In this document: positions 1 through 64,000 of the stretch, in pieces | Layout: every line of letters begins with the position of its first letter | Position numbering within the stretch: the stretch's first letter is position 1 | Source: an uncultured Methylibium sp. | GTDB taxonomy: Bacteria; Pseudomonadota; Gammaproteobacteria; Burkholderiales; Burkholderiaceae_C | Length of the DNA stretch: 64,000 nucleotides | Assembly (NCBI RefSeq): GCF_902826655.1 | Contig: NZ_CADEFR010000010.1 | Coordinates: 32,884-96,883, forward strand | Direction of reading: 5' to 3' | Program-made: the position numbers and the translations under genes | Notes under the pieces: model-generated | Databases searched by the model: none | The model's input: the letters and a program-made list of their open reading frames with translations, nothing else | What the model was told of the DNA's origin: nothing

Positions 1-596
1 GCCAGCCGCCACACGCGCCAGCCGGCCGCGCGCAGCCGGACGCAGAGCTCGGGTTCCTCGCCGGCGATCAGCGAGTCGCGATAGCCGCCGACCGCCTCGA
101 TCGCGGCGACGCGCATCATCACGTCGCCGCCGCAGGCGCGGGTCTCGCCGACCGGCGCGTCCCACTCCATGTCGCAAAGCTGGTTGTAGATGGACCGCTC
201 GGGATGGCGCTCGCGGCGGCGGCCGCAGACGGCTGCTGCATCCGGATGGCTCACCAGGAAGTCGGCAGCGCGCTGCAGCCAGCCGTCGACCACGGCGCAA
301 TCGCCATCGACGAACTGCACCAGCGTCACCTCGGGGGCGCGCTGGCGCACGTGGCGCCAGCCGGTGTTGCGGGCGCGTGCGGCCGTGAAGGGCACGCTCA
401 GGTCGAGCGTCAGCACCTCGGCGCCCAGGCCGCGCGCCATCGCGACCGAGTCGTCCGTCGACCCGGAGTCGACGTAGACCACCAGCGCGGCCGTGTCCAC
501 CACCGAGCGCAGGCAGGCGCGCAGGCGCTCGCCTTCGTTGCGCCCGATGGCGACGACCGCCACCTGCGCCAGCGGAGGCCGGCGGTCGGCCTGCAT
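1..596 (-). CDS. Glycosyltransferase family 2, partial (C-terminus beyond left edge)
   Basis: About 198 codons are readable leftward from an ATG at 596. The N-terminus has the GT2 Rossmann start (QVAVVAIGRNEGERL), then VVYVDSGSTDDS and the metal-binding DGD motif inside LVQFVDGDCAVV. Close to the edge comes GEEPELCVRLRAAGW, the usual GT2 acceptor-side acidic motif. It should transfer a sugar from a nucleotide donor to a lipid-linked acceptor at the cytoplasmic membrane. Its start lies two bases past the stop of the deacetylase gene, so it belongs to the same leftward operon. Any C-terminal domain is not visible. The family call is secure; sugar and linkage cannot be read. Confidence 0.85.
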   Translation of the reverse strand, partial: MQADRRPPLAQVAVVAIGRNEGERLRACLRSVVDTAALVVYVDSGSTDDSVAMARGLGAEVLTLDLSVPFTAARARNTGWRHVRQRAPEVTLVQFVDGDCAVVDGWLQRAADFLVSHPDAAAVCGRRRERHPERSIYNQLCDMEWDAPVGETRACGGDVMMRVAAIEAVGGYRDSLIAGEEPELCVRLRAAGWRVWRL

Positions 597-598
597 GC

Positions 599-1456
599 TC
601 AGAGCTGCTCCGACACGGCCGGTCGCTGCAGCTTCCACAGCGTGTCGTCGAAGAGCTTCCAGGCGTCCATGCCGCCGCGGCACAGCAGCTTGAACATCCA
701 CAGCGGCTCGCCGCCCTCGACCTTGACGCGCGGCAGCCGGGCCGTCGGCGCGCCGCGCCGCAGCGTGCCGTGCTGGGCGATGAAGACGGTGCTGTAGCCG
801 CAGCCGGTCAGCATCGTCGCCGTGGCCGGGCTTTCATCGGGGCGCATGCCGAAGGGGTAGGCGAACGAGAGCACCGGCGCGCCGAGATGCTGCTCCAGCA
901 GCGCCTTCGAGCGGCGCGCCTCGTCGAGCGAGGCCTCGCTGCCGATCTGCGCCATCGAGCGGTGGGTGTGCGCATGCGAGCCGACGGTCACGCCGCTGGC
1001 CGGCAGGCGCTTCACCTCGTCCCAGGTGAGGTAGGGTTCGCCGGAGGCGCTGATGCCGCCGACGAAACCGGTGGTCACGTAGGCGACCGACGGGATGCCG
1101 TGGCGCTGCATGATCGGCGCGGCGATGTTCAGCACGCTGGAGAAGCCGTCGTCCATCGTCACCAGGACGGCGCCGTCGGGCAGGTCGCGTTCGCCGCGCA
1201 CGAAGCGCTCGATGTCGTCGAGCGACACCGCGAGCTGCTGCTCGGACAACCAGCGCATCTGCGCCTCGAAGTCGGCCGCGCTCACGCACCACGGGTCGCG
1301 ATCGGCCTCGCCGAAGCGGTGGTAGGTCAGCACGCGCACCACCGGGCCGCGGCCGAACAGGCGACGCAGGCCCAGCGAGCCGGACACGAAGCTGCCCAGC
1401 ACCATCGCGCGGCGCGCGACCTTCTTGACGACCCAGCGCAATGTCGAGACGCTCAT
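599..1456 (-). CDS. Polysaccharide deacetylase (NodB homology domain)
   Basis: The 285-residue protein has a NodB-type carbohydrate esterase 4 domain. TMDDGF supplies the catalytic and metal-binding aspartates, SHAHTH the metal-binding histidines, and FAYPFG is the conserved strand after them. I chose the ATG at 1456 (MSVSTLRW) because it overlaps the stop of the upstream glycosyltransferase as ATGA; the longer reading upstream is out-of-frame shadow of that gene. No clear secretion signal is visible, so it may act on a cytoplasmic lipid-linked intermediate or near the membrane. The likely role is removal of N- or O-acetyl groups during EPS synthesis; the substrate is inferred only from context. 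Confidence 0.88.
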   Translation of the reverse strand: MSVSTLRWVVKKVARRAMVLGSFVSGSLGLRRLFGRGPVVRVLTYHRFGEADRDPWCVSAADFEAQMRWLSEQQLAVSLDDIERFVRGERDLPDGAVLVTMDDGFSSVLNIAAPIMQRHGIPSVAYVTTGFVGGISASGEPYLTWDEVKRLPASGVTVGSHAHTHRSMAQIGSEASLDEARRSKALLEQHLGAPVLSFAYPFGMRPDESPATATMLTGCGYSTVFIAQHGTLRRGAPTARLPRVKVEGGEPLWMFKLLCRGGMDAWKLFDDTLWKLQRPAVSEQL

Positions 1457-2286
1457 CAGGACCTCCGGGCATCGAGCCCCAGCAGCCGGCTGCGCGCGAC
1501 GCGCAGCAGGAACAGCGGATTGCCGATCAGGTAGCGCCGCGCCTTGTGCGGCTGGCGGATCAGCAGGTGCAGCCACTCGTAGCCGATGCGCCGGACCCAG
1601 GCCGGCGCCCGCACCAGGTCGCCGACCCAGTAGTCGAACAGGCCGCCGGTGCCCATGCACAGCGGCACGCGAAGCTGCGGCAGGTGGCGTGCGATCCAGC
1701 GCTCCTGCCTGGGATTGCCCATGCCGACCAGCAGCAGGTGCGCGCCCGAGGCGTTGATCTTCTCGATCACCGCGGCCGGGTCGACGTCGTCGAGGTAGCC
1801 GTGGTGGAAACCGGCCTGCACCCAGCCGGGATAGGTGGCGCGGGCATGGGCGGCGGCGCGCTCGATGCGCTCGGGCGTGTTGCCCAGCAGGAAGTAGCGC
1901 AGCCCGCGGCCGGCCAGGTCGTTGAAGAGACGCGGCACGACGTCGGTGCCGTTGACGTTGTCGCGCAGGCGGCGACCGTGCAACAGGCGGGCCGCCCAGC
2001 GCACGCCGGTGCCGTCGCCGTAGACGCGGTCGGCGCGCTGCAGCACCGCGCGGTAGGCGTCATCGTCGCAGGCGAGGTTCAGCGTGTGGGCATTGACGAA
2101 GAAAACCGCGTGCGACTTGGCGCCGCGCGACATCAGCTGGTCGAGCCAGCGGATCGCGTCGTCCATGTGCATGTCGCTGACCGGAACGCCCAGCACCGGC
2201 AGCACCTCGTGTCCGTCCGGCGCGGACGGCCGCGCTGCCGCGGGCGTGCCGTCGAGCGCCGGCTCGGGCAGTGCATCGCGGTTCAT
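1456..2286 (-). CDS. WecG/TagA/CpsF family glycosyltransferase
   Basis: The 276-residue protein carries the hallmarks of the WecB/TagA/CpsF family (GT26): FFVNAHTLNLA, VYGDGTGVRWAARLL, the Rossmann-like YFLLGNTPE segment and GNPRQERWI near residue 200. Members transfer N-acetylmannosaminuronic acid, ManNAc or another sugar to a lipid-linked acceptor in capsule, wall teichoic acid or enterobacterial common antigen synthesis. The ATG at 2286 overlaps the stop of the adenylating ligase by four bases, and the stop overlaps the deacetylase start, which suggests translational coupling. The family call is strong; donor and acceptor are unknown. Confidence 0.9.
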   Translation of the reverse strand: MNRDALPEPALDGTPAAARPSAPDGHEVLPVLGVPVSDMHMDDAIRWLDQLMSRGAKSHAVFFVNAHTLNLACDDDAYRAVLQRADRVYGDGTGVRWAARLLHGRRLRDNVNGTDVVPRLFNDLAGRGLRYFLLGNTPERIERAAAHARATYPGWVQAGFHHGYLDDVDPAAVIEKINASGAHLLLVGMGNPRQERWIARHLPQLRVPLCMGTGGLFDYWVGDLVRAPAWVRRIGYEWLHLLIRQPHKARRYLIGNPLFLLRVARSRLLGLDARRS

Positions 2287-3899
2287 GCGCCCTCCTTCGC
2301 CGCGGCCGCGGCATCGACCAGGCGCTGCAGCAGCGCCTTGCGGTCGACCTTGCCGTTGGCGTTGAGCGGGAACTCGGGCACCAGGTGCAGCTCGCTCGGG
2401 TGCATGTAGGGCGGCAGGCGGGCGATGATGCGCTCGCGGACCGCCGCGATGTCGGCGCGATCGGTCCCGAGGAAACCGACCAGGCCGTCGGCGCCACTGG
2501 CGGTGACGGGCCAGCCGACGGCGATCGCGACCTCGACGCCGGCTTCCTGGCGCATCACGGCCTCGATCTCGCCGAGCTCGACGCGGTAGCCCTGGATCTT
2601 GATCTGGTTGTCCATCCGACCGAGGTAGACCAGCGGACGGCCGGGCGCGGGCCGGCGCACGCGATCGCCGGTGCGGTAGTAGGTCTCGGCGCGGCCAGGC
2701 GGCACGACGAAGGCCGCCGCGGTGCGCTCGGCATCGCGCCAGTAGCCCAGCGTCAACTGCGGGCCGGTCATCAGCAGTTCGCCGGTCTCGCCGACCGGCA
2801 CTTCGTTCAGCTGCTCGTCGGCGACCAGGATCTTCATGCCCGGATAGGGCTCGCCGATCGGGACGACGCCCAGCTCGCTCTCGGACGGCGAGCGTTCGCC
2901 GTCCCAGCGGTACAGGGTGCAGGCGATCGTCAACTCGGTCGGGCCGTAGAGGTTCTCCAGCACCGAGGCGGGTGCGGCCTCGGCCCACTTCTGCAGGACC
3001 TCGACCGGCAGCGCCTCGCCGCAGAACAGGCTGTAGCGCAGGCCCGGGAACTTGCCGGGCTTCAGGATGCGCAGCCGGCTCATCAGCACCGCCGTCGACG
3101 GCACCGAGAACCAGATCGTGATGCCGCACTCGGTGACGTACTTGCCCGGCAGCATTTTCTGGCTCTGCGTCGGCGCACACACGCAGGCGCCGCGCTCCCA
3201 GGCCACGAACATGTCGAAGGCCGACAGGTCGAAGGTCAGGTCGAAGGTCTGCGAGAAGCGGTCGTGCTCGGTCACCGCGTAGCGCTCGACCATCGCGTCG
3301 ACGAAGTGGGTGACGTTGCGGTGCGCGACCATCACGCCCTTGGGCTGGCCGGTGCTGCCCGAGGTGAACAGCAGGTAGGCGATGCCGTTCGGGTCGACCG
3401 GCCCCGGCTGCCAGCGGGCGGCGTCGAGCAGCGCGCCGCGACCGAGGAAGCGGTGCGCCGGCCAGCGCGCCGCGAAGGCGTCGACGTCGTCGTGTTCGGG
3501 CAGCAGCAGGACGAGCGGCGTGTCGACGCCGTCGAGCACCTCCTCGAGCTGGCGTGCGCCATGGCCGTCGACGATCAGGCTGCGGCAGCCCGAGCGGACC
3601 AGCATCGCGCGCGTGCGGTCGGTCGGGAAGGCGGGGTTCAGCGGCACGTAGCCGTGACCGCGGTGCAGGCCGGCCAGCACGCCGGCATAGGCCGTGATGG
3701 AGCGGTGGGCGAACACGGCGGTCAGCGGCAGCTCGTCGGCCGGCGCCTGGGCGTCGAGCGTCGCCGCCATCGAGGCCGCCAGCGCGGACAGCGCCCGGTA
3801 GCTCAGCGTCTCGCCGCCGAGCTGCAGGGCCGGTCGGTCGGGAAAGCGCTCCACGGAGCGCAGGAAGCCCGTTCGGACGCTGCGCGCTTGGGAGCCCAT
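2283..3899 (-). CDS. Amino acid adenylating ligase (DltA-like, stand-alone A domain)
   Basis: This 538-residue ANL-family enzyme has the main A-domain core motifs: FTSGSTGQPKGVM (A3), NLYGPTELTI (A5), YRTGDR (A7), GRMDNQIKIQGYRVELGEIE (A8) and NANGKVDRKAL (A10 with its catalytic lysine). It should activate an amino or hydroxy acid with ATP and load it on a carrier protein. The obvious partner is the separate 82-residue carrier encoded 13 bases upstream. An AurF-like oxygenase follows, so the loaded acyl group may be oxidised while tethered. The stand-alone format resembles DltA of D-alanine esterification. I did not decode the substrate pocket. Confidence 0.88.
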   Translation of the reverse strand: MGSQARSVRTGFLRSVERFPDRPALQLGGETLSYRALSALAASMAATLDAQAPADELPLTAVFAHRSITAYAGVLAGLHRGHGYVPLNPAFPTDRTRAMLVRSGCRSLIVDGHGARQLEEVLDGVDTPLVLLLPEHDDVDAFAARWPAHRFLGRGALLDAARWQPGPVDPNGIAYLLFTSGSTGQPKGVMVAHRNVTHFVDAMVERYAVTEHDRFSQTFDLTFDLSAFDMFVAWERGACVCAPTQSQKMLPGKYVTECGITIWFSVPSTAVLMSRLRILKPGKFPGLRYSLFCGEALPVEVLQKWAEAAPASVLENLYGPTELTIACTLYRWDGERSPSESELGVVPIGEPYPGMKILVADEQLNEVPVGETGELLMTGPQLTLGYWRDAERTAAAFVVPPGRAETYYRTGDRVRRPAPGRPLVYLGRMDNQIKIQGYRVELGEIEAVMRQEAGVEVAIAVGWPVTASGADGLVGFLGTDRADIAAVRERIIARLPPYMHPSELHLVPEFPLNANGKVDRKALLQRLVDAAAAAKEGA

Positions 3900-3912
3900 C
3901 GCCGCCCCGTCG

Positions 3913-4161
3913 TCAGGCCGCGGCGAAGAAGGCCGCGACCAGCGTGTCGATGCTGGTGAAGACCTCGGGCTCGATGTCGTCGACGTCGACGTCTTCGCCC
4001 CGCAGGCTCTCGATGAAGAGCACGAACTCGACGATGTCGAGCGAGGACAGGATGCCCTCCTCCAGCAGCTGCGTCTGGTCGGAGAAGGCCGAGGAAGGGG
4101 CGGTCTTCGCGTGCTTGAGGATCCAGTCGCGCAGCTTGGTCCGGACGTCGCTCTCTTGCAT
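3913..4161 (-). CDS. Acyl/peptidyl carrier protein
   Basis: This is a small acidic 82-residue helical protein starting MQESDVRTKL, the size of an ACP or DltC. The phosphopantetheine site is probably a serine in GILSSLDIVEF near residue 39. The canonical Asp before that serine is replaced by Ser (SSL instead of DSL), which is unusual but occurs in diverged carriers. It lies between an AurF-like oxygenase and a stand-alone adenylating ligase with gaps of 13-14 bases, so it is the likely carrier for both. The alternative is that one of the two serines is not modified and the protein is a degenerate carrier. Confidence 0.85.
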   Translation of the reverse strand: MQESDVRTKLRDWILKHAKTAPSSAFSDQTQLLEEGILSSLDIVEFVLFIESLRGEDVDVDDIEPEVFTSIDTLVAAFFAAA

Positions 4162-4175
4162 GGGTAGGGCGGCGC

Positions 4176-5039
4176 TCAGAGCGCGGGTTCCTCGGCCAGC
4201 AGTCCGGTCTTGACGAAGTAGCTGACCAGCTTGGCCGACGCGCGCTGGCGGAAGGCCGCGGTCGCCGGGTGGGCCAGCGCCATCTGGCGCAGCTCGTAGC
4301 CGTCGGCCAGGCCGGCGTCGCGGTAGACGGTGGGGTTGTAGTAGTCGCCCCAGGAGGCGCGCAGGTACTCGACCAGCCAGCTGCGGAAGCCCGCCAGCTG
4401 CTCCTCGGACCAGCCGGCGCGATAGCGCTCGAACAGCTCGGCCAGGTAGAGGCGCCCGAAGGCCAGGTGGCGCGCCTCGTCGATGTGGTGGACGCGGTTG
4501 AGTTCGCGCGTCATCGGCTCGATCCGCTCGTCCTTCTCGATCGTGATGTTGTAGAAGTCGCCGAGCTCCTCGACCACCATCACCTTGCAGAAGAAGGCGA
4601 CCTCTTCCTCGCCCTTCGCGTATTCGCGCGGCAGACTGATCTTCTTCTCGGGGTAGACCTTGCCGATGTAGCGGTGGCAGAACTCGCCGAACATCACCAT
4701 GTGCTTGTTCTCTTCGTCGACGAAGTGGTGCAGGTACTCGGTGATCTCCTTGCTGTTCTTCTTGCTGTACAGGCGGTCGACCAGGCCCTGCACCAGCGGG
4801 CGCTCGCCCTGCAGCACCAGGCTGAAGAAATTGCCCAGCTCGAAGTGGCTGAGCCGCAGGCGCTGGGCCTCGTCGAGCGAATCCCAGGCCGGCGTCCCGT
4901 ACAGCGAGATCAGCTCGGGCGGCATCATCCACATGCCCTCGACCAGCGCTTCGGGCCAGGTGAAGGCGTTGTAGACGTCCCAGAACTTCTTGCGCGAGGC
5001 GCGCGTCAGCCGGGTGGCGAGGTCGGATGCGGTTTCCAT
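4176..5039 (-). CDS. AurF/CmlI-like diiron oxygenase
   Basis: The 287-residue all-helical protein has ferritin-like diiron ligands: EENKHM near residue 110 (ExxH), a central VVEELGDFYN, and HHIDEARHLAF near residue 185 (ExxH with an extra His). This pattern fits the AurF family, which oxidises aryl amines to hydroxylamine or nitro groups; CmlI acts on a carrier-bound substrate. Immediate neighbours encode a carrier protein and an adenylating ligase, so N-oxidation of a tethered amino acid is a reasonable inference. Other diiron chemistry, such as hydroxylation or oxidative cleavage, cannot be excluded. The ATG at 5039 gives the full-length family match. Confidence 0.8.
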   Translation of the reverse strand: METASDLATRLTRASRKKFWDVYNAFTWPEALVEGMWMMPPELISLYGTPAWDSLDEAQRLRLSHFELGNFFSLVLQGERPLVQGLVDRLYSKKNSKEITEYLHHFVDEENKHMVMFGEFCHRYIGKVYPEKKISLPREYAKGEEEVAFFCKVMVVEELGDFYNITIEKDERIEPMTRELNRVHHIDEARHLAFGRLYLAELFERYRAGWSEEQLAGFRSWLVEYLRASWGDYYNPTVYRDAGLADGYELRQMALAHPATAAFRQRASAKLVSYFVKTGLLAEEPAL

Positions 5040-5115
5040 GCAACTACTCCAGGGAAGGGCGAAACAACTGCCGGTCGAAATGCTATCAGCGGACGATGTC
5101 GATCGATGACGCCCG

Positions 5116-6237
5116 TCAAAGGGCCATCGGACCGTGACCGTCCATGTTCGTCAAGTGCAAGCCGCGTGCCGTCTCTTCGAAGGGTTCCAGCAAGGCCCTG
5201 AGTGCAGGAGACGGGGCGAACATCCGCTTGTCGGGGAGCACGGCATAGCCGTTCTGGGCGAAGCCCGCGGCCCAAGCCGGATGCGCCTGGTTGGAGACCA
5301 CGATGTCGACCCCGCGCTGGCCCAGGAACCGCGTCGCCACGGCCACCACTTCGCCAGTATCGGCCGGATCGGCCAGGCAGTCCACGACGGATCCCACACG
5401 CAGGTCGCCGAATCGATGCTCACCCCGCATCTGGGTGTCCATCACGACCGCCCAGCCGATGGTCTGCCCGTCCCGGTCGACGCGCAGGCGGATGCCGGGC
5501 GGCCAGTTGCCGGCCGGCAGCAGGGCATTCATCGACGCGGCGTCGCGCCACGCGATGGCGCTGTAGCGGTCCTTGCAGCGCTCCCACAGGGCGTCGGCCC
5601 ACGACCCGAACTCGGCCACCTCGACCGCCTGGGCGCGGAAGCGCCGGCCATGGCGCAGCCGCAGCGCCAGGTGCATGGCCTTCAGCAGCAGGTGGCCGAG
5701 GCCGGTGAAGGCCGCGATGTCGAAGGCCAGCCGCCGCAGGGCCGAGGTCCGCAGCAGCGCATTCAGCCGCAGGAAGCGCGAAGGCTTCAGGACCAGCAGG
5801 CAGAACGGCGTGTGATGCATCACCCAGCCCATCTTCTGCAGCATCTGCACGACCGGCTGCTCGTTGCCGCCGTGGCCCCAGCTGTACAGCAGCGGCCGCT
5901 TCTTAAGCATGTCGCGGACCATCCGCAGGCCGAGGGTGTTGAACTGGACGTTCACGCTGCCCTCGGAGAACGGCCCTTGCCAGTCGGTCACGACCTCGGC
6001 GCGGCCCCGGACCCACCAGTCCTGCGGCTTCAGCGCGAAGGCACCGCGTACCTCGCCGTCGTCGTCGACCGCGAGGTGGTACTCGCGCCAGACCGACTGG
6101 CCCGGCTGCGGTGCGATCCAGTCCGGTCGCGGGTCGACGTAGAAGCCCCAGGGCGAGCCGCCGTCGGCCATGCGACGGTTGAAGCGCTCGACCGCCGGCG
6201 CATGCTCGGCCGCGTGGGGAAGGATCCGGATGCTCAT
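5116..6237 (-). CDS. GNAT/FemAB-like N-acyltransferase family protein
   Basis: The 373-residue soluble protein begins MSIRILPHAAEH and appears to hold two GNAT-like folds. The N-terminal half has the YHLAVDDDGEVRGAFAL strand pair and YSWGHGGNEQPVVQML, which resembles a cofactor-binding turn. The C-terminal half has GQTIGWAVVMDTQ and a terminal WAAGFAQNGYAVL segment. Such proteins occur in surface polysaccharide clusters and may acylate an amino sugar or an intermediate. It sits between the carbamoyltransferase and diiron oxygenase genes in the same direction. The fold assignment is moderate; the acyl donor and substrate are unknown. Confidence 0.65.
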   Translation of the reverse strand: MSIRILPHAAEHAPAVERFNRRMADGGSPWGFYVDPRPDWIAPQPGQSVWREYHLAVDDDGEVRGAFALKPQDWWVRGRAEVVTDWQGPFSEGSVNVQFNTLGLRMVRDMLKKRPLLYSWGHGGNEQPVVQMLQKMGWVMHHTPFCLLVLKPSRFLRLNALLRTSALRRLAFDIAAFTGLGHLLLKAMHLALRLRHGRRFRAQAVEVAEFGSWADALWERCKDRYSAIAWRDAASMNALLPAGNWPPGIRLRVDRDGQTIGWAVVMDTQMRGEHRFGDLRVGSVVDCLADPADTGEVVAVATRFLGQRGVDIVVSNQAHPAWAAGFAQNGYAVLPDKRMFAPSPALRALLEPFEETARGLHLTNMDGHGPMAL

Positions 6238-6286
6238 CGTCGAAACCCGCCGCCCGCGGCGTGCGGGTGTTCGGCTTGAGGTGCCA

Positions 6287-8116
6287 TCAGTCCAGCTCGA
6301 ACGCCGTCTCGTAGTTCTGCTTCAACGCCGGGTTCTGGTGTTCCTTGCGCAGGTAGCAGTTGCCGACCGCCAGCACGTCGAGTTCGGTCCCCATGAAGCA
6401 GCGGAAGGCGTCCTCGGGGGTGCCGACGATCGGCTCGCCGCGCACGTTGAAGCTGGTGTTGACCAGCACCGGGCAGCCGGTCTGCTTCTCGAAGGCCGAC
6501 AGCAGGGCGTGATAGCGCGGGTTCGTTTCCTGGTGCACGGTCTGGATGCGGGCCGAGTAGTCGACGTGCGTCACGGCCGGGATGTCCGAGCGCGGCACGT
6601 TGAGCTTGTCGATGCCGAACAGCTGCTGCTCGTCGTCCGTCATCGCGCGCCGGCGCGACTTCACCACGTCGGCGACCAGCAGCATGTAGGGGCTGTCGCC
6701 GTCGATCTCGAACCAGTCGGCCACCCGCTCGCGCAGGACCGACGGCGCGAAAGGCCGGAAGGACTCGCGGTACTTGACCTTCAGGTTCAGCGTCTTCTGC
6801 ATCGTCGGCGAACGCGGGTCGCCGATGATCGAGCGGTTGCCCAGTGCTCGCGGCCCGAACTCCATGCGCCCCTGGAACCAGCCGAGCGCCTTGCCCTCGG
6901 ACAGGTCGCCGGCGCAGGCCGCGACCAGCGCGCCGTCGTCCAGCGACTCGAACTTGGCGCCGGCCGCGCGCAGCCGGGACTCGATGTCGGCCTGAGCGAA
7001 GTTCGGGCCGAGGTAGGAGCCGCGCATGCCCTCGCCCCGCGAAGGCCGCGGCTGGTCCATCTGCAGGTGATAGCCGACCAGCGCGGCGCCGAGCGCGCCG
7101 CCGGCGTCGCCGGCGGCCGGCTGGATGTAGATGTGCTCGAAGGCGCCGTCGCGCAGCACCTTGCCGTTGGCCACGCAGTTCAGCGCCACGCCGCCGGCCA
7201 GGCAGAGCTTGTCGATGCCGGTTTCCTTGCGCAGCGAGCGCGTCAGCTTCAGGACCACCTCCTCCGTCGCCGCCTGCAGCGAGGCCGCGAGGTCCATGTG
7301 GTGCTGCGTCAGCTGCTCGTCGGCCTTGCGCGGCGGGCCGCCGAACAGCGCATCGAACTTGGCGTTGGTCATCGTCAAGCCGGTGCAGTAGTCGAAGTAG
7401 GACAGATCGAGCCGGAACGAGCCGTCGTCCTTGACGTCGATCAGGTGCTTGAAGATCTTGTCGACGTACTTGGGCTCGCCGTACGGCGCCAGGCCCATCA
7501 CCTTGTACTCGCCGGAGTTGACCTTGAAGCCGGTGTAGTAGGTGAAGGCCGAATACAGCAGGCCCAGCGAATGCGGGAAGTGGATCTCCTTGAAGACCTC
7601 GAGCTTGTTGCCGCGGCCGATCGCAGCCGAGGTCGTGGCCCACTCGCCGACGCCGTCCATCGTCAGCACGACGGCCTCGTCGTAGGGCGACGGGAAGTAG
7701 GCGCTGGCGGCGTGGCTGAGGTGGTGCTCGCTGAACAGCAGCTCGCCGTTCCAGCGCCCGGAGGTGTCGGCCTTCTTCAGCGCCGTGCTCAGCAGGTCCT
7801 TCAGGAACAGCTTCTCGCGCAGCCACAGCGGGATCGACATGCGGAAGGACTTGAAGCCGCGCGGCACGAAGGCGAGGTAGGTCTCGAGCAGGCGCTCGAA
7901 TTTCAGGAAGGGCTTGTCGTAGAAGACCACGCGGTCGATGTCGGCGAGCGTGATGCCCGCCTCGCCGAGGCAGTAGGCGAGCGCGTTCACGGGGAAGCGC
8001 GCGTCGTGCTTCTTGCGAGAGAAGCGCTCTTCCTGCGCCGCCGCGACGATGACACCGTCCTCGACCAGCGCCGCGGCGCTGTCGTGGTAGTAGGCCGAGA
8101 TACCGAGGATGCGCAT
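6287..8116 (-). CDS. Carbamoyltransferase (NodU/CmcH/SxtI family)
   Basis: The 609-residue protein begins with the ASKHA/Kae1-like domain of O-carbamoyltransferases: MRILGISAYYHDSAAALV, AAAQEERFSRKKHD, then SEHHLSHAASAYFPSP with metal-binding histidines. The C-terminal domain has GRMEFGPRALGNRSIIGDPR and FRPFAPSVL, typical of the family. It should form carbamoyl-adenylate from carbamoyl phosphate and ATP and transfer the carbamoyl group to a hydroxyl, as in Nod factor, cephamycin and saxitoxin synthesis. I chose the ATG at 8116; the longer frame upstream reads through the next small gene. SxtJ- and SxtK-like genes directly upstream form a recurrent three-gene set with this family. Confidence 0.93.
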   Translation of the reverse strand: MRILGISAYYHDSAAALVEDGVIVAAAQEERFSRKKHDARFPVNALAYCLGEAGITLADIDRVVFYDKPFLKFERLLETYLAFVPRGFKSFRMSIPLWLREKLFLKDLLSTALKKADTSGRWNGELLFSEHHLSHAASAYFPSPYDEAVVLTMDGVGEWATTSAAIGRGNKLEVFKEIHFPHSLGLLYSAFTYYTGFKVNSGEYKVMGLAPYGEPKYVDKIFKHLIDVKDDGSFRLDLSYFDYCTGLTMTNAKFDALFGGPPRKADEQLTQHHMDLAASLQAATEEVVLKLTRSLRKETGIDKLCLAGGVALNCVANGKVLRDGAFEHIYIQPAAGDAGGALGAALVGYHLQMDQPRPSRGEGMRGSYLGPNFAQADIESRLRAAGAKFESLDDGALVAACAGDLSEGKALGWFQGRMEFGPRALGNRSIIGDPRSPTMQKTLNLKVKYRESFRPFAPSVLRERVADWFEIDGDSPYMLLVADVVKSRRRAMTDDEQQLFGIDKLNVPRSDIPAVTHVDYSARIQTVHQETNPRYHALLSAFEKQTGCPVLVNTSFNVRGEPIVGTPEDAFRCFMGTELDVLAVGNCYLRKEHQNPALKQNYETAFELD

Positions 8117-8121
8117 CGCGG

Positions 8122-8271
8122 TCAGAACAGCGTGTAGATGAACGGCGCCACGGCCGAGCCCTTGGCCAGCACGATCAGCGCACCCAGCAGCGCCATCATG
8201 ATGAAGATGGGCCAGAGCCAGAACTTCTTGCGCGCACGCAGGAAGGCCCAGAGTTCCTTGATCAGCGACAT
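8122..8271 (-). CDS. Small membrane protein, DUF5989/SxtK-like
   Basis: A 49-residue protein runs from an ATG at 8271 to a TGA at 8122-8124. It starts MSLIKELWAFLRARKKFW, continues with one hydrophobic segment (WLWPIFIMMALLGALIVLA) and ends GSAVAPFIYTLF. The basic helix, single membrane span and terminal APFIYTLF match the small DUF5989 proteins found beside SxtJ and carbamoyltransferases. It lies 5 bases upstream of the carbamoyltransferase start and 9 bases after the SxtJ-like stop, so it is surely co-expressed. The function of the family is unknown; membrane recruitment of the carbamoyltransferase is a guess. Confidence 0.85.
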   Translation of the reverse strand: MSLIKELWAFLRARKKFWLWPIFIMMALLGALIVLAKGSAVAPFIYTLF

Positions 8272-8280
8272 GGCGACTCC

Positions 8281-8700
8281 CTAGAACTGATTGGTCATGG
8301 ACCCGGGCGGCGGGCCGGGCGGATCGCGGTCGATCCAGTAGGACGCCGCGGCCCGGTCGAACTTCAGGCGCAGCGGATCCTGGCCCACCAGCCGCATCAG
8401 ACCGCCGATCGGCGTCAGCACGCCGTAGAACAGCAGGCCCAGGGCGATCGGGCTGACGATCTTGCCGAGCAGCAGCCCCAGCTTCAGCCACCAGCGGTTC
8501 AGGCCCGACAGCAGCGACGGCCGGGTGAAGGCGATCACCAGGAACGCCGCCCCCACGGCCAGCGCCCAGACCCGCACACCGCGGCCGCTCAGCAGTGGCC
8601 AGCAGCCGATGATCGCGAACACCACCGCGAACACGATGCCGAAGCTGCGATCCGAGGAGCCCTCGATCTCTTCTTCCCGATTCAGGTCTTCATGTGCCAT
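8281..8700 (-). CDS. SxtJ family membrane protein
   Basis: The 139-residue protein has a short acidic N-terminus (MAHEDLNREEEIEGSSDRSF), two hydrophobic segments near residues 21-58 (IVFAVVFAIIGCWPLL and VWALAVGAAFLVIAF) and another near 75-100. A conserved basic and Trp-rich linker (LNRWWLKLGLLLGKIVSPI) separates them. This matches SxtJ proteins, which accompany carbamoyltransferases in saxitoxin and surface polysaccharide clusters. It is the first gene of a carbamoylation trio with the DUF5989-like and carbamoyltransferase genes. No catalytic motif is visible; a scaffolding role is inferred from location only. Confidence 0.85.
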   Translation of the reverse strand: MAHEDLNREEEIEGSSDRSFGIVFAVVFAIIGCWPLLSGRGVRVWALAVGAAFLVIAFTRPSLLSGLNRWWLKLGLLLGKIVSPIALGLLFYGVLTPIGGLMRLVGQDPLRLKFDRAAASYWIDRDPPGPPPGSMTNQF

Positions 8701-8757
8701 CCGGTGATCCTAACTTTGTGCGGTGTCCGTCCGGGGCCGGCCCCCTTGATCAAGGGC

Positions 8758-9759
8758 TCAGCCGATGCCCTGCAAACGTGCATTGCTAGGCATCGTCGTG
8801 TGAAAGAGTGCGGAATGGCGCAGGAAGTCCCGCAGGTAGTGGGGTGGCGACGCCGCGGGCTTGCGCTGGATCGCGGCGCGGATCCGCCACACGACGAAGG
8901 CCGCCATCCAGACCAGATCGGTCGCCGCCGCGTAGGGCCAGCCGTGGTGCTTGATCCAGTAGCGGCGGCGCGACTCGAACCAGTAGTCGGGCCGGCGGTT
9001 CTGCATCGCCTGCTCCCCGGTCACGCCGGTGCTCTGGCCGGCGATGTGCATGACGCGGCTCTGGGGCACGTACCAGCACTCCCAGCCGGCCTGCGCGGCG
9101 CGCAGGCAGAAGTCGGTCTCCTCGAAGTAGAGGAAGTAGCCCTCGTCCATCAGCCCCACCTGGCGGAACACGTCCGCACGCACCAGCATGCTGGAGCCCG
9201 GCAGCCAGTCGACGCGCTCGACGTCGTCTCCCATGCGCATCAGGACCGTGTGCTTCTTCAGCAGCGCGCCGACGAAGCCCAGGCGCAGGCCGCTGGCCAG
9301 TTCGCTCCAGATCGACGGGAAGCGGAAGGCGTGTGGCCAGAGCTTGCCGTCGGCCTCCTCGAAGCTGCTGCCGGCAATGCCGGCCCGCGGATGGGCGTCG
9401 AGGAAGTCGACCAGCACGCGCAGCGCGCCCGGCCGCACTTCGGTGTCCGGGTTGAGCAGCCAGAAGGCGTGCGGAGGCGACCCGCTCGCCATGGCCGGCC
9501 GGATGCCGCAGTTGTTGCCGTAGGAGAAGCCGCCGTTGACCGGTGCCCGGTGCAGGCGGGCCCAGCCGGACCAGCCCTCGGCCGCGATCGCGGCGGCGAT
9601 CACGTCGGCCGAGTCGTCGTCCGAACAGTTGTCGACCACCAGCACCTGGGTGCCCGGGCAGTCGCGGACCTCGACCGCCAGCGAGCGCAGGCTCTTCACC
9701 ACCAGACCCCCGGTCCGGTAATTGACGATCACCACCAGCACGGGCGCCGGACCGGCCAT
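8758..9759 (-). CDS. Glycosyltransferase family 2 (rhamnosyltransferase-like), copy B
   Basis: The 333-residue GT2 protein has VLVVIVNYRTGG at the N-terminus, VLVVDNCSDDDS, and LLNPDTEVRPGAL holding the metal-binding D-x-D equivalent (NPDTE). EGYFLYFEETDFCLRAAQAGW contains the ED-type catalytic region. It resembles bacterial rhamnosyltransferases. The downstream half is closely similar to the next GT2 gene (YFLYFEETD, AGWECW, YWFESRRRY), so the two arose by tandem duplication. It starts 5 bases after its sister gene stops. A 57-base gap separates it from the SxtJ-like gene. Confidence 0.9.
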   Translation of the reverse strand: MAGPAPVLVVIVNYRTGGLVVKSLRSLAVEVRDCPGTQVLVVDNCSDDDSADVIAAAIAAEGWSGWARLHRAPVNGGFSYGNNCGIRPAMASGSPPHAFWLLNPDTEVRPGALRVLVDFLDAHPRAGIAGSSFEEADGKLWPHAFRFPSIWSELASGLRLGFVGALLKKHTVLMRMGDDVERVDWLPGSSMLVRADVFRQVGLMDEGYFLYFEETDFCLRAAQAGWECWYVPQSRVMHIAGQSTGVTGEQAMQNRRPDYWFESRRRYWIKHHGWPYAAATDLVWMAAFVVWRIRAAIQRKPAASPPHYLRDFLRHSALFHTTMPSNARLQGIG

Positions 9760-9764
9760 CGTCG

Positions 9765-10772
9765 TCAGGCCTCGGCCCGCCGCAGCGGCCGCTCCGCAGG
9801 TTCGCGCCGGAACAGCGCGCTGTGGCGGATCAGGTCACCCAGGAAATGCGGCGGCGTCGGCCGCGCCTTGCGCGCCAGCCAGTGTCGCAGGCGCCCGAGC
9901 GGGAAGCCGACGATGACCAGCAGGTCGGTCAGCGCCGCGTAGAGGCGGCCGTGGTGTCGCACGAAGTAGCGCCGGCGCGACTCGAACCAGTAGGCCGGCA
10001 GGCGCCGGGGTGCCTGGTTGCGCACCGTGACGCCGCTGGTCTGGCCCACCAGATGCACGACCCGGGCGGCCGGCACGTGCCAGCATTCCCAACCCGCCTG
10101 CTGCGCGCGCTTCAGGTAGTCGGTTTCCTCGAAGTAGAGGAAATAGCCCTCGTCCATCGGGCCGATCTGCTCGACCACCGCGCGGCGGAACAGCACGAAG
10201 GCGCCGGAGACCCAGTCGACCTGGAGCGGCTGCTCGGGAATGCCCAGCCGCGTCAGGTGGCGCGCGAACAGGCGGTCCAGCAGGCCGATGCCCAGGTGAC
10301 CGAGCACCTCGTTGATCGCGTTGGGAAAACGAAAGCAGCAGACCTGCGGCCGCGCATCCGGATCCTCGCTGCGGCCGCCAGCCATGCCGACTTCAGGCCG
10401 GGCCGCGACGAAATCCACCAGCGTGCGCAAGGCACCGGGGCGCACCAGCGTATCGGGGTTCAGCAGCAGCAGGTAGCCGGCCGGCTGCGCGTCGGCCAGC
10501 ATCGCGCGGATCGCAATGTTGTTGCCGGCGGCGAAGCCCAGGTTGCCGGGAGCGCGCAGCAGCGTGGCCCAGGCCCCCCAGCCGTGGTCGGCGATCGCCT
10601 GCGCGACCCGGTCGGCCGCACCGTCCGGCGAGGCGTTGTCGACGACGATCACGCGCGAGCCGGGCACCGACGCCAGCTCGGGCTCGATCGAGCGCAGGCA
10701 GTCGATCGTCAGGTCGGCGCCCTTGTAGGCGACGATGGAGATGACGATGCGGCGATCCTCGCTCGCGTTCAT
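9765..10772 (-). CDS. Glycosyltransferase family 2 (rhamnosyltransferase-like), copy A
   Basis: The 335-residue GT2 enzyme begins MNASEDRRIVISIVAYKG. It has VIVVDNASPDGA, LLLNPDTLVRPGALRTL and EGYFLYFEETDYLKRAQQAGW, the same order of motifs as the following gene. The pair should add two related sugar residues, or the same residue in two contexts. It lies 18 bases after the crotonyl-CoA carboxylase/reductase stop, which physically joins the PKS branch to the sugar-assembly branch in one transcript. The family is certain; the sugar is not known. Confidence 0.9.
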   Translation of the reverse strand: MNASEDRRIVISIVAYKGADLTIDCLRSIEPELASVPGSRVIVVDNASPDGAADRVAQAIADHGWGAWATLLRAPGNLGFAAGNNIAIRAMLADAQPAGYLLLLNPDTLVRPGALRTLVDFVAARPEVGMAGGRSEDPDARPQVCCFRFPNAINEVLGHLGIGLLDRLFARHLTRLGIPEQPLQVDWVSGAFVLFRRAVVEQIGPMDEGYFLYFEETDYLKRAQQAGWECWHVPAARVVHLVGQTSGVTVRNQAPRRLPAYWFESRRRYFVRHHGRLYAALTDLLVIVGFPLGRLRHWLARKARPTPPHFLGDLIRHSALFRREPAERPLRRAEA

Positions 10773-10790
10773 GGTCCGGCCGGCCCCGCG

Positions 10791-12026
10791 TCAGTCGGGC
10801 GCGTTCACGCGGATCGCCAGGTTGCCCGGCGGGTGCGTGTTCTGGTGCAGCAGCTGGTGGGCGGTGCCGACCTGGTCGAAGGCGAACACGCGCGCCAGCG
10901 CCGGGTCGACCTGGCCCGCGATGACCATGTCGTTGAGCGCACGGCACTGCTCGGTGTTCGCGAAGTGGGAGCCCTGCAGGCGCTTCTGGCGCATCCACAG
11001 GTAGCGCAGGTCGACGTCGGCGTTGTAGCCGGTGGTGCCGGCGCAGATCACGACCATGCCGGCGTTGTCGCACACCAGGATCGAGGTCGGGATGGTCGAC
11101 TCGCCCGGGTGCTCGAGCACGATGCGCGGCCCCTGGCGCGAGCCCAGGACCTCGGACCACTTCTTGCGAAAGGCATTGGCTCCCTGCATCCACAGCGCGT
11201 AGCTTTCGGCGTCCGCCGTGTCGGGCAGGCGGCCCCAGTGCGTGAAGGCCGGGTCGGTGCGGTCGATCACGCCGTGGGCGCCGAGGCGCAGGCAGTGCTC
11301 GATGCGCTCCTTCGAGGACACCACCGCGACCGGGATGCCGCCCTTGGCCTTGACGATCTGGATCGCCATCGAGCCCAGTCCCCCCGAGCCGCCCCAGATC
11401 AGCACCGGGTCGCCCGGCTTCACCGTGTGCGGCTCCCAGCCCATCAGCTGGCGGTAGGCGGTCGCACCGACCAGCATGTAGGCGGCCGCGGCCTCCCACG
11501 ACAGCTGCTTCGGCTTGGGATGGCACTGGTAGTCGTCGACCAGCGTGAACTGCGCGAACGAGCCCCAGTTCTCCTCGTAGCCCCAGATCTTGGCGCTGGT
11601 CGAGGTGATCGGGTCGGCACCGGCCTTGATGTCGGGCGCGTTCTCGTCCCACATCGCGCAGGACAGCACGACCTCGTCGCCGACACGCGCCCGCGCGCCC
11701 GGGCCGACGGCCCAGACGACGCCCGATGCGTCCGAACCGCCGATGTGGAAGGCCGGCTCCGCGGCGTCGCGCTTGCGCCGGCTGGCGATCACGTCGACCG
11801 GCTGGCCGAGCGCCGCCCACACGTTGTTGTAGTTGATGCCGGCGGCCATCACCCACACCAGCACCTGGCCGGGACCGGGCTTCGGCACGTCGATCACCTC
11901 GACCTTGAAGGCGTCCTTCGGCTGGCCGTAGCGTTCGCTGCGGATGACGCTGGCGTACATCTGCCGCGGCACCTCGCCCAGCGGCGGCATCTCTCCCAGC
12001 TCGTACAGCGACTTGATGTCAGGCAT
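10791..12026 (-). CDS. ccr: Crotonyl-CoA carboxylase/reductase
   Basis: The 411-residue medium-chain dehydrogenase/reductase fold starts [20 protein letters not shown], the typical N-terminus of crotonyl-CoA carboxylase/reductase. Other family segments are [39 protein letters not shown] and the NADPH-binding [14 protein letters not shown]. It reductively carboxylates 2-enoyl-CoA with NADPH and CO2 to give 2-alkylmalonyl-CoA. Placed six bases after the PKS, it probably supplies the PKS extender unit rather than serving the ethylmalonyl-CoA pathway. A GTG at 12035 overlaps the PKS stop, but AAGGAG lies 8 bases before the ATG at 12026, so I prefer that start. Confidence 0.92.
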
Positions 12027-12031
12027 GGCCC

Positions 12032-18511
<6,480 letters not shown>

Positions 18512-18545
18512 CGCGCAAGTCCTCGAGTTCTTCCTGGAAGCGGGC

Positions 18546-23252
<4,707 letters not shown>

Positions 23253-23949
23253 GGGACTCTGGATGAAGGTCGGCAGGGTTCGGCGGTGAGGAGTGCGGGC
23301 TGTCGCACCGTGGGGTGCCAGCGACCCGATCGCGGCAGCTTCCGGATCGGCACGCCCTCCTTGCTTTGCATGGTGCCGCCATTCACCGTCAGTGTCATGA
23401 AGGGCGGCGCACGCGCATGCGTCAGACCTCTATTATTTGCGGCCGATGCACGTTTCGCCCCCCTAAATGGGTAGCCACCGCATGTTGTAGGCGCGCATCC
23501 GGACGGCCTTCGAGGCGGCGGCCGACGCACATCGCAGCGGATCGGCGATCGATCCCCGGCACGTCGTCGCCGCCTCGTCGCGCGGCGCCGGTCGCGACAC
23601 CGGCGTGTCGCGTGAAAAAAGTCGTGTCGATCTCGCCAGGCCGCTCTCGCGCCTGCGCCGCGCGCGATCACCGCGCGATCGATCGCGCACCAGTCGTTAC
23701 AGCTTGACCCGCGCGCTTACGTCTGACCGCTCATCGGGGTGTCCAGGGCGTCGTTATCAGAAGCAGTCCCGGGTTCGGGCGTCCACCGCGCATCGCACGG
23801 GACGTCGTGAGGCCGGCAGCAGTCACCCGGCGTCTTCCACGTTCCACGTCACACCGACCCCAGTCGGTCTGTCGCCGAGGTGCTGCTCTCGTCGCCGCCG
23901 CGCGTACCACGCCCGGGGTGTTTGTTGGGAACCGTTTTCTGGAACGTGA
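23253..23949. other. Intergenic region between divergent NRPS operon and lipoprotein gene
   Basis: No convincing gene is present in these 697 bases; the short readings in all frames lack family features and ribosome sites. This must hold the promoter of the leftward NRPS/PKS train and that of the rightward lipoprotein. The most AT-rich spot is 23431-23440 (ctattatttg), which reads CAAATAATAG on the minus strand and could be a -10-like element for the NRPS train; I could not pair it with a good -35. An AAAAAA tract near 23620 and a TTGT/TTTT-rich stretch at 23920-23940 precede the lipoprotein. A GGAA at 23941 is the likely ribosome site. Confidence 0.5.
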
Positions 23950-23952
23950 GTG

Positions 23953-25629
23953 ATGATCATGAAGAACCTCTCTGTCTCGCGACTGCGCCTGCTGACGCTG
24001 ATGATCGCCAGCTCGACCCTGCTGGCCGCCTGTGGCGGCTCGGGCGACTCGGCCGCTGAAGGCGCTGCCACCGACGAGTCGGCAGAGGCCCTGGCCTCGC
24101 GGCCCGTGACCGTCACCTGGAACAACCAGCGCTGGACGCAGGTCGCCTGGGAAGGCCGCAACTTCTCGGTCAACGGCGGTGCGCGTGAAGTGATCTTCGG
24201 CGACGGCGGTCGCTACGTGCAGCGCACCGTGTCCGGCTCCGCCAGCTGCTCCATCGCCTTCTTCGGCAGCGATCCGATCTCCGGCGTCTACAAGGCCTGC
24301 TACGTGAGCAACGGCAGCGCCGAACCGGCTCCTGCCCCGGCTCCCGCGCCGGCTCCTGCCCCCGCGCCGGCTCCTGCTCCCGCGCCGGCTCCTGCTCCCG
24401 CGCCGGCTCCTGCCCCCGCGCCGGCTCCGGCTCCGGCTCCGGCCCCCGCGCCGGCTCCCGCCCCGGCCCCGTCCGGCGCGACGGTCCTCTACTTCAGCGA
24501 CTGCCAGACGGGTGCTGCATCCGGGTGCGTGGCGGGCAACAACGCCAACGCCGGCACCCAGGCCTCGCCCAAGCGCGACCTCTCCGGCATCAACGTCAAC
24601 AACCTCGGCGCCGGCTCCCAGCTCTTCTTCGCCCGCGGCGGCTCCTGGAACATCGGCCAGCTCGAACTCGCCAACAACAACGTCTCCGCCTCCAACCCCC
24701 TCGTCCTGGACGCCTGGGGCTCCGGCGTCGCCCCCACCCTGCGCTCCACCTCCGCCGCCGCCGCCATCCAGCTCGGCGGCCGCTGGGGCAACACCGACAA
24801 CGACGGCGGCTACGTCCTGCGCAACCTGCGCATCGACGGCCTGGGCACCGGCCAGACCGGCATCTGGCTGCTCCATAACGTCCACGACGTCACCATCGAG
24901 AACGTCGAGATCACCGGCTTCTGGATCGGCATCTACGGCACCCCGGGCTCCCCCTACGGCGTCAACAACGTCTCCCTGCGCAACTCCACCATCCGCCGCA
25001 ATGGCTCCATGGGCTGGCTCGGCGGCGCCGACAACCTCACCATCGACAACGTCCTGTTCGAGGCCAACAACTTCAACGGCGACCCGCGCAACCACGCCCT
25101 CTATCTCAGCCACTCCGACAACGTGCGCATCACCAACAACCGCTTCATCCGCAACTCGGTCGTCAACGGCCAGTGCACCGGCGGCAACGTGACGGTCCAC
25201 GGCGTCGTCAACGGCATGACCATCGAGAACAACCTCGTCGAGCAGGACGCCAGCGCCATGACCTGCTACGGCATGGCCATCACCTCGGGCTATGACTCGG
25301 TCGAGACCTTCCGCAACACCGTCGTGCGCGGCAACACCATCGTCAACCTCGGCCTGTGCTCGATCTGCGTCAACTCCGCCCCGGGCATCGTCATCGAGAA
25401 CAACCGCTCCATCAACACCCGCGCCACCTACCACGTCGGCGTCGTCGAGCCCGCCAACGGCGAGCAGGACGTCGCCTCCACTGGCGCCGTCGTCCGCAAC
25501 AACACCCTCTGCCAGACCACCCCGGTCAGCGGCGCCGCCGCGGTCGCGGTCGGAGCCGCCGGGGCCCTGCTGACGGGCAACGTGACCCTCACCGGCGCGC
25601 TCGCTTCGACCGGCGTCTGCGCTCGCTGA
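23953..25629 (+). CDS. Right-handed beta-helix lipoprotein with (Ala-Pro)n linker, copy 1
   Basis: The 558-residue lipoprotein has a signal ending in lipobox LLAAC (Cys27). A small unique domain at about 48-120 (VTVTWNNQRWTQVAW, two cysteines in SCSIAF and YKACYV) follows, then a 49-residue Pro-Ala stalk, then a pectate-lyase-like parallel beta-helix from about 178. The helix shows repeated N-rich turns such as DVTIENVEITGF, NVRITNNRFIRN and GIVIENNRSIN. Such folds bind, cleave or epimerise polysaccharide; no catalytic triad is evident. Its helix domain is identical to the one near 34 kb. Starts at GTG 23950 and ATG 23959 are possible; GGAA spacing favours ATG 23953. Confidence 0.85.
   Translation: MIMKNLSVSRLRLLTLMIASSTLLAACGGSGDSAAEGAATDESAEALASRPVTVTWNNQRWTQVAWEGRNFSVNGGAREVIFGDGGRYVQRTVSGSASCSIAFFGSDPISGVYKACYVSNGSAEPAPAPAPAPAPAPAPAPAPAPAPAPAPAPAPAPAPAPAPAPAPAPAPAPSGATVLYFSDCQTGAASGCVAGNNANAGTQASPKRDLSGINVNNLGAGSQLFFARGGSWNIGQLELANNNVSASNPLVLDAWGSGVAPTLRSTSAAAAIQLGGRWGNTDNDGGYVLRNLRIDGLGTGQTGIWLLHNVHDVTIENVEITGFWIGIYGTPGSPYGVNNVSLRNSTIRRNGSMGWLGGADNLTIDNVLFEANNFNGDPRNHALYLSHSDNVRITNNRFIRNSVVNGQCTGGNVTVHGVVNGMTIENNLVEQDASAMTCYGMAITSGYDSVETFRNTVVRGNTIVNLGLCSICVNSAPGIVIENNRSINTRATYHVGVVEPANGEQDVASTGAVVRNNTLCQTTPVSGAAAVAVGAAGALLTGNVTLTGALASTGVCAR
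24325..24471 (+). repeat. In-frame (Pro-Ala)n coding tandem repeat
   Basis: 147 bases encode 49 alternating Pro and Ala residues in units of the form CCN-GCN, with mixed third bases (ccggct, cctgcc, cccgcg). It forms a rigid stalk between the N-terminal and beta-helix domains of the lipoprotein. The low-complexity tract could change length by replication slippage in 6-base steps without breaking the frame. Confidence 0.9.
24487..25538 (+). repeat. Long direct repeat, copy 1 (beta-helix coding block)
   Basis: This block matches 33591-34642 at a constant offset of 9,104 bases. Only two mismatches (24513 and 24519) appear near the left end. From 24520 to 25538, 1,019 bases look identical by eye, and the encoded protein is identical. 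Both copies have the same orientation. Identity starts just after the linker and ends inside the last helix turns, so only the functional domain is shared. Confidence 0.93.
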
Positions 25630-25694
25630 GGTCGCTCCGCGACCCCGGTCCCGCGCGAGGCCTGCCCTCGCACGGAACCGGCTCCACCCCCACC

Positions 25695-25727
25695 GCGCCC
25701 CCTCGGCCTCCCAGGCCCAGGGGGCGC
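25695..25727 (+). terminator. Strong hairpin after lipoprotein copy 1
   Basis: A 9-bp perfect stem (GCGCCCCCT with AGGGGGCGC) encloses one C-C mismatch and an inner GGCCT-ccc-AGGCC hairpin, 66 bases after the stop codon. The downstream sequence has only a short T run (ccctttgg), so it may be a weak intrinsic terminator or an mRNA 3' stabiliser. A similar inner core follows lipoprotein copy 2. Confidence 0.6.
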
Positions 25728-25891
25728 GCCCTTTGGCGGGCACGCCGTCGCGGGCCTGCGGAAAAGCGTGACGAATGCGCTGCCGCGAGGGCCCGCCACC
25801 CCTAGTCGGATGGGGCCGCGCCGTCGCCGCAAGGGGCGTGCGCGACTATGCTTTGCGGTACTTCGCCAGCGACCGTCCCCCGCCCTTGCCG

Positions 25892-27013
25892 ATGCGCCCC
25901 GACCTCACCCCCCTCGCGTTCGCCATCGCCTCGAGACCCGGCCGCTTCCTGTTCTTCGACGCCTTCGTCCGCGACCAGCGGCTGGTGCTCGTCTCGACCT
26001 ACTACCCGGACGTCGTCTTCGACTTCGCACAGGTCGAGGTGCGACTCGACGGGCAACGTCTGAGTCATTTCGAGGAGATCGGCGCCAACGAGTACGAGCC
26101 CTCGCGGGCCATCGTCTACCCGCTGGCCGACCCGGGCCGCGGGCCGCGGCTCGAACTGCAGGTCAGCTACCAGGGCCAGCAGCTGACGGCGTCCCTCGCG
26201 CCCGACGCCGGACGGCCGACGCGCGAGTTCGCGATCGCGACGCTGTTCAAGGACGACTTCGCGGACATCCCGACCTTCTATCGCTACTACAAGCTGCAAG
26301 GCGTCGACCGCTTCTATCTCTACTACAACGGCGACCTCTCCAGGGTGCGCCGCCTGCTGCCGGACGCCGACGACATCGTCTATGGCGAATGGGACTTTCC
26401 GTACTGGCTCGATCCCGAGTCCGAGGCCTTCAAGTCGGGGCTGGTCGACCCGCAGGCCGCGCGCAACAAGCACCACGCGCAGACCGCCTTCCTGAGCATG
26501 GTCCGGCACCGCTACCTGGACGACTGCTCCTACCTGGCGCTGATCGACCTGGACGAGTTCCTCGGCATCCCGGGCGAGACGGTGCGCGACCACGTCGAGC
26601 GCGCCAACCTGCCCGCGCTGACCGCCCCCTGCCACTGGGCCGAGGTCCGCTCGCTGTCCTGGCTGCCGGGTGCGCTATGGCGCAAGCGCGGCGTGCGCGT
26701 GATGCTGGCGGCCCGGGCCCGGCTGTGGGAGGCCGTGCGGCGCCGCTTCGCCAGCCGCGCCGCGACGCCCAACCTCGCCTTCCGCGAACTGCGCCACGTC
26801 TGGGCCAATGCCCGCAGCGAGGGCGGGAGCCGCGTCAAGACGGTGTACCGGGGCGACTACCCGGGCTTGTTCGGCATTCACACGCCCAAGCCGCCGACCG
26901 TCGTGACGACCTCGGACCGCATGAAGCTCTTCCACATCGTCAACACCGGCCATGGACGTCACACCCGCATCCACGGCGACGCGGTGCCGGTGCCGCTGAT
27001 CGCGCAGGGCTAG
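25892..27013 (+). CDS. Glycosyltransferase family 92-like protein
   Basis: The 373-residue protein from ATG 25892 (MRPDLTPLAF) has the GT92/DUF23 signature. FAIATLFKDDFADIPTFYRY is followed by LQGVDRFYLYYNGD, and LALIDLDEFLGIPG provides the D-x-D-like acidic motif. The C-terminal FHIVNTGHGRHT is also typical. The longer reading from 25775 adds 39 residues with no family similarity. It probably transfers a hexose to the EPS repeat unit. It is followed with a 4-base convergent overlap by a leftward carrier protein gene, so the two transcripts collide there. Confidence 0.82.
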   Translation: MRPDLTPLAFAIASRPGRFLFFDAFVRDQRLVLVSTYYPDVVFDFAQVEVRLDGQRLSHFEEIGANEYEPSRAIVYPLADPGRGPRLELQVSYQGQQLTASLAPDAGRPTREFAIATLFKDDFADIPTFYRYYKLQGVDRFYLYYNGDLSRVRRLLPDADDIVYGEWDFPYWLDPESEAFKSGLVDPQAARNKHHAQTAFLSMVRHRYLDDCSYLALIDLDEFLGIPGETVRDHVERANLPALTAPCHWAEVRSLSWLPGALWRKRGVRVMLAARARLWEAVRRRFASRAATPNLAFRELRHVWANARSEGGSRVKTVYRGDYPGLFGIHTPKPPTVVTTSDRMKLFHIVNTGHGRHTRIHGDAVPVPLIAQG

Positions 27014-27255
27014 CCGGCGGCGCGCGCCTCGATCAGCGAGAGGAGTTCGCCGACGTCCTTCAGGCTCACCACCTCGCCGGTGCTGAAGCGGATGCCGAAG
27101 TGCTTCTCGATCATCACGACGAGCCGCACGTTGTTGAGCGAGTCCCAGCCCTTGATGTCCGCCGCGGTCGTACCGGCGTGGATCTCGATGTCGTCGTCAT
27201 CGAACAGGTCGCGGAAGATCTCCTGCAGTTCGCCGCGAAAGTCCCGCATGGTCAT
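27010..27255 (-). CDS. Acyl carrier protein (FkbH partner)
   Basis: An 81-residue acidic protein with the canonical phosphopantetheine motif GWDSLNNVRLV near residue 38. It follows the fkbH-like gene by 9 bases in the same leftward operon, so it is the natural carrier for the glyceryl group FkbH enzymes take from 1,3-bisphosphoglycerate. An internal ATG at 27249 (MRDFRG) is an alternative start. The stop overlaps the convergent GT92 gene by four bases. Confidence 0.9.
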   Translation of the reverse strand: MTMRDFRGELQEIFRDLFDDDDIEIHAGTTAADIKGWDSLNNVRLVVMIEKHFGIRFSTGEVVSLKDVGELLSLIEARAAG

Positions 27256-27264
27256 GGTCTCCGA

Positions 27265-29103
27265 TCAGTTGCGAATCTGGATGCTGTGCGACAGGCCGGG
27301 CGGCTCGTCGACGTCGTAGACCCAGGTCGACCCTTCGCCGCCGGACTCGATCTGCCGGAAGCCGAGCGTTGCGTAGTGTCCCTCGACGAGCTGGTTCTTG
27401 GCCGTCGGCAGGTAGCGGCCGCGCAGGCGCTTCAGGCCCTGGCGCCGGCAGAACGCCAGCAGCTGCTCCAGGTCCAGCACCTCGACGCCGCGCTTGAGCA
27501 CGCGGCAGCTCATCAGCCACACCTCGATGTCGAGCAGGTCCGGCGCGTCGGCCGGCACGCTGCCCAGCACGACGCTGATCAGGCCGTTGTCGCCGAACTT
27601 GTCGGTGAGCCGCGTGGTCGAGGTGTACCGCTGCGAGTCGACCGCATGGGCGCGGACTTCGGCTTCGGTCATGCGCCGCGTCGTCAGGTTGAACTGGTTC
27701 GTCTTGTTGATCAGCTGCGTGGTGCGCGCGAGGTTCTGCTCGGTCACCGGCTCGACCACCGCCGTCATGCCGAGCTGGCGCAGGTAGTCGTCGTAGTTGG
27801 CGGCCGACTTCTCGAGGCTCTCGCGCGCGACATTGCCCTGGAAGAAGTCGCTGCGCTGCCGGTCCTCGGCGGTGACGCCGAGCGTGTCGAACCAGTGGCC
27901 GTCGACGAGGCACTGCACGTAATACGACGGATCGACCGGCACCTCCGGCACCGTCACCTCGGGCAGGCGGGACCGGACGAGTTCGCGCTCGGCGGGGTTG
28001 TCGTCGAAGAACACCAGCGCATCGGTCCCGATGTTGAGCTGCCGCGCGATCGTCGCGAGGTTGCCGTCCTTCGGCTCCCAGTTGGCGACGAAGCAGGCGA
28101 TGTCGGATTCCTTCAGCACCATGTCGGGATGCTCGCGGAACGGCAGGACCGCGTTCTCGTGGTGGTTCTTGCTGGCCACCGCGAGCAGCACGCCGCGGTC
28201 CTTCAGTGCCTTGACGTAGCGCTGGAAGGCGACGAAGGCTTCGCCGGCCGGCACGCCGGCGCCGAGCTGGATGCCGCCCAGGCCGTCGTCGCCGATCACG
28301 CCGCCCCACAGCGTGTTGTCGAGGTCGAGCACCAGGCACTTCTTCGACTTGCCGAACATGGCCGCGAGTGCCGCCGCCAGGTGGTCGGCGTAGTGCGGCT
28401 GGCAGTCGAAGCTGATGGCGCACTTGGCCGAGTGATACAGCCGGGCGTCCGACCAGCGCGCCTTGCCGTGGGCGGCCGACAGCATGTCCACGTCGTGCAG
28501 GAAGACCTGCGGCGGCAGATGGCGCGCCAGTTCCAGGTTCACCGCGCGCAGCAGGCTGTTGCGGGTGCCGCCGAGCACGGCGTCGAGGCTGCCGTAGGGG
28601 CGCTCCATCTCGGTCGCGAAGTTGTCGGCCAGCACCTGACAGGCGAAGCGCTCCGCGGCCGTCGCATAGAGCGTGCGGAACCGGGTGGACTCGGCCGCGG
28701 CGCGGGCCGCGGCATCGTCCTCCAGGTAGGCGAACGGCAGGTTCTGGCTGCAGACGTGGAAGTGGATCACGTCCGGCCTGAACGCCCGCAGCGCCTCGGA
28801 ATCGGACCAGATCTCCTGCTCGAACAGGCCGAAGTCGCTCTCGTAGATCTCGAGGTTGAGGCCGCGTCGCAGCGCGAACAGCCGCAGCAGCGGCACGAAG
28901 AACTGGGTCGTCGCGCCGCCCAGGATGGCCAGCCGCTTGCGCAGCGGCACCCGCGCGTCGAGGAGCTCGCGCGGGATCTTGTCCAGCGCCGTGCCGGCGT
29001 ACTGCAGGTCGTCGATCGGATCCGACGGCGAGGCCCGCAGCAGCAGCGCCAGCGCCTCGTCGTGAGCGCCAGCGCGCAGGTGGGTCTTGAGTGCACTCTT
29101 CAT
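27265..29103 (-). CDS. FkbH-like HAD-IIIC glyceryl transferase/phosphatase
   Basis: The 612-residue protein has three parts. The N-terminal 240 residues are SGNH/GDSL-like (RLAILGGATTQFF). The central HAD domain has LVLDLDNTLWGGVIGDDG (nucleophile Asp) and VFFDDNPAERELV. The C-terminal GNAT-like part has INKTNQFNLTTRRM. FkbH-type enzymes take D-1,3-bisphosphoglycerate, remove phosphate and load glyceryl on a carrier protein. The carrier gene follows directly, and SGNH and MBOAT genes precede it, so the glyceryl may go to the polysaccharide rather than a polyketide. I chose ATG 29103, which overlaps the SGNH stop as ATGA. Confidence 0.92.
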   Translation of the reverse strand: MKSALKTHLRAGAHDEALALLLRASPSDPIDDLQYAGTALDKIPRELLDARVPLRKRLAILGGATTQFFVPLLRLFALRRGLNLEIYESDFGLFEQEIWSDSEALRAFRPDVIHFHVCSQNLPFAYLEDDAAARAAAESTRFRTLYATAAERFACQVLADNFATEMERPYGSLDAVLGGTRNSLLRAVNLELARHLPPQVFLHDVDMLSAAHGKARWSDARLYHSAKCAISFDCQPHYADHLAAALAAMFGKSKKCLVLDLDNTLWGGVIGDDGLGGIQLGAGVPAGEAFVAFQRYVKALKDRGVLLAVASKNHHENAVLPFREHPDMVLKESDIACFVANWEPKDGNLATIARQLNIGTDALVFFDDNPAERELVRSRLPEVTVPEVPVDPSYYVQCLVDGHWFDTLGVTAEDRQRSDFFQGNVARESLEKSAANYDDYLRQLGMTAVVEPVTEQNLARTTQLINKTNQFNLTTRRMTEAEVRAHAVDSQRYTSTTRLTDKFGDNGLISVVLGSVPADAPDLLDIEVWLMSCRVLKRGVEVLDLEQLLAFCRRQGLKRLRGRYLPTAKNQLVEGHYATLGFRQIESGGEGSTWVYDVDEPPGLSHSIQIRN

Positions 29104-30236
29104 CGGGTCGGTCCGCCGTCCTGGTCGAGCACCGCGAGCGTCGCCTGCGCGGCCTTCAGGTCGCATTGCGGCGTGAAGTGGCCGTCAGGGATGTAGTGGG
29201 TGCGGTCGGTCGACGGACACAGGTCGAAACTGCTGACGACCGGCACGCCCTTCGCCTCGAGCGTCCGGCGCAGCAGCACGTCCAGGTGGTTCGCGTAGTC
29301 GCGCGTCGAGAACAGCACGACGACGGGCTTCACGCCCTCGGCACGCAGGTCGTCGACCATGCGCTGCAGCACGGCCTCGAACACCTGGATGATGTGCGAG
29401 TCCTTCTTGAAGCCGCGGCTCCCGTAGGCCTGGGCCACGTAGTTGTCGGCGTGCCGCTTGGCCAGGCCGCGCCGCACGAAGCGGGCGATCAGGCTGTGGT
29501 CGAGGGCGCTGGCCGCGAACAGCGGGCGCTGGAAGGCGTCGTCGTGCCGCGCCATCACGTCGAGCTGGCGAGCCCACAGCGCCGGGTCGTCGCGGAAGGC
29601 CCGGGCCAGTTCGTCCGGCGAGTTGATCAGTGGCGTGCCGGTGCGCTCGATGCGACCATCGACCAGCTCGTAGCGCGGGAAGAAGTACGGCATCGGGGCG
29701 TCGGCGTTGACGCTGCCGATGTTCATCGTCAGCACCTGCGCGACGTCCTCGGAGGCGACGCCGATGACTGCCGTGCGCGTCTTGCGTTTGCTGCGGTCGA
29801 GCTCGTAGAAGCCGTAGGCGTGGTTCAGTGGCGCCCCCGGACCGCCGACGAAGCGCAATTTCAGGTCGGGCCGCAGCTCGCGCATCGCCTTGCCCAGGTT
29901 GCCGGCGAAGGAGCTGCCGTAGACCGTGACGTCGACATCGGCCGGCTTGTCGGCCAGCGCCGCCTCGTTGATCCACCCGGCGAACAGGATCGAGTTGGGT
30001 GCCGGGTTCGGCGTCGCGACCAGCTGGCGCAGCTTGCTCTCGTAGGACGAGCCGTACCAGAAATACGACCGCATCGACGCGTTGCGCAGCGGCGTGTGGT
30101 TGAAGGCGACCCAGCACAGCAGCTCGAAGAGCAGCAGCGTCACGACGAACCCGACGGCCGTCACGCCGGCAGCGCGCCAGCGCGACGCGGCCGGCGCGGC
30201 CTCAGAACTGGAAGTAGATGAACTGGGTGGATGCAT
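29100..30236 (-). CDS. Membrane-anchored SGNH protein (DltD/AlgJ-like acyl-transfer partner)
   Basis: A 378-residue protein with one N-terminal membrane anchor (GVTAVGFVVTLLLFELLCWVAF, about 23-45) and a periplasmic SGNH-like domain. VTVYGSSFAGNLG holds the candidate serine, and IPDGHFTPQCD holds an Asp-x-His pair near the C-terminus. Proteins of this design (DltD, AlgJ, AlgX) work with an MBOAT to move an acyl group onto an extracellular polymer. The MBOAT gene is directly upstream and overlaps by 35 bases; fkbH overlaps its 3' end. The partner role is well supported by context; the acyl group is inferred as glyceryl. Confidence 0.82.
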   Translation of the reverse strand: MHPPSSSTSSSEAAPAASRWRAAGVTAVGFVVTLLLFELLCWVAFNHTPLRNASMRSYFWYGSSYESKLRQLVATPNPAPNSILFAGWINEAALADKPADVDVTVYGSSFAGNLGKAMRELRPDLKLRFVGGPGAPLNHAYGFYELDRSKRKTRTAVIGVASEDVAQVLTMNIGSVNADAPMPYFFPRYELVDGRIERTGTPLINSPDELARAFRDDPALWARQLDVMARHDDAFQRPLFAASALDHSLIARFVRRGLAKRHADNYVAQAYGSRGFKKDSHIIQVFEAVLQRMVDDLRAEGVKPVVVLFSTRDYANHLDVLLRRTLEAKGVPVVSSFDLCPSTDRTHYIPDGHFTPQCDLKAAQATLAVLDQDGGPTR

Positions 30237-31623
30237 TCGACAGCCCCATCAGCAGGAGCGTGAACAGCGTGGCGTACAGCGCGCCACGGACCATCGGCGG
30301 CCAGCGCAGGTAGAAGCGCTCGCTTTCGTGGCGGTAGGCCAGGTGGTCCAGCACGAGGAACAGCGGGATCGCCAGCAGCGTCGCGAAGGTCGGGCGCTTG
30401 AGGTGGAAGTCGAGCGCGCCGATGTGCGCGATCGCGCCGAGGAAGTCGCCGATCTGCTCGACCGAGGTGGCGCGGAAGATCAGCAGGCTCACCAGCGTCA
30501 CGTGGAAGTAGAGCACGATCCAGAACGCGCCGGGGATGCGCTTGCGCAGCGGCTTCAGCGCCTTCGGCCACTTGACCAGCGACCACAGGATCAGCATCAG
30601 GCCGTGGTACAGGCCCCACAGGATGTAGGTCCAGGCCGCGCCGTGCCACAGCCCCATCAGCAGCATCGCGTAGAGGTGCGGGCGGGCCTCGTTGAGCTTG
30701 CTGTCGCCCTTGCGCAGGTAGTGCAGCGCGAGCGGCAGGTAGATGTAGTCCTTGACCCAGCTCGACAGGCTGATGTGCCAGCGCGTCCAGTACTCGGACG
30801 GCGACTTGGCATAGAACGGCGTCATGAAGTTCTTGATGACGTCGAAGCCCAGCATCCGCGCGACGCCGCGGGCGACGTCCGTGTAGCCGGAGAAGTCGCA
30901 GTAGATCTGCAGCACGTAGAGGTAGGAGGCCGCCGCCATGTCGGCGCCGCTGAACCCGCCCTGGCCGCTGAAGACCGGGTCGATGGTCTCGGACAGCCCA
31001 TCGGCGATGACGATCTTCTTGAACAGGCCCAGCAGCACCAGGAAGGCGCCTCGCGTGAAGCCCTCGAGCGTCAGCACCCGCGCGGCGGCGATCTGCGGCA
31101 GCAGGCGCGTGGCGCGCTCGATCGGACCCGACAGCAGCAGCGGGAAGAAGGAGACGTAGAGCGCGCAGTCGGTGAAGCTCTCGACCGGCTTCAGCTTGCC
31201 GCGGTGGACGTCGAGCACGTAGCCGATCGCCTGGAAGGTGTAGAACGAGATGCCGACCGGCAGGACCAGGTTGAGGCCGACCCAGCCGAGCTTCATGCCG
31301 AACAGCGCGAGCAGGGCCTCGAAGGACTCGGCGAAGAAGCCGAGGTACTTGAACAGGCCCAGCACGCCCAGCAGCACGCCGACGGCCAGCAGCATCCAGC
31401 GCTTGCGCACGGCCGCGTCCTCGGTCCGGCCCATGGCCCGCGTGCACAGGTAGACGAGCACGGTGGACCCGAGGAGCAGGCCCATGAAGCGCCAGTCCCA
31501 GAAGCCGTAGAAGAAGTAGCTCGCGACGAGCAGCAGGTGGTTCTGCGCCCGGTGCTTCAGCACCGAGTACAGCGCCAGCACCACGGTCATGAAGACGAGG
31601 AAACTGAGACTGTTGAATAGCAC
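30202..31623 (-). CDS. MBOAT family O-acyltransferase (AlgI/DltB-like)
   Basis: The 473-residue polytopic membrane protein begins MLFNSLSFLVFMTVVLALYS, the standard AlgI-family start. It contains ASYFFYGFWDW, LPVGISFYTFQAIGY, DFSGYTDVARGVARMLGF, YWTRWHISLSSWVKDYIY and LLMGLWHGAAWTYILWG with the catalytic His. It should accept an acyl group from a cytoplasmic thioester and pass it across the membrane for O-acylation of a polysaccharide. It leads the operon MBOAT-SGNH-FkbH-ACP. Classical AlgI uses acetyl groups, so O-acetylation is the alternative to glyceryl transfer. Confidence 0.94.
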   Translation of the reverse strand: MLFNSLSFLVFMTVVLALYSVLKHRAQNHLLLVASYFFYGFWDWRFMGLLLGSTVLVYLCTRAMGRTEDAAVRKRWMLLAVGVLLGVLGLFKYLGFFAESFEALLALFGMKLGWVGLNLVLPVGISFYTFQAIGYVLDVHRGKLKPVESFTDCALYVSFFPLLLSGPIERATRLLPQIAAARVLTLEGFTRGAFLVLLGLFKKIVIADGLSETIDPVFSGQGGFSGADMAAASYLYVLQIYCDFSGYTDVARGVARMLGFDVIKNFMTPFYAKSPSEYWTRWHISLSSWVKDYIYLPLALHYLRKGDSKLNEARPHLYAMLLMGLWHGAAWTYILWGLYHGLMLILWSLVKWPKALKPLRKRIPGAFWIVLYFHVTLVSLLIFRATSVEQIGDFLGAIAHIGALDFHLKRPTFATLLAIPLFLVLDHLAYRHESERFYLRWPPMVRGALYATLFTLLLMGLSNASTQFIYFQF

Positions 31624-31850
31624 GGAGGGCCCTCGATGCGCGCGGATTGTAGGGTCGCGTCCCGCGCGTTCTCGCCGTGGCGGAACCCCTCGTTCGCGCG
31701 TCGCGACACGCTTGCGCGCATGCGCTCGCGTCGCATCGGTACTTGGTCACGCGGGGCACCGGATCGAGGTGGCGATGCCGCCATCGGGTGCGGAAGCGAC
31801 CACAATCGGGCGCTTCGCGCGCAGCGCTCCTCGTCCGTCACGCCCGCGTC
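31624..31850. promoter_or_regulatory. Divergent promoter region, MBOAT operon and GT4 gene
   Basis: These 227 bases separate two divergent starts and must contain both promoters. I found no convincing -35/-10 pair, operator palindrome or small gene. The in-frame extension of the GT4 gene into this region encodes Arg-rich sequence without family similarity. Confidence 0.4.
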
Positions 31851-33035
31851 ATGGCCTCGTCGCAGAACACGCCCCAGCTGCTGTACATCGCTCCCGGTGA
31901 TCCGTGGGACCGCTGGACCAACTCCGGCACCTCGATCTCTCTGATCGAGGGATTGCGTGCGAAGGGCCTGCTGTTCGGTGCACTGAGCCGCTTCGCGACC
32001 GACACGGCCGAGCTGCACGGCCGCAGCCCGCTGCGCCACCTGACGCGCGAGGCCGGCGGGCGCCTGTCGAAGCTGCTGCGCCGGCCGCCGCCGTCGCGGC
32101 CCGAGACCGTCGACGAGCGTGCCGAGCCCTGGGCGTCGGTGCTGCGCCGGCTGCCGCCGAACAGCTGGGTGCTGTACCACTACGCCTTGCCCGAGATCGA
32201 TCGCTCGCTGCCGATCCGGCGCGTGCTGTTCCAGGACATGACGGTCGACGACGCCGTCGCCGCGCGCGGCTTCGGCTGGAGCCGCCTCAGCGCCGCCGAG
32301 GTCGACGAGCGCCGGGCGCGCACCGCGCAGGCCAACCGCGACGCCGATGCGATCGTGTCCTTCGCGGGCTTCGTGGCCGACACCATGCATGCGCAGTACG
32401 GCATCCCCAAGTCCAAGGTCTTCCCGATCGGGGGCGGTCCGATCCGCCGCTGGGACCGGCCGGTGCCGGCCGACCTCGAGCGCTATCGCCAGCGGCACGT
32501 GCTGTTCTGCGGCCGGGCCTGGGAGCGCAAGGGCGGGCCGGTCCTGATCGAGGCCTTCCGGCGCGTGCGCCGCGAGCTGCCCGATGCGAAGCTGACCGTC
32601 GTCAGCTCCGGCGCGCCGCCGCTGAACGAACCCGGCGTCGAGCAGCTGGGGCTGATCGACGACGCGCGGCTGCACCAGCTCTTCAGCACCTGCTCGCTGT
32701 TCACGATGCCCAGCATCTGCGAGTCGTGGGGGCTGGTCTACGTCGAAGCCGCCGCCCACGGCTGCCCGACGGCCAACTGGAGCAACTGGGCCTTGCCCGA
32801 CATCGTCGACCGCAACGTCACCGGCGTGCTGACCGACCGCCACGACGCCGACGGCCTGGCCGAGGCGCTGGTCGAGGCGCTGCGCGACCCGCAGCACCTG
32901 ATGGAGATGGGGCAGAACGCCGTCCGGCGCGTGCACGAGGTGCTGGACTGGCCGCACGTGATGGACCGCTTGCTGGCCGCCACCTTCCCCGAGGCGCTGG
33001 ACGGCCGCGAGCCGGTGTGGATGCGGCCGCGCTGA
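31851..33035 (+). CDS. Glycosyltransferase family 4 (GT-B fold)
   Basis: The 394-residue protein from ATG 31851 (MASSQNTPQLLYIAPGDPWD) has a GT-B layout. The C-terminal half shows VLFCGRAWERKGGPVLIEAF, VVSSGAPPL and the E-x7-E type motif in SICESWGLVYVEAAAHG, which binds the nucleotide sugar. The frame is open from 31677, but those 58 residues are Arg-rich and non-conserved. It is expected to be a retaining cytoplasmic enzyme that extends the EPS repeat unit. It is the last gene of the cassette between the two long direct repeats. Confidence 0.88.
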   Translation: MASSQNTPQLLYIAPGDPWDRWTNSGTSISLIEGLRAKGLLFGALSRFATDTAELHGRSPLRHLTREAGGRLSKLLRRPPPSRPETVDERAEPWASVLRRLPPNSWVLYHYALPEIDRSLPIRRVLFQDMTVDDAVAARGFGWSRLSAAEVDERRARTAQANRDADAIVSFAGFVADTMHAQYGIPKSKVFPIGGGPIRRWDRPVPADLERYRQRHVLFCGRAWERKGGPVLIEAFRRVRRELPDAKLTVVSSGAPPLNEPGVEQLGLIDDARLHQLFSTCSLFTMPSICESWGLVYVEAAAHGCPTANWSNWALPDIVDRNVTGVLTDRHDADGLAEALVEALRDPQHLMEMGQNAVRRVHEVLDWPHVMDRLLAATFPEALDGREPVWMRPR

Positions 33036-33374
33036 GCGCAACCGTCCCCCATCCGCCCGCTGGCCATCAGATGTAGCGGTCTGTAACTTCTGCGCCTGGC
33101 GCCGTGCCGGCGCACCGGTCGAATCGGTCACGCAAAACTGCGCTTTCGACCGCCCCTGCCCAGCGTCGAGGCCCGGTCGGCGAGCGGCGAGGCATTACCT
33201 CCTGCGACAAATTGGACCCCCACTTCGAGGGGGGCTGTCCCCGACAATCCTTGAACTTCTCGCCGGCTCAAGGCGGTCTGTTCCGACAGCCCCTGACCCA
33301 GAGCCTGCGAGCGGTCCGTCGAAGCGCCGATCCGGTGCCCAGCACGGCCCAAAGACCTCGATCCAGTCCATCGC
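33036..33374. other. Intergenic region upstream of lipoprotein copy 2
   Basis: These 339 bases hold no convincing gene. They include a C-run and G-run pair near 33218-33236 (ACCCCCACTTCGAGGGGG) that can form a short hairpin, and probably the promoter of the following lipoprotein. No clear -10/-35 elements stand out. The sequence shows no evident similarity to the leader of lipoprotein copy 1, so the two copies are likely expressed independently. Confidence 0.4.
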
Positions 33375-34733
33375 ATGCACCAGCCGAACCGCCCTGCGCC
33401 GCAGTCCACCGCGACCCGCCTCCTCTTCCTGTCCATGGCCTTTGCGGTATTGAGTGCCTGCGGCGGCGGCGGTGGCGGCGAGACCGCGGGTTCCGAGGGT
33501 CCGGTGGGCACACCGTCCCCGTCGCCTTCTCCGTCGCCCTCACCTTCCCCGTCGCCGTCCCCGGCGCCGCCGGCGGGTGCCACGGTGACGCTCTACTTCA
33601 GCGACTGCCAGACGGGCGCTGCGTCCGGGTGCGTGGCGGGCAACAACGCCAACGCCGGCACCCAGGCCTCGCCCAAGCGCGACCTCTCCGGCATCAACGT
33701 CAACAACCTCGGCGCCGGCTCCCAGCTCTTCTTCGCCCGCGGCGGCTCCTGGAACATCGGCCAGCTCGAACTCGCCAACAACAACGTCTCCGCCTCCAAC
33801 CCCCTCGTCCTGGACGCCTGGGGCTCCGGCGTCGCCCCCACCCTGCGCTCCACCTCCGCCGCCGCCGCCATCCAGCTCGGCGGCCGCTGGGGCAACACCG
33901 ACAACGACGGCGGCTACGTCCTGCGCAACCTGCGCATCGACGGCCTGGGCACCGGCCAGACCGGCATCTGGCTGCTCCATAACGTCCACGACGTCACCAT
34001 CGAGAACGTCGAGATCACCGGCTTCTGGATCGGCATCTACGGCACCCCGGGCTCCCCCTACGGCGTCAACAACGTCTCCCTGCGCAACTCCACCATCCGC
34101 CGCAATGGCTCCATGGGCTGGCTCGGCGGCGCCGACAACCTCACCATCGACAACGTCCTGTTCGAGGCCAACAACTTCAACGGCGACCCGCGCAACCACG
34201 CCCTCTATCTCAGCCACTCCGACAACGTGCGCATCACCAACAACCGCTTCATCCGCAACTCGGTCGTCAACGGCCAGTGCACCGGCGGCAACGTGACGGT
34301 CCACGGCGTCGTCAACGGCATGACCATCGAGAACAACCTCGTCGAGCAGGACGCCAGCGCCATGACCTGCTACGGCATGGCCATCACCTCGGGCTATGAC
34401 TCGGTCGAGACCTTCCGCAACACCGTCGTGCGCGGCAACACCATCGTCAACCTCGGCCTGTGCTCGATCTGCGTCAACTCCGCCCCGGGCATCGTCATCG
34501 AGAACAACCGCTCCATCAACACCCGCGCCACCTACCACGTCGGCGTCGTCGAGCCCGCCAACGGCGAGCAGGACGTCGCCTCCACTGGCGCCGTCGTCCG
34601 CAACAACACCCTCTGCCAGACCACCCCGGTCAGCGGCGCCGCGGCAGCCGCCGTCGGGGCCATCGGTGCCATCCTGAGCGGCAACGTCACCTTGACGGGA
34701 GCTTCGGCCTCGACCGGCGTCTGCGCCCGCTGA
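33375..34733 (+). CDS. Right-handed beta-helix lipoprotein with (Ser-Pro)n linker, copy 2
   Basis: The 452-residue lipoprotein has lipobox VLSAC (Cys29), a Gly-rich patch after the Cys, a short Ser-Pro stalk (residues about 47-65), then the same beta-helix as lipoprotein copy 1, from LYFSDCQTGAASGC to TGVCAR. The helix differs only in the last 30 or so residues. It lacks the small N-terminal domain of copy 1. The domain has several Cys residues and Asn ladders typical of extracellular parallel beta-helices. A role in binding, trimming or epimerising the EPS at the outer membrane is inferred. Confidence 0.85.
   Translation: MHQPNRPAPQSTATRLLFLSMAFAVLSACGGGGGGETAGSEGPVGTPSPSPSPSPSPSPSPSPAPPAGATVTLYFSDCQTGAASGCVAGNNANAGTQASPKRDLSGINVNNLGAGSQLFFARGGSWNIGQLELANNNVSASNPLVLDAWGSGVAPTLRSTSAAAAIQLGGRWGNTDNDGGYVLRNLRIDGLGTGQTGIWLLHNVHDVTIENVEITGFWIGIYGTPGSPYGVNNVSLRNSTIRRNGSMGWLGGADNLTIDNVLFEANNFNGDPRNHALYLSHSDNVRITNNRFIRNSVVNGQCTGGNVTVHGVVNGMTIENNLVEQDASAMTCYGMAITSGYDSVETFRNTVVRGNTIVNLGLCSICVNSAPGIVIENNRSINTRATYHVGVVEPANGEQDVASTGAVVRNNTLCQTTPVSGAAAAAVGAIGAILSGNVTLTGASASTGVCAR
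33591..34642 (+). repeat. Long direct repeat, copy 2 (beta-helix coding block)
   Basis: Partner of 24487-25538, with the same orientation and 9,104-base offset. Sequence beyond 34642 (gcggcagccgccgtc) and before 33591 diverges at once. The first ~700 bases use TCC for Ser and CTC for Leu much more than neighbouring genes, which prefer TCG and CTG. Confidence 0.93.
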
Positions 34734-34786
34734 GCCCGTCGTCCCGGACTCGGCGGGTCGGCAGGACCGCCGCGTTCTGATCGCCA

Positions 34787-34820
34787 TCGCGCCGCCCGGC
34801 CTCCAGGCCCGGCGGCGCGA
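34787..34820 (+). terminator. Strong hairpin after lipoprotein copy 2
   Basis: A 10-bp stem (TCGCGCCGCC with GGCGGCGCGA), one C-C mismatch and an inner GGCCT-cc-AGGCC hairpin lie 54 bases after the stop. There is no U-run, so it may act as a Rho-assisted terminator or 3' stabiliser. Its layout matches the hairpin after lipoprotein copy 1. Confidence 0.6.
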
Positions 34821-34966
34821 CTGCTTGTGGCTCTGCCGGCCATCGATCGCCACCCCAAGGACGGGGGCTCGGCAACGGGCCGTCGTCGACGGGCGCTCCG
34901 TTAACATCCCTCGACGCTGACGCCCTAGCCTGCACCGGGGCGCCCTTCAACCGGACCGGAGATCAG

Positions 34967-36238
34967 ATGATCGGCATGCCCGTCTTCGGCCGCACGACTC
35001 GCCCGCTGCGTCTGCGTCACGGCCTGCTGTGGGCGCTGACCCTGGGGCTGGCCGGACTGGCCGGCTGCGCCAACCTGGCGTCCGCCCGCAGCTATCACTT
35101 CAGCGATTGCCAGGAAGGCGCCGCGCCCGGCTGCGTGCCCGGCAGCAACGGCAACCCGGGGACGGCCGCCGCGCCCAAGCGCGACCTGTCCGCGATCGAC
35201 GTCAACTCGCTGGCACCGGGTTCGCAACTGCTGTTCCGCCGGGGTGGGTCGTGGAACCACCGCATGCTGGAGCTCGAGAACGACTACGTCACGCCGACCG
35301 CTCCGCTGGTGTTCGACGCCTACGGCGAGGGCCCGCTGCCGCTGCTGCGGACCGCACGGGCCAACGCCTTCCTGGTCGGGGGCCGCTGGGCCAACACCAG
35401 CAACGACGGTGGCTACACCTTCCGCAACCTCAAGCTCGATGGGCTCGGCACTGCGGACTGGGGCATCTGGCTCGTCCACAACGTGCGCAACGTGACGGTC
35501 GAGAACGTCGAGATCACCGGCTTTCACATCGCCATCCACGCCAGCGGCGGCGGCCCGCACGGCATCCACCACGTGATCGTGCGCAACTCGACCATCCGGC
35601 GCAACGGCTCGATGGGATTCCTGGGGACGATCAACGACAGCGTCTTCGAGGGCAACCTGTTCGAAGCCAACAACTTCTCGGGCAGCAACCGCAACCACGC
35701 GATCTACCAGTCCGGCGGCAACAACAACACCTTCCGCAACAACAAGCTGATCCGCAACTCGGTCGCCAACGGCACCTGCACCGGGGGCAACTTCACGGTC
35801 CACGGTCAGGTGGACCGCCTGCTGATCGAGGGCAACCTGATCGAGCAGGACGCTGCGGCCGGCGGCTGCTACGGCTTCAGCGTGACGACCGGCTACGACT
35901 CGAACGAGTGGTTCCGCAACGTCGTCGTCCGCGGCAACACGGTCGTCAATGTCGGCTACTGCGCCGTGTGCGCCAATGCCGCGCCGGGCATTGTGATCGA
36001 GGGCAACCGGCTGATCAACACCGCCAGCACCTACCAGGTCAGCGTGCAGATCCCGACCAGCAAGCGCAGCCCGGGCGACGACGAGGACGCGCGCGCGGTC
36101 GTACGCAACAACGTGATCTGCCACGCCGCGCCGGCGAGCGGCAGCACCGACGTGCGCGTCGCCGGCGACGGCGCCCAGGTGAGCGGCAACGTCTACCGAC
36201 GCGACCGGGACGCGACGACGGGGCCGTGTGCCCGTTGA
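34967..36238 (+). CDS. Right-handed beta-helix lipoprotein, diverged third paralogue
   Basis: A 423-residue lipoprotein with lipobox LAGC (Cys34) and no stalk; the helix starts almost directly (YHFSDCQEGAAPGC). It aligns along its length with the two repeated lipoproteins (PKRDLSAIDVNSLAPGSQLLF, NSTIRRNGSMGF, APGIVIEGNRLIN), clearly related but much less similar, and uses the host-like TCG and CTG codons. GGAGATCAG precedes ATG 34967. The gene is 45 bases upstream of a GT4 gene and probably co-transcribed with it. Function is unknown beyond probable polysaccharide contact. Confidence 0.85.
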   Translation: MIGMPVFGRTTRPLRLRHGLLWALTLGLAGLAGCANLASARSYHFSDCQEGAAPGCVPGSNGNPGTAAAPKRDLSAIDVNSLAPGSQLLFRRGGSWNHRMLELENDYVTPTAPLVFDAYGEGPLPLLRTARANAFLVGGRWANTSNDGGYTFRNLKLDGLGTADWGIWLVHNVRNVTVENVEITGFHIAIHASGGGPHGIHHVIVRNSTIRRNGSMGFLGTINDSVFEGNLFEANNFSGSNRNHAIYQSGGNNNTFRNNKLIRNSVANGTCTGGNFTVHGQVDRLLIEGNLIEQDAAAGGCYGFSVTTGYDSNEWFRNVVVRGNTVVNVGYCAVCANAAPGIVIEGNRLINTASTYQVSVQIPTSKRSPGDDEDARAVVRNNVICHAAPASGSTDVRVAGDGAQVSGNVYRRDRDATTGPCAR

Positions 36239-36283
36239 GCGGACCCGCAGGGACCATCAACGCAGAGCCAGCCAACGCGCAAC

Positions 36284-37504
36284 ATGATCAATGACGACGT
36301 GGTCATCTTCCTCATCGCCCCCAACGTCGGCGAGCAGATGGGAGGAGAAGCCATCAAGGCGCTGCAGATCTTCCAGGAACTGAAGAAGGTCCATCGCCAC
36401 ACCTACCAGATCACGCACGCGCGCAACGTCCCGGAGGTCCGCGACCGCCTGAAGCTCGACGACGTGTTCTTCGTCGAGGATGACTGGCTGACGATGGCGC
36501 TGTGGCGGACGAAGGTCCTCGGCTTCCTGATCAACAGCGTGTTCAGCAAGCGTGCGGTCCAGCTTGCGGAGCGCAAGGCGCAGGAGCTCGGGCTCGCCGA
36601 TCGCTTCGTGATCCTGCATCAGACCGAACCCAACTCGCCGGTCACGCCGCGCAGCATCTCGCGCCGCCACCGCAACGTGTTCGGGCCGATCAACGGCAAC
36701 ATCTACTACCCGGCGATCTTCCGGGCCCACGAGAAGCTGCAGGCCCGCATCCGCCGCATCTTCCACATGCCGACGCAGAGGCTCAACCGCCTGCTGTTCA
36801 GCGACCTCAAGAAGGCCGACATGATCCTGTGCGCGGGCGGCGACCGCACGCGGGTTTCGCTGCGCGCCGCCGGCTGCCCCGAGGCCATCGTCCGCGAGTC
36901 GCTCGACTGCGGCATCCGCGAGGAACTGCTGCAGCGCCCGCGCGTCACGCATCAGGGCAACAACCCGCGCTTCCTGCACTTCGGGCGGCTGGTCTTCCAC
37001 AAGGGCACGGCGCTGATCATCGAGTCGCTGCCGAAGACGCGGCAGCGCATCTGCCTCGACATCGTGGGCCGCGGCCCCGAGCTCGAGAACTGCCAGGCGC
37101 TGGTCGCGCGCCTCGGCCTCGGCGACCGCGTGCGCTTCCTCGGCTGGTACGAAAGTCACCAGGACCTGTTCGCCTCCTTCCACCAGTACCGCGGCGTGCT
37201 CCTGCCCAGCATCGAGGACGCGAACGGCATCGTCGTCCAGGAGGCGATGGCGGCCGGCCTGCCGCCGATCTGCCTGGATTGGGGCGGCCCGCAGCTGCTG
37301 GTCGACGACGGCGTCAACGGCTTCCTCATCGAGCCGCGGACCCGGGACCACATCACCGATGCGATCGCCGCCCGGCTCGACAGGCTGACCGAGGACGCGG
37401 CCCTGGCGGAGTCGATGTCCGTCGCCGCGCGGGCCAAGGCCGAGGCCTGGCGCTGGCCCCGCATCATCGAGAGCTGGTCCGGCCTCTACGCCCAGCTGCG
37501 CTGA
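36284..37504 (+). CDS. Glycosyltransferase family 4 (GT-B fold)
   Basis: The 406-residue protein begins MINDDVVIFLIAPNVGEQMGG, a family 4 donor/acceptor loop. LHFGRLVFHKGTALIIESL, DIVGRGPELENC and SIEDANGIVVQEAMAAGLP complete the nucleotide-sugar site with two glutamates. It should be a retaining transferase in EPS repeat-unit assembly. It ends six bases from the convergent stop of the GMC oxidoreductase gene, and no terminator hairpin is evident between them. Confidence 0.88.
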   Translation: MINDDVVIFLIAPNVGEQMGGEAIKALQIFQELKKVHRHTYQITHARNVPEVRDRLKLDDVFFVEDDWLTMALWRTKVLGFLINSVFSKRAVQLAERKAQELGLADRFVILHQTEPNSPVTPRSISRRHRNVFGPINGNIYYPAIFRAHEKLQARIRRIFHMPTQRLNRLLFSDLKKADMILCAGGDRTRVSLRAAGCPEAIVRESLDCGIREELLQRPRVTHQGNNPRFLHFGRLVFHKGTALIIESLPKTRQRICLDIVGRGPELENCQALVARLGLGDRVRFLGWYESHQDLFASFHQYRGVLLPSIEDANGIVVQEAMAAGLPPICLDWGGPQLLVDDGVNGFLIEPRTRDHITDAIAARLDRLTEDAALAESMSVAARAKAEAWRWPRIIESWSGLYAQLR

Positions 37505-37510
37505 GCACCC

Positions 37511-39199
37511 CTAGGCGGCGCGCCGGCCCGGCGCGAGCTGCGCGTCGACGGCCTGCGCCACGCGCAGCGCGTTGGCGGCGATGGTCAGGCTCGGGTTGGT
37601 GCCGCCGCTGGAAGGGAAGAACGACGCGTCGACGACGTAGAGGTTCGACAGCCCGTGCGCCTTGTTGTCGCGATCGAGCACGCTCGTCGCCGGGTCGTCG
37701 CCGAAGCGGCAGGTGCCGCAGACATGACCGAAGTTGATGTTGTTCTCGCCCGAGAGCACGATGACGCGATGCGGCGCGAGCCGTTCCGCCAATCGGCGCC
37801 TGAAAGCCTTCACGCGGGCGCTCAGTTCCTCGGGATAGCGGTACTCGAAGCGCATGCCGCTCGCGGCCTGCGGATCGGCAACGACGCGGTTGTCGTGGTA
37901 CGGCAGATCCTCGACGATCGTCGCCCAGACGGCAGCGTTCTTGAAGTTGAGGCCGTGGAACATGATCATCGCCGCGAGCCGCACGAAGGGACTCGACAGC
38001 TTGCGCCACCAGGTTGGCCGCGGGCTGGCCAGCCGGGTCCACCAGCGCGGATCGGTCTGGGCGACATCGCGCATGTACTGCATGATCTGGCCGACGCCGA
38101 TCGCTGCACCGGCCGTCTGGAACGTGCCGAGCTTGCGGCCGCCCTCCTGGTAGAAGTCGTTGAGCGCGAGCGTCTTCTGCGGGCCGTCGCCCGACAGGCG
38201 CTCGAGCGGCCGCACGGCGACGAAGTCGCTGGCGTGGAACATCAGGTTGCGCCCGACCAGCCCCGAGCGATTCGCCAGGCCATCGGGCCAATGCTCGTTG
38301 CGGGAGTTGAGCAGCAGCACGGGCGACATGTAGGCGCCTGCAGCCAGCGCCACGACCTTGGCGCGCAGCGCGAACTCGCGACCATCGCGGCGACACCACA
38401 GTCGCTTGACGTCGCGTGCGTCGGCTTCGAGCCTCAGCACCTCGCACTGCGCCAGCAGGCTCGCGCCGTGCTGGCGCAGCGCCGGCAGCATGCAGATCCA
38501 GGCCGAGTCGCTCTTGCAGGCGCGCGCGCAAGGCCCCTCGCCGCAACCGTTGCAGCCTTCGACGAACTCGTAGCCGGCGTGGATGCGGTAGGGATGCAGG
38601 CCGCGAGCCTCGAACGACGCGCAGAAGTGGCGGTCGCGGGCGTTCAGTGCCGGCGGCTCGCGCAAGGACGGCGCCAGCGCCGCGTCGAGCGGGTCCTGGC
38701 TGCCGCGCACCCGGTACAGCGACTCAGCCTGCTCGTAGAAGGGCCGCAGCTCTTCGTAGGCGATCGGCCAGCGCTCGGGCAGGGTCGAGTCGGCGACGTC
38801 AGGGAAGTTGCCGCGCGGGCGGAAGTCGGCCGGCGAGAAGCGCTCGAGCCCCGCCGCGTACAGGGCCGTCGAGCCGCCGGACCCGCAGCCGAGCGGCGCG
38901 AAGAACTCGATCTCGCCGAAGCTGGTGCGTCCCTTCAGACGCGTCGGCCAGCGGCCGCGTTGCAGCCGCGCTTCCTCGGAATCGGCATCGACGTCCGGGC
39001 CGCGGCCGCCGTCCGTGGGCGACTTCGCCAGGCCGCCGAACTCCCCGTGCAGGAACAGGCCCTTCTCGATGAACAGCACGCGATGCCCACGCCGGGCCAT
39101 CTCGAACCCGAAAGTGGCTCCGCCCATGCCGGTGCCGATGACCGCGACGTCCCATTCGGTGGCCTCGGGATCGGCCGGGACGTGTGCCCCCGGACTCAT
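37511..39199 (-). CDS. GMC-type FAD oxidoreductase with Cys-rich motif
   Basis: The 562-residue flavoprotein starts near MSPGAHVPADPEATEWDVAV. VIGTGMGGATFGFEMARRG is the FAD dinucleotide site and CGSGGSTALYAAG the second FAD motif. The GMC C-terminal domain has GHVCGTCRFGDDP and VVDASFFPSSGGTNPSLT. An unusual EGCNGCGEGPCARACKSD segment (spacing C-x2-C-x4-C-x3-C) could hold an Fe-S cluster or disulfides. It should oxidise an alcohol or sugar hydroxyl. ATG 39199 overlaps the SDR stop as ATGA, so the two are translationally coupled, perhaps acting in sequence on one sugar or lipid carrier. Confidence 0.88.
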   Translation of the reverse strand: MSPGAHVPADPEATEWDVAVIGTGMGGATFGFEMARRGHRVLFIEKGLFLHGEFGGLAKSPTDGGRGPDVDADSEEARLQRGRWPTRLKGRTSFGEIEFFAPLGCGSGGSTALYAAGLERFSPADFRPRGNFPDVADSTLPERWPIAYEELRPFYEQAESLYRVRGSQDPLDAALAPSLREPPALNARDRHFCASFEARGLHPYRIHAGYEFVEGCNGCGEGPCARACKSDSAWICMLPALRQHGASLLAQCEVLRLEADARDVKRLWCRRDGREFALRAKVVALAAGAYMSPVLLLNSRNEHWPDGLANRSGLVGRNLMFHASDFVAVRPLERLSGDGPQKTLALNDFYQEGGRKLGTFQTAGAAIGVGQIMQYMRDVAQTDPRWWTRLASPRPTWWRKLSSPFVRLAAMIMFHGLNFKNAAVWATIVEDLPYHDNRVVADPQAASGMRFEYRYPEELSARVKAFRRRLAERLAPHRVIVLSGENNINFGHVCGTCRFGDDPATSVLDRDNKAHGLSNLYVVDASFFPSSGGTNPSLTIAANALRVAQAVDAQLAPGRRAA

Positions 39200-39954
39200 G
39201 CGCTCCTGGACAGCCCGAGGGCCTTCTTCACCCAGCGCTTCAGCCGGGTCCGCCGCCCGACGTTCTCCTCGTAGAGCGCGCTCTGGACAAAGGTCTGGCC
39301 GGTCGGGCCGCCCCTGGGCAAGCCCGCAACGAAACGGAGGTGCGGATAGATGGCCGCGGTGTCCTCGCCGGACTCGCTCATGCGGGTCCGCACGATGCCC
39401 GGCATCAGCTGGTTGACCAGGACATCGGGGAAGCGCGAACGGTCGATCTCGCTGGCCAGCGCCTTCGTCAGCGGCCCGACTGCGCCCTTGGACACCGAGT
39501 AGGCCGAGCTGTTGGGAATCGGACCGCGCCAGGCGAACGAACCGAGGTTGACGATGCGTCCGAAGCCGTTCGCCAGCATGTCCGGCAGCGCCATCCGGCA
39601 GCACAGTGCCATGCCGATCACGTTGACCTCGATGACACGACGCCAGTCCTCGTGCGAGCCCTCGAGAAAGCCCTGCTTCGGATACAGCGCCGCATTGTTG
39701 ACCAGCACGTCGACGCGGCCCGAGATCGCCTTCGCCTCGACGAACAGGCGCTCCACGTCGTCAGGGCGCGACACGTCGCCGACCACGAAGCTCATGGCGC
39801 CCGGCCGGCACATGGCCATCGTCTGCTCGAGGTCGCTGCGGGTGCGTCCGATACCGACCACGCGTGCGCCGTCGGCGCAGAAGCCCACCGCCGCAGCGCG
39901 TCCGATCCCGGATCCGGCACCGGTGACGATCACCGTCTTCCCAGAAAAATCCAT
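39196..39954 (-). CDS. Short-chain dehydrogenase/reductase (SDR)
   Basis: A 252-residue classical SDR: TGAGSGIGRAAAVGF binds NAD(P), NNAALYP is the structural motif, LGSFAWRGP carries the catalytic Ser, and SAYSVSKGA the Tyr-x3-Lys. It reduces or oxidises a hydroxyl/keto group; with the GMC oxidoreductase immediately downstream it may epimerise or deoxidise a sugar by sequential oxidation and reduction. ATG 39954 is the best start, and the frame continues upstream only as shadow of the divergent gene. Substrate is unknown. Confidence 0.92.
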   Translation of the reverse strand: MDFSGKTVIVTGAGSGIGRAAAVGFCADGARVVGIGRTRSDLEQTMAMCRPGAMSFVVGDVSRPDDVERLFVEAKAISGRVDVLVNNAALYPKQGFLEGSHEDWRRVIEVNVIGMALCCRMALPDMLANGFGRIVNLGSFAWRGPIPNSSAYSVSKGAVGPLTKALASEIDRSRFPDVLVNQLMPGIVRTRMSESGEDTAAIYPHLRFVAGLPRGGPTGQTFVQSALYEENVGRRTRLKRWVKKALGLSRSA

Positions 39955-40026
39955 GGTGACTCCGCAACCCGACACGCGCTGATGGAACAATCGCTCGGCG
40001 GCGGGATGGTACCGCAGGAGGTAGGA

Positions 40027-41439
40027 ATGAATCAGTCGCGCATGCCACTCGGTCGAGTGGTCCGGGCGCTGTTGCTGCTGCTCGGCGCCTTGCTCTTGGC
40101 CTATGCCATTTCGGACCATCCGTTCTACGGCGGTGAGCCCGGGTTCGGGCGACTGCAGTCGCTGATCGCCGCGGTCGGCGTCGCGCTCGCGGTCGCGGCA
40201 GCCCTGCCGCTGCGCTTCGCCGAACGCGTCCTGCTGGTCGCTGTGACCTGCCTCGTCATGCTGGCGCTGGCGGAGGCCGCTGCTGCCATCGTCCTCGGGC
40301 AGTCGATCCGCCCGATCTACCAGACGGACGAACGACTGATCTTCAAGTTCATTCCCGATCGGCAGAGCGTGATGAAGCGGCTGCCGGCCAACGGCGGCAC
40401 CGTCGTCGGCCATCGCATCAACACCGACGGGTTTCGCGGGGAGGAGCTGCTGCCGGCCGGCAGCGCGAGGCGCGTCGTCATCTATGGCGACTCCTTCATC
40501 CATGCCTCCTACACGCCCGACGACGAGACCTTCGCGGTCGTGCTGGGCCGGCAGCTGCAGGCAGCAGCCGGCGCGCGCATCGAGGTGGTCAACGCCGGCG
40601 TCAGCTCGTACGGCCCGGACCAGATCATCCTCAAGATGGAGGACGAGTTGCCGCGGCTGCGTCCCGACCTCGTGGTCGTCTCGGTGTTCGCCGGCAACGA
40701 CTACGGCGACCTGATGCGCAACAAGCTCTTTCGGCTGGGCGCCGACGGTCGGCTCGTCGCCAACCGCTGGACGCTGGATCCTGCCGTGCGCAGCAAGCTC
40801 GAGCTCAGCCAGCGCGAGTCGCTCCTGCTGCGCGCACTGCGGCAGATGCTCGGATCGTTCCGATCGCGCGGTGGCGCCGACGGCGCAGCGAACGAGGCCG
40901 CGAAGTTCTCGGACTGGGACTTCCTGCTGGCCGAGGCGGAGCGCGAGTACCGCAGCTTCATCGTCGACGGCAACGACGTCGTCACGAACACGCACGTCGA
41001 CTACTACAGCGCCGACGTCAGCCTGCAGCCGGAGAGCCCTTCGGCACGCTACAAGGTGGCGCTGATGCGCGCGGTGCTGCAGCGCATCCGCGATGTCGCC
41101 CGGGCTCAGGGCGTACCGCTCGCCTTCCTCTTCATTCCCCATCCGAACGACGTGACGGACAAGTACGACTGGGGTCCAGTCGATCGGGCCCGCTTCCCCA
41201 GCTACGACGGACGCAACCAGACCGCACCACTCGAAGACGCGGCACGCTCGCTCGGTGTGCCCTTCGTCAACCTCTACGAGCCCTACCGCGCCGTCGATGC
41301 CAGCCAGCTGTACTTCCGTGGCGGCGACGATCACTGGAACGCGGCCGGCCAGCGCATGGCGGCGGAGTTGATGGCGCGGCTGACCGCACCGATGCTCCCT
41401 CCGGGCCTGCCTGCCGCTGCGTCGGCACCGGCGCGCTGA
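40027..41439 (+). CDS. Membrane-anchored SGNH hydrolase-like protein
   Basis: The 470-residue protein from ATG 40027 follows a strong AGGAGGT ribosome site. Three hydrophobic segments at about 12-30, 44-62 and 66-90 lead to an extracytoplasmic SGNH domain. VVIYGDSFIHASY carries the nucleophile Ser, VVNAGVSSYGPDQ the Gly, SVFAGNDYGDL the Asn and GGDDHWNAAGQ the Asp/His pair. It may be an esterase or acyl-transfer enzyme acting on EPS, separate from the SGNH protein coupled to the MBOAT. It diverges from the SDR gene with a 72-base gap and ends 23 bases from the convergent flippase. Confidence 0.82.
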   Translation: MNQSRMPLGRVVRALLLLLGALLLAYAISDHPFYGGEPGFGRLQSLIAAVGVALAVAAALPLRFAERVLLVAVTCLVMLALAEAAAAIVLGQSIRPIYQTDERLIFKFIPDRQSVMKRLPANGGTVVGHRINTDGFRGEELLPAGSARRVVIYGDSFIHASYTPDDETFAVVLGRQLQAAAGARIEVVNAGVSSYGPDQIILKMEDELPRLRPDLVVVSVFAGNDYGDLMRNKLFRLGADGRLVANRWTLDPAVRSKLELSQRESLLLRALRQMLGSFRSRGGADGAANEAAKFSDWDFLLAEAEREYRSFIVDGNDVVTNTHVDYYSADVSLQPESPSARYKVALMRAVLQRIRDVARAQGVPLAFLFIPHPNDVTDKYDWGPVDRARFPSYDGRNQTAPLEDAARSLGVPFVNLYEPYRAVDASQLYFRGGDDHWNAAGQRMAAELMARLTAPMLPPGLPAAASAPAR

Positions 41440-41462
41440 GACGCCGAAGCTTCAGGACAGGA

Positions 41463-42854
41463 TCAGTACAGGACCCAGGCCAGGGCCTTGTCAAGCAGCC
41501 AGCCCACTGCGCCTCCGGCGACGAGGGCGACCGGCAGGCAGGCGTCGTTCCAGAGGCTCGTCAGGCCCTCCTTGTAGCGGAACCACAGCGCGATCGGCCA
41601 ATGCGCGAACTGGCTCAGCACGATGGCCGTGAGCGCGCCATCCAGCTGGTAGTGCGCAAAGCCCAGGGGCAGGCCGACCAGCAGCACGACGACGCGCGGC
41701 AGCATGCTGGCGGCCACCAGCGAGTTGCGCCCCATCGCCGTGTAGACGAGCTCGACGAGGAACATCCGGGCACCGAGCGAGCCGATCGCGAGCACCGCGA
41801 AGATGTGGCCGGCGCCCTGGTAGCGGTCGTCGTACAGCAGGTCGATGATCGTCTCGCTGGCCATGAACATCGCGCCGGCCAGCAGACCCAGCGAGACGTC
41901 GATCAGCTGCTGGAACTTGCGATAGGTGCGCGGCAGATCAGCGCGGCGCTCGCGCACCACCTCGCTGACGGCCGGATAGACGACGCGCATCATCACCATG
42001 TTCAGCACCGTCGAGCCGAGCGTGGCCAGGCCGAAGGCGATCGAGTACAGGCCGAAGCTGGTGCTGTCGGCCAGCCCGCCGAGCAGCAGGCGATCACCGT
42101 TGGTGGCGATGAAGCCCATCAGGGTGGTCAGCAGGATCCACTTGCCCTTGCTGATCAGTTCCCTGAAGGCTTCGGGCTCGAGCCGCAGGGCCGGTCTCGG
42201 GCCCTCGAGCAGCAGGTGCGACAGCACGCACTTGAGCAGCGACGTCACGAGGCCGCCGACCACCAGCGCCCACACCGACGCCGTCCACAGGGCCAGGCCG
42301 ACCGTCACGACCAGCGACCCGAGCCCGGCCGCGATGTCGACCAGGGAGAGCTTGCGCAGGTCCAGGTTGCGCTCGGCCAGCTTGTTGTTGACCGAGCCGA
42401 ATCCGATGATCGCCAGGCCGAAGGTCGCCACCGCGATCATCGGCGGCAGTTGCGGGTCGGCGTAGACGGTGCCGGCGACGAACCAGCCCCAGGACTGTCC
42501 GAGGGCCACGGTGGCCGCCACGACGAGGCCGAGCATCCACAGCGCCAGGCCGCGGATGATCTGCAAGGTCCAGGCGGTGTGCAGGAAGGCCCGCTCCGCA
42601 CCGCGGTGGCTCTGCACGATGACGGTCCCGGCTCCGATGTCGGAGATCAGGTTGAGCGCCATCATCAGCGTCGAGATCACCGCCATGATGCCGAAGGCGT
42701 CGGGCATCAGCAGGCGGGCGAGGATCAGGTTGCCGATCAGGCGCGTGACCTGGCCGACCACGTGTCCGCCGCCCACCCAGGCACCCGCGCGCAGGCTGCG
42801 ACGGCGCAGCGAGGCGCTGCGTTCGCGGGGATTGGACGGGACGTCGGTGCGCAT
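41463..42854 (-). CDS. Wzx-type oligosaccharide flippase (MOP superfamily)
   Basis: The 463-residue polytopic protein starts MRTDVPSNPRERSASLRRRS (basic, cytoplasmic) and then has about 12-14 membrane segments. ARLLMPDAFGIMAVISTLMM is the classic polysaccharide-synthesis (PST) flippase start. SDIGAGTVIVQ and LIRGLALWML-type segments follow. It should translocate undecaprenyl-linked repeat units to the periplasm. It is the last gene of the eps assembly operon, 53 bases after the polymerase. Confidence 0.9.
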   Translation of the reverse strand: MRTDVPSNPRERSASLRRRSLRAGAWVGGGHVVGQVTRLIGNLILARLLMPDAFGIMAVISTLMMALNLISDIGAGTVIVQSHRGAERAFLHTAWTLQIIRGLALWMLGLVVAATVALGQSWGWFVAGTVYADPQLPPMIAVATFGLAIIGFGSVNNKLAERNLDLRKLSLVDIAAGLGSLVVTVGLALWTASVWALVVGGLVTSLLKCVLSHLLLEGPRPALRLEPEAFRELISKGKWILLTTLMGFIATNGDRLLLGGLADSTSFGLYSIAFGLATLGSTVLNMVMMRVVYPAVSEVVRERRADLPRTYRKFQQLIDVSLGLLAGAMFMASETIIDLLYDDRYQGAGHIFAVLAIGSLGARMFLVELVYTAMGRNSLVAASMLPRVVVLLVGLPLGFAHYQLDGALTAIVLSQFAHWPIALWFRYKEGLTSLWNDACLPVALVAGGAVGWLLDKALAWVLY

Positions 42855-42907
42855 GCTTCAACCGCGGTCGACGCCGCCGCCGGAGGCGCCGGAAGCGAAA
42901 CGGCAGC

Positions 42908-44500
42908 TCATCGCGCCGGCCCGCGCCAGCCGCCGGCCAGGGGCGCCGCGCGCTGGGGGAATCGCGCAGAACGCGCCGGGCCGCGCAGCCCGGCGGCCAC
43001 CGCTTCGGTCGTGGCCTCGGTGCGAGGCAGCCGCAGGTAGCCGGCCGCCAGCCCGACGACGATCCAGTAGATCTGGGGCACGGCGACGATCGACGAGACC
43101 GTCCCGATCGTGATGAGGATGGCCGTCAGGCAGGCGAGCAGGCCCCGTCCGAGTCGGTACCACTCGCTGTCGCGGTCCTTCTTCTCGATCCACAGGCGCC
43201 GGATGATCGCGCCCACGGTGATCGCGAACGGCGCGGCGAAGAGCGTCAGGCCGACGACGCCCATGTTGAGCGCGACCGCCAGGTAGGTGTTGACCATGTC
43301 GATGATGCCGTCGCCGCCGCGCATCTGCTCCAGGTCCGGGTGGTAGCCGATGCCCCAGGTGCCGAACAGCGGGAAGTTGGCCAGCACGCTCAGCGTGACG
43401 TCGGCCAGGCGCTGGCGGAACTGCACGTTCTGGGCCTCGACCGTGCCGACGAAGGGCAGGTAGTCGATCATCTTCTGGCCCTGCGGCGTCATCAGCAGCA
43501 GCGGCAGCAGGACCATGGCCGCGAGCAGCGCCCGGCCGACCCGGGACTGCACGCGCGCGCCGGTGAACAGCAGCACGACGGCCAGGCCGGCTGCCCCGAC
43601 CCAGGGGCCGCGCGACATGGCGGCGACCAGGCCCAGCGACAGCACGACCACCACCGCCAGCCAGTGCCGATGCTGGCGGAACGACGGGCGCAGGAAGACG
43701 AGGAAGGCGAGCGCCGTGGCCATGATGTAGCCCAGCACGATCGACTGCCCGGACGTGACCTGCGCCCGCAGGATGCCGTCGCCACGGCGCAGCATCAGCC
43801 CCAGGCCCGAGAACGGCAGGTTCATCGAACTCTCGATGCTGGCGTACAGCAGCCAGCTGCGCACCGCCTCGAAGACGGCCATCGGGCTCATGATCAGCAC
43901 CGCGATGACGTAGCAGAACAGGCCGTCGCGGTAGTCGCCCAGCGTGCGCAGGCCGCGGCTCGCCACGTAGTACAGCAGGAAGATGTCGAGGAAGACCTCG
44001 ATGGCGTTGCGGACCGTGCTCGTCAGCGTCGTCGCGTTGGAGGCGTCGACGAGGAACAGCAGCGCCATGTAGCCGGCGATGAACTTGTCGGTCACCGTGC
44101 GGCCGAAGGGGATCACGCCGGGCGTGCGCCGGAGTGCCAGGTAGGCGGGCAGCAGCAGCAGCAGCGCCAGCCAGCGGAAGTGGTGCATCTGCAGCCACAG
44201 GGTGCCGCCGGTGCGCAGGTCGACGCGGAACGGCGGGATCGCGAACATCAGGAACAGGAACAGGCACAGCCGGTTGCTGTCGCGCTTGCCGGCGACCGCG
44301 ATCAGCGGCGCGGTCAAGAGCGCGTAGATCCAGTAGTTGTGCGCAAGGAAGGCCGCCATCGTCACGGCGATCCACGCCAGCGTCCGGCGCCGGAAGTCGG
44401 CCGGATCGACGACGCCCTCGACCGCGAAGCGGCGCGCCATCCAGAGCACGGTGCCACCGAGCACCAGGATGACGATGAGCGCCTTCAGGTGGGCTGACAT
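42908..44500 (-). CDS. Wzy-type polysaccharide polymerase / O-antigen ligase family
   Basis: A 530-residue polytopic membrane protein starting MSAHLKALIVILVLGGTVLW. It has about ten membrane segments and a long periplasmic loop around 360-410 with GTWGIGYHPDLEQMRGGDGI, similar to the Wzy_C/WaaL loop. The segment LVAAMSRGPWVGAAGLAVV is typical for the family. In an EPS operon with a flippase and export genes it most likely polymerises repeat units. The C-terminal tail is long and Arg/Pro-rich. It starts 10 bases after the exosortase stop. Confidence 0.85.
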   Translation of the reverse strand: MSAHLKALIVILVLGGTVLWMARRFAVEGVVDPADFRRRTLAWIAVTMAAFLAHNYWIYALLTAPLIAVAGKRDSNRLCLFLFLMFAIPPFRVDLRTGGTLWLQMHHFRWLALLLLLPAYLALRRTPGVIPFGRTVTDKFIAGYMALLFLVDASNATTLTSTVRNAIEVFLDIFLLYYVASRGLRTLGDYRDGLFCYVIAVLIMSPMAVFEAVRSWLLYASIESSMNLPFSGLGLMLRRGDGILRAQVTSGQSIVLGYIMATALAFLVFLRPSFRQHRHWLAVVVVLSLGLVAAMSRGPWVGAAGLAVVLLFTGARVQSRVGRALLAAMVLLPLLLMTPQGQKMIDYLPFVGTVEAQNVQFRQRLADVTLSVLANFPLFGTWGIGYHPDLEQMRGGDGIIDMVNTYLAVALNMGVVGLTLFAAPFAITVGAIIRRLWIEKKDRDSEWYRLGRGLLACLTAILITIGTVSSIVAVPQIYWIVVGLAAGYLRLPRTEATTEAVAAGLRGPARSARFPQRAAPLAGGWRGPAR

Positions 44501-44510
44501 GGGCGGTGCC

Positions 44511-45404
44511 TCAGGTCGCCGGCGGGTGGCGCGCGCGCGACCGCGCCGCCCACAGCAGCGCATCCAGGCCGAAGAAGGCCGCGAGCGCCGTCAGCATCAG
44601 CACGATGCCGGCAGCGCCGTGCAGGAAGCCCTGCCCGGCCTCGTCACCGAAGTGGTAGGTCACCAGCATCAGGATCATCACGCGCACGATGTTCGCCGCG
44701 AAGGCGACCGGCAGGATCGCCGCGGCCATCAGGGCGTTGTGCAGCCAGCCCGGTCGCTGGACCAGGAACATGAACAGCGTGCCGAGCGCCGCCAGGCTGA
44801 ACATCGAGTGCAGGCCCGAGCAGGCGTCTGCCACCAGCATCTGGTACTGGCCGATCGACAGCACGACGCCGCTGCGCGCGATCGGGTAGCCGGCGGCGTA
44901 CAGCAGGTTCTCGGCAATGACCGAGATCCACTGCTTCAGCGGGCCGGTGGCCGCGTCGACCAGCAGGCTCGGCAGCGGCGTCGCGAACACCAGGTAGAAC
45001 AGCGGGAACCAGAGCAGCCGCGCCGCGGCACGACCGCGCATCAGCAGCAGCACGCCCGCCATCACGAGCGGCTGGGACCCGAAGGCCAGCACCGAGGAGT
45101 CGACCGCACGGCCGGCCAGGTAGGCCAGCAGCCCCAGGACGAACAACGGCCAGCCGAGGCGCCCGTCGGACCCGGCCGGCAGCGCCGCCAGCGCGCGCCG
45201 CCGGTCCCAGACCAGCCAGGCCGCGACCAGCAGGATGATCGGCCCGTGGGCGTGGTCGTCGGTCTGCCAGATCGATCCCGCCGCGGCCCAGTAGACCGGC
45301 AGGTACATCGCCGCGAGTCCCAGCACCGGCGGCAGGCGCCGCAGCGGCCCGCCTGCCCCGGTGTCGGCGGGGCCGTCCGAGGCGGGCATGATCGCCGCGC
45401 TCAC
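44511..45404 (-). CDS. xrtB: Exosortase B (EpsH-like transpeptidase)
   Basis: A 297-residue membrane protein with about eight segments. The exosortase catalytic residues are visible: Cys in VADACSGLHSMFSL, Arg in ANIVRVMIL and His in LVTYHFGDEAGQGFLHG. Exosortases cleave PEP-CTERM proteins and attach them to a surface component. The adjacency with epsD-G suggests the XrtB subtype. The start at GTG 45404 overlaps the epsG stop as GTGA; ATG 45389 is the alternative. No C-terminal EpsI domain, separate epsI gene or PEP-CTERM target is present in the window. Confidence 0.88.
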   Translation of the reverse strand: MSAAIMPASDGPADTGAGGPLRRLPPVLGLAAMYLPVYWAAAGSIWQTDDHAHGPIILLVAAWLVWDRRRALAALPAGSDGRLGWPLFVLGLLAYLAGRAVDSSVLAFGSQPLVMAGVLLLMRGRAAARLLWFPLFYLVFATPLPSLLVDAATGPLKQWISVIAENLLYAAGYPIARSGVVLSIGQYQMLVADACSGLHSMFSLAALGTLFMFLVQRPGWLHNALMAAAILPVAFAANIVRVMILMLVTYHFGDEAGQGFLHGAAGIVLMLTALAAFFGLDALLWAARSRARHPPAT

Positions 45405-46306
45405 CGGGCCGCCTTGCCGGGCTGCTTGGGAACGTCGTTCAGGACCGAGCCGACGACTGCCACGCCGGCCGCGCTGAGCCCGGCGACCATGTCGGCGAAG
45501 GCGTGCACGCGCGTCTGCACGGTGCGCGCGACGGCGAGCGCCGCTCCGGTGCGCATCGCGATCGGCACCGCGTCCTCGCCGCTCGACAGGCTGGGCGTGT
45601 CGATGATGACGACGTCGTAGGAGGCGCGCACGTGCGCAAGCAGCTCGTCGAAGCTGGGACGGTTGAGCAGTTCGAGCGGGTTGGGCGGCACGGGGCCGGC
45701 CGGCAGCACCGACAGGCCGACCAGGTCCGTGATGCGGACGATGGCTTCCTCGCGCGAGCGGTGCGCGAGCATCGTCGACAGGCCGGCCTTGTTCTCGAGC
45801 GTGAACATCTGGTGCAGCCGCGGCGCGCGCAGGTCGCCGTCGACCAGCAGCGTGCGCTCGCCGAGCTGGGCGAACACGACGGCCAGGTTCGCGGCGACGT
45901 AGCTGCGGCCCTCGCCGCGCGCGGTACCGACGATCGACAGCATCTGCCGGCCTTCGTGCTTGTCGAACCAGCGCAGCATCAGCTGGCTGCGCACGGCGCG
46001 CAGGCGATCGACGCTGGGGCTGAAGGGCTGGTACGCAGCCACCACCTCCTCGCTGACCGACTTGCTGGGCTCGTTGAGTCGCAGGTAGGCGTAGTCGAAC
46101 TGCCGCGCCAGCGCGAACTGCACGTCGGCTTCGGTCAGCAGCCCCAGGCGGATCGCGGCCTCGCCGAAGCGCAGGTTGTTCTGGCGCTGGAGGCGCAGGA
46201 TCTGCTCGGCGGCTTCCGGCGTGATCAAGCCCGCGTCGACCAGGATCGCACCGATCGTGCGATTGGCCCTGGGCAGGGTCGGGATGGTGGCGACGCTCAT
46301 CCGCAT
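45401..46306 (-). CDS. epsG: Chain-length tyrosine kinase EpsG with MshEN-like N-terminus
   Basis: A 301-residue cytoplasmic ATPase of the BY-kinase/CpsD type. Residues 127-135 form Walker A (GTARGEGRS, with Arg at the usual Lys position 134). LLVDGDLRAPR is Walker A' and VVIIDTPS is Walker B. No Tyr-rich tail is visible. Residues 17-69 have two 24-residue motifs (17-40 and 46-69) with a 5-residue spacer, the layout of MshEN domains that bind cyclic di-GMP. It should act with EpsF to set EPS chain length. The start at ATG 46306 overlaps the epsF stop. Confidence 0.9.
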   Translation of the reverse strand: MRMSVATIPTLPRANRTIGAILVDAGLITPEAAEQILRLQRQNNLRFGEAAIRLGLLTEADVQFALARQFDYAYLRLNEPSKSVSEEVVAAYQPFSPSVDRLRAVRSQLMLRWFDKHEGRQMLSIVGTARGEGRSYVAANLAVVFAQLGERTLLVDGDLRAPRLHQMFTLENKAGLSTMLAHRSREEAIVRITDLVGLSVLPAGPVPPNPLELLNRPSFDELLAHVRASYDVVIIDTPSLSSGEDAVPIAMRTGAALAVARTVQTRVHAFADMVAGLSAAGVAVVGSVLNDVPKQPGKAAR

Positions 46307-47721
46307 CAGCGTGCTCCCACTCCAGGCAGTGCCGGGCGCCGCGGTGCAAGAGTGCCCCCGTACGACAGGCTTCGGAACATCGGCACCTTCGAGCCGGGCG
46401 GGCTCAGGACACCGAGCACCGGCAGGCCTTCGATGACCAGCAGATCCTCGGGGGCGCGGACGCGCCGGTCGATCAGTTCGAGGCCGAGGGCCACCGCCAG
46501 CGCCATGACGATTCCGGCAGCCAGCGACATCGCGATGCGCTTCATGCTCTCGGTCTTGGTCGGATCGAGCGGCTCGGTGGCCGGGCTCATCACCCGCACG
46601 CTGTGCTGGTTGGTCTGGCTTTCCAGGCTCAGCTGGCTCAGGCGCGTGCGTGCGCTGTCGTAGGCGCGCTGCGCGTTCTCGACGTCGCGCACCAGCACCT
46701 GGATATCGTCGCGCGAGCTGCGCATCGACAGCACGCGGGTCTTCTGCGCATCGACGAGGCCCTGCAGTTCGGCCAGCTTGCGACCGCTCGCGCGGCTGAC
46801 TGCCGAGGTACTGCCGGACACGCGCCGCATCTCGGCCGCCAGCTGCTGCCGGATCTCCACGATCTGCGCCTCCAGGGTCAGGCGCTGCGGGTGGTTGCTG
46901 CCGACGATGTTGCTGATCTCGGTGAGCTTGGTCTGCGCCGCAGTCAACTGGCTGCGCAGGGCCTGCACGGCACTGCTCTGCTGAACGTCGGGAGAAGCCT
47001 CGCCGCCGGACACGCCCAGTCGACTCGAGGCGTCGGCGCGCTCCGCCTGCGCGGTCGCCAACTGGCCGATGAGGACATTGAGCCGTGCGGTCTCCTGCTC
47101 GAGACGCTCGTCGGTGATGCCCTTGTCCTGCTGGTACTTCGAGAGCTTGGCCTGGGCCTGCTCGAGATCCGACCGCAGCACCTTGGACTGCTCGTCGAAC
47201 CACAGGGCGTACTGGCGCGCCGGCTCGACGCGCAGGTCGACGGCCACGTCGAGGTAGGCCTTGGAGAAGGCGTTGGCCGCGGCGGCAGCGAACTGCGGAT
47301 CCGGGGCGGTATAGCCGATGGTGATGAAGTTCGTGCCGCGCGCCGGTTCGACGGTCAGGCCGGCCAGCAGGATGCCGCCGTAGTAGTTCTCGATCGGCGT
47401 CTTGCCCCGGGTCGACTCCATCCAGGCCTGCACCGCGCCGTCGGCCTTGTCGATGCCCAGCAGCTTGACCACCCGGTGCGCCACGCGATCGCTGCGGATC
47501 ATCTCCACCTGCGTGGCCATGTAGACCGGCGTCGCCAGACCGGGCGCCATCGCGCCGAGGATGGGATCCGGCCGGACCTCGACCAGCATCGAGACTTCAG
47601 CCAGATAGCGCTTCGGCTGCTTGAGGGTGTGCAGGACGCCGACGCCGGTGACCAGCACGAACAAGGCCAGGCACACCCACTTCCGGGCCCACAGGATCCT
47701 CAGGCATTGCGAGATCGACAT
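46306..47721 (-). CDS. epsF: Chain length determinant protein EpsF (Wzz/PCP family)
   Basis: A 471-residue inner membrane protein: an N-terminal span (CLALFVLVTGVGVLHTL, about 16-34), a periplasmic Wzz domain with EVSMLVEVRPDP, a coiled-coil-rich middle (about 170-360, rich in Gln, Leu and Ala), the PCP motif near PLDPTKTESMKR and a second span at about 397-417. It controls polymer length with EpsG as its cytoplasmic kinase. The gene follows epsE by 39 bases and overlaps epsG by one base pair of its stop with the start codon. Confidence 0.92.
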   Translation of the reverse strand: MSISQCLRILWARKWVCLALFVLVTGVGVLHTLKQPKRYLAEVSMLVEVRPDPILGAMAPGLATPVYMATQVEMIRSDRVAHRVVKLLGIDKADGAVQAWMESTRGKTPIENYYGGILLAGLTVEPARGTNFITIGYTAPDPQFAAAAANAFSKAYLDVAVDLRVEPARQYALWFDEQSKVLRSDLEQAQAKLSKYQQDKGITDERLEQETARLNVLIGQLATAQAERADASSRLGVSGGEASPDVQQSSAVQALRSQLTAAQTKLTEISNIVGSNHPQRLTLEAQIVEIRQQLAAEMRRVSGSTSAVSRASGRKLAELQGLVDAQKTRVLSMRSSRDDIQVLVRDVENAQRAYDSARTRLSQLSLESQTNQHSVRVMSPATEPLDPTKTESMKRIAMSLAAGIVMALAVALGLELIDRRVRAPEDLLVIEGLPVLGVLSPPGSKVPMFRSLSYGGTLAPRRPALPGVGAR

Positions 47722-47760
47722 GTCACGCCTCTTCTTTCTGGACCGCCCGGAAGCACTGCC

Positions 47761-48612
47761 TCAGAAGAGGCTTTCACGAACATACAGCACATCGCCGTCG
47801 CGCAGCGAGTCGTCCATCACCGGCTGCGTGATGGCGACCTTGCCGTCCGTCGCACGACGGTGCAGGCGGATGCCCTTCTCGGTGCCGCGCTGCGTCAGGC
47901 CGCCGGCGGTCGCGAGGGCCTGCAGCACGGTCAGGCCGCGCTCGAGGCGGTGCACGCCCGGACGCTGGACCTCGCCGTAGATGAAGATCGTCGGGGCGCG
48001 ATCGACCCAGACCACGTCGTCGTTGCGCAGCAGCACGTCGTCGCCGCGGCGATCCGGCCCGAAGACCTTGGGCAGATCGACCTCGGCCCGGAAGGGCTTG
48101 CCGTTGCGCGTGCCGACGACGGTCACGACGTCCGCCCCCGTGGGCGTGATGCCGCCGGCCGTGGCCAGCAGGTCGGTCAGGCGCAGTTCACCGGTCTCGA
48201 TCGGGTAGCGCCCCGGCCGCCCGACCTGCCCCAGCACCGACACCTGGTTGCCGCGCACCTGCATCACCAGCAGCGACACCTGGGGCTGCTTGACGAAATT
48301 GCCGTCGCGCAGGCCGTCGGCGAGACGCCGTTCCGCCTGGGCGGTGGTCATGCCGAGCAGGCGGACGCTGCCGAGCAGGGGGAAGGAGATCGTTCCGGCC
48401 TCGGACAGGCGCGTCTCGAGGCTGAGGTCCGGATTCTGGAAGACCGTGATCCTGACGGCGTCGCCGGCCGCCAGGCGGTACTCGCCCGAAGTCACCGCGG
48501 CCGGCGCAGGCGCCGCGGGAGCGGTCTGGGCCTGCGCCTGGGCACGCCCGGCCCCGCCCAGCAATCCGAGGATCAAGGCGAGCAGTGCAACGGTCCAGCG
48601 CAGTTGACTCAT
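47761..48612 (-). CDS. epsE: Polysaccharide export protein EpsE (Wza/OPX-like)
   Basis: A 283-residue periplasmic/outer membrane protein with a signal peptide (VALLALILGLLGGAGRAQA, about 8-26, no lipobox Cys). A Poly_export domain follows (YRLAAGDAVRITVFQNPDLS, ISFPLLGSVRLLG) and then two SLBB domains (VSVLGQVGRPGRYPIE; IFIYGEVQRPGVHRLE). It is expected to form the EPS export channel. ATG 48612 overlaps the epsD stop by four bases. The lack of a lipidation Cys suggests the non-lipoprotein variant of the export family. Confidence 0.92.
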   Translation of the reverse strand: MSQLRWTVALLALILGLLGGAGRAQAQAQTAPAAPAPAAVTSGEYRLAAGDAVRITVFQNPDLSLETRLSEAGTISFPLLGSVRLLGMTTAQAERRLADGLRDGNFVKQPQVSLLVMQVRGNQVSVLGQVGRPGRYPIETGELRLTDLLATAGGITPTGADVVTVVGTRNGKPFRAEVDLPKVFGPDRRGDDVLLRNDDVVWVDRAPTIFIYGEVQRPGVHRLERGLTVLQALATAGGLTQRGTEKGIRLHRRATDGKVAITQPVMDDSLRDGDVLYVRESLF

Positions 48613-49574
48613 TTCTTCAGCCCCATTCCACTGTTGATGACGCTCACGTCCAGGGCGCCGGAGGCCGGCACCACCACCGGGACCGCCGCAGACGGCGCCT
48701 GACCGGCGTTGCGCTCGGTGGCCGCGGGCTCGTTGAACCGGCCCACGTACTCGATCTTCGCTGCCGCCCGCAACGCGCGGATGTCGTCTTCGACGCGCTT
48801 GCGGCGACCTTCGTTCACCAGGAACTGCTCGATCGCGGGCCGGGCCCGCGCCTCGTCGACCGGCTCGCTGCGCGATGCGACCAGGAGCAGCACCTGCGCG
48901 CCCGTCGGGGTCGCCGTCAGCACGCTCTCGCCGTCCCGCATCTTCGCGAAGGCGTCGACGCTGCCCAGCGGCAGCTGCTCGGCCGCGCGGACCGCCTCGC
49001 TGACCGTGAAGCGCAGATCGTTGCCTTTCAGATGCTCGACCAGGGCGCCCACGCTGAGGCCCCCGGCCAGTCGGCCGCGGAGGGCCTCGACCTGCTCCGG
49101 CCGGGCCTCGATCGAGATCTCCTGCAGGCTGTAGATGCGGCGCTCGCTGAACAGCGCCGGCTTGTCGACGTAGTAGCGGCGGACCTCGTCGGCGTCCGGC
49201 TTGCCGGCCGCTTCGGCGACGCGCTCGGCGTAGGCCCGCGCGATGATCTCGCGGCGCGCCGCTTCCAGCTGCGCCAGCACCTGGGGCTCCCGGTCGACGC
49301 GCAGTTCGGCGGCACGCTGCAGGGCCAGTTCCTGGTCGATCAGCCGCTCGAGGGCCTGGCGACCGGCGCGATCGGCCTGGTCGGCTCGCACCCGTTGCTG
49401 CTGCAGCAGGTGGTTGACCTGGTGAACGGAGATCTCTTCCTTGTTGACCTTGGCGGCCACCTGGCTGGGCGGCTTGTCCTTGCCGCCGCCGCAGGCCGCC
49501 AGCAATCCGGCGAGCATCAGGATCGCCCCGTACCGACTTTTCCAGACGGGCAGAGCGGACGCATTCGACTTCAT
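48609..49574 (-). CDS. epsD: EpsD family peptidyl-prolyl isomerase lipoprotein
   Basis: A 321-residue lipoprotein with lipobox LLAAC (Cys28) and a SurA/PpiC-like chaperone layout. KVNKEEISVHQVNHLLQQQ is the N-terminal SurA region and the helical part continues through LERLIDQELALQRAA. A parvulin-like domain begins near RRYYVDKPALFSERRIY. The C-terminal tail from about 285 is Ala/Val/Pro-rich. It probably helps fold or assemble export components such as EpsE. It is the first gene of the eps operon; the 177 bases upstream should hold the operon promoter. Confidence 0.9.
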   Translation of the reverse strand: MKSNASALPVWKSRYGAILMLAGLLAACGGGKDKPPSQVAAKVNKEEISVHQVNHLLQQQRVRADQADRAGRQALERLIDQELALQRAAELRVDREPQVLAQLEAARREIIARAYAERVAEAAGKPDADEVRRYYVDKPALFSERRIYSLQEISIEARPEQVEALRGRLAGGLSVGALVEHLKGNDLRFTVSEAVRAAEQLPLGSVDAFAKMRDGESVLTATPTGAQVLLLVASRSEPVDEARARPAIEQFLVNEGRRKRVEDDIRALRAAAKIEYVGRFNEPAATERNAGQAPSAAVPVVVPASGALDVSVINSGMGLKK

Positions 49575-49751
49575 TCGGGAGCCTCGGGAGGACGGACGAC
49601 ACCGCCCGAAAGGTAAAGATTCAGTGTAAGCCGCGCCCCTGCCCGGCGAACCACCTCAACAGTGGGGGCGGACCGCCCGGACAGCGCCCGGGACCGGTGA
49701 AACTGCACACCCGGGGCCCGCGGGCCGCCCTCGGCCTGCTACGCGCCGGAT
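49575..49751. promoter_or_regulatory. eps operon promoter / ubiE terminator region
   Basis: This 177-base gap lies after ubiE (leftward) and before epsD (leftward). A self-complementary GGCCCGCGGGCC near 49717-49728 could terminate ubiE. On the minus strand a weak TTACACT near the epsD side may be a -10 element, but no convincing -35 is seen. No small gene is supported. Confidence 0.35.
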
Positions 49752-50483
49752 TCAGCAGCGGATGCCGACGTGCAGCGCGACCACCCCACCCGTCAGCGTA
49801 TGGACATCGACATGCCCGAAGCCGGCGGCCTTCATCATGGCCTTCAGCGTCGCACGATCCGGGTGCATCCGGATCGATTCGGCGAGGTAGCGGTAGCTCT
49901 CGGCGTCGCCGGCCACCCACTGCCCCAGGCGCGGCAACACCTTGAACGAGTACCAGTCGTAGGCCTTCTCGAGGGGCCTGGCGACCTTGGAGAACTCCAG
50001 CACCAGCAGCCGTCCGCCGGGCCGCAGCACGCGGGCCATCTCGGCCAGCGCCCGCTCCTTGTGCGTCATGTTGCGCAGGCCGAAGGCCACGCTCACCAGG
50101 TCGAAGCTGCCATCGGCGAACGGCAGGGCCTCGGCGTCGCAGATCGTCGTCGGCAGCGACAGGCCCTCGTCGAGCAGCCGGTCGCGGCCGGTGCGCAGCA
50201 TCGCCTCGTTGATGTCGGTGTGGACGACGGTGCCGCTGGCGCCGACCTGCCGCGCGAAGGCCCGCGCCAGATCCCCCGTGCCGCCGGCGATGTCGAGTAC
50301 CTTGTCGCCCTCGCGCAGGTTGGCGACAGCCACCGTGTAGGCCTTCCAGGCGCGGTGCAGCCCCATCGACATCAGGTCGTTCATCACGTCGTACTTCGAC
50401 GCGACGCTGTCGAAGACGCCACGGACACGGCCGGCCTTGGCGCTGTCGTCGACGGACTCGAAGCCGAAGTGGGTCTGGGTCAT
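49752..50483 (-). CDS. ubiE: Ubiquinone/menaquinone methyltransferase UbiE
   Basis: A 243-residue class I SAM methyltransferase. [25 protein letters not shown] is the classic UbiE N-terminus, [16 protein letters not shown] binds SAM, and [17 protein letters not shown] and [16 protein letters not shown] are signature blocks. It C-methylates the polyprenyl benzoquinol ring in ubiquinone synthesis. ATG 50483 gives the standard length. With DUF971 and HIT genes upstream it forms a typical betaproteobacterial neighbourhood. Confidence 0.97.
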
Positions 50484-50596
50484 GACCACCCCTCGTCCGC
50501 TGGGTCCACCGGCCGATCCCCCGAGGGGATGCGAGCCGGTTTGGGGCGGCCCGGCGCCCGGCTCGCAAATGCACAGTGCGGCATCAGGGCTCCAAC

Positions 50597-51013
50597 TCAG
50601 TGATGGTGCCCGCAGGACGAGCCGGCCGCCGCGGGCATCGGCGTGTCGCGCGTGGCGCCGGCGGCCTCGAGGCGCCGCTGGTACTCGGCCCACAGGGCTT
50701 CCTGCTGGTCGCCCAGGTGGTACAGGTAGTCCCAGGCAAAGAGCCCCGAGCTATGGCCGTCCGAGAAGGTCGGCTGCACCGCGTAGTTGCCGACCGGCTC
50801 GAGGCCGACGATCTCGACCTCGCGCTTGCCGGTCTGCAGCACCTCCTGGCCCGGGCCGTGGCCCTGCACCTCGGCCGACGGCGAATAGACGCGCAGCAGC
50901 TCGAAAGGCAGCCGGAACGTGGCGCCGTCGGAGAACGCGATCTCGAGCACGCGCGACTGCTGGTGCACCGTCAGCGCGGTCGGGGTGGGGGTGTCCTTGG
51001 TGAGACCGGCCAT
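50597..51013 (-). CDS. DUF971 domain protein
   Basis: A 138-residue protein with the DUF971 fold (N-terminal domain of gamma-butyrobetaine hydroxylase): [44 protein letters not shown]. It ends with a Cys-Gly-His3 tail that may bind metal. Proteins of this family are often located next to ubiE and Fe-S genes, but the role is not settled. It lies between a HIT gene (27-base gap) and ubiE (113 bases). Confidence 0.88.
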
Positions 51014-51040
51014 GGTGTCCTGCGGAAGTTCGTCGGGAGT

Positions 51041-51475
51041 CTAGTCGCGGCCCGGCGTTGCCAGTTCCATGGCCACACGCGCGTCCAGCGCTTCCAGCGC
51101 GATCGGCAGCCGCTGCGCCGCCGGCGGGTCGACCCGCCGCTGCGCCATGCCCCAGACCGGCTGGGGAAAGTGGCTGTCCCAGTCGAAGCGCGCGATCACG
51201 TGCCAGTGCAGATGCGGCACGACGTTGCCCAGGCTCGCGAGGTTGACCTTGGTCGGCGCCAGCGCCTCGCGCAGCACGGTCTCGATCTTCGCGACCGCCT
51301 GCATGCACAGGCTGCGCTGGGGCACGGCGAGGTCGGTCCACTCGGCGACGTGCTCGTTCCAGATCACGCGATAGAACGCCGGAAAGTGGGCGTCCGCGGC
51401 GCGGATCACGCGGAACTCGGCGCGGCGGGCGATCAGCACGCCGCCGTCGCTGTCGCACAGCTCGCAAGCGCTCAT
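51041..51475 (-). CDS. HIT family nucleotide hydrolase/transferase
   Basis: A 144-residue HIT protein: [16 protein letters not shown] has a CxxC pair, and [15 protein letters not shown] carries the His triad. HIT proteins hydrolyse dinucleoside polyphosphates or nucleoside phosphoramidates. ATG 51475 overlaps the stop of the large FAD/Fe-S oxidoreductase as ATGA, so its translation is coupled to that gene. The exact substrate is unknown. Confidence 0.93.
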
Positions 51476-54400
51476 ACCAGCACGCGCTCGATGCCGCCGG
51501 CGTTGGCCTTCTCCACGTAGGCCGGCAGCCACTCTTCGCCGAGGATCCGGCGCGCCATCTCGACGACGATGTAGTCGGCTTCGAGCAGACCGTTGTTCAG
51601 GTCGTTGCCGTAGCGGGACAGGCCCTGCAGGCAGCTCGGGCAGGACGTCAGGATCTTCACCGGTGCGTCGGCGGCCACCGCAGCGCCAGCGGCACTCGTC
51701 ATCAGGGTGCGCAGCGCCGCCTCGTCGCGCCGCAGCTCCTCTTCCTTGCGGAAACGCACCTGGGTCGAGATGTCCGGCCGGGTCACGCCCAGCGTGCCGC
51801 TCTCGCCGCAGCAGCGCTCGCTCTTCAACACCTTCGTGCCGATCAGGGCCTTCACCGTCTTCATCGGCTCCTGCTGCTTCATCGGGCTGTGGCAGGGGTC
51901 GTGGTAGAGATAGCCTGCGCCGCTGTCGCCCAGCGTGATGCCCTTCTCGAGCAGGAACTCATGGATGTCGACGATGCGGCAGCCGGGGAAGATCTTGTCG
52001 AACTGGTAGCCCTGCAGCTGGTCGTAGCAGGTGCCGCAGCTGACCACCACGGTCTTGATGTCGAGGTAGTTCAGCGTGTTGGCGACGCGGTGGAACAGCA
52101 CGCGGTTGTCGGTGATGATCTTGTCGGCCTTGTCCTGCTGCCCGCTGCCGCGCTGCGGGTAGCCGCAGCACAGGTAGCCCGGCGGCAGCACCGTCTGCAC
52201 GCCGGCATGCCACAGCATCGCCTGCGTCGCCAGCCCCACCTGCGAGAACAGCCGCTCCGAGCCGCAGCCGGGGAAATAGAACACCGCCTCGCTGTCCGCC
52301 GTGGTCGCCTGCGGGTCGCGGATGACGGGCACATAGTCCGCGTCCTCGATGTCCAGCAGCGCGCGCGCCGTGCGCTTGGGCAGGCCGCCCGGCATCTTCT
52401 TGTTGATGAAATGGATGACCTGGGCCTTGAGCGGCGCCGCCCCGACCGTGGCCGGCGGCGCCGCCGTCTGCTGCCGGGCCAGGCGCCGCAACAGGTCGTT
52501 GGCCAGCCGCTGCGCCTTGAAGCCGACATCGACCATCGCGGTGCGCATGAGCTTGATCGTGTCGGGGTTCTTCGCGTTCAGGAACAGCATCGCCGCCGCG
52601 TTGCCGGGCCGGAAGCTCTTCTGCCCCATCTTGCGCAGCAGGTTGCGCATCGCCATCGACACGTCGCCGAAGTCGATCTTGACCGGGCATGGGCTCAGGC
52701 ACTTGTGGCAGACCGTGCAGTGGTCGGCCACGTCCTCGAACTCCTGCCAGTGCTTGATGCTGATGCCGCGGCGCGTCTGTTCCTCGTAGAGGAAGGCCTC
52801 GATCAGCAGCGAGGTCGCCAGGATCTTGTTGCGCGGGCTGTACAGCAGGTTGGCGCGCGGCACGTGGGTCGCGCACACCGGCTTGCACTTGCCGCAGCGC
52901 AGGCAGTCCTTGATGCTGTCGCTGATCGCACCGATGTCGCTCTGCTGCATGATCAGCGACTCGTGGCCCATCAGGCCGAAGCTCGGCGTGTAGGCGTGGC
53001 TCAGGTCGGCCGGCAGCACGTCGTCGCCCAGCGCCTTCAGCGCCCCGCCGCGCAGCAGCTTGCCCTTGTTGAAGCGGCCTTCGGGGTCGATGCGCTGCTT
53101 GTAGGCGGTGAAGTCGGCGATCTCGGCATCGCTCAGGAACTCGAGCTTGGTGATACCGATGCCGTGCTCGCCCGAGATCACGCCGTCGAGCCGCCGCGCC
53201 AGCGCCATGATGCGGCCGACCGCCTCGTGCGCGGTCTGCAGCATCTCGTAGCTGTCGCTGTTGACCGGGATGTTGGTGTGCACGTTGCCGTCGCCGGCGT
53301 GCATGTGCAGCGCCACCCAGACGCGCCCGTGCAGCACCTCCTTGTGGAGGCGGCGGCACTCGTCGATGACCGGCGCGAAGGCCGCCCCGGCGAAGAGATC
53401 CTGCAGCGGCTTGAGGATCTGCGTCTTCCACGAGGCGCGCAGGCTGTCGTCCTGCAGCTGCGCGAAGAAGCTGCGGCCGCCGGCGGGCACGAGGTCCAGG
53501 CCGTGGAGCCATCCATCCCACAGGGCCTGCACCTCGCGCAGCAGCGCCAGGGCCTGCTGCACGCGGTCCTCCAGCAGCTCGGCGCTCGGGATCTCGCCGG
53601 CGTCGTCGGTCTTGCCCAGCGGCAGCGAGCCCTTCTCGAAGAAGGCCAGGAGCGCGTCGACCAGCTGGAGCTTGTTGCGCAGCGACAGCTCGATGTTGAT
53701 GCGTTCGATGCCCTCGGTGTACTCGCCCATGCGCGGCAGCGGGATCACCACGTCCTCGTTGATCTTGAAGGCGTTGGTGTGCTTGCTGATCGCCGCGGTG
53801 CGCTTGCGGTCGAGCCAGAACTTCTTGCGCGCATCGGCGCTGACCGCGACGAAGCCCTCGCCGTGGCGCGAATTGGCCAGGCGCACGACCTCGCTGGTGG
53901 CGCGTGCGACCACGTCCGGGTCGTCGCCCGCGATGTCGCCGACCAGCACCATCTTCGGCAGGACCGCGCGCCGGGACTTGGTCGCGTAGCCCACGGCCTT
54001 GAGGTAGCGGTCGTCGAGGTGCTCCAGGCCGGCGAGGATCGCGCCGCCGCGCTTCTGTTCCTCGAACATGAAGTCCTTGATGTCGACGATGCTCGGCACC
54101 GCATCCTTGGCGTTGCCGAAGAACTCCAGGCACACGGTGCGCGTGTGCGCCGGCATCCTGTGGACGATCCAGCGCGCGCTGGTGATCAGGCCGTCGCAGC
54201 CTTCCTTCTGGATGCCCGGCAGGCCGGCGAGGAACTTGTCGGTGACGTCCTTGCCCAGGCCTTCCTTGCGGAAGACACCGCCGGGGATGTCGAGCCGCTC
54301 GGTGCGGATGCCGGTCTTGCCGTCGGACTGGAAGTAGCGCAGCTCGAAGCTCGCCACCTCCGCGTCGTGGATCTTGCCGAGGTTGTGGTCCAGGCGCACG

Positions 54401-55428
54401 ACTTCGAGCCATTGCGCGTCGGGCGTCACCATGCGCCAGCTCGCCAGGTTGTCGAGGGCCGTGCCCCACAGCACCGCCTTCTTGCCGCCGGCGTTCATCG
54501 CGATGTTGCCGCCGATGCAGCTGGCTTCGGCCGAGGTCGGGTCGACGGCGAAGACGTGTCCCGCGCGCTCGGCCGCGTCGGCCACGCGCTGGGTCACGAC
54601 GCCGGCCTCGGTCCAGACCGTCGGCACCGGCCGGTCGACGCCGGGCAAGGCGACGAACTCGACCTCGCTCATCGCCTCGAGCTTCTCGGTGTTGATGACC
54701 GCGCTCTTCCACGTGAGCGGGATCGCGCCGCCGGTGTAGCCGGTGCCGCCGCCGCGCGGGATGATGGTCAGGCCCAGCTCGATGCAGCCGGCCACCAGCG
54801 CCGCCATCTCGGCCTCGGTGTCGGGCGTCAGCACGACGAAGGGGTACTCGACGCGCCAGTCGGTCGCGTCGGTCACGTGCGAGACGCGTGACAGGCCGTC
54901 GAACTTGATGTTGTCCTTGGCCGTGTGCCTGCCGAGCCGTCGAGCGGCCCGGCGCCGCAGCTCGGCCACCGCCTCGAAGCTCTCGGCGAAGCGCTGCACG
55001 GCAGCACGCGCGGCCAGCAGCAACTCGGCGACGCGGGCGTTGCGCTCGGCCGCCTCGGCGTCCATCGTCGCCTCGTCCTTGTCGGCGCGGCGCTTGTCGA
55101 TCTCGCCCAGGCGGTGGTGCAGCGCCTCGACCAGCTGGCGCCGGCGGCGCGGGTTGTCCAGCAGGTCGTCCTGCAGGTAGGGGTTGCGCTGCACGACCCA
55201 GATGTCACCCAGCACCTCGTAGAGCATGCGCGCGGAGCGACCGGTGACGCGCTCGGCGCGCAGCTGGTGCAGCATCTCCCAGGCCCGGGCGCCCAGCAGC
55301 CGCTGCACGATCTCGCGGTCCGAGAACGAGGTGTAGTTGTAGGGAATCTCGCGCAAGCGCGCGCTGCCGGCGTGCGCAGCTTCATCGAGTGCGCTGCGGG
55401 CGGAGTGAAGGGGGAGCGGTGCGTTCAT
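51472..55428 (-). CDS. DUF3683/FAD-binding/Fe-S oxidoreductase (GlcD-GlcF fusion)
   Basis: A 1,318-residue fusion. A DUF3683 region occupies about 1-170. A PCMH FAD domain has [17 protein letters not shown] and [20 protein letters not shown], followed by an FAD-oxidase C domain with [16 protein letters not shown] and [13 protein letters not shown]. Two 4Fe-4S ferredoxin motifs follow ([11 protein letters not shown] and [11 protein letters not shown]), then two CCG domains ([46 protein letters not shown]). It should oxidise a 2-hydroxy acid such as D-lactate or D-2-hydroxyglutarate and pass electrons to the quinone pool. ATG 55428 gives the expected length; the longer frame is shadow of the divergent gene. 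Confidence 0.93.
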
Positions 55429-55521
55429 GAGCCGACGGGCGGCAGGGCCGCCGCGAGCCGCAATTATCGCAGTGCAACAAGCTCGCCGGCGGCCCCGGCG
55501 GCGCGGCGCTAGCATCGACGG

Positions 55522-56271
55522 ATGACGGCAGCTGCGCCCTGGCCCTATCCGTTCTGGATCGCTCATCGCGGCGCCGGCAAGCTGGCGCCGGAGAACACCC
55601 TCGCCGCCTTCGGGCTGGGCCTGTCGCACGGCTACCGCATGGCCGAGTGCGACGTGACGCTGTCGGCCGACGGGGTCGCCTACCTGCTGCACGACGAGCG
55701 GCTGGAGCGCACGACCGACGGCCGCGGGGTCGCCGTCGAGCAGAGCTGGGACGCGCTGTCGCGCCTCGATGCCGGCGCCTGGCACGGCGCGCGCCATGCC
55801 GGCGAGCCGCTGCCCAGCCTCGCGACGCTGGCGGGCTTCGCGCAGGCGCGCGGCCTGGCGCTCAACCTCGAGATCAAGCCCGGCCCGGGGGACGACGCGC
55901 GCTGCGGGCGCATCGCCGCCGCCGAGACCGCCCGCCTGTGGGCCGGGCGGTCGCCGCTGCCGCTGATGAGCTCGTTCTCGCGGGTGGCACTGCAGGCCGC
56001 GCGCGATGCGGCGCCCGGCCTGCCCCGGGCGCACCTCTTCGAGTGGCTGCCGGCCGACGCCTGCGAGCAGGCGCTCGACCTGGGCTGCGTGGCGATCGTC
56101 GCGCACTTCAGCGGCCTCGACGCCGCCGCGATCTCTCTCGCGCACGCGGCCGGCCTGCGGGTGCTGAGCTACACCGTCAACGACGCCGCGGTGGCCGAGC
56201 GACTGCGGGCCGCCGGCATCGACGGCCTGATCACCGACGCGATCGACCGCTTCGACCCGGCCACCGGCTGA
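55522..56271 (+). CDS. ugpQ: Glycerophosphodiester phosphodiesterase
   Basis: A 249-residue GDPD TIM-barrel: [19 protein letters not shown] carries the HR catalytic motif, [18 protein letters not shown] the metal-binding Glu/Asp and second His, and [10 protein letters not shown] the third. It hydrolyses glycerophosphodiesters to glycerol 3-phosphate and an alcohol, with no signal peptide, like cytosolic UgpQ. It is divergent from the oxidoreductase gene with a 93-base gap and convergent with the DUF924 gene 9 bases away. Confidence 0.93.
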
Positions 56272-56280
56272 GGCCTTCGG

Positions 56281-56829
56281 TCAACCGGCGAAGCCGCCCT
56301 GGTCGAGGAAGGCCTGCTCCTCGACCGTCGTCTGGCGTCCCAGCATCGGATTGCGATGCGGAAAGCGCCCGAAGCGCTCGACGATCCGCAGGTGATCCTC
56401 GGCGTGGCCCAGCCAGGGCGGGCCGATGCGCCGGGCCAGCTCGACGCCCTGCCGCTGGTCGGCCAGGTCCTCGGAATGCGAGAACGGCAGGTAGCAGAAC
56501 GCGCGCAGCTCGGGCTCGAACCGAGCGTCGAACCCGGCGTCGACCAGGCGCCGCGCGAAGTGCCGCGCCAGCGGGTCCGTCGCGTACATGTGGCCCGTGC
56601 CGCGGAAGGCATTGCGCGGCAGCTGGTCCAGCAGGATCAGCAGCGCCAGCGCGCCGTCGGCCGTGGCGGCCCAGGCGTCGAGCTCGCGGCGTGCGGCAGC
56701 GAAGTGCAGGCCGGCGAAGCGCTCGTGGAAGTCGCGGTCGAAGGCCGGGTCCTTGCGGAACCAGCGACCGGGGCCGGCCTCGCGCCAGAAGCGCAGCACC
56801 TCGCCGGGGTTCGCGGCGGCCGGGTCCAT
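56281..56829 (-). CDS. DUF924 family protein
   Basis: A 182-residue protein starting MDPAAANPGEVLRFWREAGPG. DUF924 features: WFRKDPAFDRDFHERF, LLILLDQLPRNAFRGTGHMYATD, FCYLPFSHSEDL and the terminal GRFPHRNPMLGR. The fold is TPR-like helical; function is unknown. It is one base downstream of the antiporter stop, so it belongs to that transcript. Confidence 0.93.
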   Translation of the reverse strand: MDPAAANPGEVLRFWREAGPGRWFRKDPAFDRDFHERFAGLHFAAARRELDAWAATADGALALLILLDQLPRNAFRGTGHMYATDPLARHFARRLVDAGFDARFEPELRAFCYLPFSHSEDLADQRQGVELARRIGPPWLGHAEDHLRIVERFGRFPHRNPMLGRQTTVEEQAFLDQGGFAG

Positions 56830-56830
56830 G

Positions 56831-58585
56831 TCAAGGATCCTTGCGCGCCGCGTTGCCCAGGATCATGGCCCGGCCCGCGAACAGGCCGCCGGCGGCCTCG
56901 ATGTCCAGGCGCTCGCCATCGCGCCGTCGCACCTCGGCCATGATCCGGTCGGCCTCCGGGTCGGCGGCGCCCAGGGCCAGCAAGGCCCGCCGGCTGAGCG
57001 CCATCGCCGACTCGAAGGTCTCGCGCACCTGGTAGTGGATGTCGGTCTTCAGCAGCTCGATCGCATGCTCGCGGTCGTAGGCGCGCACCAGCACCTGGGC
57101 CTGCGGGCACGCGATCCTGGCGTTCTCGGCGATGCGCGTCGTCGCCGCCTTGTCGCTGATGCACACCAGGATGGCCCGCGCACTGTGCGCACCGGCCGCG
57201 TGCAGCACGTCCAGCCGCGCGCCGTCGCCGTAGTAGACCTTGAAGCCGAAGGTCTCGGCGTCGCGGATCACCTGCGTGTCTCGGTCGATGATGGTGATGC
57301 TGGCGCCGCGCGCCAGCACGCCCTGGCTCGCGACCTGGCCGAAGCGGCCGAAGCCGATGATCAGCACGTTGCCGGTCCGGCCCTCGGGCGTCTCGACGCC
57401 GTCGAGCGAGACCTTCGCCTTCGGCGCCAGCCGGCGGTGCGCCAGCACGACCAGCGGCGTCAGCGCCATCGACAGCACGACGATGGCCGTCATGTTGGCG
57501 TTGACGGTCGCGTCGATCACGCCGGCGCCCAGCGCAGCCGCATACAGAACGAAGGCGAACTCGCCGCCCTGCGCCATCAGCACGGCGCGGTCCAGCGCAT
57601 CGGCGCGCGAACTCTTCGCGATGCGCGCGACGCCGTAGATGCACAGCGCCTTGACGATCATCATCGCCAGCACGCCGGCCACGATCAGCGGCGCGTTGCT
57701 GGCCACGACGGCGAGGTCCAGCGACATGCCGACGCCCAGGAAGAACAGGCCCAGCAACAGGCCGCGGAAGGGCTCGATGTCGGCCTCCAGCTGGTGCCGG
57801 AAGGTCGACTCCGACAGCAGCACGCCCGCCAGGAAGGCGCCCATCGCCATCGACAGGCCGCCCAGCTGCATCAGCAGCGCGGCGCCCAGCACCACCAGCA
57901 GCGCCGCGGCCGTCATCACCTCGCGCGCCTTGGCATTGGCCAGCACCCGGAACAGCGGATTGAGCAGCCACACGCCGGCCGCCACCAGCGCGGCCAGCGC
58001 GCCGACGGCGATGCCGATGGTGGTCCAGCGCGACGGCGTCGCGGCGGCATCGCCCACGTCCGGGGCCATGAAGGCGATGAGCGCCAGCAGCGGCACGATC
58101 AGCAGGTCCTCGAACAGCAGCACGGCGACGATCTTCTGCCCGCGCGGCGCGGCGATGTCGCCGCGCTCACCCAGCAGCTGCATCACGATGGCGGTGGACG
58201 TGAGCACGAAGCCCATCGCGCAGACGAAGGACACGACCCACGAGAAGCCGAAGCCCACGCCGACCAGCGTGAGCAGCGCCCCGCACACGACGACCTGCAG
58301 GCTGCCGAGGCCGAAGATCTCGCGCCGCAGGCTCCACAGGTGCGAGGGCCGCATCTCCAGGCCGATGACGAACAGGAACATCACCACGCCCAGTTCGGCG
58401 GTGTGCAGGATGGTCTGCGGATCGCTGATCCAGCCCAGCCCGAAGGGCCCGATCGCCAGCCCGGCCGCCAGGTAGCCCAGCACCGAACCCAGGCCCAGGC
58501 GCTTGAACAGCGGCACCGCGACGACCGCGGCACCGAGCAGGGTCACGACCTTGAGCAGGTCGCCGGCGCTGCCTTCGGCCGCCAT
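56831..58585 (-). CDS. KefC/CPA2-type cation:proton antiporter
   Basis: A 584-residue protein with about 12-13 membrane segments (LLKVVTLLGAAVVAVPLF, GLGSVLGYLAAGLAIGPFGL) and a C-terminal RCK/TrkA-N domain (NVLIIGFGRFGQVASQGVL). It fits glutathione-gated or similar K+/H+ efflux antiporters. GVVMFLFVIGLEM and FVLTSTAIVMQLL are CPA2 signatures. ATG 58585 (MAAEGSAGD) starts the membrane domain directly. I cannot tell KefB from KefC or a sodium antiporter. Confidence 0.92.
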   Translation of the reverse strand: MAAEGSAGDLLKVVTLLGAAVVAVPLFKRLGLGSVLGYLAAGLAIGPFGLGWISDPQTILHTAELGVVMFLFVIGLEMRPSHLWSLRREIFGLGSLQVVVCGALLTLVGVGFGFSWVVSFVCAMGFVLTSTAIVMQLLGERGDIAAPRGQKIVAVLLFEDLLIVPLLALIAFMAPDVGDAAATPSRWTTIGIAVGALAALVAAGVWLLNPLFRVLANAKAREVMTAAALLVVLGAALLMQLGGLSMAMGAFLAGVLLSESTFRHQLEADIEPFRGLLLGLFFLGVGMSLDLAVVASNAPLIVAGVLAMMIVKALCIYGVARIAKSSRADALDRAVLMAQGGEFAFVLYAAALGAGVIDATVNANMTAIVVLSMALTPLVVLAHRRLAPKAKVSLDGVETPEGRTGNVLIIGFGRFGQVASQGVLARGASITIIDRDTQVIRDAETFGFKVYYGDGARLDVLHAAGAHSARAILVCISDKAATTRIAENARIACPQAQVLVRAYDREHAIELLKTDIHYQVRETFESAMALSRRALLALGAADPEADRIMAEVRRRDGERLDIEAAGGLFAGRAMILGNAARKDP

Positions 58586-58663
58586 CAGTGCGGCGCCCGA
58601 AGGGCTCGTCGGACCGCAGTGCGCAGCGGCCCCGACCGGATGGTGAACGTGACGCGCATGCAA

Positions 58664-58680
58664 GCCCTCCCGACGAGGGC
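58664..58680 (-). terminator. Possible hairpin after hutF
   Basis: GCCCTC-n5-GAGGGC forms a 6-bp stem about 55 bases past the hutF stop on the minus strand. There is no T-run, so it may be a Rho-assisted terminator or a chance hairpin in the 148-base gap before the antiporter gene. Confidence 0.35.
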
Positions 58681-58733
58681 AAGATCGCCCCGGCGGGACT
58701 TTACCCGGCGGTCCGTGCGTCCCGGGCCGCGCT

Positions 58734-60131
58734 TCAGCCGCTGTGCAAGGCGTGCAGGGCCGCTGCGGCCTGCGCGGCGATCGGCTCGCCCTGCGCATGG
58801 CGCCCGCCGCGCAGTGCCCAGCGGCCGGCGACCATGACATCGCTGAACGGCCGGCCGGATCCCGGTGCGAACACCAGGGCATCGAGCAGGTTCGCGTCGG
58901 GCAGGCCGAGCTGCGCCGGGTCCGCTGCATCGATCACCAGCAGGTCGGCCCGCGCCCCGGGTTGCAGGCCCCAGCGTGCCTGCCCGGCCGCGGCGCCGCC
59001 GCCGGCGAGCGCGCGCTCGAAGAGTCGCGCCGCGGTCGACGGCTCGCCCTGGTCCGGCGCGGCCGCGACGTTGCGGCGGCGGTGGAGCAGGCGCTGGCCG
59101 TACTCCAGCAGCCGCAGCTCGCCCGGCCAGTCGCGGCCGACCTGGCTGTCCGAGCCGATCGCCAGCGGCACGCCGGCGGCCAGCCAGCGCGGCAGGTCGG
59201 GCAGGCCGTCGCCGAGGTCGGCCTCGGTCGTCGGGCACAGCACGACGCCGGCGCCGCAGGCCGCCACCGCATCGATCTCCGCCGGCGTGGCATGCGTCGC
59301 GTGCACGAGCTGCCAGCGGGCGTCGAGCGGCGCGTGCTGCAGCAGCCACTCGATCGGCCGAAGGCCGGTCGCCGCGAGGCAGTCGTCGACCTCGGCGGTC
59401 TGCTCGGCCACGTGCACGTGGATCGGGCCTTCGCCGAGTCCCCCCGCAGCGTCGAGCAGGCGTGCGATCGATGCCGGCGACGCCGCGCGCAGCGAGTGGA
59501 TCGCGACGCCGGCATCCAGCAGCGGACGTCGCGCCGCCCGGACGCCGTCACGCAGCGCGCGCACCGCGTCGGCGCCCGCGGCGAAGCGGCGCTGATCCTC
59601 GCGCAGCGACGGCTGCGCGAAGCCGGCGCGTTCGTACAGCGCCGGCAGCAGCGTCAGGCCGATGCCGGCCTCGTGCGCGGCATCGGCCAGGGCCCACGAC
59701 ATCGCCAGCGGGTCGGCGTAGCGGGCGCCGTCGGCGGCGTGCTGCAGGTAGTGGAACTCGCAGACCTGGGTGTAGCCGCCCTGCAGCAGCTCGACGTAGA
59801 GCTGGGCCGCGACGGCACGCAGCTGCTCCGGCGTGATCGCAAGTGCGACGCCGTACATGCGGTCGCGCCAGGACCAGAAGTCGTCGTGCTCGCCTTCGCG
59901 CCGCTCGGCCAGCCCGGCGAAGGCGCGCTGGAAGGCGTGGCTGTGCGCGTCGACCAGACCGGGCAGCACGGCGCCGTCGAGCCGCAGGTCGCCGTCGCCG
60001 GCGGCCACGCCGACGCTCACGCCGGACCAGCATCCCGCCGCATCGATCGACAGCCGCACCGCCGGCTGCCAGCGCCCCTGCACCCAGGCGCGCGGCGCCC
60101 AGAGGCTGCGGCTGCCCGGCTCAGCGCCCAT
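58734..60131 (-). CDS. hutF: Formimidoylglutamate deiminase HutF
   Basis: A 465-residue amidohydrolase: LPGLVDAHSHAFQRAFAGLA (metal HxH), EFHYLQHAADG, IHVHVAEQTAEV, LVHATHATPAEI and GSDSQVG with the catalytic Asp. HutF converts N-formimino-L-glutamate to N-formylglutamate and ammonia. This marks the five-step histidine pathway with HutG next door, as in Pseudomonas, rather than the direct formimidase route. Its start overlaps hutG by 11 bases. Confidence 0.93.
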   Translation of the reverse strand: MGAEPGSRSLWAPRAWVQGRWQPAVRLSIDAAGCWSGVSVGVAAGDGDLRLDGAVLPGLVDAHSHAFQRAFAGLAERREGEHDDFWSWRDRMYGVALAITPEQLRAVAAQLYVELLQGGYTQVCEFHYLQHAADGARYADPLAMSWALADAAHEAGIGLTLLPALYERAGFAQPSLREDQRRFAAGADAVRALRDGVRAARRPLLDAGVAIHSLRAASPASIARLLDAAGGLGEGPIHVHVAEQTAEVDDCLAATGLRPIEWLLQHAPLDARWQLVHATHATPAEIDAVAACGAGVVLCPTTEADLGDGLPDLPRWLAAGVPLAIGSDSQVGRDWPGELRLLEYGQRLLHRRRNVAAAPDQGEPSTAARLFERALAGGGAAAGQARWGLQPGARADLLVIDAADPAQLGLPDANLLDALVFAPGSGRPFSDVMVAGRWALRGGRHAQGEPIAAQAAAALHALHSG

Positions 60132-60927
60132 CCGGCCGCCACGCCTGCATCACGTCGACCAGCCGCTGCAGCAGCGGCCTCACCTCGGCCGCACGCGCTT
60201 CGTCGTAGGCATAGGGCGGCGACTCGTCGGCCATGTAGCAGCGCCAGCACATCTCCAGCTGCACCGCGTGCACGCCCTCGCCCGGGCGACCGTAGTGGCG
60301 CGTGATGTGGCCGCCCTTGAAGCGGCCGTCGACCACCTGGGTGTAGCGCGACTGGCCCGCCAGCACCTCGGCCAGGGCGCGGCGCAGCGTGGCGGCGCAG
60401 CTCGCACCGTCGGCGGTGCCGAGGTTGAGGTCCGGCAGCTGGCCGTCGAAGAGCCACGGCAGCTCGGACTTGATGCTGTGGCCGTCGAACAGGATCGCGT
60501 GGCCGTGCGCGGCGCGCAGTCGATCGAGCTCGCCGCGCAGCGCGTCGTGGTAGGGCCGCCAGAAGGTGTCGATGCGCTGCGCGACCTCGGCGGCGTCGGG
60601 CGCCTGGCCCTCGCGGTACAGCGGCTCGCCGGTGAAGAAGCGCGTCGGGCACAGCTCGGTGTTGTTGACGCCCGGGTACATCGGCGCGTTCTCGGGCGGG
60701 CGGTTCAGGTCGATCACGTAGCGCGCGTGGCGCGGCACGATCAGCGAGGCACCGCAGTCGCGGACGAAGGCATAGAGGCGGTCGAGGTGCCAGTCGGCGT
60801 CCTCGGTCTGCAGCGCGCGCGGATGCAGGCGGGGCTGCAGCGCCCCGGGGATCGTGGTGCCGACGTGCGGCACGCTCACCAGCAGCGGGGTCGTGCCGCG
60901 ATGCAGGGTGCAGACGGACTCGTTCAT
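60121..60927 (-). CDS. hutG: N-formylglutamate deformylase HutG
   Basis: A 268-residue zinc-type hydrolase: [43 protein letters not shown] and [16 protein letters not shown]. It releases formate and glutamate, the last step of this histidine pathway. Start and stop overlap hutI (60924-60927) and hutF, so the four genes are translationally linked. Confidence 0.95.
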
Positions 60928-62159
60928 GACGGCAGCGCGTGGAGTTCGAGGCCGCCGGCGACGACGCGCCGGCAGGGGTTGACGCCGAAACCATACGCCA
61001 GCTCGCGCGGATGGTCGACGGCCCAGACCGTGAAGTCGGCGCGCTTGCCGGCCTCGAGCGTGCCGTGGCTGACCGCCAGGCCGAGCGCCTGCGCCCCGTG
61101 CGCCGTGAACCCGCGCAGCGCCTCCTCGGGCGTCAGGCCGAACAGCTGGCAGGCCATGTTCATCATCAACAGCGGCGACAGGGTCGGCGACGAGCCCGGG
61201 TTGTGATCGGTGGCCAGCGCGATCGGGATCCCGGCTTCGCGCAGCGCCGCCACGGGAGGTTGCCGGGTTTCGCGCAGGAAGTAGTAGGCGCCCGGCAGCA
61301 GCATCGCGACCGTGCCGGCGGCGGCCATCGCCCGCACGCCGTCGGCACTCAGGTACTCGAGGTGGTCGCAGGACAGCGCGCCGTAGCCGGCGGCGAGTGC
61401 GGCGCCGCCCTGGTCGCTGAGCTGCTCGGCGTGCAGCTTGACCGGCAGGCCGAGAGCCCGGGCCGCATCGAAGACGCGGCGCGTCTGTGCCGGCGTGAAG
61501 GCGATGCGCTCGCAGAAGGCGTCGACCGCATCGACGAGGCCCCGGCCGTGCAGGGCCGGCAGCCAGTCGCAGACGGCGTCGATGTAGTCGTCGGCGCGGC
61601 CTTCGTACTCCGGCGGCAGCGCATGCGCCGCCAGGCAGGTGGTCCGCACCGTGACGCCCAGGGCCGCGCCCACCGCTCGCGCGACGTGCAGGCAGCGTGC
61701 CTCGTGCTCCAGTGCGAGGCCGTAGCCGGACTTGATCTCGATCGTCGTCACGCCCTCGCGCAGCAGGGCGCGCGCGCGGGCCAGCGTGGCGGCGAGCAGG
61801 GTCGCGTCGGGCGCTGCGCGCGTGGCGGCCACGGTGGAGCGGATGCCGCCGCCGGCACGGGCGATCTGCTCGTAGCGGGCGCCCTGCAGGCGCAGCTCGA
61901 ACTCGAGCGAGCGCTCGCCGGCATAGACGAGGTGGGTGTGGCCGTCGATCAGCCCGGGCGTGACGACGGCGCCGCCGAGTCGATGCTCCCGCGTGACCCG
62001 GGACGCCAGCGCCGCGGGCAGCGCCGCCTCCTCGCCGATCCAGGCGATGCGTTCGCCCTCCGCCACGAGCGCGCCACGCTCGATCCAGCCCCAGGGGGGC
62101 GCCACGCCCGCCATGCTGGCGAACCGCGCATCGCGCCACAACACGAGGTCGTCGCTCAT
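60924..62159 (-). CDS. hutI: Imidazolonepropionase HutI
   Basis: A 411-residue amidohydrolase: [20 protein letters not shown] binds the metal, [34 protein letters not shown] and [15 protein letters not shown] are all HutI signatures. It hydrolyses imidazolonepropionate to N-formimino-L-glutamate. ATG 62159 overlaps the hutD stop as ATGA. Confidence 0.97.
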
Positions 62160-62737
62160 CGCACGGCCCTCGCCTCGTGGCCGATCCACCAGGCGCGCGT
62201 GCCGGGCGCGGCCTCGAGCCGCCAGGTCTCGTCGAGTGCGGCAGCGCCGACCGCCCAGACCAGGCTCCCGGCGGCCACCGCCAGCACTGCGGCGCCGCCG
62301 CGTCGCAGTCCGACCGCGTCGGCCGCGTACAGCGCACGCAGCGTGCCGGCCGGCGGTGCGTGCGAGCCGGGCTCGGCCCGCAGCATCCAGCCGGCGCTGC
62401 CCGCGGCGAGCATCAGGTTCAGGTCCTCGGTCGGGCCGTCGATCAACCGGGCCTCGGGCGCATCGCCGCCGTCGAAGCGGAGCGGTCCGTCGCCGGGCAG
62501 GCAGCGCACGCTGCGAGCCGCGAAGTGCAGCTCGACGCCGGCACCGGCCACGACGGCCAACCAGCGCTCGACCCCGGGAAAGGCCGAGAACGGACCGTCG
62601 CGCTCGATGCCCGCAACGCTGAGACGCAGCGACCAGCGCTGCCCATCGGGCCAGGCCAGCAGCTCGCGCGTGCGACCGCCGCCGTTGCGCCAGGGCTGGG
62701 GTGCCAGGTCGTCGAGGCGGACGAGCTCGAGGCTCAT
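62156..62737 (-). CDS. hutD: HutD family protein
   Basis: A 193-residue cupin-like protein: [67 protein letters not shown]. HutD is a small conserved hut-operon protein thought to limit histidine breakdown; its molecular role is unclear. ATG 62737 overlaps the hutC stop by four bases. Confidence 0.92.
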
Positions 62738-63465
62738 GGCTTGAACTGCCCTTCGAGCAGATAGCGCGACCCGGGGTGCACCAGCCGCGCCAGCGTCACC
62801 GGCCGGCGCTGGCTCACGGTGCGGCGCGTGACGACCAGGCAGGCCTCGCCCCGCGCGATGCCGAGCAGCCGTGCTTCGTCGGCTGTCGGCGCGGCGGCCT
62901 CGATCGAGTACTGCGCCTCCCACACCGGGGCGACCTCCAGCAGGTAATGCGTCGGCGTGGTCTGCGTGAAGTCGACCTGCAGGTAGCCGGGCGCGCAGGC
63001 CGGGTTGACGTAGCGGTCCTCGCATTGCAGCGGCACGCCGTTCTCGTGGTGCACGATCACCGTGTGGAACACCGCGGCACCGGCCGCGAGGCCCAGGCGC
63101 TGCGCGAGCGGCTCGCCCGCCACCTCTTCGCGCGCCAGGTGCACGGTGGCATGGTGGCGGTGACCGCGACCGGTGATCTCGTCGTGCAGATCGCGGATCG
63201 TCAGCGTCGACGACACGCGCTGCAGCTGTGCCGCGAAGGTGCCGACGCCCTGCACCCGTTCCACCAGGCCCTCGCCCTGCAGCTCGCGCAGCGCGCGGTT
63301 GACCGTCATGCGGCTGACGCCGAACTGCGCCACCAGCTCGGCCTCGGACGGCATCAGCGTGCCCGGCGGGTAGCGCCCGCGCGCCAGCGCCTGCAGCAGG
63401 TGCTGCTTGACGCGCGCGAACGGCGCGAGCGCGTTGCGGGCGGGTCGACGTACCGGAGCATCCAT
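62734..63465 (-). CDS. hutC: Histidine utilization repressor HutC (GntR family)
   Basis: A 243-residue GntR/HutC regulator. The winged-helix DNA-binding domain at about 15-80 has [22 protein letters not shown] and [11 protein letters not shown]. The C-terminal UTRA ligand domain has [21 protein letters not shown] and LVVTRRTVS. HutC represses hut genes until urocanate binds. It leads the leftward hut operon and would bind the palindrome 26 bases upstream, controlling itself and the divergent hutU. Confidence 0.96.
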
Positions 63466-63490
63466 GCTGCCGACGATCCTACTTGACCAT

Positions 63491-63506
63491 ACTTGTCTAG
63501 ACAAGT
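63491..63506. promoter_or_regulatory. HutC operator palindrome
   Basis: A perfect 16-bp inverted repeat, ACTTGTCTAGACAAGT, sits between the divergent hutC (26 bases) and hutU (37 bases) starts. It matches the CTTGTxTAxACAAG pattern of HutC operators in other proteobacteria. One site can repress both directions. Confidence 0.88.
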
Positions 63507-63542
63507 AGATTGCTCCGGTCGCCCGCCGTGCAGGAGCCTGCC

Positions 63543-64000
63543 ATGACCGACCTGAGTGCCATCCACCTGCCTGCCGGGCCGCGCCCGGTGAAGGCGCCGA
63601 CCGGCACCGCCCTGCACTGCCGCAACTGGCTGATCGAGGCGGCCTACCGGATGGTCCAGAACAACCTCGATCCGGCCGTGGCCGAGAACCCGGACGCGCT
63701 GGTGGTCTACGGCGGCATCGGCAAGGCGGCCCGCGACTGGGCCTCGTTCGACGCGATCCTGCAGGCGCTGCGCGAGCTGCAGGAGGACGAGTCGCTGCTG
63801 ATCCAGTCGGGCAGACCGGTCGGCGTGTTCCGCACACACGTCGACGCGCCGCGGGTGCTGATCGCCAACTCCAACCTGGTGCCGAAGTGGGCGACGTGGG
63901 AGCACTTCCACGAGCTCGATCGCAAGGGCCTGATGATGTACGGCCAGATGACCGCCGGCTCCTGGATCTACATCGGCAGCCAGGGCATCGTGCAGGGCAC
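63543..64000 (+). CDS. hutU: Urocanate hydratase HutU, partial (C-terminus beyond right edge)
   Basis: Reading from ATG 63543 ([12 protein letters not shown]) gives 152 residues before the right edge. [59 protein letters not shown] and [20 protein letters not shown] are signatures of the NAD-dependent urocanase, which forms imidazolonepropionate from urocanate. A GGAG ribosome site lies at 63532. hutH is not in the window and may follow. Confidence 0.96.

Follow-up and report, generated by a model that had tools for sequence, protein, structure and literature searches.

A Dlt-like gene module with FkbH in place of DltA: a candidate system for glyceryl esterification of an exopolysaccharide

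In a 64,000-nucleotide stretch of DNA from an uncultured Methylibium sp. (contig NZ_CADEFR010000010.1; hereafter the window), four minus-strand genes at 27010-31623 encode an MBOAT, an SGNH protein, an FkbH protein and a carrier protein (ACP), and lie inside an exopolysaccharide (EPS) cluster of the Wzx/Wzy/Wzz type. The reading that we favor, with a probability of roughly 0.7, is a Dlt-like acylation system in which FkbH replaces DltA, the acyl shuttle is fused to the MBOAT, and glyceryl is esterified to the EPS. In this scheme 1,3-bisphosphoglycerate would supply the glyceryl group that FkbH attaches to the phosphopantetheine arm of the 81-residue carrier, and the loaded carrier would dock on the MBOAT at a cytoplasmic helix of HC type. 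The MBOAT would next hand the acyl group to the tyrosine in its C-terminal FIYFQF, a motif that would stand in for DltX. The group would then pass to Ser109 of the SGNH protein, and this protein, anchored in the membrane, would esterify a hydroxyl on the surface polysaccharide that the surrounding Wzx/Wzy cluster produces. The Dlt system itself (DltA, DltB, DltC, DltD and DltX; teichoic-acid D-alanylation) appears similar to the module in pairing a carrier-fed MBOAT with an SGNH transferase. The two differ in the loader, which is the adenylating DltA in one and FkbH in the other; in the shuttle motif, carried by DltX in Dlt and fused to the MBOAT in the module; and in the SGNH protein of the module, which has no DltD family match and stands in an EPS setting. 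If the proposal is correct, Dlt export logic is not bound to D-alanine or teichoic acids, and the module could serve as a swappable cassette for polymers with new acyl groups.

The initial annotation had described four coupled genes with overlaps of 35 and 4 bases, and both descriptions are confirmed. The MBOAT gene (30202-31623, GTG start) shares 35 bases (30202-30236) with the SGNH gene (29100-30236), which in turn shares 4 bases (29100-29103) with the FkbH gene (27265-29103); a 9-base gap then leads to the carrier gene (27010-27255). An in-frame ATG at 29166 provides an alternative start for FkbH. The 5183-base contig L028, labelled Cyanobium, has the same gene order, with 95.8% DNA identity across 4281 bases. 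Relative to that contig, dN/dS was obtained for two genes, FkbH (0.19) and the ACP (0.11), with SGNH left out owing to gaps, and the MBOAT has a dN of 0, with no amino-acid change across the 289 codons held there. Given these low dN/dS values and a GC3 of 0.92-0.98, the module genes look real. The host genome has a single detected MBOAT and a single FkbH_N match, both from this module.

The MBOAT is a DltB-like membrane acyltransferase that matches PF03062 (E 1.9e-21; 77.2 bits, cut-off 27), and it is homologous to DltB below the equivalog level (NCBIfam TIGR04091, E 4.8e-52, 177.4 bits against a curated cut-off of 375). That sub-threshold score, the absence of DltA and the lack of a DltD family match led us to reject membership in Dlt proper. 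DltB was the sole match of the window MBOAT among solved structures, in an alignment that spans the DltC-docking helix. The protein has His283 and His327, of which phmmer aligns the second with DltB His336, and it closes with FIYFQF (30205-30222, minus strand), matching the acyl-shuttle motif FXYXXF. Excerpts of one study assign this motif to DltX in the Dlt system and to the C-terminus of the MBOAT in other systems, and describe MBOAT/SGNH pathways other than Dlt as having no carrier, evidently because they are fed by acyl-CoA (PMC12148441). With both a C-terminal FIYFQF and a carrier in its operon, the window MBOAT therefore combines features that are kept apart in those excerpts. FXYXXF is present in 61 of 78 FkbH-linked MBOATs (within 5 kb of FkbH), the exact motif being missing in 17, and it is also found on MBOATs without FkbH, so the motif alone is no discriminator. 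The PatA/PatB and AlgI/AlgJ/AlgX O-acetylation systems likewise have PF03062 with a catalytic His, a C-terminal FXYXXF and an SGNH-fold partner; compared with these by sequence only, the module has in addition a carrier and a loader, and has no LGGNR-type loop.

This loop, LGGNRxGxxR just ahead of the catalytic His, largely separates FkbH-linked from unlinked MBOATs. Its strict pattern was found in 25/27 unlinked proteins, taken from order genomes without detected FkbH, and in 5/71 linked ones. In a wider sample, for which 40 MBOAT loci with FkbH absent from the surrounding 5 kb were hand-picked (20 lower- and 20 higher-scoring, a non-random choice) and nine truncated or short MBOATs and those more than 5 kb from FkbH were excluded, the LGG test was positive for 6/78 linked vs. 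30/41 unlinked MBOATs. One of the six positive linked proteins (L291) looks like a pattern artefact, and in L145, an exception by loop, the MBOAT is 3.8 kb from its FkbH. Among the unlinked MBOATs, a carrier gene was found within 3 kb of 0/30 with the loop vs. 5/11 without it; the genes next to these carriers include an AMP ligase, a radical SAM protein, two methyltransferases and, scoring under Pfam's cut-off, a KS-III-like protein. The Fisher p-values, 2e-13 and 6e-4, overstate independence, since the loci share ancestry. Within this comparison, which covered MBOATs from genome samples, the unlinked proteins presumably use acyl-CoA, and the loop may mark an acyl-CoA donor.

The window MBOAT is negative for the loop and has in its place residues 293-314 (30682-30747, minus strand), which align with DltB helix HC. 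In DltB, DltC docks on this helix via Met302, Val305, Ile306 and Met309 (excerpts of PMC11035591), positions taken in the phmmer alignment by L296, A299, L300 and L303 of the window protein. The positions of DltB Lys312 and Arg317 are Gly306 and Asn311 in the window MBOAT, and that of DltC Glu40 is Arg in the window carrier; the Dlt salt bridges are thus not kept, which speaks against docking being copied unchanged from Dlt. The Dlt-like logic put forward in the initial annotation, with a carrier-fed MBOAT, an SGNH protein and FkbH as the loader, nonetheless gains support from the shuttle motif, the HC-aligned segment and the distribution of the loop. At about even odds, carrier-fed MBOAT-SGNH systems would form a broad envelope-acylation class, with varied loaders and tailoring enzymes and a common export unit, in which a segment of the MBOAT tells the donor: an LGGNR loop for acyl-CoA, a DltB-like HC helix for a carrier. 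Such a class would correct the published view of carrier-less non-Dlt pathways and provide a sequence rule separating carrier-fed from acyl-CoA-fed MBOATs.

The putative loader, FkbH (FkbH_N, HAD-IIIC and a C-terminal domain), reaches 302 bits against TIGR01686 (cut-off 146.65) and an E of 2.1e-17 for FkbH_N, its HAD motif DLDNTLWGG is intact, and the carrier gene is adjacent. The carrier is over the cut-off for PP-binding (E 2.1e-6), with attachment at Ser39 in GWDSL, and matches the DltC model only at E 0.0013, below its cut-off. The module has no DltA, and the 25 TIGR01734 matches across the host genome are all below cut-off. According to excerpts of PMC7489565, FkbH in polyketide pathways yields unmodified glyceryl and acts with a stand-alone carrier, and by analogy glyceryl is the probable cargo here. 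The same machine could move a different cargo, such as lactyl, glycolyl or a further modified unit, which we consider unlikely. The specificity of FkbH is unreadable from sequence, and some linked loci have MaoC and SDR genes (L048, L081) or an SDR gene (L059, L074) inserted between FkbH and MBOAT, so that in some of them the cargo may differ from glyceryl. However, the window module has no such tailoring gene, and the unmodified FkbH product also favors glyceryl.

If glyceryl is indeed transferred, the module would link the glycerate esters of bacterial polysaccharides to a set of genes. Loading from 1,3-bisphosphoglycerate would give D-glycerate. Gellan is a bacterial EPS with glycerate esters for which excerpts of PMC9737242 name a glyceryltransferase activity and no gene; its glycerate is the L form (PMC9737242, and likewise the title of Kuo 1986, which it cites), and given the D form expected from FkbH, gellan may or may not use an FkbH-type route. 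Polysaccharide acylation by FkbH and an MBOAT was not reported among the literature matches listed, a weak absence given that few subscription journals were covered.

Known FkbH proteins serve polyketide pathways (excerpts of PMC7489565), and the window carries, on the same strand as the module and 3.8 kb from it, an NRPS/PKS (NRPS, 18546-23252; PKS, 12032-18511). The glyceryl-carrier could thus feed the NRPS/PKS (as starter, methoxymalonyl extender or tetronate) with MBOAT and SGNH acetylating the EPS independently, but several observations make this improbable. FkbH and MBOAT belong to one overlapping gene string, and between this string and the NRPS there are two plus-strand genes (23950-25629 and 25775-27013). 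In 36 ORFs of the window scanned against Pfam, none of the acyl-CoA dehydrogenase, 3-hydroxyacyl-CoA dehydrogenase or FabH-type families was found. The loading step in methoxymalonyl and tetronate pathways resembles the module in its FkbH and stand-alone carrier (PMC7489565, excerpts); in the window, no tailoring or condensing partner was found, and a membrane acyltransferase is paired with FkbH instead. The absence of an LGGNR-type loop from the window MBOAT also speaks against independent acetylation.

The arrangement recurs in other genomes. An MBOAT was found within 5 kb of FkbH at 83 of 187 loci overall and was absent from 104. Named genomes were queried with 11 aligned FkbH proteins, and the best 80 of 578 loci, which lean to window-like FkbH, were examined: 48 of the 80 had an MBOAT near FkbH, 74 a carrier, 3 an A-domain and none a ketosynthase. 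An MBOAT was near FkbH at 4/17 loci of the order sample, 19/60 of the phylum sample (the first 60 of 74 places, leaving out the window's own, three in the order sample and ten others) and 12/20 of a sample from one family (20 of 34 places; two more sit in the phylum sample and the other 12 are uncounted). The ten further phylum loci, several of them in very long frames, had no MBOAT nearby (0/10), and in four of them an A-domain shared an ORF with FkbH, which lends some support to NRPS/PKS supply. Chance neighborhood is rejected by these samples: with 33 PF03062 matches over 100 order genomes (present in 27/100; in the phylum, 58/150 genomes), a given gene is estimated to have an MBOAT within 5 kb by chance in ~0.1% of cases, so 83/187 is far above expectation.

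Counting genes up to 5 kb away or sharing an ORF with FkbH, a ketosynthase was near FkbH at 2/187 loci and an A-domain at 8/187, and among the 83 MBOAT-linked loci at 0 and 1, respectively; the PKS and NRPS of the window itself were the source of both profiles, and many FkbH loci break off less than 5 kb from FkbH. The two ketosynthase and eight A-domain loci indicate that FkbH also serves NRPS/PKS, and FkbH-carrier pairs without MBOAT, which are equally common, indicate that FkbH has several uses. Conserved MBOAT-SGNH-FkbH-ACP sets lacking a PKS, which the initial annotation had proposed to search for, were thus found, and its view of the module as independent of the PKS is upheld by the absence of ketosynthase near all 83 linked loci. 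On the strength of the gene string, these ketosynthase counts and the missing loop, PKS supply was rejected as first choice.

The SGNH protein has one N-terminal hydrophobic helix, no Pfam or NCBIfam match (DltD family included), and a highly divergent sequence in which block V is D-G-H instead of DxxH. G107, S109 and H353 are invariant in alignment A3. A structure model gives an SGNH fold (mean pLDDT 63.6). In Foldseek searches with this model none of the matches passed E 0.001; TesA and GDSL esterases ranked on top, 3bma (titled D-alanyl-lipoteichoic acid synthetase) seventh, PatB fifteenth and DltD 6pfx twentieth. With esterases and PatB both among the matches, the fold alone does not tell a transferase from a hydrolase. 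The original label, SGNH/DltD-like, is kept for the fold and no further: family searches gave no DltD match, and esterases and PatB are the best structural matches. SGNH partners are diverse. The profile used to look for SGNH proteins took its seeds from linked loci, for which the zone searched was also somewhat wider.

The acceptor is suggested by the surroundings. The module sits among genes of flippase type (41463-42854), Wzy type (42908-44563) and Wzz type (46306-47721), and glycosyltransferase genes flank it on both sides, which favors EPS over another acceptor. The same machine and cargo might instead modify LPS, another envelope glycan or a glycosylated NRPS/PKS product, and the diversity of SGNH partners and two GT2 genes beside the window NRPS/PKS would fit this; we regard it as a minority possibility, though a less remote one than a different cargo. 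Across other genomes, Pfam scans of neighbors found Glycos_transf_1 in 7 of 131 ORFs from 12 linked loci, and sugar genes also surround 12 FkbH loci without MBOAT, so that sugar genes in the neighborhood are non-discriminating.

On a quick MBOAT tree with long branches, the FkbH-linked label needs 8 changes, compared with a mean of 23.9 after shuffling (0/500 shuffles as low). The nearest tree rows of the window MBOAT are all FkbH-linked, and the smallest supported set that holds it has 47 rows, 5 of them unlinked. Three linked MBOATs of the order sample (L140, L141 and L144) fall in supported, all-linked sets with other orders and phyla. Linked hosts among the best 80 of 578 loci include Gemmatimonadota, Cyanobacteriota, Helicobacter, Legionella, Pseudomonas, Paraburkholderia, Selenomonas and Ruminococcus. 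A plasmid record of S. meliloti holds an MBOAT, a gene annotated as receptor, an ACP and FkbH, and the module is also present on plasmid records of Rhodobacteraceae SC52 and of Tistrella, where the MBOAT is on the other strand.

The module, in which MBOAT, SGNH, FkbH and carrier protein genes lie together on the minus strand (window 27010-31623), is flanked by two direct repeats of 1146 bp with 97.9% identity (window 24487-25630 and 33591-34734), each within one of two genes for beta-helix-like lipoproteins. The copies are 9.1 kb apart and enclose the entire module along with two glycosyltransferase genes; recombination between them could delete or amplify this cassette. A third, weaker copy is found at window 34967-36238, with 60-71% identity across the blocks compared.

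A second SGNH gene lies on the plus strand at window 39184-41439, encoding TM-like segments and a D-D-H-W string, with a GDSL match above the cut-off and an AlgX match slightly below it. No MBOAT gene adjoins it, and it may share the MBOAT of the module, as a single MBOAT was detected in the genome. The EPS locus is itself adjoined by an NRPS/PKS cluster (window 2283-23252), whose domains include a formyltransferase and a MupA/Atu3671 luciferase-like monooxygenase, together with a crotonyl-CoA reductase, a carbamoyltransferase, an AurF-type oxygenase and two GT2 genes.

Among other genomes, four loci from Helicobacter, Synergistales and Selenomonas carry SDR genes between FkbH and MBOAT (L048, L059, L074, and L081), joined in L048 and L081 by MaoC dehydratase genes; these intervening genes suggest that the acyl group placed on the carrier is modified. 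The same loaded carrier may also be used by other transferases: at two loci, FkbH-carrier pairs occur without MBOAT, adjoining a WcbI-type gene in Niveispirillum (L023) and methyltransferase and VOC genes in Paroceanicella (L025). In four further loci (L377, L378, L379, and L380), an FkbH-like domain and an A-domain share one ORF of more than 2,600 aa; in these, FkbH forms part of NRPS-type proteins.

The contig L028, 5183 bases long and recorded under the name Cyanobium sp. Morenito 9A2, contains a module 96% identical to that of the window, and may derive from a heterotroph present in the Cyanobium culture. In S. meliloti, the FkbH reading is broken across two ORFs in strain 1021 (L027) and forms a single ORF in strain RCAM1750 (L026). 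The sole solved structural relative matched by the FkbH profile at E 0.001 was the uncharacterised protein BF1531 (PDB 3slr).
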